DNA from: Alienimonas californiensis
Lineage (GTDB): Bacteria > Planctomycetota > Planctomycetia > Planctomycetales > Planctomycetaceae
NCBI RefSeq assembly: GCF_007743815.1
Contig: NZ_CP036265.1
Span: forward strand, 5,277,823-5,341,822
DNA: 64,000 bases
Direction of reading: 5' to 3'
Position numbers and translations under genes: made by a program. This document shows, in pieces, positions 1 to 64,000 of the stretch (positions are counted from its first letter, which is position 1; the number at the start of each line of letters is the position of its first letter). The notes beneath the pieces are model-generated. The model ran no database searches. It was not told the DNA's origin and saw only the letters and a list, made by a program, of their open reading frames with translations.

Positions 1-1434
1 CCGCCCCGCGCCTTTCGAACTGGCCGGCTCCCGCAGGGTCAGCGAGCCGCCGTGGGCGTCGAGGATGCGGCTGCAGATCGCCAAGCCCAGCCCCGTGCCG
101 TCCGATTTGGTGGTGAAGAAGGGCTCGAAGGCTTTTCGTCGCGCCTCCGGCGTGAGCCCCGGGCCGTTGTCGCGGACGCTGATCCGCAACGCCTCGCCGT
201 TCAGGCCCTCCTCCCGGCTCACCCGCACCTCGATCCGCACCGGATCCGAGCAGGCGGCGAGGGCGTTTTCGAAGAGGTTGCGGAACACCTGCTCGAGCCG
301 GAAGGCGTCCGCCACGCAGGTCGCGCCGTCGTCGCCCGGGTTCGTCCCCGCCCCAGTGAAGCATTCGATCAGTTCCGTCTCACGGCCGTTGCGGTCGCAG
401 GCGTTCCAGGCCCGTCGCCACACCTCCGTCAGCCGACAGGGCCCGGGGTTCAGGCGGATGGGGCCGGCGTGGTGGCGGACGTCCTCGAACAGCCGGGAGA
501 GGCGGAGTTCGCTCGCCTGCAGATCGGCGATCAGTTTCGAGGCCTGCGGGTCGAGTTCGTCCGCGAGGATCTTCAGGCCGATGCGGAAGGCCAGCAATTC
601 GTTGCGGACCTCGTGGGAAAGCACGGCCAGCGTTTCGCCGACGGCGGCCAGCCGCTGGGTTCGCAACGTGCGCTGCTGGGCGTCGCGGAGGACGGTGACG
701 TCGCGGACGACGGCCACCTGCTCCGGCGTGCCGGGCTCGTCGCCGGCGGTGCGGCCGCCGAACGCCGCCTCGTCGTCTGCCCGGGGGAACCGACTGATAG
801 AGACCTCCGCGGGGAACCGCGACCCGTCCGAGCGTTGCGCGTCGAGGGTGCGGAGCCGGGAGGCGGGCGGCTGATCGGCGTCCACGTCCGGCAACAGCGC
901 CGATAGCGGCGTGCCGATCAGCAGTTCGCACCGCCGGCCGAACATCGCCCCGGCGGCGGGATTGCAGGACTCGATTCGGGCGTCGGCGTCCACAGTCAGG
1001 ATCGCGTCGGGGGCGGCGAGCAACACCGCCCTCAGGCGCCGCTCCCGCTCCCGGACCTCCCGCGTCTGGATCAGCAATCGCTGGCCCAGCACCGCCGTCA
1101 CGCTGATCGCAAACAGCGCGATGAGCCGGTTCTCGAGGCCGATCCAGAAGCCCACTCCGTGCGGCTCAGGCAGGAAGAAGCCCAGGATCGTCAGCAGGCC
1201 CGCCGCCACCGCGACGCCCACCCGCACCCGATCGCTCTCCAGCCACAGCGCCAGCAGCACCGCGGTGATGTACGGCACCCCCGCGGCCACCCCCAGCGGG
1301 AAGATCAAATCCAGCAGGAAGATCCAGGCCAGCAGGGCGACGATCCCCGCCAACGCGAGCGCGGGACGGGCCGCCACCGCGGACGGATCTGCCTCGCCAA
1401 CGGCGGCGCCGAATCTCCGGCGAGGGGTCTTCAA
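1..1434 (-). CDS. PAS-domain sensor histidine kinase, partial (C-terminal end beyond window)
   Basis: Translation of the minus strand gives an N-terminal hydrophobic region of about four membrane segments (residues about 20-116), a coiled linker, a PAS domain (about 140-250), a HisKA segment with the motif SHEVRNE (phospho-acceptor His274, plus-strand 613-615), then a complete HATPase: N box FENAL, G1 DNGPG, F box FEPFFTTK and G2 GTGLGL. It should autophosphorylate and pass phosphate to a response regulator not seen here. The H box has NEL where NPL is usual. The TTG start at 1434 is preceded by AAAGGA about 10 nt upstream. No ATG lies between the upstream in-frame stop and the membrane part, so a GTG further in is possible. 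It lies 96 nt after the phospholipase gene on the same strand. The stop codon is outside the window. Confidence 0.88.
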   Translation of the reverse strand, partial: MKTPRRRFGAAVGEADPSAVAARPALALAGIVALLAWIFLLDLIFPLGVAAGVPYITAVLLALWLESDRVRVGVAVAAGLLTILGFFLPEPHGVGFWIGLENRLIALFAISVTAVLGQRLLIQTREVRERERRLRAVLLAAPDAILTVDADARIESCNPAAGAMFGRRCELLIGTPLSALLPDVDADQPPASRLRTLDAQRSDGSRFPAEVSISRFPRADDEAAFGGRTAGDEPGTPEQVAVVRDVTVLRDAQQRTLRTQRLAAVGETLAVLSHEVRNELLAFRIGLKILADELDPQASKLIADLQASELRLSRLFEDVRHHAGPIRLNPGPCRLTEVWRRAWNACDRNGRETELIECFTGAGTNPGDDGATCVADAFRLEQVFRNLFENALAACSDPVRIEVRVSREEGLNGEALRISVRDNGPGLTPEARRKAFEPFFTTKSDGTGLGLAICSRILDAHGGSLTLREPASSKGAGR

Positions 1435-1530
1435 CGCTGCATCCTTTGCCGGAGGGCCGTGTCTGACGGATAGGGTATCCCCCGGGGGCTTGGGCGGACA
1501 AGGGGCCCGCCGCGGCCGTCGGTCCGCAGG

Positions 1531-3018
1531 TCACAAAACGGGATTGAATAGGCTCGCGGCCGCTTCGCCGAGGCGGCGGGGCAACGGGCGCTTCCCCCAA
1601 CCGTCCGGATCGATCCGCGTCGCCGTGGCCAGGTCCCGGGCGGACTGCTCCGCCAGCGAACGGGCGAAGGGGGCGTCCAGCGTGATCAGGGAGACTTCGA
1701 AGTTCAGCCGGAAACTGCGGGTGTCGCAGTTCGTGCTGCCGACCAGTCCGAAGCGATCGTCCACCGTGAGGACCTTGGCGTGATAGGTGCCGGCGAGGCG
1801 TTCGTAGATCTCCACGCCGCTGTCCATCAGGTCGGCGTATTGCCAGCGGGCGGCCCAGCGGGTCGCCCAGGGGGAGCCCGGCCCGCCGTGCATGACCCGG
1901 ACGCGCACGCCCCGCCGGGCCGCGCACTGCAAGGCCCGGTCGACCGGTTCGGTGGGGACGAAGTAGCCGGTGCTCAGTTCGATCGTCTCGCGGGCGGCGT
2001 GGATCGCGGCGCTGTACACGCTCTCGTGCGCCCGGTCGCGGCGGTCCGGGCCGTCGGCAAGGACCCGCAGCACCACGTCGCGCAGCCACTCGTCCCCCTC
2101 CGGCGCCGGAACGTCCTCGAAGCCGTGGTAGAGCTGCGGCTCCGTCAGGGCCTCCCCGACGATGTAGAACCAATCCTGGGCGAAGACCCGTTGCAGGCGC
2201 CCGGCGGCGGGGCCGAAGACTTCCACGAGTGTGTCCCGCCAGGGCGCCGTGCCGGGGTCACGCGACATGTACTCGTCGCCGACGTTCACCCCGCCGGTGA
2301 AGCCGATCGCCCCGTCGACGACCACGATCTTGCGGTGATTCCGCATGTTCAACCGGAGCCGATCGACCAGCCCGTTGGCCCGGGGAGCGAAGGTTTCCGC
2401 CTGCCCGCCAGCGTCCGTCAGCGGACGGAGGAAGCGTTTCGTCAGCCCCAGCGAGCCGAACCGGTCGTACAGCAGCCGGACCTCCACGCCGCGGGCGGCG
2501 GCTCGGGCGAGGGCGTCGCGGACGCGGGCGCCGGTGTCGTCACTGCGGAAGGTGTAGAACTCCATGGAGACGGACCGCTCCGCCGCTTCGATCGCCTCCA
2601 CCAGCCGATCGATCGCGGCGGCGGCGTCCGCGTAGCTCCGCACCGCGTTGCCGCCGGCGGCGGGTTGCCCGGCCAGCACGCCGGACAGCTCCCAGACCTG
2701 CCGCAGCGATTCGGGGGCGTCGCCGGGATCCTCCTCGTCCGGATCGGTCAGCAGGTCTCTCAGCTTGCTATCCGCCCGGCGTTTCGCGGCGGCGTACTTC
2801 CGCTCCCGCCCGGCGCTGAACACCAGATACAGCAGCCCCCCCAGCACCGGCACCCCCGCGATCGACAGCGCCCAGGCGACCTTGCCGCTCGGCTGCGAAC
2901 TCCGCGACAGCAGCACGACCGGGATCAGCCCCAGCGACAAAAACCACAGCCCCAGCGGGATCGACGCCCAGGTGACGTGATCCGCCATCCAGTGGGCGAG
3001 CGATTCGACAGAGTCCAT
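1531..3018 (-). CDS. cls: Cardiolipin synthase-type phospholipase D family protein
   Basis: The 495-residue protein starts with two membrane helices (about 16-36 and 47-67), as in bacterial cardiolipin synthases. Two HxK(x)4D phospholipase D motifs follow: NHRKIVVVD near residue 226 and YHAKVLTVD near 412, each followed by the Gly-Gly or Gly-Ser-Thr-Asn turn of the family. This architecture fits condensation of phosphatidylglycerol to cardiolipin at the membrane. Other phosphatidyltransfer reactions cannot be excluded. ATG at 3018 is chosen because upstream in-frame codons encode only Pro/Arg/Ala-rich sequence typical of untranslated GC-rich DNA. The histidine kinase gene follows on the same strand. 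fabI is divergent on the other side. Confidence 0.9.
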   Translation of the reverse strand: MDSVESLAHWMADHVTWASIPLGLWFLSLGLIPVVLLSRSSQPSGKVAWALSIAGVPVLGGLLYLVFSAGRERKYAAAKRRADSKLRDLLTDPDEEDPGDAPESLRQVWELSGVLAGQPAAGGNAVRSYADAAAAIDRLVEAIEAAERSVSMEFYTFRSDDTGARVRDALARAAARGVEVRLLYDRFGSLGLTKRFLRPLTDAGGQAETFAPRANGLVDRLRLNMRNHRKIVVVDGAIGFTGGVNVGDEYMSRDPGTAPWRDTLVEVFGPAAGRLQRVFAQDWFYIVGEALTEPQLYHGFEDVPAPEGDEWLRDVVLRVLADGPDRRDRAHESVYSAAIHAARETIELSTGYFVPTEPVDRALQCAARRGVRVRVMHGGPGSPWATRWAARWQYADLMDSGVEIYERLAGTYHAKVLTVDDRFGLVGSTNCDTRSFRLNFEVSLITLDAPFARSLAEQSARDLATATRIDPDGWGKRPLPRRLGEAAASLFNPVL

Positions 3019-3143
3019 CAGCGGGGGGGCGGGGGCGAGGTCGGGGGTGGACGGACGCGGCAACCTAGCCGCGGTCGGCGGCGGCCGGTACGGTCTCCGC
3101 CCCTTCGCCCCGCCCCCACTCCTCAATAGCGACCCCGGCCCCG

Positions 3144-3950
3144 ATGATCTCTCTGGAAGGCAAAACCGGACTGGTGTTCGGCATCGCCAACGATCGCAGC
3201 ATCGCCGCCGCCATCGCCCAGCAGTGCCACGACGCCGGCGCCACGATGGCCTTCACCCACCTGCCGGACGCCGACCCGGAGCGTCCCAAGGCCCGCAACC
3301 GCTGCCTGAAGGTGGTGGAGGGCTGGAACCCGAAGCTTGTGCTGCCCTGCAACGTCTCGGACGACGCGCAGCTCGACGAAGTGTTCGACAAGGTGCGGGC
3401 CGAGTACGGCAAGCTGGACTTCGTGCTCCACAGCATCGCCTTCGCCAGCCTCGACGACCTGAAGGTTCCGACCTATCAGTGCAGCCGCGAGGGCTTCAAA
3501 ATGGCGATGGACATCTCCGCCTACTCCCTGCTGGCCCTCGCCAAGCGGGCCGAGCCGCTGATGACCGACGGCGGCTCGATCCTCGCCATGACCTACATCG
3601 GCGGGGAGCGGGTCATCCCCGGCTACAACATGATGGGCGTCTGCAAGGCGGCGCTGGAGTGCAGCGTGCGCTACGCCGCCGCGGAGCTGGGGCCGAAGAA
3701 CATTCGGGTGAACGCGATCTCCGCCGGCCCGCTGCGGACGCTCGCCGCGAGCGCCGTGGGCGATTTCAGCGCCATGAGCAAGCTGTACGAGACCTTCAGC
3801 CCGCTGCGGCGGAACATCACCGCCGAGGAGGTCGGCAGCGCCGGGGCGTTCCTGCTGAGCCCCGCGGCCGGCGGAATCACCGGCGAGAACCTGCACGTGG
3901 ACGCCGGCTTCCACGCCGTCGCCGCCCCCCCGGAAGACGCCCAGGAGTAG
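3144..3950 (+). CDS. fabI: Enoyl-[acyl-carrier-protein] reductase FabI
   Basis: The 268-residue SDR-fold protein has the FabI-type nucleotide motif GIANDRSIA near residue 13 and the catalytic arrangement Tyr151 / Tyr161 / Lys168 (TYIGG ... YNMMGVCK). The spacing matches the Tyr-Tyr-Lys spacing of E. coli FabI. It reduces the enoyl-ACP double bond in the last step of each fatty-acid elongation cycle, using NADH or NADPH. Length is normal for the family (about 260). It is monocistronic and convergent with the sugar kinase gene. Its TAG stop lies within the left arm of a perfect 23-bp inverted repeat. Confidence 0.95.
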
Positions 3951-4015
3951 GGTCCGCTCTGCGGACCGCAGGGGCAGGGTGAATCGTTCGAAGCGGTCCG
4001 CAGAGCGGACCCTAC
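3947..4015. repeat. Perfect 23-bp inverted repeat between convergent genes
   Basis: Arms at 3947-3969 and 3993-4015 are exact reverse complements, separated by 23 nt. The left arm contains the TAG stop of fabI and the right arm the TAG stop of the opposing kinase gene. It probably works as a bidirectional terminator or protects mRNA 3' ends. No long T tract follows on the plus strand. The core GGTCCGC / GCGGACC differs from that of the repeats at 13286, 38181, 47623 and 56633. Confidence 0.9.
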
Positions 4016-4920
4016 GAAAAGGGCTCTGCGTGCCGGTCCGCCACGCGGAACGACATGACCGTCGCCCCGGCCGACCGGGCCGCCTCCTCGATCGCGGCCC
4101 GCCGGTCCGGCGGACCGACGAGCAGCAAACAGCCGCCGCCCCCCGCCCCGCAGGGCTTCCCGCCGAAGGCTCCGGCCTTCCCCGCCGCGGCGAAGACGCG
4201 GTCCTGCCCCGGAGTGACCGTGCCCGGGTCCAGGCGCCGGGCCAGTTCCCGGTTCTCCCTCGTCAGCGCCCCCAATCGCTCCCAGTCGCCGGCCTCCAGC
4301 GCCGTGCGGGCCGGGGCGACCGTCTCGCGGAGCGCCCGAAGCGTGTCGACCAGGCCCGGCTCGCCGACGTTGAACCGCTCCCATACGTCGGAGTGCGAAC
4401 CGCCGGAGGAGACATCCTCCTCCGCCGCGGCGTAGCAGAGCGTCACCGCCCGTTCCAGCTCCCGCAGTCGATCGACCGGCAGGTCGATCCGGTGCACCTG
4501 GGCGGGGGTCTCCTCCGGCCCGAACCGGAGGTGCAGAACGCCGCCGAGGGCCGCGGCGTAATGATCCTGCTTGCCGCCTTTCTCCCCCACGAGTTCCGCC
4601 AGCCGGTAGGCCCGCTCCGCGAGGTCGACCGGCTCGGCGGGCTGCTTGCCGGCGACGGCCCGACTCAGCCGCAGATAGGCCACCCCCGCCGACGACGAAC
4701 TGCCGAGGTGATTGTCCGCCGGCAGATCCGCGTGCATGAGCAGTTCGAACCGGCCGCTCCGCCAGAACGCGGAGCCCTCGACGGCCTGCGTGATCGCACA
4801 GGACAGCGTCGCCCCGCCGCCGGGATCGGTCGCGCAGAAGTCACGCACGTCGGTCCATCCGCCGGCGAAGTCCACGCGGGTCGGCACGCGCACGCGGTGG
4901 GTCGGGGCGTCGTCGGACAC
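4012..4920 (-). CDS. GHMP family sugar kinase, heptose-7-phosphate kinase-like
   Basis: The protein (about 302 residues) has the GHMP N-terminal motif RVPTRVDFAGGWTD, the ATP-binding loop LGSSSSAGVA and a C-terminal glycine loop GAGGGG. The opening Arg-x-Pro-Thr-Arg-x-Asp-x-x-Gly-Gly-x-Thr-Asp is characteristic of D-glycero-D-manno-heptose 7-phosphate kinase and L-fucokinase-like enzymes. The likely reaction is phosphorylation of a sugar or sugar phosphate feeding surface glycans. No other heptose-pathway gene is adjacent, so substrate is unproven. The GTG start at 4920 is chosen because homology begins a few residues later. The reading frame continues upstream to 5226 with low-complexity Arg/Pro sequence and no Shine-Dalgarno site supports any start. 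Confidence 0.75.
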   Translation of the reverse strand: MSDDAPTHRVRVPTRVDFAGGWTDVRDFCATDPGGGATLSCAITQAVEGSAFWRSGRFELLMHADLPADNHLGSSSSAGVAYLRLSRAVAGKQPAEPVDLAERAYRLAELVGEKGGKQDHYAAALGGVLHLRFGPEETPAQVHRIDLPVDRLRELERAVTLCYAAAEEDVSSGGSHSDVWERFNVGEPGLVDTLRALRETVAPARTALEAGDWERLGALTRENRELARRLDPGTVTPGQDRVFAAAGKAGAFGGKPCGAGGGGCLLLVGPPDRRAAIEEAARSAGATVMSFRVADRHAEPFS

Positions 4921-5042
4921 GGTCGCGGCTTGATGCGGGGCGGGTTCCCGGAAGGATGGCGACGAGCGCCGGCGGCGCCACGGGGAACGCCCCGAGCCCC
5001 GCCTCGCCTGCACCCCGCGGCGGGCGCCGGTATGGTGCCGCG

Positions 5043-6164
5043 ATGCTCGCCACCGCCCTGCTCCTCGCCGCCATGTCCGCCGACCCCGCCGCGAACTCCC
5101 CCGCGACCGCATCGAACGCTGCCGGGTCAATCCCGGTCTATCTCGGCACGGGCGCCGACGGCATCTACTGGACGACGCTCGATCCGGCGACGGGGGCTCT
5201 GAGCGAACCCACGCGGGCCGCCGCAATCGAGCGGCCGGGGTTTCTCGCCGCTCATCCCTCCGGTCGGAAGCTGTACGCCGTGACCGAGGGCACCTCCGTG
5301 ACGGAGTTCACCGTCGAAGGGGACGGTTCCCTGACGGAAACGGGCGAGGCGTCGGTCGCCCCCGGCGGCGCGAACGCGGGGCCGTGCCATGTCGACGTGA
5401 TGCCCGGCGGCGGCGCGGTGATCGCGGCGAACTACGGCGGCGGGAGCGTCTCCTCCTTCTCGCTCTCCGCCGACGGATCGCTCGGCGAGCGCGCCAGCTT
5501 CGTCCAACACGAAGGGTCCAGTGTCGATCCGAAGCGGCAGACGGCGCCGCACGCCCACTGCTCCACCCCGGCGCCGGGCGGACGGTTCGCCGTCTTCGCC
5601 GACCTGGGGCTCGACAAGCTGTTCGTCTACGAGGTCGACGCCGAGACCGGCGCCCTGTCCGAGCACAGCGTCGCGGACACGCCCCCCGGCGGCGGCCCCC
5701 GGCACATCGCCTTCACTCCGGACGGTCGGTTCGCCTACTGCTGCCTAGAGATGGGCAACGAACTGCTCGCCCTGAAATGGGACGGCGAGGCCGGCACGCT
5801 CACGCCGATCGAGACGAAGCCGACGCTCCCGGAGGACTGGACCGGCGGGGGCACGACCGCCGAGGTCCGCGTGCACCCCGGCGGATCGTTCGTCTACGTG
5901 ACGAACCGCGGCCATAACAGCATCGCCGTCTACGGCATCGCGGACGACGGCACGCTGACCCCAGTCGAGATCGCCCCGGCCACGGTGGAGATCCCCCGCG
6001 GGATGAACCTCACGCCGGACGGTCGATTCCTGATTGCCTGCGGGCAGAACACGGACGACGTCGTTTCGTTCTCCGTGGACCTGAAGACCGGGCGGCTCAC
6101 CCCCACCGGCTCCCGGGTCAGCGTCCCGAAGCCGATCGACGCGCTGCCGCTGCCGACCCGCTAA
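5043..6164 (+). CDS. Secreted lactonase family beta-propeller protein (6-phosphogluconolactonase-like)
   Basis: The 373-residue protein begins with a signal-peptide-like stretch ([11 protein letters not shown]) and then shows repeated propeller blades, each with a pattern like [10 protein letters not shown] or TPDGRFAYC and terms such as [11 protein letters not shown]. Spacing and repeat type match the Pgl/lactonase family (seven-bladed). Cytoplasmic members hydrolyse 6-phosphogluconolactone. The export signal here suggests an extracytoplasmic lactone or sugar substrate, which is an inference. An alternative start at 4956 would add 29 residues of Gly/Pro/Arg-rich sequence before the signal peptide and is less likely. 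A TATGGT-like -10 box lies only about 10 nt before ATG, so the message may have a very short leader. Confidence 0.8.
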
Positions 6165-6204
6165 ATCGCGTCCCGCCCGACGGCGGAGATGTCGGGCGTG
6201 CGGG

Positions 6205-6232
6205 TTGACGGTTCGATCGACCCGGCCAGAAT
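6205..6232 (+). promoter_or_regulatory. Candidate sigma-70-type promoter for uvrA
   Basis: TTGACG at 6205-6210 (five of six matches to the -35 consensus), a 16-nt spacer and CAGAAT at 6227-6232 (four of six matches to -10) lie about 170 nt upstream of the uvrA start in a gene-free interval. This is sequence similarity only. Confidence 0.35.
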
Positions 6233-6260
6233 GCCGGACCGATACAGACGTTCCCCGGTT

Positions 6261-6289
6261 CGTTCCTCGGCGGTTTCCCGCCAGGAACG
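6261..6289. promoter_or_regulatory. Inverted repeat in uvrA leader (operator or leader hairpin candidate)
   Basis: CGTTCCT at 6261 and its reverse complement AGGAACG at 6283 flank an inner GGCGG/CCGCC pairing with a single bulge and a TTTC loop. It sits about 30 nt downstream of the proposed -10 box. It could be an operator half-site pair or a leader hairpin. It does not match a LexA box that I can name. Confidence 0.35.
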
Positions 6290-6400
6290 AGGCGTGGCGT
6301 CGGTATCGCCCGCGGCATGCAGGGAGGCCCGCCGCCCGTCGGCGACGACGGGGCCGCCCGCGCGACCGCGGTCCGTCCCGGTTCCCGCCGAACGCCGTCG

Positions 6401-9400
6401 ATGCCCGCGAAGACCGCCGCCCCTTCCTCCCGCCCCCGTCGGAAGAAAAAGGAGGGCGGGACTGCGACGGAGATCACCGTCCGCGGCGCCCGCGAGCACA
6501 ACCTGCGGGACGTCTCGCTGACGCTGCCGAAGAACCGGCTGGTGGTCTTCACCGGCGTCTCCGGCAGCGGGAAGAGCTCCCTCGCCTTCGACACCCTCTA
6601 CGCCGAGGGCCAGCGGCGGTACGTCGAATCGCTCTCCAGCTACGCCCGGCAGTTCCTCGGCCAAATGCCGAAGCCGGAGGTGGACTACATCGGCGGCCTC
6701 GCCCCGTCGATCAGCATTCAGCAGAAGACCGCCGGCCGGAACCCGCGGAGCACCGTCGGTACGATCACGGAGGTCTACGACTACCTCCGCGTCCTCTACG
6801 CCCGCGTCGGTCAGGGCTACTGCTACGTCTCCGGCCTGCCGATCCGGGCCCAGTCCACCGATCAGATCGTCGCCGCCATCGAACAGTTGGAGGCGGGCGC
6901 GAAATATTCGATCCTCGCCCCGCTCATTCAGAATCAGAAGGGCGAGTACCGCGATTTATTCGAGGACCTCGCCCGCCGCGGCCACCTGCGGGCGCGGGTG
7001 GACGGGGAGGTGCACGACCTGTCGAACCCGCCGGCGCTCAAGCGGCACTTCAAGCACACGATCGAAGTGGTCGTCGACCGCCTGTCCGCCGGCAAACAGA
7101 GCCGCACGCGGCTGGCCGAGGCCGTCGAACAGGCCCTGAAGCTCTCCGGCGGCACGTTGCTTGTCGTGCCGGAGGAGGGGGCGGAGAAGTTGTACAGCGC
7201 CGATTATTCATGCCCCGAAAGCGGCATGAGCTACGAGCCGCCCAGCCCGCAGTTGTTCTCCTTCAACAGCCCCGCGGGTATGTGCCCCGCCTGCCAGGGC
7301 CTCGGCGTCCGGCATGAGTTCGACGAGGAACTCTTAGTTGCGGACGACCGGAAGGCCGTCCGCAACGGGGCGTTGAATCTGCTGAAGCCGTTCAAGGATC
7401 TCGGCAAGTGGAAGAAGCACATTTACGAGGGCGTCGGGGCGGCGATTGAGGAGGATTTTGACCTGCCGAAGAAAACGTTCCTCAAAACCCCGTGGCAGAA
7501 ACTGCCCGAACCGGCCCGGCGGGCCTGGCTGGACGGGCTGGGCGAGCGGCACGTCACCTTTCATTGGAAGGGCCGCGGCGGCTGGAAGCACGGCGGCGAA
7601 TGGGCCGGCTTCCTGAACGAACTGCTGGAGTCCTACCGCGAGGCCAAAAACCCGATGCGGCGGCGGCAGCTCGAAAAGTTCATGCAGACCCGCCCGTGCA
7701 GCGCCTGCGGCGGGACGCGGCTGAATAAGCAGGCGAACCACGTTCGGCTGCGGACCGCTTCAAAACGATTCGTCGAGGAACGCGGGAGGGACGAATTGAG
7801 TCTGCCGGAGGTCTGCGCCCTGCCGATCAGCGCCGCCGCGGAGTTCTTCACGGATTTGGTCCTCTCCGACACCGATCGCATCATCGCCACGGAGGCGATT
7901 AAAGAAGTCAGCGGCCGGCTCGGCTTTCTATTGAAGTGCGGACTGCATTATCTCTCGCTGGACCGCAGCGCCCCGACGCTCTCCGGCGGCGAGGCCCAGC
8001 GGATTCGCCTCGCCGGGCAGATCGGCTGCGGGTTGGTGGGGGTGCTGTATATCCTCGACGAACCCAGCATCGGCCTGCACCCGCGGGACAATTCGTTGCT
8101 GCTGGATTCGCTCCGCGACCTCCGCGACCGCGGCAACACCGTGCTGGTCGTGGAGCACGATGAAGAGACCATGCGGGCCGCCGACCATGTCGTCGACTTC
8201 GGCCCCGGCCCGGGCGTCCGCGGCGGCGAACTGGTCGCCAGCGGCAGCGTCGCCGACGTGATGCAGGCCCCGCGGAGCCTCACGGGCCAGTACCTCAGCG
8301 GCAAGCGCTCCATTGAGGTGCCGGAGAAGCGGCGGACCGGGACGGGCGAGAGGCTGATCGTTCGTGGGGCGACGCACAACAACCTGAAAAACGTCACCGC
8401 GGAGATCCCGCTGGGGGCGTTGGTGTGCGTCACCGGGGTCAGCGGCTCCGGCAAGTCGTCATTAACGAACGACATCCTCTGGCAGGCGTTGAACCGCGAC
8501 GTCAACGGCGGCCTCGGGGAGCCCGGCGCCCACGGCGAGATCCTCGGGCTGGAGCATTTCGATAAAGCGATCGATATTGACCAGTCCCCCATCGGCCGCA
8601 CCCCGCGGTCGAACCCGGCGACCTACGTCAAAGTTTTCGACCTGATCCGTGACCTCTATACCAAGCTGCCGCAAAGCAGCCTGCGGGGGTTCAAACCGGG
8701 CCGGTTCAGTTTTAACGTCCCCGGCGGCCGCTGCGAACACTGCGAGGGGCACGGAGCGACGAAGCTGGAGATGGACTTTCTCGCCGACATCTGGATCCCC
8801 TGCCCCGTCTGCGAGGAACGCCGGTTCAGCCGGGAAACGCTGGAGGTGAAGTTCAAAGGGGCGTCCGTCGCCGACGTGCTCAAGATGGACGTCGCCGAGG
8901 CGCTGGAGCACTTCGAGAACGTCCCCAAAATTCAGCGCCTGCTCAAAACGCTTGCGGACGTGGGCCTGGATTATCTGAAGCTCGGCCAGCCCTCGCCCAC
9001 GCTGTCGGGCGGCGAGGCCCAGCGGATTAAACTCGCCCGGGAACTCGGCAAGCGGAGCACCGGCAGCACGTTTTATCTGCTGGACGAACCGACGACCGGC
9101 CTGCACTTCGCGGACGTGCATAAATTGCTCGACGTCCTGCACGGTTTCGTCGAGCGAGGCAACACAGTGCTCGTGGTGGAGCACAGCCTGGACGTGATCA
9201 AAACGGCCGACTGGGTGATCGACATGGGCCCCGACGGCGGGGCCGGCGGCGGGAGGGTGGTGGTCGCCGGGACGCCGGAGGAGGTCGCCGCCTGCGACGA
9301 AAGCTTCACCGGCCGCGCCCTTCGCGACGTGCTGCCGGCCTACGAGCACACGCGAAAAACGGCGGTCGCCCCCAAGCCCGCCCCGCCGATGAAGACGCCG

Positions 9401-12400
9401 CCGATCACAGTCAGAGGCGCCTCCCAGCACAACCTGCAAAACGTCGATCTGACGCTGCCCCGCGGCAAGATGAGCGTCTTCGCCGGCCCCAGCGGCAGCG
9501 GGAAAAGCTCGCTGGCGATGGACACCCTCTACGCCGAGGGCCAGCGGCGGTACGTCGAGAGCCTGTCCGCGTATGCCCGGCAGTTCCTCGGCCAGATGCC
9601 TAAACCGCGGGTCGATTCCGTCGCCGGGCTCTCCCCCGCCGTCGCGATTGAACAGAAAACCGTCGGCAGCACGCCGCGGAGCACCGTCGGCACCGTCACG
9701 GAGGTTTACGACTACCTCCGAATCCTCTTCGCCCGCCTCGGCACGCCCCACTGCCCCTCCTGCGGCACGCCGGTGGGGACCAGCACGACGGATGAGGTGG
9801 TCGCCCGCGTCCTGAATCTGAACGAAAAGTTCGGCAACGGCGCCCCGGCGAAAGCCCTGCTGCTCGCCCCGCAAGAGATTTATAAGGGCGAGACGTACGA
9901 GGAACTGTTCGAGCGCCTGAAGGCCCGTGGCTACAGCCGCGTGCGGGTGGACGGGACCACGCATTCGCTGGAGGACCCGCCGAAGCTCGACCGGCGGGAG
10001 GAGCACGTTTTAGAAGTGGTCGTGGACCGGGTCACGCTGGACCCGGCCCAGATCGGCCGCGTCACCGACAGTATCGAGCAGGCGCTGGACCTCGGCCGCG
10101 GGGTGATCCGGGTGGCGATCGCGGAGAAGTCGAAGCCGGAGCCGGAGTGGCCTACAAAGCGGTTCAGCCTGCACGCCGCCTGCGAGACCTGCGACCGCAG
10201 CTTCGAGCCGCTCTCCCCGCAGAACTTCAGCTTTAATTCGCCGCTGGGCTGGTGCGACGCCTGCGAGGGATTAGGCAACGAACGCGGCACCGATCAGTCG
10301 GCCCTCATCGCCGATCCGACCCGCTCCCTCCGCGACGGGGCCGTCACCGCCTGGCCGGACCCGGCGACGAACCCTCAATTCGTCGCGATTCTGGAGGGGC
10401 TGTCGGAGGCGTACGAAATCGACCTCGACGCCCCGTTCGACGCCCTTCCCGCAACCGCCCGCCGGGCGGTGCTGTACGGCGGGGAGAAGTGGGTCACGGC
10501 GACGCCCCAGGACGGCGCTCCGTTCCGCTTTCAATATAAGGGGCTCTACCCGAGTCTGACCGAGGCCAGCCGGCTGAGTTATCAATACCGGCAGCGCCTG
10601 CGGGACCTCGTCGGCGACAAGCCGTGCAGCCAGTGCGACGCCGACCGCGTCCGCGACGACGCCGCCGCCGTTCGCTTCCGCGGCCAAACGCTGCCGGCGC
10701 TGTGCCGACTGCCGTTGACCGACGCCCTCGCCTTCCTCGAATCCGTCACGTTGGAAGGGAGCGAGCAGAAGGTCGCCGGCGACCTTTTAAAGGAGGCGAC
10801 GCACCGCCTCGGCTTCCTGGTCGAGGTGGGGCTGACGTACCTCACGCTGGATCGTTCGATGCCCACGCTCTCCGGCGGGGAGTCGCAGCGGATCCGCCTC
10901 GCGGGACAGGTCGGGCGGAGCCTGACCGGGGTGCTCTACGTGCTGGACGAACCGACGATCGGCCTGCACCCGCGGGACAACGGGCGGCTGTTGAAGGCTC
11001 TCAAAAAGCTCCGCGACCTGGGCAACACCGTCATTTTGGTGGAGCACGATAAAGAGGTGATCGAGGCCGCGGACCGGCTGATCGATTTCGGCCCCGGCAG
11101 CGGAAGACTGGGCGGGACCGTGACGGCCGAGGGCACGCCGAAGCAGGTCGCCCGCAAGGCGTCCTCCACCACCGGCCGCTATCTCTCCGGCCGGGATGAA
11201 ATTAAGGTCCCGGCGACGCGGCGGCCCTGCGATGGGCCGACGGTCGCGCTCAAGGGCGTGAAGCACCACAACCTGCGGAACGTCGACTTCACGCTGCCGC
11301 TGGGGGCACTGGTCTGCGTGACCGGCGTCAGCGGGTCCGGCAAGAGTTCGCTCATCGAAGGGACCCTCGCCCCGGCGATCGCCCGGGCGCTGGGGCAGAG
11401 CGGCAAGACGCCCGGCCCGTTCCGCTCGCTGACCGGCACGGAGCATCTGTCGAAGATCGTCGCCGTCGATCAGGCCCCGCTGGGGGCGACGCCCGCCAGC
11501 AATCCGGCCACCTACACCGGCGTGTTCGACCTGATCCGTGAATTATATTGCCGGCTGCCGGCGGCGAAGGCCCGCGGTTATAAACCGGCCCGGTTCTCCT
11601 TCAACCGCCCCGGCGGGCGCTGCGAAGTCTGTGAGGGGATGGGCCAGCGGAAGATCGAAATGCACTTCCTGCCGGACGTGTGGGTCGACTGCGACGCCTG
11701 CCACGGCAAGCGCTACACGGCGGAGACGCTGGCCGTCACCTATAAGGATAAATCCATCGCCGACGTGCTGGACATGTCGATCGGCGAGGCCTACGAGTTG
11801 TTTCAAAACGTGCCCAAGATTCGCGCCGTGCTGGCGGTATTAAAGGCGATTGGGCTGGATTATCTCTCGCTCGGCCAAAGCGCCCCCACGCTGTCCGGCG
11901 GGGAGGCCCAGCGGGTGAAGCTCGCCGCGGAACTGGCCCGGCCGGACGCCGGCCGGACACTGTATTTGCTGGACGAACCGACCACCGGGCTGCATTTGGC
12001 GGACATCGCCAAGCTACTCGAAGTACTGAACGGACTCGTCGAACGCGGCAACACGGTCTGCGTGATCGAGCACAATCTCGACGTGATTAAAACGGCCGAC
12101 TGGCTGATCGACCTCGGCCCGGAGGCCGGCAGCGGCGGCGGGCGGATCGTGGCCGACGGCACGCCGGAGGACGTGGTGCGGGACGCCGCGGAAATCAGTC
12201 ACACCGCCCGTCTGCTGCGGCCCGTGCTGGAAGCGAGCGGCCGGGCGGAGCGGGCGGCCTTCAACGTCGAGGAGGAGGCGGCCGAGCGAGAAGGCGACAC
12301 CACGCTCGCCCGGTTCGGCAAGGACGAACAGGCCCCCTGGCAGGCCGACGGCGTGCGGTGGCACACCCGCGACCGCCTCGCCCACAACGGAAAACCGGCG

Positions 12401-13240
12401 CAGTGGGAGGGGGCGCTGCTGGCGCACGTCGTCTCCACGCTGGAAGATCTCGGCGGCTTCGCGGCACCAAACTGGGGCGAGCGGTCCGTCGTCGAGGTGA
12501 CCGGGGAGGACAAACCGGCGACCTGGTTCCTGCACGCCAAAACCGCTCAGGAGTGGTTCTGCGCCCTGACCTTCCGCGTGAAGCAGGGCGCCTTCGATCA
12601 GGACGCGCTGCGGCGCCGCTTCCCCTGGAAGCCGGCGGACGAACTGGATCTGCCGGTCTACGGTTCAGACGCCCGAGTACGGGCCCGCAACCTCGCGGGC
12701 GGCTGGCAGGAGATCACCTTCAAACCGCACTGGTTGAAGGAGGTGACCACGCCGGAGTTCAGCGCCTTCCTGGAAGAAGCCCGGGCGAGCTATCTCGACG
12801 CCGCCGCCCCCGCCGACGACGCGGAGGACGACCGTGCCCCGTGGGAACGCCTGGGCCGGGGGTGGCACGCCTCGCCGCAGGGTTTCGTCGGTCGCGGGCC
12901 GAAGTGGAAGCCGGAGGTGCTGGACGCCCTCGCCGACAGCATCGCCGCCGCGGTGCCGGACGCCGCAGCGACCTGGACGGCGAAAACCGTCGTGCCGTTC
13001 AAACGTAACGGCGACGCCGACGCCTTTGCCGAACTGCACACCAAACGCCCCGCCGGGTTGGACCTGACGATCGCCGTCGAGCCCGGTTCGCTCGCGCTGG
13101 GACGGGTGGCGTCGCTGGGGGCGGAGCGGGAACTCGCTCGGCACCGCGGCGGGGAGGCGGTCAAACTGCGGTTCCGCACCGTCACGCAGGCGTCCGACCC
13201 GCGGTTGCGAACGCTGCTCGCCGAGTTGGCCGGCGGCTGA
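6401..13240 (+). CDS. uvrA: Giant tandem excinuclease ABC subunit A (two UvrA units in one polypeptide)
   Basis: The protein of about 2279 residues contains two full UvrA copies head to tail, where a typical UvrA is about 940. UvrA finds DNA lesions in nucleotide excision repair and loads UvrB. Four Walker A loops are visible: GVSGSGKSS near residue 52, GVSGSGKSS near 680, GPSGSGKSS near 1028 and GVSGSGKSS near 1641. Each unit has two ABC signatures (LSGGEAQRI or LSGGESQRI type) and Walker B LDEP motifs. The C-terminal zinc finger ([10 protein letters not shown]...CPVC and [10 protein letters not shown]...CDAC) is intact in both. The first copy lacks the CPSC pair seen in copy two after the YARxG segment, and its first finger reads SCPESG instead of ACETC. 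A tail from about residue 1935, roughly 340 residues, matches no domain I recognise. ATG 6401 is preferred over 6317, whose extra 28 residues look untranslated. A basic KKK stretch follows the start. Confidence 0.93.
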
Positions 13241-13285
13241 CGGGCCGGCGCGGCCTCCGAGCGTTCAACAAGGCGTCGCGGCTTT

Positions 13286-13367
13286 GTGAGCCCGGAGCGC
13301 AAGCTCCGGCCGACGGCGCAGCCGTCCCGTCGTTCCATGACAGCCAAAGCTTGCGCTTCGGGCTCAC
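13286..13367. repeat. Dispersed palindromic repeat, copy 1 (between convergent uvrA and SDR genes)
   Basis: Arms 13286-13305 and 13348-13367 pair over 20 positions with one G-T type mismatch. A second small hairpin (GACGGC GCA GCCGTC) sits at 13312-13326 inside. The arms carry the GCGCAAGCT / AGCTTGCGC core shared with the repeats at 38181, 47623 and 56633. Confidence 0.85.
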
Positions 13368-13413
13368 GCGAGGACGCCACGCTCTCCCAGCACGGGGCGC
13401 AAAGGGGCGGCCG

Positions 13414-14133
13414 TCAGGCCTCGGGAACCGTGAGGCTTTCGCCAGTCTGCTGCGGAGTCAGGCCCAGCAGGTAGGGGACGGCCCGTCGGGCGAAGTCGGC
13501 GGGGTCGGGGTAGCTGGCGGCCTCCTCGCCCCAGTTGCGGCGGGTCATGTCCGTCTCCACCACGCCGGGGGAGAACGGCACGGCGCAGAAGCGGCCGGGG
13601 GCGGCTTCTTCGAGGTCCTTGGCGAGGGCCTTCGTCAGACCCTCCACGCCGAACTTCGCCGCGTTGTACGGGGCGACGCCGGCGCTGGCGGAGCGGCCCC
13701 AGCCGGAGGAAAATACGACGACGGTGCGGTTCTTGCCGTCCCGCTTCGCTGCGTCGATCATCCGTGGCAGGAAGTGGCGGGCCAGCGCCGCCGCCCCGCC
13801 GACGCTCGCGGCGACCACCGCGTCGCACTTGGCCGCCGGCACCTCCCACAACGGAGCCCGGTCGTTGATCAGGCCGGCGTTGTGGATCAGCACGTCCGGC
13901 ACGCCGCTTTGCTGGAACACCCCGTCGGCCCAGCGATCGACGTCCGCCTCGCGGGTCACGTCCGCCCGCAGGAAGCGGTGCGGCGGCTTGAAGACGGCCC
14001 GCAGTTCGTTCAGCGCCTCCTCCTTCCGACTGCATCCGCAGACGGTGTGGCCGTCCGCGGCGAATCGCTCCGCGAGGGCCCGGCCGATGCCGCGGGTGCA
14101 GCCGGTAAGAACGATCAGTTTCCGGTCGGGCAT
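13414..14133 (-). CDS. Short-chain dehydrogenase/reductase (SDR) family oxidoreductase
   Basis: The 239-residue protein has the classical SDR layout: TGCTRGIGRA for cofactor binding near residue 9, IHNAG, catalytic Ser in VVFSSGWGR, and YNAAK with catalytic Tyr and Lys. A C-terminal segment PFSPGVVETDM matches the family PG motif. It should catalyse NAD(P)(H)-dependent oxidation or reduction of an alcohol or ketone. The cofactor-loop Cys-Thr-Arg suggests NADPH preference, as an inference. Substrate is unknown. ATG at 14133 is used because homology starts at once with the first beta strand. It is convergent with uvrA and divergent from the rhodanese gene 69 nt away. Confidence 0.88.
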   Translation of the reverse strand: MPDRKLIVLTGCTRGIGRALAERFAADGHTVCGCSRKEEALNELRAVFKPPHRFLRADVTREADVDRWADGVFQQSGVPDVLIHNAGLINDRAPLWEVPAAKCDAVVAASVGGAAALARHFLPRMIDAAKRDGKNRTVVVFSSGWGRSASAGVAPYNAAKFGVEGLTKALAKDLEEAAPGRFCAVPFSPGVVETDMTRRNWGEEAASYPDPADFARRAVPYLLGLTPQQTGESLTVPEA

Positions 14134-14202
14134 GACGGGGGGAGGCGTGACGGGGGGATCGGGATTGTAGGATGACGCCGCACCGCCGACGAAACATCCC
14201 CG

Positions 14203-14619
14203 ATGACGCCCGCCCTCGTTCTGCTGGCCCTGGTTCCAATGCCCGCCCCCCCCGCCGCCGACACGCCCACCCCCCGCGGTCACACGACCGCCGAGCCCGC
14301 CCAGATCGCCGTGTGGGTGAACGCCGGCACGGCGACGCTGGTCGACGTGCGGGAGACGGACGAATGGGAGGACGGCCACCTGCGGGCCGCCACGCTGGTG
14401 CCGCTGTCGGAGTTGGGGGCGAAGACGAACGACCCGGCGTGGGTCGCCGATCTGAAGCGCCGGGTGCCGACGGACCGCCCGGTCTACACGCACTGCAAAA
14501 GCGGCGGGCGCTGCGTCATGGCCGCCGAGCCGCTGCGGGAACTCGGCTACGACGTGCGGCCGATGAAGGAAGGCTACGTCGACCTGCTCGCCGCCGGTTA
14601 CGAGCGCGACGAGAACTGA
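14203..14619 (+). CDS. Exported rhodanese-like protein
   Basis: The 138-residue protein has a hydrophobic N-terminus (TPALVLLALVPMPAPPAA) compatible with a signal peptide. A single rhodanese domain follows with DVRETDEWEDGH near residue 49 and the active-site loop CKSGGRC, whose first Cys is the expected persulfide carrier. The family moves sulfur or binds thiols, and the exported location suggests an envelope redox role. It starts the plus-strand run that continues with the HD-GYP-like gene 66 nt downstream. Confidence 0.85.
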   Translation: MTPALVLLALVPMPAPPAADTPTPRGHTTAEPAQIAVWVNAGTATLVDVRETDEWEDGHLRAATLVPLSELGAKTNDPAWVADLKRRVPTDRPVYTHCKSGGRCVMAAEPLRELGYDVRPMKEGYVDLLAAGYERDEN

Positions 14620-14685
14620 GCGGCCGGCCGTCCCTGCCTGCCTGACCGGCACGACCGGCGAGGCGGTCGCGGATCGGGGTCGCGG

Positions 14686-15906
14686 ATGTCGATGGGGGAG
14701 GTCGGCCCTTCCCCCCGTTCGCCGCCGCCCGTGCCCGACGCCCCCGTCGCCCCGACCGTCCGGTTCGACCTGCCGGCCCCGCACGGCGCCCCCGCCCCGA
14801 TCGGCGGGGACGTGCGGTCCGTCGCCGCGGCCCTGTGCGCCCTGCTGGGCGACCCGCTGCTGGGCGACCGGGCGATGCGGGGTTGGGCCGACGGCCTGCG
14901 GGCGTTGGCCCAGCGGCTCGCCGCGGCGGGGCTGAAGGGGGCGATCCCCCCGGCGGAGGTCCGGCGGATCGGCGGGATCGTGCGGGCGGCCGCGGCGGCT
15001 CGGGCCCAGCGGGAGCGGTTCCTCCGCTGGACCGCCGACCTCGGCCCGGCGCTGAGCGAACTGGCCGTCGCCGATCACAAGGCGGGCGCCCGGCTGCTCG
15101 CCCTGACACGGGGGATTCTCGCGGAAACGCAGGACTTCGCCGCCGGTTCGCTCCCCCCGACGGCGCTGCTCGCCGCCCCGCCGTCGGGGCGGACGGAGCG
15201 CGGCGTCGCTGGCGCCTGCCTCGCGGCGTGGGCGGCGACGCACTACCGCCCGCTGTGGGGCGAAGCGGAGGCCGTCGTCCTGGCGGCGCTGGCCCGCGAC
15301 GTGGGGGAACTCACGCCCATCGCCGTCGCCGGGTCGCCTCGACCGAACGCCCGGCGGGTCGATCGACCGAGCGGACCGGCGGCGAATCACGCGGCCCGCT
15401 CCGCGGCGCTGCTGACCGTTTGCGACCGGCTCCCCCCGGCCGCCGCCCGCTGCGCCGCCCGACATCACGAACGCCCGGACGGCGGCGGCGGCCCCGCCGG
15501 GCTGACCGCGGCGGACCTCGCCCCCGCCGACCGGCTGCTCGGCTGGGTCGACCGATTCCTCGCCCTGCTCCCGGCCCCGACGGACGGCACCGCGGACGCC
15601 CCCCCGGATCCGGCCGCCGCCTGGCAGGCCTGCTGGCAGTCCGCCGCCGCGGCGACCTACGCGGCCGCCCGGCGGGGGGAACTTTGTCTGTCGATCACCG
15701 CCGCGGGGATCGAGGCGCTGGGGCTGTCGCGGGGCGAACAGGGGGCCGCGGACGCCGCCGGCGTCGGGCCGGTCGGGCTGGCCCTCACGGACCTCGGCCG
15801 CACCCGGTTGCGGCTGGACGCCGGGCACGCCCTCGCGGCCCCCCGCTTCGCCGCCGCCGCCCGCCGGGCCGCGGCGTCGCCCGCCGAACGCCGGGGAGCG
15901 GCATGA
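14686..15906 (+). CDS. Degenerate HD-GYP domain protein
   Basis: This 406-residue soluble Ala-rich protein carries a recognisable but eroded HD-GYP domain. The usual LLHDIGK segment reads LAALARDVGEL, so the metal-binding His is Arg204 while Asp205 remains. Later the motif HHERPDGGGGP (His260-His261-Glu262-Arg263) matches the canonical HHERxDGxGYP apart from Tyr changed to Gly. HD-GYP proteins hydrolyse cyclic di-GMP. Loss of the first His argues for a binding or scaffold role, which is inference. Residues 60-150 are helical and unassigned. The TGA stop overlaps the ATG of the CPBP protease gene (ATGA), so the two are probably translationally coupled. Confidence 0.7.
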   Translation: MSMGEVGPSPRSPPPVPDAPVAPTVRFDLPAPHGAPAPIGGDVRSVAAALCALLGDPLLGDRAMRGWADGLRALAQRLAAAGLKGAIPPAEVRRIGGIVRAAAAARAQRERFLRWTADLGPALSELAVADHKAGARLLALTRGILAETQDFAAGSLPPTALLAAPPSGRTERGVAGACLAAWAATHYRPLWGEAEAVVLAALARDVGELTPIAVAGSPRPNARRVDRPSGPAANHAARSAALLTVCDRLPPAAARCAARHHERPDGGGGPAGLTAADLAPADRLLGWVDRFLALLPAPTDGTADAPPDPAAAWQACWQSAAAATYAAARRGELCLSITAAGIEALGLSRGEQGAADAAGVGPVGLALTDLGRTRLRLDAGHALAAPRFAAAARRAAASPAERRGAA

Positions 15907-16694
15907 ACGACTCGTTCCCGCCTCACGACCCCGCCGACCCGCTCGGGCCGGGATCGTATTTTGAACGCACGCGGCGGCCGATCGTCTGCCTGGCGTTCCT
16001 CGCCCCGCTGCTGGCGGCGTACGAGGCCGGCGTCGTCTGGCTGGCGAGTCGCGGCGAGCCGGCGCTGCTGGGCGCCGGCGGCTGGCTGCGGTGGTCGCTG
16101 GCGGAGGCCGGAGCCGGGGCGGCGTTCGCCCTGCCGGCGGTCGTGGCGGCGATCCTGCTGAGCTGGAACTTCTACGGACATCACCGCTGGGAGGTGCGGT
16201 GGGACACCCTGGGCGGGATGCTCGGCGAGAGCCTGCTGGCCGCCTCGCTGCTGATCGCCGCGGCCCTGGGCGTGCACGCGCTGATCGGCGCCGACGGCGG
16301 GGAGGCCGCGGCCGTGACAGTGGATCTGGCGGAGGACGCGACGGCGGAGGCCCCCCGCTCCGCCGCGGCGAACCTCGTGGGAGCGATCGGGGCCGGGGTC
16401 TACGAGGAACTGTTGTTCCGCCTCGCCCTGTTGCCGCTGGCCTATGGCCTGTTCCGGCTGCTCCGCTGCGGGCCGGGGGGGGCGGCGGCGCTGGCGGTCG
16501 TCAGTTCGAGCCTGCTGTTCGCCCTCTGCCACCACCTCGGGCCGCACGGGGAAGCGCCGACGCTGGCGCCGTTTCTGTTCCGGGCCGGAGCCGGCGGCGT
16601 GCTGGCGGCGCTGTTCTGGTGGCGGGGCTTCGGCGTCGCCGTCGGCGCCCACGCCGCCTACGACCTGATGGCCGGCGTGCTGCTGGCGGGGTGA
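15903..16694 (+). CDS. CPBP family intramembrane glutamic protease
   Basis: The 263-residue membrane protein has about six to seven hydrophobic segments. It carries the CPBP (Abi/CAAX protease) motifs: EExxFR as YEELLFR with Glu168, Glu169 and Arg173, then FALCHH in the next helix and AHAAYDL near the C-terminus. The family (type II CAAX prenyl endopeptidase-like) cleaves within the membrane or acts in peptide maturation or immunity. The substrate is not evident. The start overlaps the stop of the HD-GYP-like gene by 4 nt, which supports co-translation. Confidence 0.85.
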   Translation: MNDSFPPHDPADPLGPGSYFERTRRPIVCLAFLAPLLAAYEAGVVWLASRGEPALLGAGGWLRWSLAEAGAGAAFALPAVVAAILLSWNFYGHHRWEVRWDTLGGMLGESLLAASLLIAAALGVHALIGADGGEAAAVTVDLAEDATAEAPRSAAANLVGAIGAGVYEELLFRLALLPLAYGLFRLLRCGPGGAAALAVVSSSLLFALCHHLGPHGEAPTLAPFLFRAGAGGVLAALFWWRGFGVAVGAHAAYDLMAGVLLAG

Positions 16695-16756
16695 CCTTCC
16701 GGGCGCGGGTCGCATAATGGCGGCTCCCGTCCCGCGTTCTTCTCAGGCGTCCCCCG

Positions 16757-18043
16757 TTGCTCGGTCCGCGTTTGCCGCTGGGATCGCCGGGCGGGGTGCC
16801 GGTGGGGGTGGACGTCTCCTGGCTGCCGTTCGCGGCGCTGGTGACGTGGGGGCTGGCCACGGAGCACTTCCCCCTCGTCCTGCCGGCGTTGACGCCGGCC
16901 TTCTGCTGGGCGGCGGGGGCGGTCGCGGCGATCGGGCAGGCGGGCATGGTGCTGGCCCACGAGTTCGGCCACATCTATTGCGCTCGGGCGTTCGGCACGC
17001 CGACCCGGCGGGTCACGCTGTTCCTGTTCGGCGGACTGGCGGAGTTGGAACGCGAACCGCCCTCCCCCAAAGCTGAGGTTCTCGTGGCACTGGCCGGGCC
17101 GGCGGTCTCCGTGGCGCTGGCGATTCTGTGCTGGGCGCTGTGGTACGCCCTCACGACGCTGGGTTGGGCGGGGGTGGAGATCACCGAAGAGGGCTTCGCC
17201 CCCGGCCTGTTGACGATGGGGCTGGCCGGCGGCGAATCCCTCGGCGACGCCCTGCGGGCGGCGGCGGTGGGGGTGCTCGGTTTTTGGTTGCTGGTGAACG
17301 CGGCGATGGCGCTGTTCAACCTGCTGCCCGGCTTCCCGCTGGACGGCGGCCGCGTGCTGCGGGGCCTGCTGTGGGGGGCGACGGGCAACCTGAAGAAGGC
17401 GAACCGGGCGGCGTCCGCGGCGGGGGTGGCGGTCGGCGGGATGATCGTGGGACTGGGGATCTGGTCGGCGGCCAACGGCGGCGGATGGGGGGCGGCGTGG
17501 CCGGCGTTGATGGGCGTCGCCGTGATCGCCGCCGCCCGCTGGAGCGATTCCCGCGGCCGCCTCCGCCGGGCGGTCTCCGGCGTGCCGGTGCGTCGTCTGA
17601 TGCGGCCGGTCGCCCTCGTGCACGCCGTCCCCGCCGAGGCCACGCTGCAACAGTATTTTGAAGGTTCGATGCTCGGACTGGGCCGGGCGAACGTGCCCGT
17701 GGTGCGGGCCGACGGGGCGCTGGTCGGGCGGCTGTCGGTGCGCAGCCTCGCCGCCACGCCGCCGGACCAATGGCCGCTGCTGACCGCCGGAGAAGTGTGC
17801 GAACCGACGCCGGCCGCCGCCCGGGTCCGCCCGGGGGTGGACGCGATCGCGGCGCTGTCCTGGATGCACCACACCGGCCGCACGCGGTTGGACGTGGTGG
17901 ACGGCGGCGGCCGGTTGATCGGGGTGCTCACCGCCGCCGACGCCAGTCGCGCGCTGCACCGGGTGATGGACCTTGAACCGCCCCCCGAGCCGCTCGCGGT
18001 TTTCACTCCGACTCCGGCGATTCCCCCAAGGGCGAACACCTGA
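16757..18043 (+). CDS. Site-2 protease family (M50) metalloprotease with C-terminal CBS domains
   Basis: The protein of about 428 residues has five to six membrane helices, the zinc motif HEFGH (His68-Glu69-His72) and a second motif LLPGFPLDGGR with the metal-ligand Asp196. A CBS domain pair (about 285-410) follows, with the end of the second repeat reading RLIGVLTAAD. This is the site-2 protease group III layout: intramembrane cleavage gated by a CBS sensor that commonly binds adenylates. The TTG start at 16757 places the expected N-terminal sequence (LGPRLPLGSPGGVPVGVDVSWLP) at the front. An ATG at 16717 is in another frame. It lies 62 nt after the CPBP gene, so two intramembrane proteases are adjacent. 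Confidence 0.88.
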   Translation: MLGPRLPLGSPGGVPVGVDVSWLPFAALVTWGLATEHFPLVLPALTPAFCWAAGAVAAIGQAGMVLAHEFGHIYCARAFGTPTRRVTLFLFGGLAELEREPPSPKAEVLVALAGPAVSVALAILCWALWYALTTLGWAGVEITEEGFAPGLLTMGLAGGESLGDALRAAAVGVLGFWLLVNAAMALFNLLPGFPLDGGRVLRGLLWGATGNLKKANRAASAAGVAVGGMIVGLGIWSAANGGGWGAAWPALMGVAVIAAARWSDSRGRLRRAVSGVPVRRLMRPVALVHAVPAEATLQQYFEGSMLGLGRANVPVVRADGALVGRLSVRSLAATPPDQWPLLTAGEVCEPTPAAARVRPGVDAIAALSWMHHTGRTRLDVVDGGGRLIGVLTAADASRALHRVMDLEPPPEPLAVFTPTPAIPPRANT

Positions 18044-18115
18044 ACATCCGTGTCGATACGGAGCGGTCCGCGGCTACCCTTCCCGCGGTTCCCGTTCCTT
18101 CCGAAAGCCGCTCCG

Positions 18116-18349
18116 ATGGCCGCCGACGCCGACCTCGCCCACCCCAAAACCGACCCGCCGGAGGGCTCCAACGCCGTCAAAGACCCGGACGACTGGACCA
18201 CCGGCGACGAACCGATGACCGGCGCCCAGGCCAGTTACCTCAAGACGCTGTGTGAAGAGGCGGGCGAGGAGTTCGACCCGAAGACCACCAAGGCGGAGGC
18301 CTCCAAACGCATCGACGCCCTGCAGGAAAAGACCGGCCGCGGCCAATAA
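18116..18349 (+). CDS. DUF3072 domain small protein
   Basis: The 77-residue protein ends in the DUF3072 pattern MTGAQASYLKTLCEEAGEEFD...KAEASKRIDALQEKTGRG. The family is short, soluble and uncharacterised. The N-terminal 35 residues are acidic and Pro-rich. The ATG at 18116 is preferred to 18050 because the upstream extension is basic and Pro-rich with no family match. A small GC-rich hairpin around 18395-18415 follows. Confidence 0.85.
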   Translation: MAADADLAHPKTDPPEGSNAVKDPDDWTTGDEPMTGAQASYLKTLCEEAGEEFDPKTTKAEASKRIDALQEKTGRGQ

Positions 18350-18489
18350 CTGCCGCTCGCTCTCAGGTCTCCCGGTTCGCCGTCGCCGCTAGGCGGCGCG
18401 CCTCCGGGCCGGAGAACAAGCGTTTCCGATGCGTGCGGTTGGGCGGGACGGTTCCTAGACTGCACAACCCTCCTCACCCGGACTCGCCG

Positions 18490-19818
18490 ATGCCCGCCCG
18501 CCTGCTTTCGCCCCGCTTCCTCGCGTTCGGGGTCGCGGCCCTGTTCGCCGCCGTCGTGTCTCCCCTGACCGCCGGCGATTGGCCGCAGTGGCGCGGGCCG
18601 GAGCGGGACGGCTTCGCCGCCGCCGACGAGTCGCTCGGCCCCGCCTGGGGCAGCGACGGGCCGGAGGAACTGTGGTCCCTCGAGGGGATGGGCAAGGGCT
18701 TCGCCAGCGTGGCGGTCGTCGGGGACCGGCTCTACACCACGGGGAACTTCGACGACGGCCAGCGGGTCGTCGCCGTCGATCTGCCGGCCGCCGGCGGGCA
18801 GCCCTCGATCGCCTGGTCGAAGTCCTTCACCGAGGGCGTGCCGAAGCACGGCTACGACGGCTCCCGCAGCACGCCGACGGTGGTCGGCGACAAGCTGTAC
18901 GTCACCGGCTCGAACGGCAGCATCGCCTGCCTGTCGACCGAGGGCGAGGTGCTCTGGAGCAAAGACTTCGCCAAGGAATACGGCAGCGGCAGCCAGTCCT
19001 GGGGCTACGCCGAGAGCCCGCTGGTGGACGGCGACCGGGTGATCTTCACCCCCGGCAGCGAGAAGGCCCTGATGGTCTGCTGCGATCGCAACACCGGCAA
19101 AGAGATCTGGAAAACCCCCTACCCGCCGCAGCTGACCGGCGGCAAGCGCGAGGCCGGCTACAGCAGCGCCGTGATCTCCGAGGGCGGCAAGGTGCGGCAC
19201 TACGTTCAGATGACCGGCGGCGGCCCGATCGGCCTGCGGGCGAGCGACGGCAAGGTCCTGTGGGGCAGCGACGCCGCGGCCAACGGCACCGCCGTCATCC
19301 CCACCCCGCTGATCGGCGGCAAGGGCGGGAATTGGGCGTTCGTCTCCAGCGGCTACGGCGCCGGCGCCGCCTGCTTCAAACTCTCCCCGGCCGGCCGCAA
19401 CGAGTTGAAGGTCGAAACCGTGTACGAGCTGGAAGGCCGGGACTTCCAGAACCACCACGGCCAGATGATCCTCGCCGACGGCTACGTCTACGCCGGCACC
19501 GGCCACGGCGGGAGCGCCAACAGCCCGGTCTGCCTGAAACTGGAAACCGGCGAGATCGTCTGGGGCGGCGGCAAGGACAAGCTGACCGGCTCCGGCAGCG
19601 GCAGCGCCGCGGTCATCGCCGTCGGCGACGAACTGCTGTTCCGCTACCAGTCCGGCCAGATCAGCCGCATCGCCCTGACCACCAAGGGCTACGAAGAAAA
19701 GGGCGTGTTTACCCCCCGCGTGGTGAAAGACCCCAGTTGGGCCCACCCCGCCGTCGCCGGCGGCGTCCTGTTCGTCCGCGAGCAGGACACCCTGATGGCC
19801 TACCGCGCCGGCGAATGA
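18490..19818 (+). CDS. Secreted PQQ-binding-like beta-propeller repeat protein
   Basis: The 442-residue protein has a signal peptide (about 1-30, ending near SPLTAGDWPQW). Repeated blade motifs follow, such as DWPQWRGP, SGKVLWG, TGEIVWG and EVLWSKD. The opening WPQWRGPERDG is characteristic of planctomycete and verrucomicrobial outer-membrane-biogenesis/PQQ-like propeller proteins. These lack a proven enzyme activity and may be binding or assembly proteins in the periplasm. ATG at 18490 is chosen because the signal peptide begins there. The gene ends at a strong terminator hairpin. Confidence 0.88.
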   Translation: MPARLLSPRFLAFGVAALFAAVVSPLTAGDWPQWRGPERDGFAAADESLGPAWGSDGPEELWSLEGMGKGFASVAVVGDRLYTTGNFDDGQRVVAVDLPAAGGQPSIAWSKSFTEGVPKHGYDGSRSTPTVVGDKLYVTGSNGSIACLSTEGEVLWSKDFAKEYGSGSQSWGYAESPLVDGDRVIFTPGSEKALMVCCDRNTGKEIWKTPYPPQLTGGKREAGYSSAVISEGGKVRHYVQMTGGGPIGLRASDGKVLWGSDAAANGTAVIPTPLIGGKGGNWAFVSSGYGAGAACFKLSPAGRNELKVETVYELEGRDFQNHHGQMILADGYVYAGTGHGGSANSPVCLKLETGEIVWGGGKDKLTGSGSGSAAVIAVGDELLFRYQSGQISRIALTTKGYEEKGVFTPRVVKDPSWAHPAVAGGVLFVREQDTLMAYRAGE

Positions 19819-19846
19819 CGCCGACCTGCGGGTGACGAGGTGAAGC

Positions 19847-19890
19847 GAACCACGAGCCGGGGGGCCGCCCCCCGGCTCGTGTTCGTTTCG
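19847..19890. terminator. Strong intrinsic terminator between convergent genes
   Basis: A perfect 14-bp stem (19851-19864 with 19868-19881, CACGAGCC...GGCTCGTG) with a 3-nt loop is followed on the plus strand by TTCGTTTCGG. It should terminate the PQQ-like gene and may also act on the opposing dehydrogenase gene. Confidence 0.85.
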
Positions 19891-19896
19891 GTCGGC

Positions 19897-20901
19897 TCAC
19901 GCGCCGATCGTCAGCCACGCCTTGCCGCCGCGGCCCGGCTGCTCCGCGACGGCGACGGCTTCGGAAATGCGGTCCAGCGGGAACGATTCGCCCACGTCGT
20001 TGGCGATCACGCCGGCCGACAACAGCTTACCGACGGTGCGCATCACGCGGAGCTTCGTCGGCAGGCCCGCGGCGTCCATCCATTTGCCGAGGTAGAAGCC
20101 CTCGACGGAGAGCCCGTGAAACAGCAGGTGCCGGGCCGGCACGGCGAGCGGGGCGCCGGAGAGCGTGCCGAAGGAGATCAGCCGCCCCCCCGCCCCGAGG
20201 CAGCCGACCGCTGCCCCGCCGGTCGCCCCGGCGACCGGGTCGATCGCGTGCCGGATCACGGCTCCGCCGGTCGCCTCCTTCACCTTCGCGGCGAGGTCGG
20301 CGGGGGACTCGCGGTTCTCGTCGAACGTCACCACCGCGTCGGCGCCCAGACCCCGCAGCGTTTCGGCTTGCTCCGCCCGCCGCACGACGTTCACCGTGCG
20401 AAACCCGCGGTGCACGCCCAGCCGGATCACCATCTGCCCGAGGCTCGACCCCGCCGCCGTTTGCAGGAGCCACGCCCCCTTCGGCACGGCGAGGACCTTG
20501 GCCGTCAGCAGGTACGCCGTCGCCGGGTTCACGAAGAACATCGCCGCCTGCGGCAGGCTGAGGTCGCCCGGCAGCGGCACGCAGCGGTTCGCCGGCAGCG
20601 TGACGTATTCCGCCCAGTTCCCGCCGGCGCCGTTCAGCACGGCGACCCGCTTGCCCCGCAGCGCCAGGCCCAGCAGGCCGCCGCCGGACTCGACCACGCC
20701 CACCCCCTCGTACCCCGGCACGGCCGGCGGGTCGGGGAGCGAACCGTATTCGCCCCGCACGGTCATCAGGTCGGACGGGTTGATCGGGCTGGCGAGCATC
20801 CGCACCAGCGCCTCCCCGCCGGCGGGCGTCGGCTTCGGCCGGTCGATGCAACGCAGGACCTCCGTCGGCTCCCCGAACGAATCGAACTGAGCGGCTTTCA
20901 T
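19897..20901 (-). CDS. Zinc-independent medium-chain dehydrogenase/reductase, enoyl-thioester reductase-like
   Basis: The 334-residue MDR protein lacks the Cys/His zinc ligands of alcohol dehydrogenases. It has the enoyl-thioester reductase (MECR/ETR) type segment MLASPINPSDLMTVRGEYG and PAVPGYEGVGVV. The Rossmann region begins QTAAGSSLGQMVIRLG and continues NVVRRAEQAE, with the Arg-Arg after the second strand suggesting NADPH. The likely reaction is reduction of a conjugated double bond in a thioester or a quinone-like substrate. Start ATG 20901 overlaps the stop of the upstream phosphotransferase gene by 4 nt, so the pair forms an operon. Confidence 0.82.
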   Translation of the reverse strand: MKAAQFDSFGEPTEVLRCIDRPKPTPAGGEALVRMLASPINPSDLMTVRGEYGSLPDPPAVPGYEGVGVVESGGGLLGLALRGKRVAVLNGAGGNWAEYVTLPANRCVPLPGDLSLPQAAMFFVNPATAYLLTAKVLAVPKGAWLLQTAAGSSLGQMVIRLGVHRGFRTVNVVRRAEQAETLRGLGADAVVTFDENRESPADLAAKVKEATGGAVIRHAIDPVAGATGGAAVGCLGAGGRLISFGTLSGAPLAVPARHLLFHGLSVEGFYLGKWMDAAGLPTKLRVMRTVGKLLSAGVIANDVGESFPLDRISEAVAVAEQPGRGGKAWLTIGA

Positions 20902-21953
20902 ACGAGAACTCCCGGGGTCGGTTCGATGCGGGCCGCGACGGCGGCGAAGTGAGCGAGGCGGTCGAGGGCGGCGGGCCTGCGGGCTTCAGGATGCTCCTCC
21001 CACGTCCCCCGGGCGACCCAGGCGAGGCCGCTGAGCAGCGCCCCGGCGTCGTGCAACACGCCGGCCAGCGCCTCCTCCGCCTCGGACAGCGGCCGAACCG
21101 TGCGGTAAGCGACGATCAGCGGGGCGAGGCTGGGGACCGCGAAGCTGCTCGCCACCCGGGCGAGGTCGGCGGCGGGAGAATCCGCGAGGGCCGCCGCCGG
21201 GTCGATCAGCCCGGTGACGCGGTCGCCGGCGACCAGCAGGTGCTCCCGGTGCACATCCCGCAACACGGGGGCGAGCGGAACCGGTCGACCGGCCGCGGCG
21301 TCGAGCCGGGCCGCGAGCGTGGGACCCACGGCCGCCAGCGTCGCGAGCAAGCATTCGCCGTGCGCTCGGAACGGGGACGGCGGTTCGCTCCGCAAGCAGA
21401 CCGCGGCCCGTTCGCCCCCGCCGTCGAGCCACTGCGCGAGGAGCTGCCGGCGGTCGAGCAGCGACCGCGGCGTGCCGACGGGCGTCGGGGCGAAGTACGG
21501 GCGGGCGGCGGGCGACGGATCGAACGTCGCCGCCGCCGAGTGGAACCGGGCCAGAGCCACGCCGGCCGCCGCGAGTTGTGAGGAGGTCGGCGTCGCCGGC
21601 AGCGGTTCGCCCGGCAGCCAGGGTTCGAGTTGGGCCAGCCGGTTGCCGAGGGGGAACAGCGTTTCGCCGCCGAGGGTCGCCACGGGCACGGCGATCGGCA
21701 GGTCCGGGGCGACGCGGCGGACGTGGGCCAGCAGGGCGTGCAGGCCTTCCAACCGAGCCCGCGGCGGCGGGACCGCCGGCCAGCGCCGCAGGGCGAACTC
21801 GCCGGCGGAAGTTTGGACCCGCGTCACCGCCGCGCCGCTGAAGCCGGCGGTCGGCACCCGGCTCGGGCCGGTCGGACGCAGGGCGGGCCCGAAGAGAACC
21901 GCGAACTGACCGTCCTCGAGTGGGCCTTCCTCCGCCGGGACGCCCCCCCGCAA
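20898..21953 (-). CDS. Aminoglycoside phosphotransferase (APH) family protein
   Basis: This protein of about 351 residues has an APH/choline kinase fold. A N-terminal lobe with SGAAVTRVQTSAGEFALRRW is followed by the hinge LEPWLPGEPLP, a catalytic loop LRDVHREHLLVAGDRVTGLID (Asp in the HxD-like position, then a DFG-like Ile-Asp) and a helical C-terminal lobe. It should phosphorylate a small hydroxylated metabolite. Drug resistance is not implied. The start is uncertain. TTG 21953 is the nearest in-frame start before the fold, and the frame stays open to 22175 with low-complexity sequence. It is translationally coupled to the dehydrogenase by ATGA. Confidence 0.72.
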   Translation of the reverse strand: MRGGVPAEEGPLEDGQFAVLFGPALRPTGPSRVPTAGFSGAAVTRVQTSAGEFALRRWPAVPPPRARLEGLHALLAHVRRVAPDLPIAVPVATLGGETLFPLGNRLAQLEPWLPGEPLPATPTSSQLAAAGVALARFHSAAATFDPSPAARPYFAPTPVGTPRSLLDRRQLLAQWLDGGGERAAVCLRSEPPSPFRAHGECLLATLAAVGPTLAARLDAAAGRPVPLAPVLRDVHREHLLVAGDRVTGLIDPAAALADSPAADLARVASSFAVPSLAPLIVAYRTVRPLSEAEEALAGVLHDAGALLSGLAWVARGTWEEHPEARRPAALDRLAHFAAVAARIEPTPGVLV

Positions 21954-22105
21954 CGCCGGGGACGGAGAGCGGCGGAGCGGCGACGGAACGGCGATTGCGA
22001 GCGGGGGGCAGGGTTCGCGGCGGCGCCCGGCAGTGTGGTCGACGCCGGCTGCCCGTCCACCCGGCCCGGGCGGTTTCCCGGGGGCGCCGACGGGTCCCGC
22101 AGAGT

Positions 22106-22133
22106 TTGACAACGCCCCGCCGCCCGGTAGAAC
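22106..22133 (+). promoter_or_regulatory. Sigma-70-type promoter upstream of secreted acidic protein gene
   Basis: A perfect TTGACA (22106-22111), a 16-nt spacer and TAGAAC (22128-22133) lie 40 nt before the ATG at 22174. It is the best consensus promoter seen in the window. Confidence 0.55.
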
Positions 22134-22173
22134 CGGGGTCGTTCGCCCCGCCCCCGGTCCCGCTCCGCTCCGC

Positions 22174-23985
22174 ATGCTCCGCCCCGCCCGCGGTTTCGAT
22201 CGGCCCGCTCCCTCCGAGCGGCCGCGGCATTCCCTCCGGCGGCTCTCGGCCCGCTGGTTCGGGGGCCGTCGCTGGGTCGGTGCCGCGGCCCTGCTGGCCG
22301 GGCTGGCCGTCCCCGCGGGCCTCGGGGCCCAGGCCTACACGAGCTTCTACGGCCTGCGGGCGTACACGACGTACACCGACCCCTACTCCGGCGCCTCCAC
22401 GCAGACCGTCCGGCCGTTCTGGGACGTCCTCGGCGTGTTCCAGCGGCCGGTGGTCGCCTCGGGTTCGGTCGTCTCCGCGGGGTACGCCTCCCCGAGTTCC
22501 TACAGTGCCTCCTACGCCCCGGCGTCCTACGGCACGTCGTATTACGGCGGCAGCTCCTACGCTCCGGCGGTCTCCTACTACGGCGATTCGGTCTACGACT
22601 CGAGCGCGACCTATTACGGCGGGACGGTGACGGACGGCGCCCTCGGCGGCTCGTTCTACAACTCCAGCTACGCCGGCGGGGCGTTGCCGTACCGGGGGAC
22701 GACCACCTACAGCGTCTACGGTTCGTCCCGCGGATCGGTCACGCTCGGCGACGCCTGCTGTCAGCCGGCGCCGGCCTGCTCGCCCTGCGCCGATCCCTGC
22801 GGGGGGAATGCCTGCCAGGGGGGGAACTGCACGTCGTATTCCGTCCCGGGCGACGACGACGTGATCGAATCCGATCCCGTCTTCGCCGATCCGCCGGAGG
22901 ATCTGGACCCCGTGCCCTCCCGTCGGCCCTCCCGCCCGTCGACGCGGGATCGCGACCGGGACCCGCTGGACGATCTGGAGCCGCCGTCGTTCGAGGACTC
23001 CTTCGACGACGCCGCCCCCTCAGATCGGCCCCGCCCCGCCCCCCGGACCCGGCCCGAGGATTCCGTCCGCGACGAGTTCTCCGACGAATTCCCGGACGAC
23101 GAACGGCCGACCGGCGATCCGTTCGAGAACCCGCTGGACGACGGGGGCGACTTCGGCGCCGACCCGATGACCGGAACGAACTCGGACGGCGATTTCGGCG
23201 ACGCCCCCGGCAGCGGCGTGCGGCCGGCGGAGAACACCGCTCCCTTCCGCCGCGACCGCGGCGGCCTCGCCGAACCGCCGGGCGCCCGCACCCGGCCGGT
23301 GCCCTCCACCGACGAATCGTTCTCGCCGCTCGACGACCCCACGACCGGCAACTTCCAGGACTCCCGCCCCAACGGCGGTGCCACGCCGGGCAACTACGGC
23401 GCCAACCCGGGCGGCGTCCAACGGCCCAGCGGCACGGGGGACGCCTTCGGCGGCGATCCGGACAACGTCGGTCGCCCCGGCGACGGCGCCTTCGCCGACC
23501 CCCCGGGCGAAAGCCCCGCCTTCAGCGACGAGTTCTTCGAAGAGGACGTGTTCGGGAACGATCCGAACGCCCGCTCCTCGTTCCGACTGGAGCCGAACGA
23601 CGTCGACCTCACCGGCCCGCCGACCTCGGAGGATGAGGACGCCGCCGGGGAGACCGCGGACGGGACCGACGCCCCCGAGGACGCCGCCTCCAACGGAGAC
23701 GCCGCCGAAGACGCGGACGCCGCCGACCCGGATTCGGCCCGGCTGTCGGCGCCGGAGCCGGAGAGCGGCCCGACGCTGGACCCCGCCGAACCGGCCGAGC
23801 CGTCGGCCCCCGCCTCCGGCGACGCGGCCGCCGCCCAACCGCGGCTGATCACCGCGCAGCTGCTCCACGAAGACCTGCGTCGGACGCGGCTGACGCTCCG
23901 GGTCGGCCACACCCGCATCGCCCGCTTCCGTCACCGGCCGGTCGATTCCGCCACGACCCCGGACGTGCAGATCGCCGCCCAGTGA
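22174..23985 (+). CDS. Secreted Tyr-rich/acidic low-complexity protein, function unknown
   Basis: This 603-residue protein was not assigned to a family. A basic N-terminus and hydrophobic core (WVGAAALLAGLAVPAGLGAQA) form a signal peptide near residues 28-50. Residues about 55-180 are rich in Tyr, Ser and Gly (SYSASYAPASYGTSYYGGSS). A Cys-rich patch (CCQPAPACSPCADPCGGNAC) sits near 190-210. The remainder to about 570 is Asp/Glu/Pro-rich and probably disordered. The composition suggests a cell-surface or matrix protein with cysteine cross-links, which is inference. ATG 22174 is chosen 40 nt after a good promoter. The earlier ATG 22033 would precede the promoter. The stop overlaps the polX GTG by 4 nt. 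Confidence 0.7.
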   Translation: MLRPARGFDRPAPSERPRHSLRRLSARWFGGRRWVGAAALLAGLAVPAGLGAQAYTSFYGLRAYTTYTDPYSGASTQTVRPFWDVLGVFQRPVVASGSVVSAGYASPSSYSASYAPASYGTSYYGGSSYAPAVSYYGDSVYDSSATYYGGTVTDGALGGSFYNSSYAGGALPYRGTTTYSVYGSSRGSVTLGDACCQPAPACSPCADPCGGNACQGGNCTSYSVPGDDDVIESDPVFADPPEDLDPVPSRRPSRPSTRDRDRDPLDDLEPPSFEDSFDDAAPSDRPRPAPRTRPEDSVRDEFSDEFPDDERPTGDPFENPLDDGGDFGADPMTGTNSDGDFGDAPGSGVRPAENTAPFRRDRGGLAEPPGARTRPVPSTDESFSPLDDPTTGNFQDSRPNGGATPGNYGANPGGVQRPSGTGDAFGGDPDNVGRPGDGAFADPPGESPAFSDEFFEEDVFGNDPNARSSFRLEPNDVDLTGPPTSEDEDAAGETADGTDAPEDAASNGDAAEDADAADPDSARLSAPEPESGPTLDPAEPAEPSAPASGDAAAAQPRLITAQLLHEDLRRTRLTLRVGHTRIARFRHRPVDSATTPDVQIAAQ

Positions 23986-25778
23986 CGGACGGTTCGGCGA
24001 ATGCGGCGGACGGCTCCCCGCCCCCCCCGCCCGCGGGGGAGGCGCCGGGGAACGGCACGATCGCGGCCCGACTGACGGAACTGGCCGATCTACTGGAGAT
24101 CGCCGACGCCAATCCCTTCCGGGTGCGGGCCTACCGCTCCGCCGCCCGCACCTTCAAGGGGCTGGCCGAGCCCGCCGCGGCGCTGCTGGCCGCGGGACGG
24201 CCGCTGACGGAGTTGCAGGGCGTCGGCAAAGACCTCGCCGCGAACGTGGCGACGCTGCTGGAATCCGGCACGTTCCCCTCGCTGGAAGAAGCCCGGGACG
24301 CCGTCCCGCCGGGCGTCCGCACAATGCTGCGGTTGCCGGGGCTGGGGCCGAAGAAGGTCGGGGCGATCTACCGGGACCTCGGCGTCAAGACGCTGGAGGG
24401 GTTGGAAGCCGCGATCGCCGACGGTTCCCTCGCGGGGCTGCCCGGGTTCGGCAAGAAGACCGGCGAGAAGGTGCTGGCGAACCTCGCCCTGGTGCGGGAG
24501 GGGATCGCCCGCTCGCTGCTGGCCCGCAGCCTGCCGATCGCCGAGAGCCTCGCCGACGCCGTGCGGGCCGCGCCCGGCACCACGGCCTGCGAACCCGTCG
24601 GCAGCGTGCGGCGACGGGCGGAGTCGGTGGGCGACGTGGACCTCTCCGCCGCCTCGACCGACCCGGACGCGGCCGTGGAGGCGTTCTGCACGCACCCGCT
24701 GGTCGCCGAAACGCTGAGCCGCACCCACCGAACGGCCCGCGTGCGGCTGACGGTCGATCCGGGCCGGCCGACGGAGGCGGAACTGGTCGTCAACGCCCCG
24801 GAGGCGTGGGGCGCCGGGCTAATACTCGGCACCGGGTCGAAAACGCACGTCGCGGCGCTGCGGGACTGGCTCTCCCCCGCCGGCCTCACCCTGACCGACG
24901 CCGGCCTGATCCGCGACGGCGTCCTGATCGACAGCGCCACGGAGGCGGCCGTGTACGCCGCGGCGGGGGTCGCCTTCGTGCCCCCCGAACTCCGCGAGGG
25001 CGGCAACGGCGTGCTGCGGGTCGCGGACCTCGAACAGGGCGGCGGACTGCCGACGCTGGTCGAACTGGGCGACCTCCGCGGCGACCTGCACATGCACACG
25101 ACCGCCAGCGACGGCGCCGGCACGATCCGCGAGATGGCCGCCGCGGCGAAGGCCCGGGGGCTGAAGTACATCGCGATCACGGACCACTCCCAACGGGTGA
25201 CGATGGCGAACGGCCTGAACGCGGAGCGGCTGCGGGCGCACTGGCGGGCGATCGACGCGGCGAACGTGCTCACGCCCGGCGTGCGGATCCTCAAGGGGAT
25301 CGAGTGCGACATCCTCGAGGACGCCACCCTCGACCTGCCGGACGACGTGCTGGCCGACGCCGACTGGGTCGTCGCCGTGCTGCACTACGGCCTCTCGCAG
25401 CCGCGGGATCAGATCATGAAGCGGCTGACGACGGCCCTCGAAAGCCCGCACGTGGACTGCATCGGCCACCCCAGCGGCCGGCTGATCGGCAAGCGACCGG
25501 GGGCGGATATCAATTGGGAGGCGTTCCTCGACCGGGCCGCGGCGACCGGCACCCTGCTGGAGATCAACGCCGCCCCCGAACGCCTCGACCTCTCCGCCGA
25601 GCACGCCCGCGAAGCGGCCAACCGCGGCATCCCGATCGTCATCAACACCGACGCCCACGCCCCGGGCGCCGTCGGGGCCGCGACGTGGGGCGTCTATCAG
25701 GCCCGCCGAGCCGGCCTCACCGCCGAGCAGGTCGCCAACACCCGCGACTGGCCGGGGCTGAAGGCGTTGTTGAAGTAG
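23982..25778 (+). CDS. polX: DNA polymerase/3'-5' exonuclease PolX
   Basis: The 598-residue protein has N-terminal helix-hairpin-helix lyase-type segments (ELQGVGKDLAANV, RLPGLGPKKVGAIY). A pol-beta nucleotidyltransferase core follows with GSVRRRAESVGDVD (Asp218 and Asp220). A full C-terminal PHP phosphoesterase domain has DLHMHTTASDG, ITDHSQ, IECDIL, VAVLHYG, IGHPSGRL and NTDAHA. Family members act in gap filling and 3' end processing in base excision repair. The third polymerase carboxylate, usually Asp in a VDLR-like strand, appears as Glu267 (EAELVV), so polymerase activity may be altered while the PHP exonuclease looks intact. GTG 23982 overlaps the previous stop. Confidence 0.9.
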   Translation: MTDGSANAADGSPPPPPAGEAPGNGTIAARLTELADLLEIADANPFRVRAYRSAARTFKGLAEPAAALLAAGRPLTELQGVGKDLAANVATLLESGTFPSLEEARDAVPPGVRTMLRLPGLGPKKVGAIYRDLGVKTLEGLEAAIADGSLAGLPGFGKKTGEKVLANLALVREGIARSLLARSLPIAESLADAVRAAPGTTACEPVGSVRRRAESVGDVDLSAASTDPDAAVEAFCTHPLVAETLSRTHRTARVRLTVDPGRPTEAELVVNAPEAWGAGLILGTGSKTHVAALRDWLSPAGLTLTDAGLIRDGVLIDSATEAAVYAAAGVAFVPPELREGGNGVLRVADLEQGGGLPTLVELGDLRGDLHMHTTASDGAGTIREMAAAAKARGLKYIAITDHSQRVTMANGLNAERLRAHWRAIDAANVLTPGVRILKGIECDILEDATLDLPDDVLADADWVVAVLHYGLSQPRDQIMKRLTTALESPHVDCIGHPSGRLIGKRPGADINWEAFLDRAAATGTLLEINAAPERLDLSAEHAREAANRGIPIVINTDAHAPGAVGAATWGVYQARRAGLTAEQVANTRDWPGLKALLK

Positions 25779-25887
25779 AGCGGAACCGCACACGCCCGGC
25801 GCCGTCGCGGCCGGCCGCCGGAGTGTCTCGCTCGCTCCCTCGCCGGTAGGTTGCCGGGGCGATCGATCCTCTCAACAGGCCGCCGCG

Positions 25888-27051
25888 ATGTCGTTCCGAA
25901 CCGTTGCCTCGCTCCTCGTGGGTCTGTCGCTCTCCGGTCCCGCGTGCGGCGGCGACTCGATGTTCGCTCCGCCGCCGCACCTGGTCGGCGAACTGGGCGA
26001 CCTTCGGTCCCCGTTGCGATTTAACGACGGCCGGCCGGTCGAAACGCCGGCCCAGTGGGAGCGGCGGCGGGAGGAGATTCGGCGGGACTGGGATCGGCTC
26101 ATGGGGCCGTGGCCGCCCGTGATCGAACTGCCGCGGGTGGAGACGCTCGGCACGTCGCAGCAGGACGGCTACGAACAACGGCGGGTTCGGTTCGAACTGG
26201 CGCCGGATCATCCGACCGAGGGCTACCTGCTGATCCCGCCGGGCGACGGCCCACGGCCCGCGGCGCTGGTGGTCTATTACGAGCCGGAGACGGCCATCGG
26301 CGAGGGGACTCCGCACCGGGATTTCGCCCGCCAATTGGCCCGCCGCGGCTTCGTCACGCTGTCCGTCGGCCACCAACCGTCGCTGTATTACCCGAGCCGG
26401 GACGACGCCCAGCTCCAACCGCTCTCGGCTCTGGCGTACGGGGCGGCGAACGCCTACCACGTGCTCGCGGCGCAGCCGGAGGTCGACGCCGACCGCGTGG
26501 CCGTCGTGGGGCACTCCTACGGCGGGAAATGGGCGCTGTTCGCCGCCTGCCTCTACGAAAAGTTCGCCTGCGGCGTCTGGTCCGACCCCGGCGTCGTCTT
26601 CGACGAGACCCGTCCCAGCGTGAACTACTGGGAGCCGTGGTATCTCGGCTACGAACCGGCCCCGGCCCCCGCGGACGGGGCGGACGCACCGGCCGCCGAC
26701 GTCCCGCCGCAGCACCGCCGCTGGGGCGCCGGGCGGGTGCGGGCCGCCTCCGGCCCCCCCACCCCCGAGGACCCCGCGTTCGGCGCCTACCCGGAGCTGG
26801 TCCGGCAGGGCCGCAACCTGCACGAACTGCACGCCCTAATGGCCCCGCGGCCCTTCCTCGTCTCCGGCGGGGCCGAGGACCCGCCGGAGCGGTGGCGAGC
26901 CCTCAACCACAGCGTCGCGGTCAATCGCCTGCTCGGTTATGAGAACCGCGTCGCGATGACGAACCGGGCGGAGCACGCCCCGAACGAGACCTCGAACGCC
27001 CAGATCGCGGCGTTTCTCGAACGCTTCCTCAAACCCGCGGCGGGTGATTGA
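25888..27051 (+). CDS. Secreted alpha/beta hydrolase (dienelactone hydrolase/esterase-like)
   Basis: The 387-residue protein starts with a signal peptide (VASLLVGLSLSGPACGG). The alpha/beta-hydrolase core has nucleophile elbow GHSYGGK (Ser near residue 209). An acid candidate is in VSGGAEDPPERW and a C-terminal His in RAEHAPN. A Lys directly after the elbow (GHSYGGKWA) recalls glucuronoyl/acetylxylan-type polysaccharide esterases common in planctomycetes. An exported carbohydrate esterase is therefore plausible but unproven. A TAGGTT-like -10 lies about 40 nt upstream. Confidence 0.78.
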   Translation: MSFRTVASLLVGLSLSGPACGGDSMFAPPPHLVGELGDLRSPLRFNDGRPVETPAQWERRREEIRRDWDRLMGPWPPVIELPRVETLGTSQQDGYEQRRVRFELAPDHPTEGYLLIPPGDGPRPAALVVYYEPETAIGEGTPHRDFARQLARRGFVTLSVGHQPSLYYPSRDDAQLQPLSALAYGAANAYHVLAAQPEVDADRVAVVGHSYGGKWALFAACLYEKFACGVWSDPGVVFDETRPSVNYWEPWYLGYEPAPAPADGADAPAADVPPQHRRWGAGRVRAASGPPTPEDPAFGAYPELVRQGRNLHELHALMAPRPFLVSGGAEDPPERWRALNHSVAVNRLLGYENRVAMTNRAEHAPNETSNAQIAAFLERFLKPAAGD

Positions 27052-27110
27052 ATTGGCGGGAGCCGGCCGGCGTTCCGCCCCGTCCCTTCCCCGTCCGAGA
27101 GCGAGCCCCG

Positions 27111-27194
27111 ATGACCGTCCAGTTCCGCCTGTTCCGCAGTTCGATGAGCAGTTGGGAAACGCTGTTCGCCGACGCCGCCGCGACGCTTCCTTAG
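27111..27194 (+). pseudogene. Truncated 5' gene fragment
   Basis: ATG at 27111 opens a 27-codon frame (MTVQFRLFRSSMSSWETLFAD...) ending at TAG 27192-27194, exactly where the opposing lower-GC two-gene unit begins. The amphipathic start with Phe-Arg-Ser-Ser and Trp-Glu-x-Leu-Phe looks like the beginning of a normal soluble protein. I recall similar N-termini in small uncharacterised proteins but cannot verify this. No continuation is found beyond 28308. It is best read as the remnant of a gene cut by an insertion or deletion. A genuine 27-residue peptide is the alternative. Confidence 0.4.
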
Positions 27195-27715
27195 GGCGTG
27201 GCGCGGTCGTAAATGAAGACGGACCGCGAAAGGTACAGTTCGTCGGTGACGACGTTCTGTGTGCGAAGCAGACGTCCCTCCCGGACGGAGAATTGCTCGC
27301 TCACGACGGTGTCGCCTTCGTCATAACGCACGGGCGAGTCGTCCGAGGCGATGAGGGGAGGACCGTCGCCCGTGGGCGCCGCCCAGGCTTTGCCGTCGAT
27401 CGTCCGGAGCCGGCCGTCAAACGGCTCCGGGGGAAGCGTCGCAATCCCGTGCCGGTCGTAGAACTCTACCGTGACGCCGAGCTCCGCGGCTCGAAGGAAA
27501 CGTTCTTCGAACCTCCCGTCTGCCCGGACAGTCAGCGTGAGGCCGGCCGCCGGGGATCCGTTCGGCGCGAGGTCGCCGCCGTCGCCCCGCAGCCACGCCG
27601 CCATCTCCGGAGGCCGACCGCCCGCGACCCCCTCGTCCTCGACCGGCAGTTCGTCCGTGATCTGCACGGCCGCGATGAGCGTCCACTGACCGACGAGCGC
27701 TTCGACGCCGCTCAT
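27191..27715 (-). CDS. Hypothetical protein, lipocalin-like layout
   Basis: This 174-residue protein has no signal peptide and was not assigned to a family. The opening VEALVGQWTLIAA (a Gly-x-Trp near residue 8) and predicted alternating strands (LTLTVRADGRFEERF, LRTQNVVTDELYLSR) resemble lipocalin-like stress or META-type domains, but that is only a fold impression. The ATG at 27715 overlaps the stop of the upstream zinc-ribbon gene by 4 nt, so the two are co-expressed. GC content is visibly lower than the flanking genes, which suggests recent acquisition. Confidence 0.65.
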   Translation of the reverse strand: MSGVEALVGQWTLIAAVQITDELPVEDEGVAGGRPPEMAAWLRGDGGDLAPNGSPAAGLTLTVRADGRFEERFLRAAELGVTVEFYDRHGIATLPPEPFDGRLRTIDGKAWAAPTGDGPPLIASDDSPVRYDEGDTVVSEQFSVREGRLLRTQNVVTDELYLSRSVFIYDRATP

Positions 27716-28308
27716 TCGGTGCCCGGACTTGCCTGAAGCGCGTCGAGGCGGGCTCGCAGTCTGTCCGCGGCAGCCGCGAAGTCCGGTTCGGCGGAGAGCC
27801 GGTTGAGCGCCGCTCGGACCCGTTGATTCGCCTTCGGACCGAACTTCCCTCGTTCGATCAACCGCACCCCCGCGGCGGCCCCGGCGAGCAGGTCGTCCGG
27901 TGACCCGGCGCGGTCCAGGTCGGCGGCTTTGCGGGCGTACCGCTCGGCGAGTTCCTTCTCCCGCTGGATCGCCTGTCGGCACTCCACACAGTGAAGGCAT
28001 TCGGTGCCCAAGTCGAATTGGAGGTCCTCGAACCAGTGTCTCTGCTCCTCCGCGAACCAGAGGAAGCCGCGCCCGCAGTCTTTGCAGCGGCAGTCCTGAT
28101 CAAAGTAGCCGGCTTCCTGCATCACGCTCGGTGTTTGTCGGCCGAGGTCCGCCTTCACATAGGTTCCCGGAACCGCCTTGGGGCGATCGACGAGCCTTCG
28201 AGCGCCTCCAAACCCGAGCACGCCCTTCCACGAGTCCGGCGTGAACCGCGGGCCGCGGCCGTAGCGGGGGTGAACAACGTAGTCGGCGTAGCGGCTGAGG
28301 TCGGGCAC
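27712..28308 (-). CDS. Zinc-ribbon domain protein
   Basis: The 198-residue protein carries a zinc-ribbon near residues 72-110: [24 protein letters not shown] followed by CLHCVECR. Two CxxC knuckles are separated by an EQ-x-W/F-(Y/F) signature, as in the probable zinc-ribbon family of small bacterial proteins. The N-terminal half has a conserved-looking [15 protein letters not shown] segment. The C-terminal half is helical and charged. The function is unknown; nucleic-acid or protein binding through zinc is inferred. It is first in a two-gene unit with the lipocalin-like gene (ATGA overlap). Confidence 0.72.
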
Positions 28309-28432
28309 GGGCGGGGACTCCAGTACGACGGGACCAGTCTATCGACAACGACAAGCCGCCGGCCTGCCGGTTCGGGCGGCGCTGCGGTATCCTTCGCCGC
28401 CGCTCCCCCCGCCCTACCCAGTCAGTTACCCC

Positions 28433-29521
28433 ATGGAAGCCGGCATCGTCGGTCTGCCGAACGTCGGCAAGTCCACCCTGTTCAACGCCCTCACCCAGGC
28501 CGGGGCGTTGGCCGCGAACTACCCCTTCGCCACCATCGAGCCGAACGTCGGCGTCGTGCCGGTGCCGGACCCGCGGCTGGACCTCATTCAGTCCTTCATC
28601 ACCTCCCAGAAGGTGATCCCGGCCAGCGTGCGGCTGGTGGACGTCGCCGGGCTCGTGAAGGGCGCCAGCGCCGGCGAGGGGCTGGGGAACAAGTTCCTCA
28701 GCCACATCCGCAACGTAGACGCGATCTGCCACGTGGTCCGGTGTTTTCAGGGGGAAGTGACCCACGTCGACGGCGACGTGAACCCGGTCCGCGACATCGA
28801 GACGATCCAGACCGAACTGCTGCTCTCCGACCTGCAAATGGTCGAGTCGGCCAGCCAGAAGTCCGCCAAGCTGGCCCGCGGCGGCGACAAGGAGGCCAAG
28901 GCGAAGCTGGCCCTGCTGGAACAGGTCGGCGCCGTGCTGAACGAGGAGCAGCCCGTGCGGAGCCTCCAGATCGAGGACAAGGAGCAGCGCAAACTGCTCC
29001 GCGGCTTCGCCTTCCTGACGGCCAAGCCGGTGCTGTACGTCGCCAACGTGGACGACACGGACCCCGCCGGCGAGGGCCCGCTGGTGCAGGCCGTGCGGGA
29101 CTTCGCCGCCAAGGACGGGGCGGACGTGGTGCCCGTCTGCGCCCAGTTGGAAAGCGAACTGGCCGAACTGGACGAGGAAGACCGGGCCGAGATGCTGGCG
29201 GACGTCGGCCTGGAAGAGCCGGCCCTCGCGGCCCTCAGCCGGGCGGCGTATCGCACGCTGGGCCTGCAAAGCTTCTACACCGCCGGCCCCAAGGAGGTGC
29301 GGGCCTGGACGGTGCCGGTCGGCGCCACCGCCCCGGAGGCCGCCGGCCAGATTCACAGCGACATCCAGCGCGGCTTCATCCGCTGCGAGACCTACAGCGT
29401 CTCCGACCTGGTCGAGCTCAAAAGCGAAAAGGCGATCCGCGAAGCCGGCCGCCTGCGGGTCGAGGGGAAGGAATACGTGATGCGGGACGGCGACGTCTGC
29501 CACTTCCTGCACAACGGCTGA
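28433..29521 (+). CDS. ychF: Redox-regulated ATPase YchF (Obg-family P-loop)
   Basis: The 362-residue protein matches YchF in length and motifs: G1 GLPNVGKST, switch region [10 protein letters not shown]3 DVAGLVKGA, a coiled-coil helical insertion (about 130-200) and a C-terminal TGS domain ending [10 protein letters not shown]. In place of G4 NKxD it has NVDD, consistent with the known ATP preference of YchF/OLA1. It is a ribosome-associated stress regulator. A TATCCT-like -10 lies about 45 nt upstream of ATG. Confidence 0.95.
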
Positions 29522-29742
29522 GGCCGGCGCGGTGTCGGACGGACGGGGTCGTCGGGGCCGGCGAGAGCACGGCAGCGGAGATGGACGCCCCCCTGCCGCC
29601 CCCGTCCCGCGCGGGGCTCGGCGCCCGGTGCGAACGGTCCCCGTGAGATCGGCCGTCGCCTGTCCGCTTGCCGAAGTCCGAGCCGGCAAATAACGTCTGG
29701 GGACGGTCCATCCGGTTGTCAACCCCCATTGCTGGAGTTCCC

Positions 29743-30612
29743 ATGGCTTCAGTTTCTTCGTTCCGACTCCCGAGGCCGATCGCCGGCCTCGCCCTCATCG
29801 TGCTTGGCGGATGTCTGGGGGAGACGGCCGACGAGGCCGGCGCCGCCGTGCGGGCTCCGAGGGCCGGCTCCGCCTCCGGCCGGGTCACGATGCCCGACGA
29901 GTCCCCGATCGTCGCGGAGGTGAAGGACTTCTTCGTCTCGATCGAGGGCGTCTCCGAGGCCGGGGAGCGGGTGTCGTACGCCCCGGCCGTCCAGGACGAC
30001 GGGGCCTACACGCAGAAGCTGGCTCCCGGCCAGTACACGTTCGGCACCTCGAGGATCGCCGTCGTCTTCGACGGGCAGGAGCATTTACTGCCCCTCGAGC
30101 CCGTCGGGCGGCTGGCCGGGAAGGATCGCGACGCGGCCGACGGGATCGTGCAGGACTTCGTCTGGAAGCCGACCGGCGTGACCCCCTACGGCCAGTCCCA
30201 GGGCTCCGACCCCAACAACCATACGCACTGGTACGGAATGCACGTCCGGCTGAGCGCCGACGGCTATCGCAACGATCTCAAGGCCGCGGCGACGCCGCTC
30301 CCGGTCGAGGCCTCGCTCCGCTTCTCGCTCGAGGCCAAGGGCAAAGGGATCGACGGACGGGAGGCGCCCTCGTTTTCCGTCGACCGGACCGTCGATCCGG
30401 ACGGTTATAAGAATCAGGATCTCAACGATCTGATGCCGGCCCGGTACGTCCTTACCGGCGTCGCGGTCCTCCCCGACGGCACGACCAAGCCGCTGCTGCT
30501 CCAGGGGCCCGGCGACTACCCGGGCTACAAGCCGAGCGTGGAGATCGCGCCGATCAACGATCAGATCCTCGGCAAACTGTCCGGCCCCGCCGTCTCGTTC
30601 GTGATGAAATGA
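29743..30612 (+). CDS. Lipoprotein of unknown function
   Basis: The 289-residue protein has a type II signal peptide with lipobox LGGC (Cys near residue 24), so it should be lipid-anchored outside the cytoplasm. The mature part is mostly beta-rich, with segments such as GAYTQKLAPGQYTFGTS suggesting a prealbumin/carboxypeptidase-regulatory-like fold and the segment SDPNNHTHWYGMHV. No enzyme motif is seen. ATG 29743 is chosen because the lipoprotein signal begins there. The in-frame start at 29668 would bury it. A hairpin follows directly after the stop. Confidence 0.7.
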   Translation: MASVSSFRLPRPIAGLALIVLGGCLGETADEAGAAVRAPRAGSASGRVTMPDESPIVAEVKDFFVSIEGVSEAGERVSYAPAVQDDGAYTQKLAPGQYTFGTSRIAVVFDGQEHLLPLEPVGRLAGKDRDAADGIVQDFVWKPTGVTPYGQSQGSDPNNHTHWYGMHVRLSADGYRNDLKAAATPLPVEASLRFSLEAKGKGIDGREAPSFSVDRTVDPDGYKNQDLNDLMPARYVLTGVAVLPDGTTKPLLLQGPGDYPGYKPSVEIAPINDQILGKLSGPAVSFVMK

Positions 30613-30634
30613 CGGTCCGGCGGACGCCGGACCG
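30613..30634. terminator. Hairpin directly after lipoprotein stop codon
   Basis: A perfect 9-bp stem CGGTCCGGC / GCCGGACCG (30613-30621 with 30626-30634) with a 4-nt loop begins one base after the TGA. There is no T tract. Confidence 0.6.
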
Positions 30635-30884
30635 CTGATCCGGCCGGGCGGCCGGGGTCGGCCGACGAGCAGCGTCGGTTCGCGGATCGACGCCGACCGG
30701 CCGCCCCCGGACCTGTGACGCGGCACGCTCCTGATCGGACGCCGCCCGTCCCGGGGGCGACCCGAGCCACGGCGGCCCCACGAGCCAAGGCCACAGCGGG
30801 CCGACCCCGGCCACCCGCCCGCCGAGGGAAAGCTGGAACTGAACACAGAGCGCCGCGGCGGCCAGGATCCGCTACAGCGCGAGG

Positions 30885-31310
30885 TCAGGCGTCTGCCTCG
30901 GATTCGGCATACCAACCACTGTAATCAAAGAACGGGTGGCCCGAGACAAGCTGCCCCGACCGCAACTCGTCGAGTGACCACAGATGTTCTGTGTACTCGT
31001 CCTGTGCAGAGCCGCTGAAAATGGCCAGAAGGGAGGTCACGAAGTCGAAGACCTGTTCGTCGCCCGGATGCCTTCCCGACACATCGGCCATAACTCCGGC
31101 CGACGGCTCGCCACCGAACCGTCGGACCAGATCCGTCCAGCCTTCGGGCCCCAACTCCCTGGGCCCGCCGCGGTAGAAGTTGATGTACAGGCAAGGATCA
31201 TCGGCTGAAGTTGCCAGCCACGGCTCGCGCTGAGCAGGATACGCGCCGTCGAGGTAAGCCGCTATTTCCTCCTCAGTCGTGCCACGGAGGAAGACGAAGA
31301 CGGATCTCAC
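30885..31310 (-). CDS. Hypothetical protein, lower-GC accessory gene
   Basis: This 141-residue soluble protein starts at GTG 31310 after a strong Shine-Dalgarno sequence (GGAGG, 5 nt spacing), unusual for this window. It is rich in aromatic residues at the C-terminus (GHPFFDYSGWYAE). It has the segments ADVSGRHPGDEQV and LWSLDELRSGQ, which I recall in scattered small uncharacterised bacterial proteins, possibly immunity-type. I cannot confirm that. GC content is clearly below the neighbours and AT-rich DNA precedes it. Together these suggest horizontal acquisition. No toxin partner is visible. Confidence 0.75.
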   Translation of the reverse strand: MRSVFVFLRGTTEEEIAAYLDGAYPAQREPWLATSADDPCLYINFYRGGPRELGPEGWTDLVRRFGGEPSAGVMADVSGRHPGDEQVFDFVTSLLAIFSGSAQDEYTEHLWSLDELRSGQLVSGHPFFDYSGWYAESEADA

Positions 31311-32075
31311 GGTCGCCTCCGAGACGCCTAACGAGTGTTTATTTTGACATCATGCGCGATCAGGCGCGCCGTGCAGCACTGGCGTGTCGCCAGTGAGGAA
31401 TAATGCTGCTCACAGTTTGTTGCCACCCTACTAAGCGGCGTCGGTCGCGGGGGACGATTCTTTCCCCGTGGAGCGTCAGCGGAGCGAGGTGAGCATGCTA
31501 ACAATGCCCGACGGCCCGCCGTGTGCGGTGTCGCGTCGCCCTCCCTCTTCGCCTGTCCCCGGCGCGAGCGTGGGCCGCCCCTCGACCGCCGATCAGTTGG
31601 GACGCCGAACCTCTTGTTCGCCAATGGGTTCCGAAAAAAACGTCCCGCCCCCGCGTAGGGTGAGGGGTTCGACCGCATGCCGCCCGCAGCGAGGCGGGCG
31701 GCGGTCGGGTCCCTCGCGGGGCGACCCGGCCGGCCGACGTTGGTGACGGACGCCGGACCCGCGTCGCCCCCGCGCCGTTCGGCCTGCGCAGCCGCGCGGC
31801 GCGACACTGCCCCCCGCCTGTCGGCATGGACGCCGCACCCGCCCCGCCTTCCCTCGGGAGAGCCCACGAGCGTCCGCTCGTCCGGCCCCGGGTCCCGCGG
31901 GCGGGCCGTCCCCGAGGCCCGGCGAACCACTGCCGGCGCCCGTATTCCACCTTCCCCACTCCTGCCCCGGCGCACACCGGCCGGGCCCCGGCGCCGGTTC
32001 TCCCCGGCACAGGCCGGGCGGGGCGGCGAACGATCCTGCGTGTGGTCAGAACCTTCGGTGACATTTCGATCCGCG
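31311..32075. other. Gene-poor region with hairpins, no recognised gene
   Basis: The first 130 nt are AT-richer and hold a perfect 8-bp palindrome at 31377-31395 (CACTGGCG TGT CGCCAGTG). The rest is GC-rich. A 9-bp or longer hairpin lies near 31678-31710 (GCCGCCCGC / GCGGGCGGC) and ACGAGCG TC CGCTCGT at 31868-31883. Open frames exist on both strands, but their products are low-complexity Arg/Pro/Ala sequence without motifs. I searched by eye for RNase P RNA, tmRNA and SRP RNA signatures and found none. An unrecognised structured RNA is possible. Confidence 0.5.
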
Positions 32076-32116
32076 ACCCGGCTGCGGCGGAGGCAAATCC
32101 TCCGCCGCGGCCGGGT
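32076..32116. terminator. Long hairpin downstream of YkgJ-type gene
   Basis: Arms 32076-32093 and 32099-32116 pair over 18 positions with one mismatch (ACCCGGC...GCCGGGT) around a 5-nt loop. They lie about 65 nt past the stop of the minus-strand cysteine-cluster gene. Confidence 0.75.
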
Positions 32117-32179
32117 TCGCCGCTGCGCCGACAATCACCCGCCTTCCGTCGCCCGCCCGTGACCGCTCCGCCGACCCGT

Positions 32180-33019
32180 TCACGCCGCCCGACGCAGCGG
32201 GGTCTCCGCGGCCCCGCCGTCGGCGATGCGGCCGGCGTAGATCGCTTCCAGGAACGCCGGGAAGGCCTCCGCCGACCGGGGGGCGCCGTTCCAGGCGGCG
32301 GCGACGCGACGGAAGAAGTCCATCTCCCACCGGGCCGCGGCGAGTTCGCCGGGGGCGGTCAGCGGGTCGACGTCCTCGGCGGTCCACGGCCGCGGACACA
32401 GCTCGTAGGCCGGGTGCGTGCCGGAGCGGCCCCGGGCCGGCACGTCGTGCACCTTGACCAAATGGCCGTCCGAGGCGAACCGCAGCGGGAACGAGCGGCA
32501 GGAGGCCGGCCGCTGCCCGTAGACGCCGCACCGGCCGGTCCCGCGGGGGTTCTCGGCGGTCGGGGGGGTCTCCTGGAGGAACCGGCACTTCGTGCTGCCG
32601 GGGAGCGTCGCGCTGGGCTCGTGCGTCAGGCAGAGCACCGTCGCCGCCTGCGGATCGTCGGCGAAATACAGCACCGGGGCGTAGCGGCGGGAGATCTTGC
32701 CCTCCGCGTCCGGCCAGCGGCAGGCGACCTCCCAGAACGACCGCCCCGTCTCCCGGGTCAGACGGAACACGTCCGCCCCGGTCACCGGCACCGCGAAGCT
32801 CCGGCAACACCCGGCGTGGCACCCGTCGCAGGGCGTGCCGCCTTCCGGTTCGACGCCGCACCCCTCGCCGGAGCCGCACCCGCCGCCCGAGCAGCCCCCA
32901 CGTTCCCCGCCGCCGAGCACCGTGAGCGTCGGCAACGGGAGCAGGGTCGGGCCGTCGTCGCCGCCCGTTCGGGGGGCGCCGGGGGGGTTGTGCCGGGGGG
33001 CAGGTCGGCCGTGGGTCAT
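32180..33019 (-). CDS. YkgJ family cysteine-cluster (putative Fe-S/zinc) protein
   Basis: The protein of about 279 residues has an N-terminal Gly/Cys-rich segment (GGCSGGGCGSGEGCG), then the family motif CDGCHAGCCR. Further cysteines follow in KCRFL, GRCGVYGQRPASCRSFP and ELCPRP, matching the CxxCxxxCC...C...C layout of YkgJ proteins thought to bind a metal or Fe-S cluster. The reaction is unknown. ATG 33019 is preferred because GGAG lies 8-11 nt upstream. ATG codons at 33034 and 33064 are in frame. Followed by a long hairpin. Confidence 0.82.
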   Translation of the reverse strand: MTHGRPAPRHNPPGAPRTGGDDGPTLLPLPTLTVLGGGERGGCSGGGCGSGEGCGVEPEGGTPCDGCHAGCCRSFAVPVTGADVFRLTRETGRSFWEVACRWPDAEGKISRRYAPVLYFADDPQAATVLCLTHEPSATLPGSTKCRFLQETPPTAENPRGTGRCGVYGQRPASCRSFPLRFASDGHLVKVHDVPARGRSGTHPAYELCPRPWTAEDVDPLTAPGELAAARWEMDFFRRVAAAWNGAPRSAEAFPAFLEAIYAGRIADGGAAETPLRRAA

Positions 33020-33225
33020 CCGCCGTCGCTCCATGCCGGGTCGGAAGGGGGTCCCCCCACTCATCGGTCCCGGGGGCGCCGGGGTTCACCGGCGGCGGCG
33101 CGACCCTCCCGGGCGGGGCGATCTGCGAAAAACTTCGCCGGCCCCGACGGTTTCGTGCACGAAACGGCGTCGGCGTTCCCACCACTACCTCAGCCCCCCG
33201 CCCCACTCCCACCCGCCCCGCCGCG

Positions 33226-35634
33226 ATGCGCCTGACGCTGCGAACCCTGCTGGCCTACCTGGACGATCAACTCTCCCCGTCGGAGATGCAGGAGATCGGG
33301 GCGAAGTTGAAGGACGCCCCCGCCGCCCGGGAACTGGCCGAGCGGGCGAAGGAGACGATCCGCCGGCGCCGACTGGGCGTGCCGGGCGATCCGGGTGCCG
33401 GCGGCGACGCCGGCGCCCCGACGCCGGACGTGGCGGCGCTCGATCCGAACGAGGTCGCCGCCTATCTGGACAACGCCCTGCCGCCGGAGCGGGTCGCCGC
33501 GGTGGAGCAGGTCTGTTTGAACGATGACGCGCATCTCGCGGAGGTCGCCGCGGGGCACCAGATCCTCACGCAGGTGCTGTCCGAGCCGGTGGCGGTCCCG
33601 CCGACGCTCGCCTCGCGGCTGGCGGGCCTGGCCCCGGCGGCGGCGGCCGATCCGGACGTTGCGGCCCATCCGTCCCGGCCGGCCCATCAGTCCTCCCCGA
33701 ACATGGCCGCGGTCCCGGCGGGTCCGCGGTCCGAAGGCTTCGAGGCGGGGCTGCCCGAGCATTTGCGCAAGCACACCCGCCGGAGTTGGGGCTGGGTCCC
33801 GTACGCGGCGGCGGCGTTGCTGGCGGCGATCTGGCTGGGATCGCTGGCCTTGGACGAGGACATGCTCCGCGGTTGGGCGGGCGGCGCCGACCCGGCGAAT
33901 CCGGACGCGACCGGCCTGCCCTCCGCCGCCGTCGCCGACGCGGAGAACGCCGCCGAAGTCGACGACCCCGCCGGGGACGCGGCGGGCGAGGCCGGGGACG
34001 CGGTCGACGCCTCGGCCGCCCGCCTCGCCGCGGCCGAGGCCGCCGCCGCGGCGGTGGTCGCGGCAGACACGGCCGCCGACGAGGCCGAAGCCGTCCGGCT
34101 GGCCGACACGATGCCCGTCGACCCTCCCCCGCCGGAAGCCGGGGCCGGTCCGGTCGCCGTCGCCTCCAGCGACGCGACGATGCCCACCGCGGACGCGGCG
34201 AACGCCAACCCGGCCGCCCCCGCCGCGGGCGACGCCGTTTCGGGCGACGCAGTTGCGGGCGACGCAGTTGCGGGCGATGCCGCGACCGCGGACGCCGCCC
34301 CCGGCCCCGCGGTTCGTCCCTCGGCGCCGCTGACGGTCGCGGACGGTCGTGGCCTGTACGCGCTCGACCTGGAGCGTGGGGGCTTCTACCTCGTCCCCGC
34401 CGGGCAGCCGGTGCCGAAGGGCGTGCCGCTGGTCGTGCCCGAGCCGTTGCAGGCGACGGTCGCCGTGGAGGGTCTGCCGCTGACCATCGAGCTGCTCGGC
34501 GGCACCCGGGCGCTGTTCGATCCGGCCCAGGCCGACGGGGCGTTGGTCGGCCTGGCGGTGGTAGACGGCCGCGTGCGACTGATCCGCGGCGACGCGGCGA
34601 CCGATGGGAACGAACCGGCCGTCGTGTTGGGCGCCGGCGCGGCGAAGTGGCGGTTGACGCCCCAGCCGGGCGCGACGGCGGCGATCGTCGTCGAGCCGCG
34701 GCGGCCGGAGGGCGCCGGGGCCGACCTCGCGGGCGCTCCGCAGCGGGCGGCGTTGGCGGCGCTGGGCGGGGCCGTGGAGGCCGTCGATCTGGCGCCGGGT
34801 TCCCAGCGGGAACCGGTCGCCCTGCCGCCCGGCAGCGCCGTCGCCATGATCACCGAGGCCGGCCAACTGGCCGCCCCCGGGGCGGCGCCGGCCCTCGCCG
34901 CCGGAATGTTCGTCGACGGCCTGCCCGGCTGGACGACCGGGAACCCGCCGTCGGAGGCGGAGACGCTGCTCGCCGATCAGTTCGCCGCGGCGTTGATCGA
35001 CGGCCAGCCGCTGGAGATCTCCCTGCCGCCGCTGGTCGAGGATCAGCGGGAACTGCTCGCCCGGCAGGCGGTCGCGGCGCTGGCCCTGGCCGGCCGGGCG
35101 GGCGATCTGGCCCGCACGCTGAAGCGGACCCCGCACCCCTCCGTCGTGCTGGTCGCCGCGAACGGCCTCCGCACCCTCCTGGGACGCAACCCGGAGATGG
35201 ACGCCGAAGTCCGCAGCGCCCTGGACCGCGAGTTCCCCCCGGAGGCCCGCCTAGCCCTCGGCCGGCTGCTCGACCGGCTCACCGACGCCGAGGCCCGCGA
35301 TCCGCAGGTCAGCGCCGTGGTGATCGACGCTCTGGAGAGTTCCGAACTGGCCGTCCGCACGCTGGCGATCACGGAGCTGGAGCGGCTGACCGGCGTCACG
35401 AGGTCCTATCGGCCGCTCGATTCCGCGTCGCAGCGCGAGAGCGCCGTGAAGCGCTGGCGGCGGGAACTGGACCGTACCGACGGGGCGATCCTCGATCCGA
35501 ACGAGGCCGCCGCCGAACCGGTCGACGCCGGCGCCGAGGCTGCGGAGACGCCCGCCGCACAGCCCGGCGGCGCCACGCGCCCCGGCAATCCCACGGGGGT
35601 GGACTTTGACCGCCTCATCCCCGGCGACCTTTGA
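33226..35634 (+). CDS. Membrane protein with anti-sigma-like N-terminus and HEAT-like C-terminus
   Basis: In this 802-residue protein, residues 1-150 hold two similar helical segments (LLAYLDDQLSPSEMQEI and VAAYLDNALPPERVAAVEQ) resembling anti-sigma factor cytoplasmic domains, without the His-Cys-Cys zinc ligands. One membrane helix lies near 190-207 (VPYAAAALLAAIWLGSLAL). An Ala/Asp/Glu/Pro-rich extracytoplasmic linker (about 220-365) includes four 15-bp repeats encoding AGDAV. After about 370 comes a beta-rich part, and from about 560 helical HEAT-like repeats (LVAANGLRTLLGRNPEM). It may relay envelope state to the cytoplasm, which is inference. No sigma factor is adjacent. Confidence 0.75.
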   Translation: MRLTLRTLLAYLDDQLSPSEMQEIGAKLKDAPAARELAERAKETIRRRRLGVPGDPGAGGDAGAPTPDVAALDPNEVAAYLDNALPPERVAAVEQVCLNDDAHLAEVAAGHQILTQVLSEPVAVPPTLASRLAGLAPAAAADPDVAAHPSRPAHQSSPNMAAVPAGPRSEGFEAGLPEHLRKHTRRSWGWVPYAAAALLAAIWLGSLALDEDMLRGWAGGADPANPDATGLPSAAVADAENAAEVDDPAGDAAGEAGDAVDASAARLAAAEAAAAAVVAADTAADEAEAVRLADTMPVDPPPPEAGAGPVAVASSDATMPTADAANANPAAPAAGDAVSGDAVAGDAVAGDAATADAAPGPAVRPSAPLTVADGRGLYALDLERGGFYLVPAGQPVPKGVPLVVPEPLQATVAVEGLPLTIELLGGTRALFDPAQADGALVGLAVVDGRVRLIRGDAATDGNEPAVVLGAGAAKWRLTPQPGATAAIVVEPRRPEGAGADLAGAPQRAALAALGGAVEAVDLAPGSQREPVALPPGSAVAMITEAGQLAAPGAAPALAAGMFVDGLPGWTTGNPPSEAETLLADQFAAALIDGQPLEISLPPLVEDQRELLARQAVAALALAGRAGDLARTLKRTPHPSVVLVAANGLRTLLGRNPEMDAEVRSALDREFPPEARLALGRLLDRLTDAEARDPQVSAVVIDALESSELAVRTLAITELERLTGVTRSYRPLDSASQRESAVKRWRRELDRTDGAILDPNEAAAEPVDAGAEAAETPAAQPGGATRPGNPTGVDFDRLIPGDL
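34225..34284 (+). repeat. Four tandem 15-bp coding repeats
   Basis: Units at 34225, 34240, 34255 and 34270 each read close to GCGGGCGACGCAGTT and encode Ala/Ser-Gly-Asp-Ala-Val/Ala in the linker of the surrounding membrane protein. Units two and three differ at one base. Copy number may vary between strains. Confidence 0.85.
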
Positions 35635-35642
35635 TCGCTCGA

Positions 35643-35679
35643 CGGGTTCGCCGCTCTCATCAAGAGAGCGGCTAACCCG
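35643..35679. terminator. Bidirectional terminator hairpin between convergent genes
   Basis: CGGGTT / AACCCG and CCGCTCTC / GAGAGCGG pair with a 2-nt internal loop and ATCAA loop. The stem overlaps the stop codon of the minus-strand small gene (35672-35674) and begins 8 nt after the plus-strand stop. Confidence 0.85.
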
Positions 35680-35896
35680 CGTTCGGCTCGTAGACCACCG
35701 CCATCAGCACGTCGCTGGGGGCGAAGGCGCTTTTCGTCAGGCCGTGGGAAGCGTCGTCCGGCACAACTGTCTGCGGGGCGATGTTGCCGAACACCTGCAC
35801 GACCTTCGCCCCGCTGTCGCGAAGCCAGTCGTTCATCTCGGTCTCCAGCGAGGTCAGGTCCGCCTCGGTCGCCTTGAAGAACTTGATCTGCTGCAT
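35672..35896 (-). CDS. Small conserved-looking hypothetical protein
   Basis: This 74-residue protein reads MQQIKFFKATEADLTSLETE, then NDWLRDSGAKVVQVFGNIAPQT, and ends with VLMAVVYEPN. The layout (strand, helix, strand with Gly-Asn-Ile-Ala-Pro-Gln, strand) suggests a small ferredoxin-like fold. I recall similar proteins in planctomycetes but no function. It lies 87 nt downstream of the dienelactone hydrolase gene on the same strand. Confidence 0.75.
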   Translation of the reverse strand: MQQIKFFKATEADLTSLETEMNDWLRDSGAKVVQVFGNIAPQTVVPDDASHGLTKSAFAPSDVLMAVVYEPNAG

Positions 35897-35983
35897 CGTG
35901 ACGCCCGGTTGAGGGAGGGGGCCGATCCGTTGGCATCGCGTCCCGGACGCTTCAAGCGTTCGGGGCGCTCCGCTTCGAGAGAA

Positions 35984-36856
35984 TTACTGGGCGGCCTGGG
36001 CGGTCGGCAACGATTCGCCCTTCAGGGCGACGTCGAACATCGCCCTCATCGCCGCCCAACTGCGGGCGTCGGCCTTGGCATCGTAGCCCAAGCCGTCCCG
36101 CCCCTGGTCGTCGGCGCCGGGGTTGGTGAAGCCGTGCTTGGCCTTGGCGTAGGCGGTGAAGACGTAGTCGGCCCCCGCTTTCTCCAGCGGGGCGAGGCAG
36201 GCTTCCACCTGATCCGGCGGAACGAACGGGTCGGCGGCGCCGTGGCAGATCATGATGCCGGCGGAGACGTTCGCCGCCTCCTCCGCCGAGGCGGCCGGCA
36301 GCGCCCCGTGGAAGCTCACCACCGCCTTCACCGGGGCGTGGGCGTAGGCCATCTGCAGCACCGTCGCCCCGCCAAAGCAGTAGCCGATCGCCGCCAGATT
36401 GTCCGGGTCCGTCTTGGGATGCTTCTTCAACTGATCCAGCCCGGCGAGGGCCCGGCCCCGCCAGTCGTCCACATTTTCCCGCACCATCCCGGCGAACTTC
36501 GACGCCTCCTCCGGGTGCTTCGCGGTCTTGCCCTGCCCGTACATATCGACGGCGAAGGCGACGTAGCCCATCTCCGCCAGCATTTCGGCCCGGTGTTTGG
36601 CGTAGTCGTTCAGGCCCCACCACTCATGGACCACCAACACGCCGGGCCGGGGGCCGTCGAGGGCGTCGTCGTAAGCGACAAACCCTTTGAACGTCGTGCC
36701 GTCGTGCTGATATTCGACCGTCTCCGTCTTCACCGCCGCGGGGGCGGCGACGGCGCCAACCGCAAAGGCGGCCACCGCCGACAGCAGGGCGAGCGGACGG
36801 GGCGACCGACGGACGAGGCGGGCCGGGGCCGGGAGAGATCGGGCGGGGGCGTGCAT
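35984..36856 (-). CDS. Exported dienelactone hydrolase family protein
   Basis: The 290-residue protein has a long basic signal peptide (about 1-40, core LALLSAVAAFAVGAVAAPA). The dienelactone hydrolase fold has a cysteine nucleophile in GYCFGG, Asp in HGAADPFVPP and His in KHGFTNPG, plus EWWGLN near the front. Family enzymes hydrolyse lactones or short esters. The GYCFGG/Asp/His triad is complete. Substrate is unknown. The C-terminal ADARSWAAMRAMFD matches the family end. Confidence 0.9.
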   Translation of the reverse strand: MHAPARSLPAPARLVRRSPRPLALLSAVAAFAVGAVAAPAAVKTETVEYQHDGTTFKGFVAYDDALDGPRPGVLVVHEWWGLNDYAKHRAEMLAEMGYVAFAVDMYGQGKTAKHPEEASKFAGMVRENVDDWRGRALAGLDQLKKHPKTDPDNLAAIGYCFGGATVLQMAYAHAPVKAVVSFHGALPAASAEEAANVSAGIMICHGAADPFVPPDQVEACLAPLEKAGADYVFTAYAKAKHGFTNPGADDQGRDGLGYDAKADARSWAAMRAMFDVALKGESLPTAQAAQ

Positions 36857-37129
36857 CCGGGCGATCCTTGGAGGGGACGGGGGGACGGGCGGCGGGGTCC
36901 GGTTGAACGCTCCGGGGCGGTTCGATCAAGCGGGCGGGAACAATCCGCGCCCGCGGACCGTACCACCCGGACGGTCCGCGGCGGTATCGTCCGAATCGGG
37001 GGCGGACCCTTCTGTCCCGTTCCGGGATTCGCCCGACCCCGCCGCCCCGTCCCCGGGCGATCCCGTTCCTCGGTCGCGTCGTCGATCTCCCTCCCCGTCA
37101 CATCGCCGACCTGCTGGAGAACCCGCAAA

Positions 37130-38155
37130 GTGCCTGCCGCGATCGTCGCCCGCTGCCCTGATTGTGCCAAGGGGCTCAAGCTGAAGCCGTCCGCCGCGGG
37201 CAAAACGGTGAAGTGCCCCGCCTGCGGGGCGGCGGTGCCCGTCCCGGCCGCGGCCGGCGACGGGGCCCCCCGGGCCGACGACTCGACGACGCGGCGGAAC
37301 CCGGCGAAGGCCAAGCGGAAACGCAGCGCCGAACCCGCCGCGGCGGCGACCGGCAGCGGCAACAGCGGGGAGATCTTCGCCGGGCTGGACCTCGGCGAGT
37401 TCGGCCACGAATCCGGCTCCCAACGTTCGCTCGCCAAGCAGGGCCTGCCCGGCCGCGTCCAGAAGGGCCCGCTGACCGACGAGACGGAGGTGATCAACAA
37501 CGCCCCCAAAAAGAAGGAGGAGCCGCCCACCCCCCTGCCCGTGGTACTGGGGATCGTCGGCGGCTCCCTCGCGGTGCTGGGGATCGCGGGGGCGGCGGTG
37601 CTGTTCCTGCTGCTCGGCTCCGGGCCGGTGGAACCGCCGGGCGAACTGGTCCGCTACACCCACCCGGAGCGCGGCAAGTTCGCCATCGACGTCCCGGACA
37701 ACTGGGCGACCGCGACCGAGGGCGGCGGCCAGGGCGGGCGACCGGCGTTCGCCACCTTCGAGGGCCCCGGCGGCGAGGTGCAGATTCGCCAGAGCCTCAG
37801 CGGCTCCGCGATCGGCGACATCGCCAGCGCCGGCGACACCCAACTCGCCCCCGGCGAGGAGCTGCCCGAAGAACTGACGGCCATCTACGGTCAGCACGAA
37901 GCCGTGAAGGGGCAGGTCGAGTCGAACTTCTCCAACTACTCCGAAACCGGCGGCAAGAACTTCGATTCCAAGGCCGGCGAGGCCCGCCGCAGCACGTTCA
38001 CCGCCTCGGGAGCGTTGGGCGGAGCGATCACCGGTTACCGGGGCACCTATCGGATCGGCAACGACACCTACACCGTGGTGATGCAGAGCTCCACCCGCGA
38101 CTTCGCCGTCATGGGGCCGGTCTACGAGAAGATGCTGGAGAGCGTCGGCCGCTGA
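37130..38155 (+). CDS. Zinc-ribbon/transmembrane protein with extracytoplasmic domain
   Basis: The 341-residue protein opens with a zinc ribbon (Cys9-x2-Cys12 ... Cys29-x2-Cys32). A basic Lys/Ala/Pro linker and a membrane helix near 139-165 (VVLGIVGGSLAVLGIAGAAVLFLLLG) follow. The C-terminal domain has YTHPERGKFAIDVPDNW, resembling the PsbP/DUF1795-type fold seen in stress and lipoprotein modules. GTG 37130 is preceded by GGAG at good distance. The frame is open upstream to 35606 with no coding character. The same ribbon plus membrane layout recurs at 52421. Confidence 0.78.
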   Translation: MPAAIVARCPDCAKGLKLKPSAAGKTVKCPACGAAVPVPAAAGDGAPRADDSTTRRNPAKAKRKRSAEPAAAATGSGNSGEIFAGLDLGEFGHESGSQRSLAKQGLPGRVQKGPLTDETEVINNAPKKKEEPPTPLPVVLGIVGGSLAVLGIAGAAVLFLLLGSGPVEPPGELVRYTHPERGKFAIDVPDNWATATEGGGQGGRPAFATFEGPGGEVQIRQSLSGSAIGDIASAGDTQLAPGEELPEELTAIYGQHEAVKGQVESNFSNYSETGGKNFDSKAGEARRSTFTASGALGGAITGYRGTYRIGNDTYTVVMQSSTRDFAVMGPVYEKMLESVGR

Positions 38156-38180
38156 CCCGCCGGAGAGTGAACCGTGAGCT

Positions 38181-38243
38181 CGAAGCGCAAGCTCCGGCCG
38201 TGCATTCCTACGCCGGACGACGCACGGCCGGAGCTTGCGTTCC
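38181..38243. repeat. Dispersed palindromic repeat, copy 2
   Basis: A perfect 18-bp arm pair (38186-38203 with 38222-38239, core GCAAGCTCCGGCCGTGC) extends with two mismatches to 38181-38244. It lies between the convergent zinc-ribbon protein and kinase genes and shares the AAGCTCCGG / CCGGAGCTT core with copies 1 and 4. Confidence 0.85.
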
Positions 38244-38281
38244 GGTCTGGTATCAGACGGAGAACCCCGCCGCAGCGCTCT

Positions 38282-40249
38282 CTAGAACACCCACACGGCC
38301 GCGGCGGTGCCGGCCGCGGCGAGGGCGGTCGCGGCGGCGAGCAGCCAGGGGCCGAGCGGTTTGCGGACCGGCCCCAGACGCAGGGCGTACCGCCGCGAGC
38401 CGAGGGTCAGCACGTCGCCGTGGCCCAGTTCCCCGCGGGCGCCGCCGTGCAGAGGGGCGTCGTTAATCGCAACGCCGCCGCCGAGGTCGACGACGCTCCA
38501 GCCGCGGCCGTTCCAACGGAACTCGCAGTGCACCGGGGCGGCGCCCGGATCGGTCAGCCGCACGTCGCAGTCGGCGGAGCGACCGAGCGTCAGCCGGCCG
38601 CCGCGGACAGGGATCTGGGGGAGGAACCAGCTGGCCAGCCCGGCGGGCGTCAGCCGGGTGGGCGGGGAGATCGCGGGCAGTTCCAGGCTGCTCGGCGTCG
38701 GCTCCGCCGCCATCGGCGGGGCCTTCGGAGACCAGTCATCGACGACGCTGGAGTCCGGGGCGACGTCGGATCCGGCGCCGGCGTCGGACTCCCGCCGTCG
38801 GCCGACGTGCGACAGGCGGGAGAAGGAGTCCCGCACCTGCGAGCCCTGCTCCGCCCCGAGGATCTGCGAGGCGAGGTCCGCGGCGCTGCGGCCCGTCCCG
38901 AGCGGGGCGGCGGTGAGGATCGACGAGGAATCGTCACGGCGTCCGGCGTCCGGCCGGGCGGTGTCGAGGTCGGCGGTGGTGCCGGTTTCGCGGTCGGACT
39001 CCGACGGCGCCTGCGGCGGGGCCGAGTCCGGCAGAACGTCCGGCTTCTTCGTGCGGGCGGCCTTTTGGGCCGCCTCTTTCCGCCGCCGCTCCAACTTCAT
39101 CGCCGCGGCCCGGGCGCGGGAGTTCAGAATCGCCTCGAAGTCGAAGGCCACCGGCTTGCGGCGGCAATACGGCTCCAGCGCCGCGGCGACTTCCGCGGCG
39201 TCGGCGGGGCGCTCGTCCGGCTCTTTCGCCATCAGGCGGGCCACCAGCGCCGCGACTTCCGCCGGGGTGTCCGGCGCCTTGCGACGCACGTCCGGCACGG
39301 GGTGGCGACGGTGGGCCCGAAGCACGTCCCGCCCGGTGCGGGCCGGGTACGGCACGCGGGCCGTCAGCAGCGAATACAGCGTGCAGCCGAGCGAATACAG
39401 GTCGGCCCGCGGGTCGATCTCCGTGCTGTTGCGGCTCTGCTCCGGCGCCATGTAGTCGGCGGAGCCGACGCAGTCGTGGCCGAAGATCATCTGCAAACTG
39501 AACTCCGCCGCCGCCTGGTCCGTCAGCAGGGCCAGGCCGAAGTCCGCCACCTTCACCGTGCCGTCCGCGGCGACCAGCAGGTTCGCCGGCTTCACGTCCC
39601 GGTGAATCAGGTACGCTTCGTGACAGGCGGCCAGCCCCAGCGCCGCCTGACGGGCGATGTCGCAGGCGGCGCCGCTTCTGACCGGCCCGCCCCGGATCAA
39701 CAACTCCTCGGCACTGACCGCCTCGACGTACTCCATCACCAGCAGGTGATCGCCGGGGCCGTTGTCCGCCTTGCAGAACCGCAGGGACCGCACGACGTTA
39801 GGATGGTCCACCCGCCCCGCGGCGACGCCCTCGTATCTCAGCCGGGCGATCATGCCGGCGTCGTCGCGGAGGCCCTCGGCGAGCACCTTGAGGGCGACCT
39901 TCCGCCCCGCCGTCGGACCGTCGCCCTCGTCCCGGGCGACGTAAACATTGCCCATCCCGCCGGCCCCCAGCACCGCCAACAGCCGGTAGCGGTCGAGGAA
40001 GAACCCGCGGTAGCGCCCGGCCCGCAACCGGTCGGCCTGATAGCGGGTCAGCAGCCCCTCGCGGACCAACTCGGACGCCGCCGCCTCCGGGCTCCAGCCG
40101 CCCAGGCTCTGCGTCAACTCGGCGACGCGAGCCTCGGGGAGCAGGTCGCTCTTGCCAAGCGTCTCCAGCAACCCGCCGGCGTCGCCGGCCCGGGCGATCG
40201 AGTCCTTCCGCGCAGCGGGGACGTCGGCGGTGGATCGGGAGCGGGGCAC
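38282..40249 (-). CDS. Ser/Thr protein kinase with C-terminal FHA domain and membrane anchor
   Basis: The protein of about 655 residues shows an N-terminal segment LLTRYQADRL typical of planctomycete kinases. The kinase domain follows with glycine loop GAGGMG (95-100), Lys121, HRDVKPANLL (216-225), DFG (236-238) and APE (268-270). A Lys/Glu-rich linker precedes an FHA domain (about 560-630, LTLGRSADCDVRLTD) that would bind phosphothreonine, and a single C-terminal helix (GPWLLAAATALAAAGTAAAVWVF) anchors it as a tail-anchored protein. All catalytic residues are present. GTG 40249 is chosen. GTG 40324 is an in-frame alternative. Confidence 0.88.
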   Translation of the reverse strand: MPRSRSTADVPAARKDSIARAGDAGGLLETLGKSDLLPEARVAELTQSLGGWSPEAAASELVREGLLTRYQADRLRAGRYRGFFLDRYRLLAVLGAGGMGNVYVARDEGDGPTAGRKVALKVLAEGLRDDAGMIARLRYEGVAAGRVDHPNVVRSLRFCKADNGPGDHLLVMEYVEAVSAEELLIRGGPVRSGAACDIARQAALGLAACHEAYLIHRDVKPANLLVAADGTVKVADFGLALLTDQAAAEFSLQMIFGHDCVGSADYMAPEQSRNSTEIDPRADLYSLGCTLYSLLTARVPYPARTGRDVLRAHRRHPVPDVRRKAPDTPAEVAALVARLMAKEPDERPADAAEVAAALEPYCRRKPVAFDFEAILNSRARAAAMKLERRRKEAAQKAARTKKPDVLPDSAPPQAPSESDRETGTTADLDTARPDAGRRDDSSSILTAAPLGTGRSAADLASQILGAEQGSQVRDSFSRLSHVGRRRESDAGAGSDVAPDSSVVDDWSPKAPPMAAEPTPSSLELPAISPPTRLTPAGLASWFLPQIPVRGGRLTLGRSADCDVRLTDPGAAPVHCEFRWNGRGWSVVDLGGGVAINDAPLHGGARGELGHGDVLTLGSRRYALRLGPVRKPLGPWLLAAATALAAAGTAAAVWVF

Positions 40250-40407
40250 GGGCAGAACGCGGTCGCGGGAAATGCGTCCGGAAACAGCTTTGAAGTGTGG
40301 CGAGCGCCGGACATAAAGTATCACCCCGCCCCCGGTCCGGGGAAGCACGTCGTGTGCCCGGCCCCGTTTTTCATTGACCGGGAGCCGAACCGTCCGGTCC
40401 CGCGGGC

Positions 40408-41829
40408 TCAAGCTCCGGGATCGCCCGATTCCAGCATCCGGCCCAACTCGGTCGACCGGTTCCGCAGCCGATCCAGTTCGTCCGCGAAGGCTGGATCGGT
40501 CGCCAGATTCTTCAATTGCAACGGGTCGGCGGAGAGGTCGTGCAGGAACTCGAAGGGGGGCGACTGCTCGTAATAGTTGGCGTAGACCCATCGCTCGCCT
40601 CGCACGCCCTGCCACTTAGGAATGCGGGGGTGGTTCATCCGGTGCTCCGCGAGAAAGTCCGTCCGCCAGTCCGCCGGCGTCTCGCCCTTCAGGATCGGCA
40701 CGAGCGACCGGCCCTGATAGTGCTCCGGCACCGATTGGCCGCAGGCGTCCAGCATCGTCGCCGGCAGATCGACGTTCAGAGCGATCGCGGCGACGTCCCG
40801 GCCGGCCTCCTGCTCTGACCCCGCAATGCCCGGGGCGGCGGCGACCCCCGGCCCGGCGACGACCAGCGGCACCCGCAGGCTCTCCTCGAAGTGCGACCAC
40901 TTCCCGGCCAATCCGCGGGAACCCATGTAGTAGCCGTTGTCGCCGGTGACGATCACCAGTGTTTTCTCCAGGCGCCCGGCCTGCTGCAGCGCCGCGATCG
41001 CCCGGCCGACGTTGCGGTCCGCAGCGCTCAGCAGGCGATAGTAGTCACGGGTGTTGCGCTCTCGCTGAAAGTTGGAGTGCCAGCGCCACTGCCAGCGGTC
41101 GCGGTTCATGCTCTCCTGCAGGAACGTCGGCAGGGCGTCGAACGCCTTCGGCGGGGCCGGGCCGATCGAGGGGAGTTTTTCGTCCCGGTACAACTCGGCT
41201 TCGGTCTCCGGGTAGGGGTAGTGATCGCGCAGGTCGCTGTCTTCGGCGTGGCCGGCGTTGAAGGAGAGCGACAGGCAGAACGGCTGATCCGCCGGGGTCG
41301 AGGCGACGAACCGCTCCGCGGCGTCGCCGATCAGGTCCGCGGTGTGCCGCAGCGTGCCGTCCGGCTGTCTGCGGAAGTAGGGGGAGCGGTCGATCGGCGT
41401 GTAAACGTCGAACATCTCCGCCTGGGATCCCCGCGGCACGCCCACGCCGAACTTCCCGGCGAAGCCCGTGCGGTAGCCGGCCCGCTTCAGGACGGCCGGG
41501 TAGCTGTCCCGAATCAGTTCCTCCCGCAACGGCGGCTTGCCGAAGGTGTAGCCGTGGGAGAGTTCGTAGTGCCCGCTGAAGATCGTCGCCCGGCTGGCGG
41601 CGCAGATGCTGGTCGTGACGAAGGCGTTTTCGAACCGCACCCCGCGGGCGGCGAGGGCGTCGATGTGCGGCGTCTTCAACACCGGATGTCCGGCGCAGCC
41701 GAGGTGGTCGTGCCGGTGATCGTCCGTGAGGACGAACAGCACGCTGACCGGCGGCGAGCCGGCATTGCCCCCCTGCCCCCCCGCGTCGGGGGCGGCGGCG
41801 AGTAGGGCAGTCAGCAGGAGGGCTGTCAC
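40408..41829 (-). CDS. Exported sulfatase
   Basis: The 473-residue protein has a signal peptide (TALLLTALLAAAPDAGG), then the sulfatase N-terminal core SVLFVLTDDHRHDHLGC and the formylglycine site CAASR (Cys-x-x-Ser-Arg; Ala replaces the usual Pro). Downstream are metal-site segments such as VTGDNGYYMG and KWSHFEESLRVPLVV. It should hydrolyse sulfate esters after Cys is converted to formylglycine by a separate enzyme not in the window. GTG 41829 overlaps the stop of the dehydrogenase gene by 4 nt. Last gene of the SGNH / dehydrogenase / sulfatase operon. Confidence 0.9.
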   Translation of the reverse strand: MTALLLTALLAAAPDAGGQGGNAGSPPVSVLFVLTDDHRHDHLGCAGHPVLKTPHIDALAARGVRFENAFVTTSICAASRATIFSGHYELSHGYTFGKPPLREELIRDSYPAVLKRAGYRTGFAGKFGVGVPRGSQAEMFDVYTPIDRSPYFRRQPDGTLRHTADLIGDAAERFVASTPADQPFCLSLSFNAGHAEDSDLRDHYPYPETEAELYRDEKLPSIGPAPPKAFDALPTFLQESMNRDRWQWRWHSNFQRERNTRDYYRLLSAADRNVGRAIAALQQAGRLEKTLVIVTGDNGYYMGSRGLAGKWSHFEESLRVPLVVAGPGVAAAPGIAGSEQEAGRDVAAIALNVDLPATMLDACGQSVPEHYQGRSLVPILKGETPADWRTDFLAEHRMNHPRIPKWQGVRGERWVYANYYEQSPPFEFLHDLSADPLQLKNLATDPAFADELDRLRNRSTELGRMLESGDPGA

Positions 41830-44800
41830 GGGGCGTCGCCGGGGTTCGGGGAAGCGTTGGTTGAAGAGGGCCCGGCCGCCGCGGCGGGGGCGTCGTCCAG
41901 GTCGATGCGGAGGGCGTCCGCGGTGCGTTCGTCGGGATTCACCGCCAGGGTGACCCACCGGCCCTCCGCCGGGTCCAGGGTGATCGCGGCGCCCTCCACG
42001 TCCTCCTCGGCCAGGCGGCCGAGGTCGTAGCGGATCGCGGCGCCGGCGCCGGAGTACTGCCAGAGCGTCACGCCGGAGGCGTCCGCCTCCCCCGCCCCGT
42101 TCAGCACCCGCAGGGTGACCTGGCCGGTCGCGTCCTCCGGCAGGGGGAACCGCAGCAGGGCGACTTTCAGGCCGCCGAAGAAGTTCGCGGTCGGCAAATC
42201 CGCCGTCGGCAGGGCGCCGGAGACCTCGGAGAACCGGGTTTCCCACGGGTATTCGGACGGCCGCTCCGCCGCGTCGCCGAGGCCGTTGGCCCGCAGGCTC
42301 TGGCTGATCGCTCCCCAAATTTCGGGGGAGTTCACCACCTGCCAAGTCCGCACGCGGCGGCCGGGGGCGACGCGATAGTCGCCGCTCTTGCCGAGCGCCC
42401 CGAGGAACGCCACCAGATCCGCCAATTCGTCCGGCCGCAGGGAGGCGACGAGGTCCTCCGGCATCAGCGAGACCGGGGAGACCTCTGCGTCCAGCACGGA
42501 CGCGGTCGGCACGACGACCAGCTTTCCGTCCGCGTCCCGCAGGGTGTAGGCCTCGTCCGTCTGGGAGACGAGCACGCCGTTGAGCACGACGCCGTCGTCC
42601 CGCAGCACGGTGAGGGTGGCGTAGCCCTCCTTGATCTTCGCCGACGGCTTGAGCAGCGATTCGAGCAGGTAATCCAGCTGGGCGCTGCCGCCGATGCTGG
42701 TCAGGTCCGGCCCGACCAGCCCGCCGGCGCCGCCGATCGCGTGGCAGTCCAGGCACTTCAGCTTCGCCTGCCGATAGACCGCTTCGCCGCGGGCCGGGTC
42801 GCCCTGGGTCCGGGCGCGTTCGACCAAGGCGGCGAACTGCTCCGGCGTGAGGTCCTTGACCGGCTCGATCCCGCCGGCAGACCGCAGCGCGGCTTCCAAC
42901 CCCGCCACGCGGCCGCCGCGGCCGGTGAGGGTCCGCAGGGCGTCGGCGGCGACGGTCTCCGGCAGCGATTGGTCCTTCAAAGCGGCGGCGAGAGCCTTCG
43001 TACCGGCGTCGGTCGCGGCGAAGGCGGCGACCAGATCGGCTCCGCTCCCGCCGGCTTTCAAACGTTCGACCGCCAGCGGGGCCGCCGCGTTCGCGTCCAC
43101 CTTCGCCAAGGCGACGAGGGCGCTGGCAGCGCCCGGGCCGGACGCGGCGGCGATCCGCTTCAACTCCGCCCGCCCCTCCTTGCCGAGGTTCGCCAGGGCC
43201 TCCGCGGCGGAGAACCGCACCTGTCGCGGGAGTTCGACCGTCTCGGCGACGCCGGCCAGATCGCTCACCGCCCCGGTTGCCTTCCACAGGCCCAGCAGTT
43301 CCGCGGCGGCGATGCGGACGGCGTCGTTTTCGTCCGCCAGCAGCCCCCGCACAAGGCGGCCCTCATCCTCCGGCACGATCTTGCGGCGGGCGGCGGCGGC
43401 CAGGGCGGCGAGCGTCGCCGGCTTCGGGGCCTGCGGGTCGTCCAGCAGTTTGGCGGCCCGTTCGACCGCGGCGGCGTCGCCGAAGCGGCCGATCAGGGCC
43501 AGCACCTCGCCCCGCTGGGCGTCGTTGAGCGAACCGGCGTCCCACAACGCCAGCGCCGGCGGGAGGGCGGCCGGGTCGGCGGCGGCGGCGAGGGCGAACA
43601 GCAGCCGGTCCGGCGAGCCGAAGTAGTCCGGGTCCTCCGCCACCTTCGGCAGCCATTCGCTCGCCAGTTCCCGAGCGGTGAGCCGCAGGGCGTAGGAGAG
43701 GTTCTCGTCCAGCGGGTGATCGACGGCGACGAAGGCGTCCCGGGCGGCCTCCGCCGAGCCGAGCCGGCGGAGCATGTTCACCGCCTCGAGCCGCACACGG
43801 GGGTGCGGGTCGGCGGCGAGGGCGGCGAGGCGGGCTCGCTGGTCGTCTCCCCGCTCGACCGCGAAGCCCAGGACGCGGGTCGCCGCAGCCCGGAGGCGGT
43901 CATCGTCGTCGGCGAGCGCCGCTTCCCGCAGCCCCGGCATGTCGAGCCGCAAAGCCTGTGCGAGCCACAACGCCTCCAACCGAGCCCGGCCGTCGTCCGC
44001 CGGCCGATCCCCCACCCAGGCGAGCAGGTCGGGCCAGACCGCGTCCGCCCCGCGGGCGATCAGCAGCCGGCGGGCCATGTCCCGCACCCAGCGGCGGGGG
44101 GAGGCGAGTTCGTCCAGCAGTTCAGGCGTCGACAGGTCGACCAGCCGCGGCCCTGCGGGGCCGGCGGCGTGATCCATTCCCTTCGGTGCCATCCGCCAGA
44201 TGCGGCCGTGGATTTTGTCGCGGCGGGGGTCGCGGAAGTCGACCTCGCCGTGCTGGATGATCGGGTTGTACCAGTCGGCGACGTACACGGCGCCGTCCGG
44301 GCCGACGTGGGCGTCGATCGGACGGAAGGCGACGTGATCGCTGCCGAGCAGGTCCGCGGTCTGCCGGGCGACGTAGCCGCTGCCGGTCGGGGCGTCGTTT
44401 ACCTCGAAGGCGTTGACCCGATGGCCGCGGAAGTCGCAGGTGACGAACCGGCCGCGCCACTGTTCGGGGATTGCCGGGTCGTCGAGGATCGCCAGCCCGC
44501 AGTGCTTCGGCTGGCCGGGGGACAGGCCGTGCAGGATGTCGTCCGTGCCCACCGCCGTCGGGAATGCGGAGCCCGGGAAGACGGGGGTGATCCCCTCGCC
44601 GTTCGCCCCGTCGGTGGCGAATTCCTGCCCCCACTGGTCAAAGCGGTGCCCCCAGGGGTTGATGAAGCCTCGCGCCCAGACTTCGAGCTTGCCCACGTCC
44701 GGCTCGTACCGCCAGATGCCGCCGCCGTCGAGCCGCTCCAAGCCCAGCGGGGTCTCAATCTGGGAGTGAATGTAGATCGACTGGTTGAAGTAGATCTCCC

Positions 44801-45359
44801 CCGCCGGCCCGGCCCGCAGGGTGTGCAATATGTGGTGGGTGTCCTCCGTCCCGAAGCCGTCCAGCACGACGGTCCATTCGCCGGGGACGTGGCGGTCGGC
44901 CCGGCCGTCGCCGTTTTCGTCCCGCAGATAGAGCAGTTCGGTGCTGTTGGCGACGTAGGCCCCCTGCCCGTCCGCGTCCGGCAGCACGCCGGTGGGGATC
45001 AGCAGGCCGTCGGCGAAGACGGTCGTTTCGTCGGCGGTCCCGTCGCCGTCGGTGTCATCGAGGATGACGATCTGGTCGTTCGCGACCTCCCCCGGCTCCA
45101 ACTGCGGATAGACCCGGCTGGTGGCGACCCACAGGCGGCCGCGGGCGTCCCAGTTGGTTTGAATCGGTTTGGCGATGTCCGGATCGGCGGCGAACAGCGT
45201 CACCTCCCAGCCGTCGGCGGGGGCGAACGCGGCCCGCTCGGCGACGGGGTCCGGCGCCGGAATGTCCGTCAGATCCCGCTGGGCGAAGGCCGGCGAGGCG
45301 TGAAGAGCGAGGAGAGAGGAGGCGAGAAGGGCGAGCGGAACGGGGCGGGCGAACGTCAT
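41826..45359 (-). CDS. PVC-type heme-binding membrane-bound dehydrogenase with HEAT repeats and cytochrome c domain
   Basis: The 1177-residue exported protein has a signal peptide (LALLASSLLALHASPAFA). A six-bladed propeller-type dehydrogenase domain (about 45-400) contains NWDARGRLWVATSR and HVGPDGAVYVADWYNP. HEAT repeats (about 410-830) follow, then a cytochrome c segment with CLDCH (Cys869, Cys872, His873) and GLVGPDLTSIGG, and a beta-sandwich at the end. Such proteins are abundant in Planctomycetes and Verrucomicrobia and are thought to oxidise sugars or lactones and pass electrons to heme. Both overlaps with neighbours (ATGA at 45356, GTGA at 41826) tie it to the SGNH and sulfatase genes. 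Confidence 0.9.
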   Translation of the reverse strand: MTFARPVPLALLASSLLALHASPAFAQRDLTDIPAPDPVAERAAFAPADGWEVTLFAADPDIAKPIQTNWDARGRLWVATSRVYPQLEPGEVANDQIVILDDTDGDGTADETTVFADGLLIPTGVLPDADGQGAYVANSTELLYLRDENGDGRADRHVPGEWTVVLDGFGTEDTHHILHTLRAGPAGEIYFNQSIYIHSQIETPLGLERLDGGGIWRYEPDVGKLEVWARGFINPWGHRFDQWGQEFATDGANGEGITPVFPGSAFPTAVGTDDILHGLSPGQPKHCGLAILDDPAIPEQWRGRFVTCDFRGHRVNAFEVNDAPTGSGYVARQTADLLGSDHVAFRPIDAHVGPDGAVYVADWYNPIIQHGEVDFRDPRRDKIHGRIWRMAPKGMDHAAGPAGPRLVDLSTPELLDELASPRRWVRDMARRLLIARGADAVWPDLLAWVGDRPADDGRARLEALWLAQALRLDMPGLREAALADDDDRLRAAATRVLGFAVERGDDQRARLAALAADPHPRVRLEAVNMLRRLGSAEAARDAFVAVDHPLDENLSYALRLTARELASEWLPKVAEDPDYFGSPDRLLFALAAAADPAALPPALALWDAGSLNDAQRGEVLALIGRFGDAAAVERAAKLLDDPQAPKPATLAALAAAARRKIVPEDEGRLVRGLLADENDAVRIAAAELLGLWKATGAVSDLAGVAETVELPRQVRFSAAEALANLGKEGRAELKRIAAASGPGAASALVALAKVDANAAAPLAVERLKAGGSGADLVAAFAATDAGTKALAAALKDQSLPETVAADALRTLTGRGGRVAGLEAALRSAGGIEPVKDLTPEQFAALVERARTQGDPARGEAVYRQAKLKCLDCHAIGGAGGLVGPDLTSIGGSAQLDYLLESLLKPSAKIKEGYATLTVLRDDGVVLNGVLVSQTDEAYTLRDADGKLVVVPTASVLDAEVSPVSLMPEDLVASLRPDELADLVAFLGALGKSGDYRVAPGRRVRTWQVVNSPEIWGAISQSLRANGLGDAAERPSEYPWETRFSEVSGALPTADLPTANFFGGLKVALLRFPLPEDATGQVTLRVLNGAGEADASGVTLWQYSGAGAAIRYDLGRLAEEDVEGAAITLDPAEGRWVTLAVNPDERTADALRIDLDDAPAAAAGPSSTNASPNPGDAP

Positions 45360-46111
45360 TCGGTCTCTGCTTTCACGATCTCTTGACGAAGGGCCTGAAT
45401 CTCCGCGTCCTTCGCGGCGACCAGCGGCTCGAACTGTTCAATTTCCACGGCGTTGTTGCCCTGCTCGTGGGCGCGGAAGCCGCGGAGGTAGGTCTCGTTT
45501 TGCGGGCGGTGACGTTGGAAGAACAGGTCGTTCTTCTCGCGGATGAGGCTTTCGATCGGGGCGGCGGCGACCCGCTGCGACCGCAGCGGCTTCGCGACGG
45601 CTTCTTCCGTGAGGACCCGCAGCCCGCGGCGTCCGGCGATCGACCGGACCGCGGCCGCGTACGGTTCGGCGTCGGCCGGAGACACGAGGACGACCCGGTC
45701 GGTCCGCTTGATCAATTCGTCCAGCAGCGACTCCATATTCTGCTCGAAGTCGTCCACGCTCATCCCGCCGGGTAGCGACTCGGCCTGCCCGTAGGCGACG
45801 AAGATCACCGTCGGCTCGACCAGATCAACGTGCTCCAACAGGTGTTCCCGCCCCTCCTTCGCCGTCTTGAAGAAGCGACGGGCGGACTGGTCGGCCATAT
45901 CGCCGGCCCAGCCGAGGTGCCGGAAGGTCACGTCGGCCGGACCGTTCATCGTCCGTTCCGCTTCGAACCGACCGCTGCGGCGTTCCGCCTCCCAGAGGCT
46001 CCCGCCGACGAAGGCGACGCGGTCGCCGGGCTTGAGCAGCGGTTCGGGGACCGCATCGTCCGCGAAACCGCAGGCGAGCGCCGTGCAGGCCAGGGCAAGC
46101 GTGATGGGCAC
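45356..46111 (-). CDS. Exported SGNH/GDSL-like hydrolase
   Basis: The 251-residue protein has a short signal peptide (ITLALACTALACGFA). The SGNH block-I like segment GDRVAFVGGSLWEAE has Gly-Gly-Ser where GDS is usual, a block-II Gly in LGWAGD and block-III like FVAYGQAES with Gln for the usual Asn. No clear block-V Asp-x-x-His is seen. The residues around 175-220 are charged and helical. It may therefore be a binding variant rather than an active esterase. It is first in the operon and its stop overlaps the dehydrogenase start by 4 nt. Confidence 0.75.
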   Translation of the reverse strand: MPITLALACTALACGFADDAVPEPLLKPGDRVAFVGGSLWEAERRSGRFEAERTMNGPADVTFRHLGWAGDMADQSARRFFKTAKEGREHLLEHVDLVEPTVIFVAYGQAESLPGGMSVDDFEQNMESLLDELIKRTDRVVLVSPADAEPYAAAVRSIAGRRGLRVLTEEAVAKPLRSQRVAAAPIESLIREKNDLFFQRHRPQNETYLRGFRAHEQGNNAVEIEQFEPLVAAKDAEIQALRQEIVKAETE

Positions 46112-46190
46112 AGGGGATTCCCTCTCGGGTGGCGGGGGTCGCGGCGGGGCGGCATCCTACGGATGAACCGCCCCCGATGGGAACGAGCCC
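46112..46190. promoter_or_regulatory. Divergent promoter region between SGNH operon and sulfatase gene
   Basis: 79 nt separate two divergent starts (ATG 46111 and GTG 46191). Both transcription units, which encode the two sulfatases of the window, must be controlled from this stretch. I could not place convincing -35/-10 pairs in it. Confidence 0.45.
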
Positions 46191-47612
46191 GTGCCGCTTC
46201 GCTTCGTCGCCTGCGTCCTCCTGACGTGCGCCGCCCTGCCCGCCCTCCCCCGACACGCCGCCGCGGCGGACAGACCGAACGTCCTGTTCCTGCTGACGGA
46301 CGATCAGCGGGCGGACACGATCGCGGCGCTCGGCAACCCGCACATCGTCACGCCGAACCTCGACGCGCTGGCCAACCGTGGGTTCAGCTTCTCGGAGTGC
46401 TACTGCCTGGGGGGGAACAGCGGGGCGGTCTGCTTTCCCAGCCGGAACATGCTCCTCTCCGGCCGCACCTACTTTCGGCACGAAGTGAAGCAGGGCGGCC
46501 GCACCTCCGCCGACCCGGCCAAGCCGAACTTCGCCGCGGCCCTGGGCGCCGCCGGATACGAGACCTACCACCACGGCAAGAAGGGCAACACGGCCACCCT
46601 CCTTCACACGCGGTTCGAGCATTCGAAGTACCTGTCGAACGACCACGAAGTCCGCATGAGCGGCCAGCCGGGCGAAGAGATCGTCGACGCGGCGTTGGAG
46701 TTCTTTGAAGAACGCGACGACGACCGCCCCTGGGCGATGTATCTCGCGTTCTCCACCCCGCACGATCCGCGGGTCGCGGCGGAGGAGTATCGGTCGCAAT
46801 ACGACCCGGCGGACCTGCCGGTCCCGCCGAACTTCCTCCCCCTGCACCCCTATCAAATTGGGTCCGACGTGGTGCGGGACGAAGTGCTCGGCCCCTTCCC
46901 CCGCACGCTGCCGGATACGCGGGCCCAGATTCACGACTACTACGCCGCGATCACCGGACTCGATCACCACATCGGCCGGTTGCTGGCGGATTTAGAGGCC
47001 CGTGGCGAATTGGAGAACACGCTGATCGCGTTCAGCTCCGATCACGGCCTGAGCCTCGGCAGCCACGGGCGGTTCGGGAAGCAGTCGCTCTATCGCGAGA
47101 GCATGCGGGCCCCGCTGATTCTCGCCGGCCCGGGCGTCCCGCACGGCAGCAGCGCGACGCCGGTCTATCTGCACGACATCTACCCCACGATCTGCGACCT
47201 GCTGGAGATTGACCCCGCCGGCGGTTCGACCGTACCGGCGGAGTTGCACGGCCGCTCGTTTAAATGGGCGCTGGGACAGGGCAAGGGCGGGCGGCCGGCG
47301 CTGTTCGGTTCCTATCTGGACGTGCAGCGCAGCGTGTACGACGGCCGGTGGAAGCTGATCCGGTTCCCGCAGATCGGCGTCACGCGGTTGTTCGATCTGG
47401 AAACCGACCCGCACGAGATCCTCGACCTGGCGTCCGACCCGGCCCAGGCGGAGCGGATTGAGGAGCTTTTTGCCCTACTCAAAGAGCTTCAAAAAGAGGT
47501 CGGCGACGATCTGGACCTCGACGCCCCCGCGACGATCGACGACCCGACGTTCACCCCGCCGAATGCCGCCCGGTTGGAGGAACTCCGCCGGCCGTGGAAG
47601 GGCCGCAGCTGA
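46191..47612 (+). CDS. Exported sulfatase
   Basis: The 473-residue protein has a signal peptide (FVACVLLTCAALPALPRHAAA), then NVLFLLTDDQRADTIAALG with the metal-binding Asp pair. The formylglycine site CFPSR follows near residue 84, then HHGKKGN, SSDHGLSLGSHG and FGKQSLYRESMRAPLIL. All expected active-site elements of a type I sulfatase are present. It is most like the iduronate/choline-sulfatase group by the KxLYRESMRAP segment. GTG 46191 is chosen at the signal peptide start. It is divergent from the SGNH operon and convergent with the GH3 gene. Confidence 0.92.
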   Translation: MPLRFVACVLLTCAALPALPRHAAAADRPNVLFLLTDDQRADTIAALGNPHIVTPNLDALANRGFSFSECYCLGGNSGAVCFPSRNMLLSGRTYFRHEVKQGGRTSADPAKPNFAAALGAAGYETYHHGKKGNTATLLHTRFEHSKYLSNDHEVRMSGQPGEEIVDAALEFFEERDDDRPWAMYLAFSTPHDPRVAAEEYRSQYDPADLPVPPNFLPLHPYQIGSDVVRDEVLGPFPRTLPDTRAQIHDYYAAITGLDHHIGRLLADLEARGELENTLIAFSSDHGLSLGSHGRFGKQSLYRESMRAPLILAGPGVPHGSSATPVYLHDIYPTICDLLEIDPAGGSTVPAELHGRSFKWALGQGKGGRPALFGSYLDVQRSVYDGRWKLIRFPQIGVTRLFDLETDPHEILDLASDPAQAERIEELFALLKELQKEVGDDLDLDAPATIDDPTFTPPNAARLEELRRPWKGRS

Positions 47613-47622
47613 GGAGTTCATT

Positions 47623-47732
47623 TCATACCAGCCCGACACGCAAGCGTCGGCCCTGTATTGTCTCGAGCGTCTGAGCGGGGCGGTAAAGTCGGCTCCGCCG
47701 ACGGCCGATGCTTGCGCATCGGGCTGGTATGA
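47623..47732. repeat. Dispersed palindromic repeat, copy 3
   Basis: 30-nt arms at 47623-47652 and 47703-47732 pair with three mismatches around a 50-nt loop. The right arm (core GCCGATGCTTGCGCATCGGG) is nearly identical to the right arm of copy 4 at 56701. It lies 10 nt after the sulfatase stop, between convergent genes. Confidence 0.88.
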
Positions 47733-47753
47733 GACGCGACAACTGCCGTTCGA

Positions 47754-49685
47754 TCAGCCCGCGATGCTGCGGCGGGCCGGGGGGTCGATGTCGTCGGCGA
47801 AGGCCAGATCGCCGATCAGCACCGGCCGTTTATATTGCTCCGCGACGCCGCCGGTGAGGGCGAGGCGGCGGGCGTCCCACGCCTCCCAGGCCCCCGCCGG
47901 CAGCGGCCGCACGGCCAGCGCCCCCAGCCGGCCGCTGGCCCGCTTGGCGTCGTATTCGCAGTTCAACGAACGTAGGCGACGGTCAATCTCCGCGGCGACC
48001 GCGGGCGGCGGGGCCTCGCCGGCCGCGGCGAACAACTCGTAGCGGGGCGACCCGGCGTGAAACACCGGCGCCAGCGCGTAGGCGTTCAGCCGGCGGCCCA
48101 GCGATTCCAAGGCGCCGCTGACGGCGGCGGCGGCCTGATATTCGGTCAGTTTCTCCCCCGTCACGCTGCTGAAGTTCCGGCCCTTGGAGAGGAAGCTCAG
48201 CGACGGCGTGCCCGGCCCGGCGGACCGCTTCAGTTCGCGGGCGGAGCCGGTCGGCGGGGCGTAGCCTTCGCAACGGACCACGTCGCGGATGTCGTACCGC
48301 CACAGCCCGCCGGGGGTGGTCATCAGTACGTAATAATTCCGCCCCGGCGTGAGTTCGTCCGCGAGGAGGACCGGCGGGTCCGGCTGGTCGATGCGTTCCT
48401 CGGGGACGAACTCGAAGAAGGCTCCGCGGACGTCCAGCAGCCCGGCGGGGGTGCCGTCCTGCATGGGGATCGTGGTGCGGCCCTCGCTGGCGATCAGACC
48501 GATGTCCCGGATGCGCGCGTCGCCGTAGAACTCGCGCAGCAGCGGGAGGTAGTGCCCCAGCGTGCCGCCCGTCCAGCAGCCGATGATGTTGAGATTCGCC
48601 CAGACGTCCGCCGGCCGCAGTCCGCCGGCGTTGCGGGCGATCGCCCGCAGGGCCTGGGCCCGGGCCGGGTCGGCGGGGAGATGCCTGCGGGCGGCCCTGC
48701 GGACGGACCCCGGCAGGTCCACGCCGGCCAGCGCGCCGCCGGGGGCGAAGAGGTCCTCCGGCAGCCCGCCGCGGGCGGTGTGGTCGATCAGCAGTTCCGC
48801 GTGCGCCGCCCCCCAGCGGGCGAAGTTGAGGTGCGACGCCGGATTCGGGGTGACGAAACTGCTGACGTCGCAGTGCACCCCGAATCGCCACTGGAGGTAG
48901 TACTTCGCCTCGGTCAGTCGGGCCGCGGCGCCGGCCGGGGAGGCCTCGCGCCGCAGAAAGCCCGCCTCCGGCGGGGCAACGTAGGTGCGTTTCATCGTGC
49001 CCGGCTGCAACTGGGCGAGCAGACCGGAGATGCTCCCGCAGGGCGTGCCGCCGGGGCTGTGCTCCTCGGCCGGATCGCCCGCCAGCGCCAGCTTGCCCCG
49101 CAGCAGAGCCGGCGGGTCCGGCAGGAAGGTGGACAGCCCCCAGACGAACCACCCGCGGCGGTGGTTCTGCACTGCCCGCCGCGGCACCGGCAGGAACTTG
49201 CGGGCGTCGGTCGTGCCGCTGGTCAGGGCGAACATGGCGATCCGCTCCCCCGGGCGGAACAGCGCCCGCGCCCGGCCGGCGAGCGTCGCCTCGATGTAGG
49301 GACGGTGATCCGCGTAGTTCATCACCGGCACGCGGCTCCGCAGTTCGCGGACGAGCAATTTGCGATCCCGCTCGCGGATCGACGCGAGGTCGCGGTCCCT
49401 GCCGAAGTCGCTGCGGCGTGCCCGGCGGATCAGGCTGCCGAGCAGTTCGAGTTGCGTGCCCCGCACGTCGCGGCCGGCGGCGTGCAGATCCGCGGTGACG
49501 CTCGCAGACCGCTTGAAGAGCACCCGCTCGACGATCCGCTGCCCCAGCGTGAACCGCTCCCCCACGACGTGCCGCCGGGGCCGGAGCGGCGGGGCCGACG
49601 CAGGGGGCGTCTCGTCGCGCACCGTGTTCGCCTCGTTCGTCGGGACGAACGGGCGCAGCGCGGGCGGGGGCGGTTCGACGGGCAC
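47754..49685 (-). CDS. GH3 auxin-responsive promoter family acyl-adenylate-forming protein
   Basis: The 643-residue protein matches the GH3 fold of the adenylate-forming superfamily. It has the ATP-binding motif FALTSGTTDARKFLPV near residue 152, then IASEGRTTIPM, YDIRDVVR and a C-terminal lobe with LSKGRNFSSVTGEKLTE. Plant GH3 enzymes join carboxylic hormones to amino acids. Bacterial members are little studied and should likewise activate a carboxylate as an adenylate and transfer it to an amine or thiol. The N-terminal 40 residues are Pro-rich. It is 108 nt downstream of the DUF962 gene on the same strand. Confidence 0.88.
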   Translation of the reverse strand: MPVEPPPPALRPFVPTNEANTVRDETPPASAPPLRPRRHVVGERFTLGQRIVERVLFKRSASVTADLHAAGRDVRGTQLELLGSLIRRARRSDFGRDRDLASIRERDRKLLVRELRSRVPVMNYADHRPYIEATLAGRARALFRPGERIAMFALTSGTTDARKFLPVPRRAVQNHRRGWFVWGLSTFLPDPPALLRGKLALAGDPAEEHSPGGTPCGSISGLLAQLQPGTMKRTYVAPPEAGFLRREASPAGAAARLTEAKYYLQWRFGVHCDVSSFVTPNPASHLNFARWGAAHAELLIDHTARGGLPEDLFAPGGALAGVDLPGSVRRAARRHLPADPARAQALRAIARNAGGLRPADVWANLNIIGCWTGGTLGHYLPLLREFYGDARIRDIGLIASEGRTTIPMQDGTPAGLLDVRGAFFEFVPEERIDQPDPPVLLADELTPGRNYYVLMTTPGGLWRYDIRDVVRCEGYAPPTGSARELKRSAGPGTPSLSFLSKGRNFSSVTGEKLTEYQAAAAVSGALESLGRRLNAYALAPVFHAGSPRYELFAAAGEAPPPAVAAEIDRRLRSLNCEYDAKRASGRLGALAVRPLPAGAWEAWDARRLALTGGVAEQYKRPVLIGDLAFADDIDPPARRSIAG

Positions 49686-49793
49686 TCCGGGAGATGTCGG
49701 TCGAGGCGGATTGTGGTCGCCACCGGCAACGCGCTGGCCGGGTCTGCCCAGTCTACGCCGCTCGATCGTCCCAGACCGCCCATCCTGTGCCGC

Positions 49794-50093
49794 TTAACGA
49801 TCTGGGGGAGACTCTGCGTATTCTCGGTAGGGCTTTCCCAACCAGCGTTTCACCAGCACGGTTTCGCCGGCGTCGTTCCCCTCGATCGCGTGCCCGAGGA
49901 ACTGCAGCGCGTAGCCGCCGACGAACGCCGCCAGGGCCCACCACGGCCGCTCCTCGACCAGCAACCAGACCGGCAGCGCGAACGTCACCGGCAGTCCGAT
50001 CGCGTGCAGCAGCACGTTCGCCGGGTGCCGGTGGCGGGCACCGTAGTTCGTCAGGAAGTTGCGGATCACGTCGTTAATTCTCTCCCGCCGCAT
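49794..50093 (-). CDS. DUF962/Mpo1-like membrane protein
   Basis: The 99-residue protein has the short membrane-protein pattern of DUF962: NYGARHRHPANVLLHAIGLP, two hydrophobic segments and LQFLGHAIEGN. The conserved His positions (HPxNxxxHxxG and GHxxEG) correspond to the Fe(II) ligands of yeast Mpo1, a 2-hydroxy fatty acid dioxygenase. A small fatty-acid oxidation role is thus possible. The start at 50093 overlaps the end of the LeuA-like gene by 20 nt. Confidence 0.85.
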   Translation of the reverse strand: MRRERINDVIRNFLTNYGARHRHPANVLLHAIGLPVTFALPVWLLVEERPWWALAAFVGGYALQFLGHAIEGNDAGETVLVKRWLGKPYREYAESPPDR

Positions 50094-51330
50094 TCTGGCC
50101 GACGGCCCAGCGGCGGAGGCGGTCGTCGGTGATCGGGGTTCGCTTCGGCAGCGACTTGAGGCCCTCCACCACGCGGGCGGTCGCGGCGTCGTCGTCCGGC
50201 AGGTTCAGTTCCTTCAACCGCACCCGTACGGCGCCCCGTCCGCTGTGCCGGCCCAGCACCAGATGCACCGGCGGGCCGCCGACCAGCTCCGGGCGGTACG
50301 GCAGGTAGGTGTCCGGGTGCTTGAGGAAGCCGTCCTGATGGATGCCGGCCTCCGTGGCCCAGACGTTCGCCCCGTAGACCGGCTTCATCGGGGAGACCGG
50401 CACCCCGGTCAGTTCGCTGACCAACTGGCCCAGCGGGGCCAGCTTCGAGAGGTCCAGCTTATGGGTGCGGCCGTACTGCTGCTTGTTCAATTCGAGGGCG
50501 ACGGCGACCTCCTCCAAGCTGGCGTTCCCGGCCCGTTCGCCGATCCCGCCGACGGTGCACTGCACCACGGCCGCCCCGGCCTGCACCGCCGCGAGGGTGT
50601 TCGCCACCGCCAGACCGAGGTCGTTGTGAAAGTGCCCGGCGATCAGGCAGCGGTCGATCCCGGGGACCTGCTCCTTCAGCAATCGCACCCAGCCGGCGGC
50701 GGTTTCGGGAGTGCAGACGCCGACGGTGTCCGGCAGTCCGCAGGTGCTCGCCCCGCACTCGACCGCGGTGGAGTAGCACTGCACAAGGAAGTCCGGCTCC
50801 GTGCGGGTGGCGTCCTCGGCGGCGAAGGAGACGACGGCGAAGCGGTCCGCGGCGTGCGTGACCGTCTCGGCGATGAGGTCGAGCACCTCGGCCTTCGACT
50901 TCCGGAGCTTGTGCTCCCGGTGCAGCGGGCTGGTCCCGCAGAACAGGCTCACCCCCTTGCGAATCCGCGGCTGCTTTTTGAGAGCCCCCGCGGCGAGGTC
51001 GATATCGCTTTTGAGCGTCCGGCAGAGGGCGGTCAGCACCACGCCGGGCACCTCGTTGCACATCAACTCGATCCCGGCGACGTCCGCCGGCCCGGCGGCG
51101 GGGAAGCCGGCGTCGAGGCTGTGCACCCCCGCCTCGCCCAACGCCCGGGCGATGCGGAGTTTCTCCTCCGGTTCGAGCGTCGCCCCCGGCATCTGCTCGC
51201 CGTCGCGGAGGGTCGTGTCCGAAAACAGCACCACGCCGGCGCGGTTATGATGTCCGATCACGAGTTTTTTCACCTGCGACTCAAGGAGCCGCCGGGGCGA
51301 GAGGGACGACAGCAGGGACCGGCGACGCAC
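50074..51330 (-). CDS. LeuA-family acyltransferase (homocitrate/2-isopropylmalate synthase-like)
   Basis: This is a DRE-TIM metallolyase of up to 418 residues with SDTTLRDGEQMPG near residue 38, metal-ligand motif GHFHNDLG and GGIGERAGN. Later segments KPVYGANVW...EAGIHQDG and VLGRHSGRGAV recall homocitrate synthase (NifV-like) and short LeuA2 forms. The C-terminal LeuA allosteric domain is absent, so this is a shorter type. It condenses acetyl-CoA with a 2-oxo acid. Which acid is not decidable here. GTG 51330 is used. GTG 51273, nearer the homology, is an alternative. Confidence 0.85.
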   Translation of the reverse strand: MRRRSLLSSLSPRRLLESQVKKLVIGHHNRAGVVLFSDTTLRDGEQMPGATLEPEEKLRIARALGEAGVHSLDAGFPAAGPADVAGIELMCNEVPGVVLTALCRTLKSDIDLAAGALKKQPRIRKGVSLFCGTSPLHREHKLRKSKAEVLDLIAETVTHAADRFAVVSFAAEDATRTEPDFLVQCYSTAVECGASTCGLPDTVGVCTPETAAGWVRLLKEQVPGIDRCLIAGHFHNDLGLAVANTLAAVQAGAAVVQCTVGGIGERAGNASLEEVAVALELNKQQYGRTHKLDLSKLAPLGQLVSELTGVPVSPMKPVYGANVWATEAGIHQDGFLKHPDTYLPYRPELVGGPPVHLVLGRHSGRGAVRVRLKELNLPDDDAATARVVEGLKSLPKRTPITDDRLRRWAVGQNAAGEN

Positions 51331-51393
51331 GCCGTCAGCTTACGACCGACGGGCGGGCGTCGTCACGCCCGCTTTCCTCCGCGAGCCGAACGA

Positions 51394-52197
51394 TCACGCG
51401 GCGACGCGTTCCTCCGCGTCCTCCTTCGCCTCGACGCGGCCCTGGGCGGCGACGGCGGCGGCGTGCTCCTCGTCGCCGGCCCGGCCGGCGGGGCGGGAGT
51501 CCAGTTCTTCGACCCGGTTGCCGTTCGCGTACACCAGCAGCGTGTCGTAAGGCCGAATCAGCGTCTCCCCGTGCGGCGCTCCGACGTACGCTCCGCCCTT
51601 CCGCTGCACGCCCAACACCAAGACGCCCTCCTGCGGCAGGGCCAGTTGAATGAGCGTCTTGTTCGCCAGCCAGTCCTCCGGTTCGACTCGCAATTCGCTG
51701 ATGACGTAACCCTGCGCGAGGTGCAACAGGGCGACGTAATCCTGCACGTTGAGGGAGGTATATTTCCGCAGCGCCCGGGAAATAATCCGGTTGAGCCGGC
51801 GTTCCACCCATTCGCTGTTCGCCAGCCAGATCAGCGTCAGCGTCCCGGCGATAAACAGCCCCACGGCCTTCCAGATCGCCCACGGATCGTAGTTCTCGTC
51901 GCCGGGCCGGGCGGCGTCGTTGATTGAGGCGACCGACAGCATCACCGTGCCGGCGACCGTCGCCACGCCCAGGTTCCCCAGCAACATCAGGATCATCGCG
52001 ATCCGCCGGCGGACCGGGTGATTCATGACGCTTTCCGCCTCATGGGTGGCGTACCCCACGCCGGTGAAAGTGCTGCGAGCCTGAAAGCGAGCGCTTTCCC
52101 GGCTCATCCCGGTCGCCATGAACGCGACCGTGGCGACCCGGGTCACCACCAGCGAGATCGCCAGCGTCGCCAGCAGGGACAGGAACGCGGCGGCCAC
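51394..52197 (-). CDS. Membrane protein with TrkA-C (RCK_C) domain
   Basis: The 267-residue protein has membrane segments near 4-25, 62-82 and 100-120, the loop ARSTFTGVGYATHEAESVMNHPVRRR, and a cytoplasmic TrkA-C type domain (about 165-245, with LPQEGVLVLGVQRKGG and RPYDTLLVYANG). RCK_C domains bind ligands that gate potassium transport. The protein lacks a selectivity filter and may be a regulator of ion transport. The C-terminus is Glu/Ala-rich. GTG 52197 begins the first helix. It is divergent from the transglutaminase-like gene. Confidence 0.82.
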   Translation of the reverse strand: MAAAFLSLLATLAISLVVTRVATVAFMATGMSRESARFQARSTFTGVGYATHEAESVMNHPVRRRIAMILMLLGNLGVATVAGTVMLSVASINDAARPGDENYDPWAIWKAVGLFIAGTLTLIWLANSEWVERRLNRIISRALRKYTSLNVQDYVALLHLAQGYVISELRVEPEDWLANKTLIQLALPQEGVLVLGVQRKGGAYVGAPHGETLIRPYDTLLVYANGNRVEELDSRPAGRAGDEEHAAAVAAQGRVEAKEDAEERVAA

Positions 52198-52420
52198 GCG
52201 GGGAGACTCGGAACGGGGGCGACAGAGGTCGGGGCGGCTCAAACCCCGGACGGAGCGCGGGGTTATGCGCCTCGAACTGCTCGCCGGCAAGGCGCGAACC
52301 GGGCTTTGCCTCCGATCCCCGCAGATCGGGCCGCGACCGCGGGTCCTTCGCCCTGTACACTGTGGGAATCGCCCCGACCCCGTTTCGTTCCGCCCGGGGC
52401 GGTCCGCTCCCCACGCCGCC

Positions 52421-55400
52421 ATGCCCGCCACCGACATTCTGTCCTTCGATTGCCCCGGCTGCGGCAAGACGTTGAAGGCCAAGCCCTCGCACGCCGGCCG
52501 CACCACCGCCTGCCCGAAGTGCGGCGAATCCCTCACCGTCCCCACGGCCGGGGGCGCAGCGGACGACCTGCAGGAAGCGTTCACGCAGGAACCGGCCGCG
52601 GACGCCGCCGCCGGGTTCGAGCCGCCGGCGGAGGAGGTCGAGGAGTTCCCGCCGATGATCCGCACCGGACCGGTGGTCCGCGACGAACCGGAAGACGAAC
52701 CCACGGACGAAGCGGCGGAAGCGGCCCCGGCGATCGAACGCCCCGCGTCCCCGCGGAGCCGTGGCGGTCGGCGGCGGGGTCGCTCGGCCGACGACGGGGA
52801 GGCCCGTACGAAGACCCTCCCGCTGGCGATCGGCGGCGGCGCCGTGGCGGCGTTGGGCCTCGGGCTGGCCGCCTGGGCCTTCTGGCCGGGCGACGAGACG
52901 GCGACCGCTGACGCCGGCCTGCTCACCCCGATCGCGGAACAGTCGGCGACCGAGGGAGAAACGCTGGAGGTGGTTCTCGTCCCCGCCGACCGGCTGGGAT
53001 CGATGGCCGAAACCCACGCCCTGACCCTCACCCAGGCCCCGGACGGCGCCCGCATCGGCCGCGACGGCCGGACCTTCACCTGGACCCCCGGCGAAGCGGA
53101 CGGCCCGGGCGTCGCGTCGGTCACCGCGGCGCTGACCCACCGGGCGACCGGCGAGGCCGCGGAGACCGTCGCCTTCGACATCCAGGTCGCCGAAGAGGAT
53201 CTTTCCCCCTGGATCGCCCCGCTGGCGGCGGTCACCGTGGGGCCGGGCGAATCGCTGACGCTGAAGGTCTCCGCGGAGGACCCGGACCAGCCGGCCAACG
53301 CCCTCGCCTTCGAACTGGAGGGCGACGTCCCCGCCGGCGTGAGCGTGGACGGGGAGGGCGTCATCACCTTCGCCCCGCCGGCCGACGCCCCCCAGGTGGA
53401 CTCCGCCTTCGGCGTGAAGGTCGTCGAGCAGCGGGCGGACGGCACGGCGGGCGCCAGCTCCGTCGCCCCGGTCCGGCTGTCGGTGATGTCGAAGAACGCC
53501 CCGGGCCGGAAGCCGGCGTCCGCCGAACCGGAGCCCGCCGTGGCGATGGCGGAGCCCGCCGCCCCGGACACGCCGGTACCGGCCGCGGACGAACCGGCGA
53601 TGGCGGAGAGCGCCGTCGCCGACGCGGCGATGACGACGCCCGACGCCGCGACCGCCGCGGAAGGCACGACCGTCGCCATGACGGACGATCCCGCCCCGGC
53701 GGAGTCGATGCCGGAACCGATGCCGGCGCCCACGGAGGAGCCGGCCCCGGCGGAGTCGTCGGAGGGCGGCGTGAGCGCCAGCGTCACCGCGATGCTTGGC
53801 AACGAGGCGGCCGTCCCGCTCAACGAGAACGCCGCGGCCTACGAGGAGAACTTCGTCGCCCCGCTCGTGGCGATGTACGGCGGTCCGGACGAACGCCGCC
53901 GCCCGCTGCTCTCCCCCAAGGAATATGGCACGCTGCGGGCGCTGTTCGCGGAGGAGTTCGCCCGCGCCCACGAGGACCAGATTCGCGCCGGCTTCGGCGA
54001 GAAGGCGGACGAGATCATGGCCTGGCTGAAGGAACGGCCGGAGGTGCGGGAGACGCTGTTCAACGCCTTCAAACCCTCCGACGACGTCGCCGCCGGCATG
54101 ACGGTGTTCCGTCAGCTCTATGACGAGTTCGGCGACGGACTCGACAAATACGGCGGCCTGGCGACCGCCGCCGCGGTGGTCTGGGACGATCCGGAGCGCG
54201 GCCCCTACAATTACGAGTTTCACGCCAAGCGGGCCAAGGCGACGCTGCCCGCGTCGGAACTCCCCGCGGCGGTGGAGAACGTGCGTTATTTCCTCGACCG
54301 CGAAGCCGCCATGCAGGGCCGGGCGGAGCGTCTCCCGTGGGAACTGCTCGTCCTGACCGTCGACCACGAGACCCCGATCGACGAGCGGGACTGGGCGCTG
54401 ACGATGTACGGCAACGTCCGCAACCAGTTCGGGAAGTGTTATTCGCAGGTGCCGTACGACACGAACATGATTAAAACCGACGAGCGCGAGACCGAGCTCG
54501 ACGGCCTGCCCTATACCCTGCCGACGATTCTGGAGAAGGGCGGCGTGTGCGCCCACCAGGCGGACTACGCCGCCCGGGTCGGCAAAAGCCTCGGCGTGCC
54601 GGCGATGTACGTCCGCGGCGACGGCAAATTCGGCGGCGCCGGCCACGCCTGGGTCATGTGGGTGGACGTGACCGGTGTGACGGACTCCGCGTTGAAGTTC
54701 ACCCTCGAAAGCCACGGCCGGTATCAGGACGACAATTATTACGTCGGCTATCTGAACGAACCGCAGACCGGCGAAGAAACCACCGACCGCGACCTCATGC
54801 GGCGCCTGCACTCCGTCGCCACCGACCGCAACGCCTCGCGCCACGCCGACCTGCTGATGCGGGCCTACCCCATCGTGGCGCAGCGGGCCGGCGAAGGCGG
54901 CGAGGAGCTTTCGATGGACGCACGGCTGGATTACCTGGACGCCGTCAACCAGATCGACACCTGGAACGGCGCCGCCTGGCGGGAGCGGGCGCGGCTGGGA
55001 ACTGAGAACGCCGGCAATCTCTCCAAGGACCAAACCCGCCGCTATAAACAGGACCTCAAGCGGCTGTTCCGCGACTTCGCCCCCTTCCCCGACTTCACCC
55101 AGGAGGTGTTCGCCGGGATCAGCGTCTACGAGACGGACGAAGAAAAGCGGCTCGAATTGACGCGGCAGCTCTTGGACGCCTACGCCGCCGCCGGGCGGCC
55201 GGACCTGTCGTTCGAGACCCTGCCGGCCTACGTCGACAGTCTGATCGCGCAGAACCGCACCGCCGAGGGCGTCGGCCTCATCACCGACGCGTTGATGAAA
55301 TATGCCGACGAGGGCCGCTACACGCCGGCCGCGCTGGACCGGCTGGACGAACTCGGGGCGGAGTCCCCCCAGGAGTTGATCGAGTTTTACAAAGGGTTCG

Positions 55401-55576
55401 TCATGGCGATCCCGCCGACGCGGGGCAATTCGCCCAGCGAATACGCGGTCGCCATGCACAAGCGAATCATCGAAAAGGCCCAGGCGGCCAATATGCCCGA
55501 CGTCGCCGAGTATTTCACGGAGCGGATGCGGGCGATCGGTTCCGGCAAATTGAAAACGAAGAACGGACAGCGCTAA
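52421..55576 (+). CDS. Large zinc-ribbon/membrane protein with transglutaminase-like domain
   Basis: In this 1051-residue protein a zinc ribbon (Cys11, 14, 31, 34) and an acidic linker precede a membrane helix near 133-153. Two Ig/cadherin-like beta domains (about 165-350) follow, with the typical planctomycete phrase GRTFTWTPGEADGPG. A long Pro/Ala/Glu linker leads to a transglutaminase-like catalytic region with Cys710 (GGVCAHQADYA), His742 (GAGHAWVMW) and Asp749, an intact triad. Helical repeats end the chain. It could cross-link or cleave envelope proteins or act as a peptidase. The obgE start follows its stop directly. Confidence 0.85.
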   Translation: MPATDILSFDCPGCGKTLKAKPSHAGRTTACPKCGESLTVPTAGGAADDLQEAFTQEPAADAAAGFEPPAEEVEEFPPMIRTGPVVRDEPEDEPTDEAAEAAPAIERPASPRSRGGRRRGRSADDGEARTKTLPLAIGGGAVAALGLGLAAWAFWPGDETATADAGLLTPIAEQSATEGETLEVVLVPADRLGSMAETHALTLTQAPDGARIGRDGRTFTWTPGEADGPGVASVTAALTHRATGEAAETVAFDIQVAEEDLSPWIAPLAAVTVGPGESLTLKVSAEDPDQPANALAFELEGDVPAGVSVDGEGVITFAPPADAPQVDSAFGVKVVEQRADGTAGASSVAPVRLSVMSKNAPGRKPASAEPEPAVAMAEPAAPDTPVPAADEPAMAESAVADAAMTTPDAATAAEGTTVAMTDDPAPAESMPEPMPAPTEEPAPAESSEGGVSASVTAMLGNEAAVPLNENAAAYEENFVAPLVAMYGGPDERRRPLLSPKEYGTLRALFAEEFARAHEDQIRAGFGEKADEIMAWLKERPEVRETLFNAFKPSDDVAAGMTVFRQLYDEFGDGLDKYGGLATAAAVVWDDPERGPYNYEFHAKRAKATLPASELPAAVENVRYFLDREAAMQGRAERLPWELLVLTVDHETPIDERDWALTMYGNVRNQFGKCYSQVPYDTNMIKTDERETELDGLPYTLPTILEKGGVCAHQADYAARVGKSLGVPAMYVRGDGKFGGAGHAWVMWVDVTGVTDSALKFTLESHGRYQDDNYYVGYLNEPQTGEETTDRDLMRRLHSVATDRNASRHADLLMRAYPIVAQRAGEGGEELSMDARLDYLDAVNQIDTWNGAAWRERARLGTENAGNLSKDQTRRYKQDLKRLFRDFAPFPDFTQEVFAGISVYETDEEKRLELTRQLLDAYAAAGRPDLSFETLPAYVDSLIAQNRTAEGVGLITDALMKYADEGRYTPAALDRLDELGAESPQELIEFYKGFVMAIPPTRGNSPSEYAVAMHKRIIEKAQAANMPDVAEYFTERMRAIGSGKLKTKNGQR

Positions 55577-56587
<1,011 letters not shown>

Positions 56588-56632
56588 GCGGCCTTCGCCG
56601 CCAGGGTTCTTCGGCTGGCCGCAGCGGTTCCC

Positions 56633-56716
56633 AACCCGGAGCGAAAGCTCCGGCCGTGGATCATTTCGTTTGACGGCTGCGCCGACGGCCGATGCTTGCG
56701 CATCGGGCCGGTATGG
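56633..56716. repeat. Dispersed palindromic repeat, copy 4
   Basis: The left part (56633-56657) carries CCGGAGCGAAAGCTCCGG, itself a small hairpin. The right part (56684-56714) carries GCCGATGCTTGCGCATCGGG, nearly identical to the right arm of copy 3 at 47703. It lies between the convergent obgE and Tyr-rich protein genes and is followed by a separate terminator. Confidence 0.8.
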
Positions 56717-56765
56717 AACGGCACGCCTCGCTGAAGAACGCTTGATCTACGGCCCCGCCAATGAA

Positions 56766-56797
56766 AACGCCCCAGTCCCTCGCGGGACCGGGGCGGA
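56766..56797 (-). terminator. Intrinsic terminator for Tyr/Gly-rich protein gene
   Basis: A 12-bp stem (56768-56779 with 56784-56795, one mismatch) is followed on the minus strand by CGTTTTCAT, giving a short U tract. It lies about 20 nt past the minus-strand stop. Confidence 0.8.
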
Positions 56798-56815
56798 CGC
56801 GTTCCGTCGAAGGCG

Positions 56816-57343
56816 TCAGCGGGTGAGGAAATATCCGTAGGTCGGATAGTAAGCCGAATAATATCCGGCGCGGCGGCCCCCGTAGCCGTAGCTCACGGAG
56901 CGGTATCCCCCGTAGCTGTAGGGGCTATACGACGCGGTGTAGCCGTAGGGGGCGTAGGCGCCGTACCCGTAGCCGTAGGGGGCGTAGCCGTAATTGTAAT
57001 AGGATGCGGCGGCGTAGGTCGGCGTGACCGGACGATAGAAGCTCGTCGCGGAGTAGGTGTAGCCGTTGCCGTACGGCGCGTAGTACCCGGCCGGCACGGC
57101 GACGGCGGGGGCCACGTAGGCGGACCGATAGTACGACCCGTACCCGGCGGAATACGGCAGGCCGTATCCCCCATAGCCGCCGTAGCCGCTGCCGTATCCG
57201 TAGCCGCCGTAGTAGCTCCCGTAGGCGCTGGAGTACGGATAGGCGCCGTATCCATACCCGTAGCCGGCGGAGGCGTCCGGGGCGGAGCAGGCGACGGTCA
57301 ACGCGACGGCGGCGGCGGTCAGAGCGGTGCGGGCGACGGACAT
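56816..57343 (-). CDS. Secreted Tyr/Gly-rich repetitive protein
   Basis: The 175-residue protein has a signal peptide (TALTAAAVALTVACSAPDASA; the Ala-Cys could also be a lipobox-like site). After this nearly every other residue is Tyr or Gly (GYGYGYGAYPYSS). The composition resembles low-complexity adhesive or matrix proteins. It shows no enzyme motif. It shares the Tyr-Gly-Ser bias with the 22174 protein. It has its own terminator and stands alone. Confidence 0.8.
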   Translation of the reverse strand: MSVARTALTAAAVALTVACSAPDASAGYGYGYGAYPYSSAYGSYYGGYGYGSGYGGYGGYGLPYSAGYGSYYRSAYVAPAVAVPAGYYAPYGNGYTYSATSFYRPVTPTYAAASYYNYGYAPYGYGYGAYAPYGYTASYSPYSYGGYRSVSYGYGGRRAGYYSAYYPTYGYFLTR

Positions 57344-57494
57344 TTCGGGTGGGGGTTCGGAGAGGCGATCACAGGATGAACGGGGATTATGAACGCCCTG
57401 GGTCCCTCAGACGGAAGCCGGAGCGGCCCCGTCGCCGCACCGGGAAAACCCGGACCGCTCTGCTCCAACAATGCCGCCGCCCCGGGCGCCGCGT

Positions 57495-58115
57495 TCAGAG
57501 CCACTCCCACAGGGATTGGGTGCGGACGACGATGCGGGCGTCCGCGAAGGTGTGGATCGCGTGAATCAGCAGAGAATCGGCGGCGACCTCCGCTCGGATC
57601 AGGCCGATCGAATCCCCCGTCAGTCGCCCGCCGGAGGCGAAGCGGCAGGCGAGCGCCCCCGGCCGGGCGGTGCGACCGGGCTCGTCGGAGCGGGCGATCG
57701 GCGATCGTTCCTCGCCGTCGCCGCGGGCGGCGGTGGCGGCGGCGTCGGCCCGCAGCTCCGCGGTGATGTGCTCGAACACGTCCGCGGCGGGAGTCTCCGC
57801 CTGATGCCCGGCCTGATACCGCACCGCCGGGCCGCGGTCGTCGTCGAAGGTCACGTCCTCCAGCCCCGCCCCCCGCACGCCCCGGCCGACCCGCCGCCCG
57901 CCGGCCGGCAGCACGTAGTCCTTGGGGGCCAGGAGTTCCGTCAGCGTGCGCCCGCCGGTGCAGACCTCAATGCGATGCCCGTCCTCCCCCAGCGACAGCG
58001 TCGCCGTGTAGCCGGGGCGTACGATCCGCTCCGTCGCCGTCGCGGGGAACAGCTCCGGGTGCAGCGGTCGATCGAACAGCCGGAAGGCGAACGCGGTGAC
58101 GGCGGGACGGGGCAC
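57495..58115 (-). CDS. DUF2617 family protein
   Basis: The 206-residue cytoplasmic protein has the DUF2617 opening AFAFRLFDRPLHPELF and a compact beta-rich sequence (ATLSLGEDGHRIEVCTGGRTLTELL). Function is unknown for the family, which is found mainly in planctomycetes and relatives. GTG 58115 is chosen since homology begins within ten residues. The frame is open upstream. It lies 44 nt after the ogt gene on the same strand, so the two may be co-transcribed. Confidence 0.8.
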   Translation of the reverse strand: MPRPAVTAFAFRLFDRPLHPELFPATATERIVRPGYTATLSLGEDGHRIEVCTGGRTLTELLAPKDYVLPAGGRRVGRGVRGAGLEDVTFDDDRGPAVRYQAGHQAETPAADVFEHITAELRADAAATAARGDGEERSPIARSDEPGRTARPGALACRFASGGRLTGDSIGLIRAEVAADSLLIHAIHTFADARIVVRTQSLWEWL

Positions 58116-58159
58116 TTCGGAGGCGGAAGGAGCGAGGCGGAAGGCGAAAGGGCCGACGT

Positions 58160-58681
58160 TCAAGCAGCGAGAGGAACGTGTCCGGGGGCCGCCTCGAGGG
58201 CGAGGAGCCGCTTCTTCAACTCGATCCCGGTCGGGGCGCTGAAGCCGCCCAGTCGTCCGCCGGCGCCGACGACACGGTGGCAGGGCACCAGCAGCGGCGT
58301 GCGGTTCGACCGCATCACCCCGCCCACCGCCCGGGCGCCCCGCGGCGAGCCGGCCCGGGCGGCCAGTTCGGCGTAGGAGACCGTTTCCCCCCGCGGCACC
58401 CGCCGCAGCTCGGCGACGACCCGGCGGGCGAACGGCGTGGACGGCTCCGCCACGGCGAACGCCTCCAGATCGACCGGCTCCCCGGCGGCGAAGCGGGTGA
58501 GGGCGTCCGTCAACGCGGGCCGCCAGTCGCGGACGTCCTCGTCGTGCGTGCCGGCCGCGGTCCGCATTGCGGCGAGGGCGGCTTCCGGGCCGGCATGGCC
58601 GATCGTGAGGTGCGTCGCCGTCTCCGCCGACCCACGAACGGCGAACCACCCCAACGCGGTCGCGAAGCAGTGCACGGCCAT
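58160..58681 (-). CDS. ogt: Methylated-DNA--protein-cysteine methyltransferase
   Basis: The 173-residue protein has the suicide-cysteine motif PCHRVVGAGGRLGGFSAP and the preceding helix-turn-helix segment SYAELAARAGSPRGARAVG. It removes alkyl groups from O6-alkylguanine directly to its own Cys. Asn137-Arg-like residues of the Asn hinge (RSNRTPLLVPCHR) are present. ATG 58681 is chosen. The N-terminal domain is short, as in Ogt. Confidence 0.94.
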   Translation of the reverse strand: MAVHCFATALGWFAVRGSAETATHLTIGHAGPEAALAAMRTAAGTHDEDVRDWRPALTDALTRFAAGEPVDLEAFAVAEPSTPFARRVVAELRRVPRGETVSYAELAARAGSPRGARAVGGVMRSNRTPLLVPCHRVVGAGGRLGGFSAPTGIELKKRLLALEAAPGHVPLAA

Positions 58682-58841
58682 CGGCGTCGGGGCGAAAGCG
58701 GGGAGGAAGGCGGAGCCGCAGTGTACGCGGCGACGCCGCCCGGGTCCCCAACGTCCCCGCTCCGTCGTACACTGCCGACTTCGACTCTGTTCGACTCCGT
58801 ATCGCCGTCCCGCCGGCCCCCGTTCTTTCGCCCCGCCCGCC

Positions 58842-59585
58842 ATGGACGCCTACGGCACGCTCGCCGACGACTTCTACGTCAACTGCAACCTCAACACCGA
58901 GATGCGGCTGCCCGAGGGCCGCGAGACGACGCTGCAGTTCTTCGAGCGGATCCGCAAGAAGTACGACACGATGCGGAACTTCTACACCCGCGAGAACGGC
59001 GACTTCGTCCTGGAAGAGGATAAGGACGGCGGCCACCAGCGCTGGGTCAGCCTGGAGCCGCGGCGGGTGTGCAGCGGGTACATCAACCCGCCGGACGTGG
59101 AGGACGCGATGGAGCAGCACATCCTCGTGCTCCAGCAGGTGCCGTACATGCTGTCGATCAGCCCGCTGGACTGCGAGGCGCTGGACTACACGCTGGGGTT
59201 CGACTTCACCTACCGCGGCAATCACGACGCATTGGTGGTCGAGGCGCTGGGCTCCGGACCGGGCATCGAACCGCTGACGGACATGCCGGGCTGCAGTGTG
59301 CTGAACTACGAGCCGGGCATCACCGTGGTGCTGGACGAGGAGTGCCGGTTGCAGGCCCGTCTGGCGGTGGAGACCCGCACGAACGCCTACCAACTGCGGC
59401 GGGACGACTTCCCGGAGGACCAGATCAGCGTCTACTTCACCGTCCGGCAGTACGGCAGCCTGGACGCCGGGGTCGCCTTCGAAGAGCGGCTGCTCACCCT
59501 GCGGGAGCACTGCGACCGGTTGATGGAGGAGCACGTCACCGACAGCGTGCTGCGGCCGTTGTCCCACGCCATCGCCGCGAAATAA
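58842..59585 (+). CDS. Conserved planctomycete-type hypothetical protein
   Basis: This 247-residue soluble protein has no signal peptide or recognised domain. The sequence is well mixed with ordinary codon use, and shows the segments LADDFYVNCNLNTEMRLP, RETTLQFFERIRKKYDTM and ISVYFTVRQYG. It is therefore surely a real protein, and I recall relatives confined to planctomycetes. A TACACT -10-like box lies about 70 nt upstream. VanZ follows after 45 nt. Confidence 0.8.
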   Translation: MDAYGTLADDFYVNCNLNTEMRLPEGRETTLQFFERIRKKYDTMRNFYTRENGDFVLEEDKDGGHQRWVSLEPRRVCSGYINPPDVEDAMEQHILVLQQVPYMLSISPLDCEALDYTLGFDFTYRGNHDALVVEALGSGPGIEPLTDMPGCSVLNYEPGITVVLDEECRLQARLAVETRTNAYQLRRDDFPEDQISVYFTVRQYGSLDAGVAFEERLLTLREHCDRLMEEHVTDSVLRPLSHAIAAK

Positions 59586-59630
59586 CGAACGGACCGCCGC
59601 CGCCGCCGCGCCGCGGCGTGCCGGAATCAG

Positions 59631-60095
59631 ATGAGCGACGACGCCCCCCCCGCCGCGGTCGCGGAGACGCCGACCGACGACCGCCCGCAGCCCCAGCGCC
59701 GCCGGCCCCGCCGCTGGCGGCGGCGGCTGCGGGCCGTGCTGCCGTGGGCGGCGGGGGGCTATCTGCTGGCGGCGTTCACCGCGACGCACCTGCCGATGCC
59801 GAAAGAGGTGGGCGTCGAGATCGCCTACTTCGACAAGCTGGTGCACGCGACGATCTTCGCCGGCCTGAGCCTGCTGATCGCCGCCTGGCGCGTCACGCGC
59901 TTCGACCCGCCGCGGCGGGCCGCGGCGATCGCGTTCGCTCTCTGCCTCGTCTACGGGACGCTAGACGAACTCTCCCAGACGCTTGTCGACAGCCGCAAAG
60001 CGGACGGCTGGGATTTGCTGGCGGACGCCGTCGGGGCGCTGCTGGGGCTGGCGACGTTCTTCCCCCTGCTCCGCTGGTGGCGCCGGCACGGCTGA
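59631..60095 (+). CDS. VanZ family membrane protein
   Basis: The 154-residue protein has a basic Arg/Pro N-terminus and three to four membrane helices. The VanZ pattern comprises THLPMP, FDKLVHATIFAGLSLL, YGTLDELSQ and ADGWDLLADAVGALLG. The family includes teicoplanin-resistance VanZ, but most members are unstudied envelope proteins and no van genes are near. Probably co-transcribed with the upstream hypothetical gene. Confidence 0.88.
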   Translation: MSDDAPPAAVAETPTDDRPQPQRRRPRRWRRRLRAVLPWAAGGYLLAAFTATHLPMPKEVGVEIAYFDKLVHATIFAGLSLLIAAWRVTRFDPPRRAAAIAFALCLVYGTLDELSQTLVDSRKADGWDLLADAVGALLGLATFFPLLRWWRRHG

Positions 60096-60132
60096 GCGCC
60101 GCAGGGGTGAGGGCGGCACGGGTGCGGACCGC

Positions 60133-60603
60133 TCAAGGTTTACCGGCCGGTTCGAGGCGTTCGCGGAGGCTCTCGGCGAAGGCGTCGGCGGCGTCCACGT
60201 CCCCGGCGACGACCGCCGGCCGCGTCGCTCCCGTTCGCGAAGAAACGCCGCGTCGGCCCTGCTTTTCGGGCCAGAGGCGGAAGCCGCCGCGGTCGACGCC
60301 GCTGGCCAGCGTCCATACGCCCCACAAACTGCCGTCCTCGGCGAAGCCGCGGTATTGCACGGAATAGCGGCCGTAGGACTTCGACCACTCCGCGACGCCG
60401 CGGGCGGTGTCGTAGGTCCCGGAGAGGGTGAACCGGCCGCAGTCGTCCGCCCCGGCGCCGGTCAGGCGACCGCCGCGGAAGTGCATGTCCTGAGCGGTCG
60501 GGCGGTCCGTCCGCTGCTGGAAGAACCCGGACCACGCCCCGGAGGGGAACCGCGGGTCGCGTTCGGCGAGGGCGGACGAGTCGGCGGGGGCGGGACCGGG
60601 CAC
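60133..60603 (-). CDS. Hypothetical protein, beta-rich
   Basis: The preferred product of about 156 residues contains SGAWSGFFQQ, FRGGRLTGAGADDCGRFTLSGTYD, KSYGRYSVQYRG and GSLWGVWTL. These are alternating strands like small planctomycete proteins that describe a single beta-barrel. Function is unknown. GTG 60603 is the last start before the homologous-looking part. An in-frame GTG at 60756 would add 51 residues of Arg/Ser/Pro-rich doubtful sequence and would overlap the promoter of the divergent halogenase-like gene. Confidence 0.6.
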   Translation of the reverse strand: MPGPAPADSSALAERDPRFPSGAWSGFFQQRTDRPTAQDMHFRGGRLTGAGADDCGRFTLSGTYDTARGVAEWSKSYGRYSVQYRGFAEDGSLWGVWTLASGVDRGGFRLWPEKQGRRGVSSRTGATRPAVVAGDVDAADAFAESLRERLEPAGKP

Positions 60604-60744
60604 GGGTCGCGGCGGGGGATCGTGGAGGATGGATTGGACGAACGATCGTTCGCCGCGTCGCCAGGAATCTTCGCCCGTCGCGGCGGCGGGACCACCTGAG
60701 CGGCGTCGCGAAAAAGGGTTCGATCGGCACGGGTCAGGGCGGAA

Positions 60745-60775
60745 TTGGTTCTTCACCGCGTCCCCCGCCTACACT
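60745..60775 (+). promoter_or_regulatory. Candidate promoter of halogenase-like operon
   Basis: TTGGTT (60745-60750) and TACACT (60770-60775) are separated by 19 nt and lie 77 nt before the ATG at 60852. TACACT also occurs 60-75 nt before the starts of the 52421 and 58842 genes. Confidence 0.35.
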
Positions 60776-60851
60776 AGGCACCGCGCCGGCCGGCGGTCTC
60801 GCCGCCCCGACGCCCCTCATTGTTCCGACCTTTCGACCAGTTCCGGCCCCC

Positions 60852-62060
60852 ATGGCGACCAAGTCCGCCTTCAGCGCCTTCAAACCCGGCGGGGTGTGGC
60901 ATCGCGCCGTTTCCACGCAGGTCATGCGCGGTCTGCGGGCCGCCGATTCGATGGGGGCGCCGCTCTCGCTGACGCCCTCCAAGAAGCTGAAGGGCATCCG
61001 GAAGTACTGGAACCGGGAGATGATGGACCGGTACATCGCCAGCGGCGGCACGGAGTTGCCGCACGACGAAATGTGCCAGCTCCGCGTGCCGGACCCGCTC
61101 GTGCCGAAGACGGAGGACGTCGCCCCGGAGAACAAGCTGTCCACGGAGGACCTCGCCGCGTTCTACCGCAACGGCTACCTCAAGCCCTTCAAGGCGTTCG
61201 AGCCGGAGCAGATCAAGGACTTCGGCCGTCGCCTGCTGGAACGCTGCGGCCAGCCCAGCCAGGTCTATCCCGGCGGCGATCCCCACCGGGACCGCCATCT
61301 CGAGATGCCGGAGATGATGCGCCTGATCGCCCACCCGGCGATCACCGACCGCTGCGCCCAACTGCTGGGGCCGAATCTGCTCACCTGGCGGAGCCAGCTG
61401 TTCCACAAGCCGCCCGGCAACAACCCGGTCGGCTGGCACCAGGCCAGCACCTACATGTTCGAGGAGGAGTTCGGCGAGCCGAGCGTCTTCCCGCCGGACA
61501 TCAACAATCTGTTCATGCTGACCGTCTGGATCCCCGCCGACCCCAGCACCCGTAAGAACGGCTGTCTGAAGGTGGACACCCGCAGCGTCACGGAACGCAC
61601 CCGCTGGATGCGGCTGGGCGGGGACGTGGGCTTCCACGCCGTGAACTACGGCCCCTGCTACGAGGTGAAGGAAGAGGACGTGCACTACATTGAGATGGAG
61701 CCCGGCGAGGTGCTGATTTTCACCGAGCGGGCGATCCACGGCTCGGACGCCAACCGCACCGACTCCAACCGGATGGCGTTCAACTTCCGCGTCGTCCCGA
61801 CCGACGTGCAGGTTTACCGGCCCGGCAAGCGATTCCATAAGGCGTCGCAGATGAACCGGGTCTACGACCTGACGAACTGGCGTCCGGTGATCATTCGGGG
61901 TACGGATACGGTTCGGAAAAACGAGTCCGTGCCGTGGACCGACTACGCCGGCTCCGAACTCATTCCCGGGAAGATCACGCCGGACGGCGCCCCCCCCAAT
62001 CCGTCGGCGGCGACCGAGCCCGTCGCCGCCGCGTCGGAGGCCGTCACAGCCGGCGCCTGA
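60852..62060 (+). CDS. SyrB2-like non-heme Fe(II)/2-oxoglutarate enzyme, putative halogenase (PhyH family)
   Basis: After a helical N-terminal extension of about 95 residues, this 402-residue protein follows the SyrB2 layout. It reads LSTEDLAAFYRNGYLKPF, then LGPNLLTWRSQLFHKPPG, then VGWHQASTYMF with iron-ligand His196 and Ala198. TVWIPADPSTRKNGCLKV follows, then the distal His296 (RAIHGSDAN) and the 2-oxoglutarate Arg313 (RMAFNFR). Hydroxylases of the phytanoyl-CoA dioxygenase family carry His-x-Asp. Halogenases such as SyrB2 carry His-x-Ala, which opens a chloride site on iron. A halogenase reaction is therefore the best hypothesis. The substrate is unknown. A condensation-type acyltransferase gene starts 22 nt downstream. 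The only alternative is a dioxygenase that lost the Asp. Confidence 0.85.
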   Translation: MATKSAFSAFKPGGVWHRAVSTQVMRGLRAADSMGAPLSLTPSKKLKGIRKYWNREMMDRYIASGGTELPHDEMCQLRVPDPLVPKTEDVAPENKLSTEDLAAFYRNGYLKPFKAFEPEQIKDFGRRLLERCGQPSQVYPGGDPHRDRHLEMPEMMRLIAHPAITDRCAQLLGPNLLTWRSQLFHKPPGNNPVGWHQASTYMFEEEFGEPSVFPPDINNLFMLTVWIPADPSTRKNGCLKVDTRSVTERTRWMRLGGDVGFHAVNYGPCYEVKEEDVHYIEMEPGEVLIFTERAIHGSDANRTDSNRMAFNFRVVPTDVQVYRPGKRFHKASQMNRVYDLTNWRPVIIRGTDTVRKNESVPWTDYAGSELIPGKITPDGAPPNPSAATEPVAAASEAVTAGA

Positions 62061-62082
62061 GCCCGAGTCCCCCGAGGTCGTC

Positions 62083-63684
62083 TTGAACGTCGCGTCCGCC
62101 CCCCCCGCCGCCGCGGAGCCCCCCGCCGCCGCGTCCCCGGGGCCGGGGCCGGGGCCGGGGCCGACCGCGGCGACCGCGGCGACCGCGACGCACGGCCTGC
62201 CGGCCCGCCTGTCGCTGACCCCGGTGGAGCGGTTCATGCTGGACGACGACCGGCCGTCCCACCCGATGACCGGCATTCACGAGCTGGTCGTCCGCGGCCG
62301 GCTGGACGACGACCTGCTGGCGGGCGCCCTGGAGGCGGCCCGCCGCCGGCACCCCCTGCTCTGCCGGATCGTCGACGACTCCGGCCGGGAGCCGGTCTGG
62401 GTTCCCGCCCCCGCGGACATGACGGTCGCCGTCGATCGGGCCCCGGCCGGCACGCCCCGCACGCATCCGCTCGGGCACTGGCTGGACGTCCGCCGCGAGA
62501 TCGGCCTACGCGTCTGGGTCCGCGACGAGGAACCGGACGCCGACGGCACGCCGGTCTGCCGGTTGTCGGCGGCCGTGCATCACAGCGTTGCGGACGCCCT
62601 CGGCGGGATCACCTTCCTCCTCGACCTGTTCGCCCACCTTTCGGCGGCATTGGGCGGCGTTCCCGTGCCGGCTCCGCCGGATCCGGAGCGCGTGCTGCAT
62701 CGCGGCCAGTTGTACGAACCGTCCGGCCTCCTGCCCGGCCTGCCGAAGGGGCGGCTGGGCGTGTGGGGGCACCTGCTGATCGGCGCCCGGCGGATGAAGC
62801 GCACGAAGACGCTGCCGCTGGCGCCCGGGTCGCGGGGGAAGCCCGTCTCCGCGAAACCGCCCCCCGGCGCCGACGCCGAGGCGGCCGGCGTCCCCCCCGT
62901 CGACGCCGTGTCGCCCCCCCGCACCGTCTCCTTCACGGAGGCGGAGACGCACGGTTTGAGGGCCGCTGCGAAGGCCCGCGGGATGACGCTGAACGACCTC
63001 CTGCTGCGGGATGTGTTCCTCACGGTCCGGGAGCACAACGCCCGCTACGACAACGCCGGCGCGACGCTCGACGGGAGCCCCGCGGCGGTGCGGATCAACG
63101 TGCCGGTGAACCTCCGCGACGAGGCCGACCTGCCCGCCGCGCTCCGCCGGTCGCAGTCCCGCGGAGTTCGCGGCGGCGGGCTGACGGTCGTCAACAAAAT
63201 CGGCATGGCCCTGGTCACGCGGCCGACGGCACTGGCCGACGACCCGGAGGCCCTGCTGCGCTCGGTTCACGAGGAGATGAGCTGGGTCCGCCAGACCGAG
63301 CGCGGCCGGCGCTTCGTGGAGGCGGTCCTGCTCTCCTACCGCCTGCTGAAACGGCCGCCGGGGGGCATGTTCGACGGAACCTGTTACGCCACCGCGGTAC
63401 TGTCAAACATCGGCGATCTGTCCCGGGTCATCCCGCCGGAGTTGCGGGACGAACGCGGCCGGCTGCACGCCCCCGCCGCCGACCCCGCCGACGCGCTGAC
63501 GGTCACGGAGTACGCCACCGGCTCTCCCGGTCGCGCCCTCACCCGGGCGACCGTGCTGGCCGCGAGCTACGGGGGCCGCCTGCAACTTCACCTCCGCACC
63601 GATCCGGAGGAGATCGCCCCGGAGGACGCCGCGGCGTTCAGCGCCGACCTCGCCGCCCGCGTCCGCCGCAGCGCCGCGGGGTGA
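62083..63684 (+). CDS. Condensation-domain/WS-DGAT-type acyltransferase
   Basis: In this 533-residue protein a Pro/Ala N-terminus containing a GGGGCC nucleotide repeat precedes the acyltransferase core. The active-site motif is HHSVADA (His166, His167, Asp171), where NRPS condensation domains and wax-ester/diacylglycerol acyltransferases read HHxxxDG. Later segments PVNLRDEADL, VVNKIGMALV and AVLSNIGDL fit the WS/DGAT-condensation superfamily. It should transfer an acyl group from a thioester to an alcohol or amine. Its tight spacing after the putative halogenase suggests that both act on one metabolite or lipid. TTG 62083 is the likely start. Confidence 0.78.
   Translation: MNVASAPPAAAEPPAAASPGPGPGPGPTAATAATATHGLPARLSLTPVERFMLDDDRPSHPMTGIHELVVRGRLDDDLLAGALEAARRRHPLLCRIVDDSGREPVWVPAPADMTVAVDRAPAGTPRTHPLGHWLDVRREIGLRVWVRDEEPDADGTPVCRLSAAVHHSVADALGGITFLLDLFAHLSAALGGVPVPAPPDPERVLHRGQLYEPSGLLPGLPKGRLGVWGHLLIGARRMKRTKTLPLAPGSRGKPVSAKPPPGADAEAAGVPPVDAVSPPRTVSFTEAETHGLRAAAKARGMTLNDLLLRDVFLTVREHNARYDNAGATLDGSPAAVRINVPVNLRDEADLPAALRRSQSRGVRGGGLTVVNKIGMALVTRPTALADDPEALLRSVHEEMSWVRQTERGRRFVEAVLLSYRLLKRPPGGMFDGTCYATAVLSNIGDLSRVIPPELRDERGRLHAPAADPADALTVTEYATGSPGRALTRATVLAASYGGRLQLHLRTDPEEIAPEDAAAFSADLAARVRRSAAG
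62139..62162 (+). repeat. GGGGCC hexanucleotide repeat, four units
   Basis: Four perfect copies at 62139-62162 encode Gly-Pro dipeptides, followed by about three 9-bp units near GACCGCGGC. The tract is in frame, so length change by six leaves the frame intact. Slippage is likely. Confidence 0.85.
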
Positions 63685-63790
63685 GGCGGGCGGGCGACCC
63701 GGTGGAGCCCCCCTCCCGCGAGACGTAGCATACGGGCCCGCGCGCCGCCTTCGGCCGGCGCCGTCCCGCCCCCCGCTTCCGGTCTCGCCC

Positions 63791-64000
63791 GTGCGTTTCG
63801 CTCCCGCCGCGCGCTTCGCCCCGCTGTTCGCCGCGGCGTGCGGCCCGTTCCTCGTCCCGCTGACCGCGGGGGCGGCGGACCCGGCGCCGGAGTCCGCGAC
63901 GCATTACGCGGACGTCGTGCGGCCCCAACTCGTCGAGTACTGCGGGGACTGCCACGCCCCGGACGACGAGGACAACCACGTCAACTTCCTCGCCGCCACG
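63791..64000 (+). CDS. Planctomycete-type cytochrome c protein, N-terminal fragment (cut by window end)
   Basis: GTG 63791 opens a frame with a signal peptide (FAPLFAAACGPFLVPLTAGAA), then HYADVVRPQLVEYCGDCHAPDDEDNHVNFL. CGDCH is a CxxCH heme site in the spacing used by planctomycete cytochrome proteins that carry DUF1592-type domains downstream. Only about 70 residues lie inside the window. It is 106 nt past the acyltransferase gene and probably a separate unit. Confidence 0.75.
   Translation, partial: MRFAPAARFAPLFAAACGPFLVPLTAGAADPAPESATHYADVVRPQLVEYCGDCHAPDDEDNHVNFLAAT

Follow-up and report, generated by a model that had tools for sequence, protein, structure and literature searches.

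A predicted SGNH-like pseudo-hydrolase encoded beside a PVC-type heme protein and two sulfatases in Alienimonas californiensis

The stretch of DNA analysed here (64,000 nucleotides, referred to as the window) contains between positions 40408 and 47612 four genes, whose reading frames we recovered from the ORF listing and the sequence exactly where the original prediction had placed them. Three of these lie on the minus strand: an SGNH-like protein, P0003 (45356-46111; 251 aa, GTG start), which by its residues is a predicted pseudo-hydrolase with Ser38 kept, Ala at position 110 and no block V; a PVC-type heme protein, P0002 (41826-45359; 1177 aa), which starts with a DUF7133/TIGR02604 N-terminal domain, continues with HEAT repeats and a CxxCH site and ends in a C-terminal tail; and sulfatase A, an S1-type protein (40408-41829; 473 aa, GTG start) with a signal-like N-terminus and a CAASR motif containing Cys76. 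The fourth gene, on the plus strand, encodes S1-type sulfatase B (46191-47612; 473 aa, GTG start), likewise with a signal-like N-terminus, and with a CFPSR motif containing Cys81. The PVC gene is the only one of the four to start with ATG, and the sulfatase A ORF of the mechanical listing starts far upstream, at 43287. Both of the claimed 4-nt start/stop overlaps on the minus strand can be read from the sequence, ATGA at 45356-45359 linking the SGNH-like gene to the PVC gene and GTGA at 41826-41829 linking the PVC gene to sulfatase A, as can the 79-nt gap between the divergent genes (46112-46190), a candidate shared promoter. From this layout the three minus-strand genes appear to be co-transcribed, in agreement with the tight coupling that had been proposed for them, while 4-nt overlaps are not rare in the window: at least two more GTGA overlaps, at 1780-1783 and 23982-23985, join mechanically listed ORFs. 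Elsewhere in the window, the largest ORF listed occupies 6317-13240 on the plus strand (2307 aa), and at 52040-55591 two very long ORFs of 1183 aa (minus strand) and 1152 aa (plus strand) share a stretch on opposite strands.

The gene order and both overlaps recur in locus L031 of G007, the only other genome of the genus sampled, where the ATGA overlap is found again and the equivalent of the GTGA overlap is also 4 nt long (5717-5720). Identity between the two genomes is 81% for the PVC protein, 72% for the SGNH-like protein and 83% and 80% for the sulfatases, and the recurrence of overlaps and order indicates that the layout is not due to chance. It also speaks for the original prediction, according to which an esterase, an oxidase and a sulfatase encoded in one operon, together with the divergent sulfatase, would strip acyl and sulfate groups from one sulfated glycan and oxidise it, as both the tight overlaps and the shared divergent gap return in the genus mate. 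The cluster is, though, the right edge of a longer collinear stretch (window, about 22 kb; mate, about 18 kb), and linkage in the genus mate thus does little to support the cluster as such; collinearity ends right after sulfatase B (window position 47614), yet the mate contig (G007:C79) runs for more than 20 kb further. The gene directly downstream of sulfatase A (38282-40615, minus strand), which is collinear in the genus mate, encodes a Ser/Thr kinase domain followed by an FHA domain at the C-terminus. The divergent gap was also considered as a strongly conserved promoter and rejected: 69 of its 79 columns (87%) are identical to the genus mate, and 29% of the 79-nt windows in the aligned block are equally conserved.

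The assignment of P0002 to the PVC-type heme proteins is well founded, with profile matches of 243.5 bits to TIGR02604 (cut-off 122.2) and 111 bits to TIGR02603 (cut-off 68.15). Its single CxxCH heme site (C869/C872/H873) and M966 do not vary across alignment A4, whose 17 rows include the window protein, and among solved structures the CxxCH part (A4 profile positions 860-995) is best matched by 7zs0, entered as 'Hypothetical (Diheme) protein' (E 2.5e-31). Genes above the TIGR02604 cut-off number 12 in the genome of the window and 19, 10 and 23 in three relatives. A purified protein with the three-domain make-up of P0002, Lac161_ORF7, is reported to have hydrolysed lactose with a Km of 1.8 mM (PMC5342196), and for this reason the name 'dehydrogenase' is not to be assumed for P0002; the glycosidase idea comes from one report, and dehydrogenase is the older name of the family. 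Oxidation of a glycan by P0002 is possible. From N-terminal appearance only, we infer that the proteins of the cluster are exported.

P0003 itself does not match any profile in Pfam (at E 0.01) or NCBIfam, and its SGNH label derives from its relatives, as 7 of the 7 scanned match the GDSL profile PF13472 above cut-off, and from its predicted fold. The P0003 model (mean pLDDT 82.2) aligns with SGNH esterases with a Z score of 12.8 and an rmsd of 2.8 over 141 residues, and the model of a full-length relative, L041, matches BT4096 (7br2) with Z 20.4 across 261 residues, the GDSL enzymes that rank next giving Z 16-18. The alignment explains the missing profile match: the block V stretch is gone and Ala stands at the block III Asn. 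In both genomes of the genus, block I reads GGS with Ser38 present, the block III Asn is replaced by Ala110 (GQAE) and the segment with the block V Asp-x-x-His is missing, leaving profile positions 161-241 (window) and 152-240 (mate) unmatched. In a lipase from Streptomyces rimosus, exchange of the Ser, the block III Asn or the block V His for Ala is reported to have abolished activity in each case, whereas the enzyme functions with Asn at the block V Asp position (PMC10779480), and hence this Asp is not decisive. Two of the three residues essential in that lipase are missing from P0003, and the 'SGNH hydrolase' of the original prediction finds no support as an active enzyme.

The same comparison was extended to the SGNH domains of the fetched loci, in which 98 hits reduced to 77 non-redundant domains and to 76 after removal of the partial row L082. 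The Ser-Asp-His triad is present in 0 of these 76 domains: the nucleophile position holds Thr in 56, Ala in 12, Gly in 4, Ser in 3 and a gap in 1, and the block V Asp position holds Asn in 59, Asp in 11 and other residues in 6, while the block V His is kept in 66 and the block III Asn in 54. Most relatives thus have the His without the Ser, and P0003 has the Ser without the block III Asn and the block V His, such that catalysis appears to have been lost by different routes; by residue criteria, P0003 is a pseudo-hydrolase. The idea that the protein is active after all, as an esterase or acyltransferase in which Thr or Ser works with a non-canonical general base, could draw on Ser38 in this genus, on the Thr, the block III Asn and the block V His that most standalone relatives have and on the Asn tolerated in the S. 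rimosus lipase, but such an enzyme would have to operate in this genus without the block III Asn and the entire block V segment, and Ala or Gly occupies the nucleophile position in 14 of the 25 long ORFs with a divergent C-terminus; we consider the idea improbable. An unusual Thr-based activity is possible in the relatives, not in the window protein.

Gene order in relatives bears directly on the suggested module, and here the SGNH-like/PVC pair retains its linkage (17 of 34 loci, and 26 fusions). Across 61 genomes of the family, both genes are present in 44 and neither in 14, with the PVC gene alone in 2 and the SGNH-like gene alone in 1 (Fisher p 7.7e-11, uncorrected for phylogeny); the thresholds for presence (an E value of at most 1e-10 for SGNH and more than 40% identity for PVC) were chosen after seeing the hits, to exclude a paralogous class, and G020 (PVC 40%) and G051 (38%), which fall under them, were scored absent. 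Three single-contig genomes (G001, G004 and G048) retain both genes despite megabases between them. We fetched 34 core loci, one per genome, from the 44 non-own genomes above threshold, and in 17 of them a PVC gene lies downstream of the SGNH-like gene and shares its strand. In 15 of these 17, the distance to the first candidate start ranges from -4 to 140 nt; it is 781 nt in L034, and in L040 another gene intervenes. Candidate ATG starts overlap by 4 nt in L031, L041 and L053 and by 1 nt in L062. The other 17 core loci have no adjacent PVC gene, and linkage is hence not strict. Adjacency was taken from tblastn coordinates, because the custom gene caller had skipped the SGNH-like gene in L034 and L039, sulfatase A in the window and sulfatase B in L086.

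In 26 non-redundant ORFs, an SGNH domain is followed by a PVC domain in a single frame, in the same order as in the gene pair. These fused ORFs span several families of the phylum, and two of them (L125, L051/L126) come from the genome of the window itself. At L126 (G000:C1:3635500-3643500) the own-genome SGNH-PVC locus extends over two frames of 918 and 1003 aa, which may represent either two genes or a single disrupted gene. The pair of SGNH-like and PVC-heme proteins, and not the whole operon, is the evolutionary unit; our literature searches found no published description of an SGNH-PVC pair.

A further feature of the SGNH-like family is the C-terminal signature RPxNxTYLxxFRxxEQGxNA, at about residues 193-230 of P0003. 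In an alignment of 32 rows that includes both genomes of the genus, 28 columns are invariant, and the stretch from residue 202 to residue 221 accounts for 13 of these: R202, P203, N205, T207, Y208, L209, F212, R213, E216, Q217, G218, N220 and A221. Such conservation, much of it in the signature, together with the open frame and signature retained in both genus genomes at 72% identity, makes it very improbable that the P0003 gene is decaying and simply travels with the operon, a reading to which the large internal loss and missing Pfam match of the protein might otherwise have pointed. In the AlphaFold models, pLDDT falls below 50 at residues 204-212 of P0003 and at residues 262-277 of a relative: part of the signature stretch is the lowest-confidence region in both, although this may stem from thin alignments of 26-32 rows only. 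A conserved segment that lacks a fold of its own is expected where a protein contacts a partner, and the models suggest that the signature is the segment touching a partner protein. The EQG of the signature is found in 3 of the 26 fused ORFs versus 44 of the 50 other rows, fusions being undercounted here as L112 and L123, placed among the 50 'not fused' rows, are clipped by locus ends within long open frames. The signature is thus mostly missing from the fused class and cannot be required in every SGNH-PVC pairing.

For the two flanking genes, the sulfatase assignments are upheld by PF00884 matches of 147.6 and 145.2 bits. Formylglycine-type sulfatases follow the motif rule C-x-[AP]-x-R, and formylglycine-type motifs can be read in both proteins, CAASR in A and CFPSR in B. 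The 5.48 Mb single-contig genome of the window has 65 sulfatase-profile matches, and in a genome so rich in sulfatases the cluster as such is nothing unusual. Of the solved structures, the one nearest to sulfatase A is P36_S1_25 (6hr5; 281.8 bits, the next reaching 174.4), which is described as an exo-3-sulfo-L-rhamnose sulfatase acting at the non-reducing-end rhamnose of ulvan fragments, and SWF4, an S1_25 member from a fucoidan system, is entered as exo-3-sulfo-L-fucose (PMC8511951, PMC9096561). Both activities would suit the desulfation of a glycan; the kinship with P36_S1_25 does not fix the sugar of sulfatase A, since S1_25 includes the fucoidan enzyme too.

In case of the sulfatases, the proposal of a conserved module failed in the gene order of relatives: linkage to the pair is lost for both outside the genus. 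Their best relatives there, up to 59% (A) and 57% (B) identical, are located elsewhere, and in the 20 loci fetched around such relatives (12 for A and 8 for B, 48-57% identical) we found no SGNH-like match and no adjacent PVC match, with distant PVC matches (28-30%) in three: about 4 kb away in L078 and about 6 kb away in L088, both on the opposite strand, and at 2.6 kb in L094, where the heme domain stands alone. Sulfatase presence does not significantly co-occur with PVC presence (p 0.07 for A, 0.49 for B), and A and B are found together in 1 of 59 genomes outside the genus (p 0.0099 for avoidance). In four complete genomes, a circular-shift test with the sulfatase matches listed gave proximity at the level of chance, as 5 of 64 PVC genes lie within 5 kb of a sulfatase (4.99 expected) and 6 within 8 kb (7.75 expected); G033 leans the opposite way, with 2 of 10 within 5 kb (p 0.10) and 3 of 10 within 8 kb (p 0.05) for the sulfatase matches listed. 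The PVC set in this test comprised genes above the family cut-off only, and the sulfatase matches listed were 59 of 65 in G000, leaving out four split pieces and two weak hits, 38 of 45 in G018, 35 of 47 in G033 and 77 of 96 in G038.

The sulfatases were accordingly rejected as a conserved part of the unit, on the grounds of the relatives' loci, the co-occurrence data and the circular-shift test; their genes look like a local addition beside the pair in this genus, where they may form a desulfating module. Sulfatase genes do adjoin two divergent-class SGNH-PVC loci, L050 (genus mate, three genes) and L067 (another genus, one gene), and further sulfatases that share 24-28% identity with A or B lie within the loci of about 20 kb L032, L033, L035, L046, L047, L049 and L054. 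These neighbourhoods favour the deacylation, oxidation and desulfation of one glycan by the four proteins, but the esterase residues are gone from the SGNH-like protein and neither co-occurrence nor proximity ties the sulfatases to the PVC genes, and we regard this explanation as unlikely, though clearly less so than an active esterase.

We consider it probable that the core of the locus is an exported complex of a PVC enzyme and a dedicated, non-hydrolysing SGNH-fold subunit, to which sulfatases became attached in this genus. This reading draws together the co-occurrence, the gene order, the natural fusions, the loss of catalytic residues, the SGNH fold kept in the models and the near-invariant signature. 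The PVC-type protein, with its propeller, HEAT and heme-c parts, would be the enzyme and would act on a saccharide or a similar small organic substrate; the SGNH-fold pseudo-hydrolase would dock on it through the C-terminal signature and, once docked, bind or shape the substrate site of the PVC protein, hydrolysing nothing itself. The two sulfatase genes would have joined the pair in this genus, one in the operon and one divergently, and their products might trim a sulfated oligosaccharide before or after the PVC step. More tentatively, with the odds slightly against it, PVC-type cytochrome enzymes in general may have a dedicated non-catalytic SGNH-fold subunit, encoded adjacently, remotely or as an N-terminal fusion, with a near-invariant signature that takes on its fold only when bound to the partner; the genus of the window would then be the limiting case, in which the entire catalytic corner was deleted and the contact part kept. 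Against a two-subunit arrangement stand the half of the core loci without an adjacent PVC gene and the fused class, which mostly lacks the signature. This group is rich in PVC-type cytochrome proteins, and their function is little known: if the subunit reading is true, they have a partner that profile searches would name a GDSL lipase (PF13472) despite its missing lipase residues, and a set of annotations would be corrected, while the two proteins would need to be expressed jointly, which might explain missed activity.

Among known systems, Lac161_ORF7 (AGW45552) shares the domain order TIGR02604, HEAT and TIGR02603 with P0002, to which it is likened by architecture alone; it derives from verrucomicrobial soil DNA and was assayed on lactose, and the main text of the report mentions neither SGNH nor GDSL (PMC5342196). 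In freshwater Verrucomicrobia MAGs, sulfatase genes are described as often lying near PSCyt genes, as in the window, which lends some further support to a glycan-directed module; those neighbourhoods concern PSCyt1-3 with PSD1-5 domains (PMC5615132), whereas for TIGR02604 genes we found no enrichment near the sulfatase matches listed in four complete genomes. P36 of Formosa agariphila is reported to be fused to a GH78 rhamnosidase (PMC8511951, PMC9096561), whereas the Pfam scan found no glycoside hydrolase among the five neighbouring ORFs it covered. With SGNH/GDSL hydrolases (PF13472), L041 has the fold in common (for example Z 16.6 to Axe2), the nearest solved folds being BT4096 (7br2), 4q9a and the Axe2 acetylxylan esterases, and BT4096 spans the C-terminal helix in the structural alignment with L041; compared by fold, the SGNH-like family differs in lacking the catalytic residues and in having an extra C-terminal signature region. 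Oskar (OSK), whose SGNH domain is eukaryotic, RNA-related and without a cytochrome partner, carries a catalytically inactive SGNH domain and hence offers a precedent for a non-hydrolytic SGNH fold.
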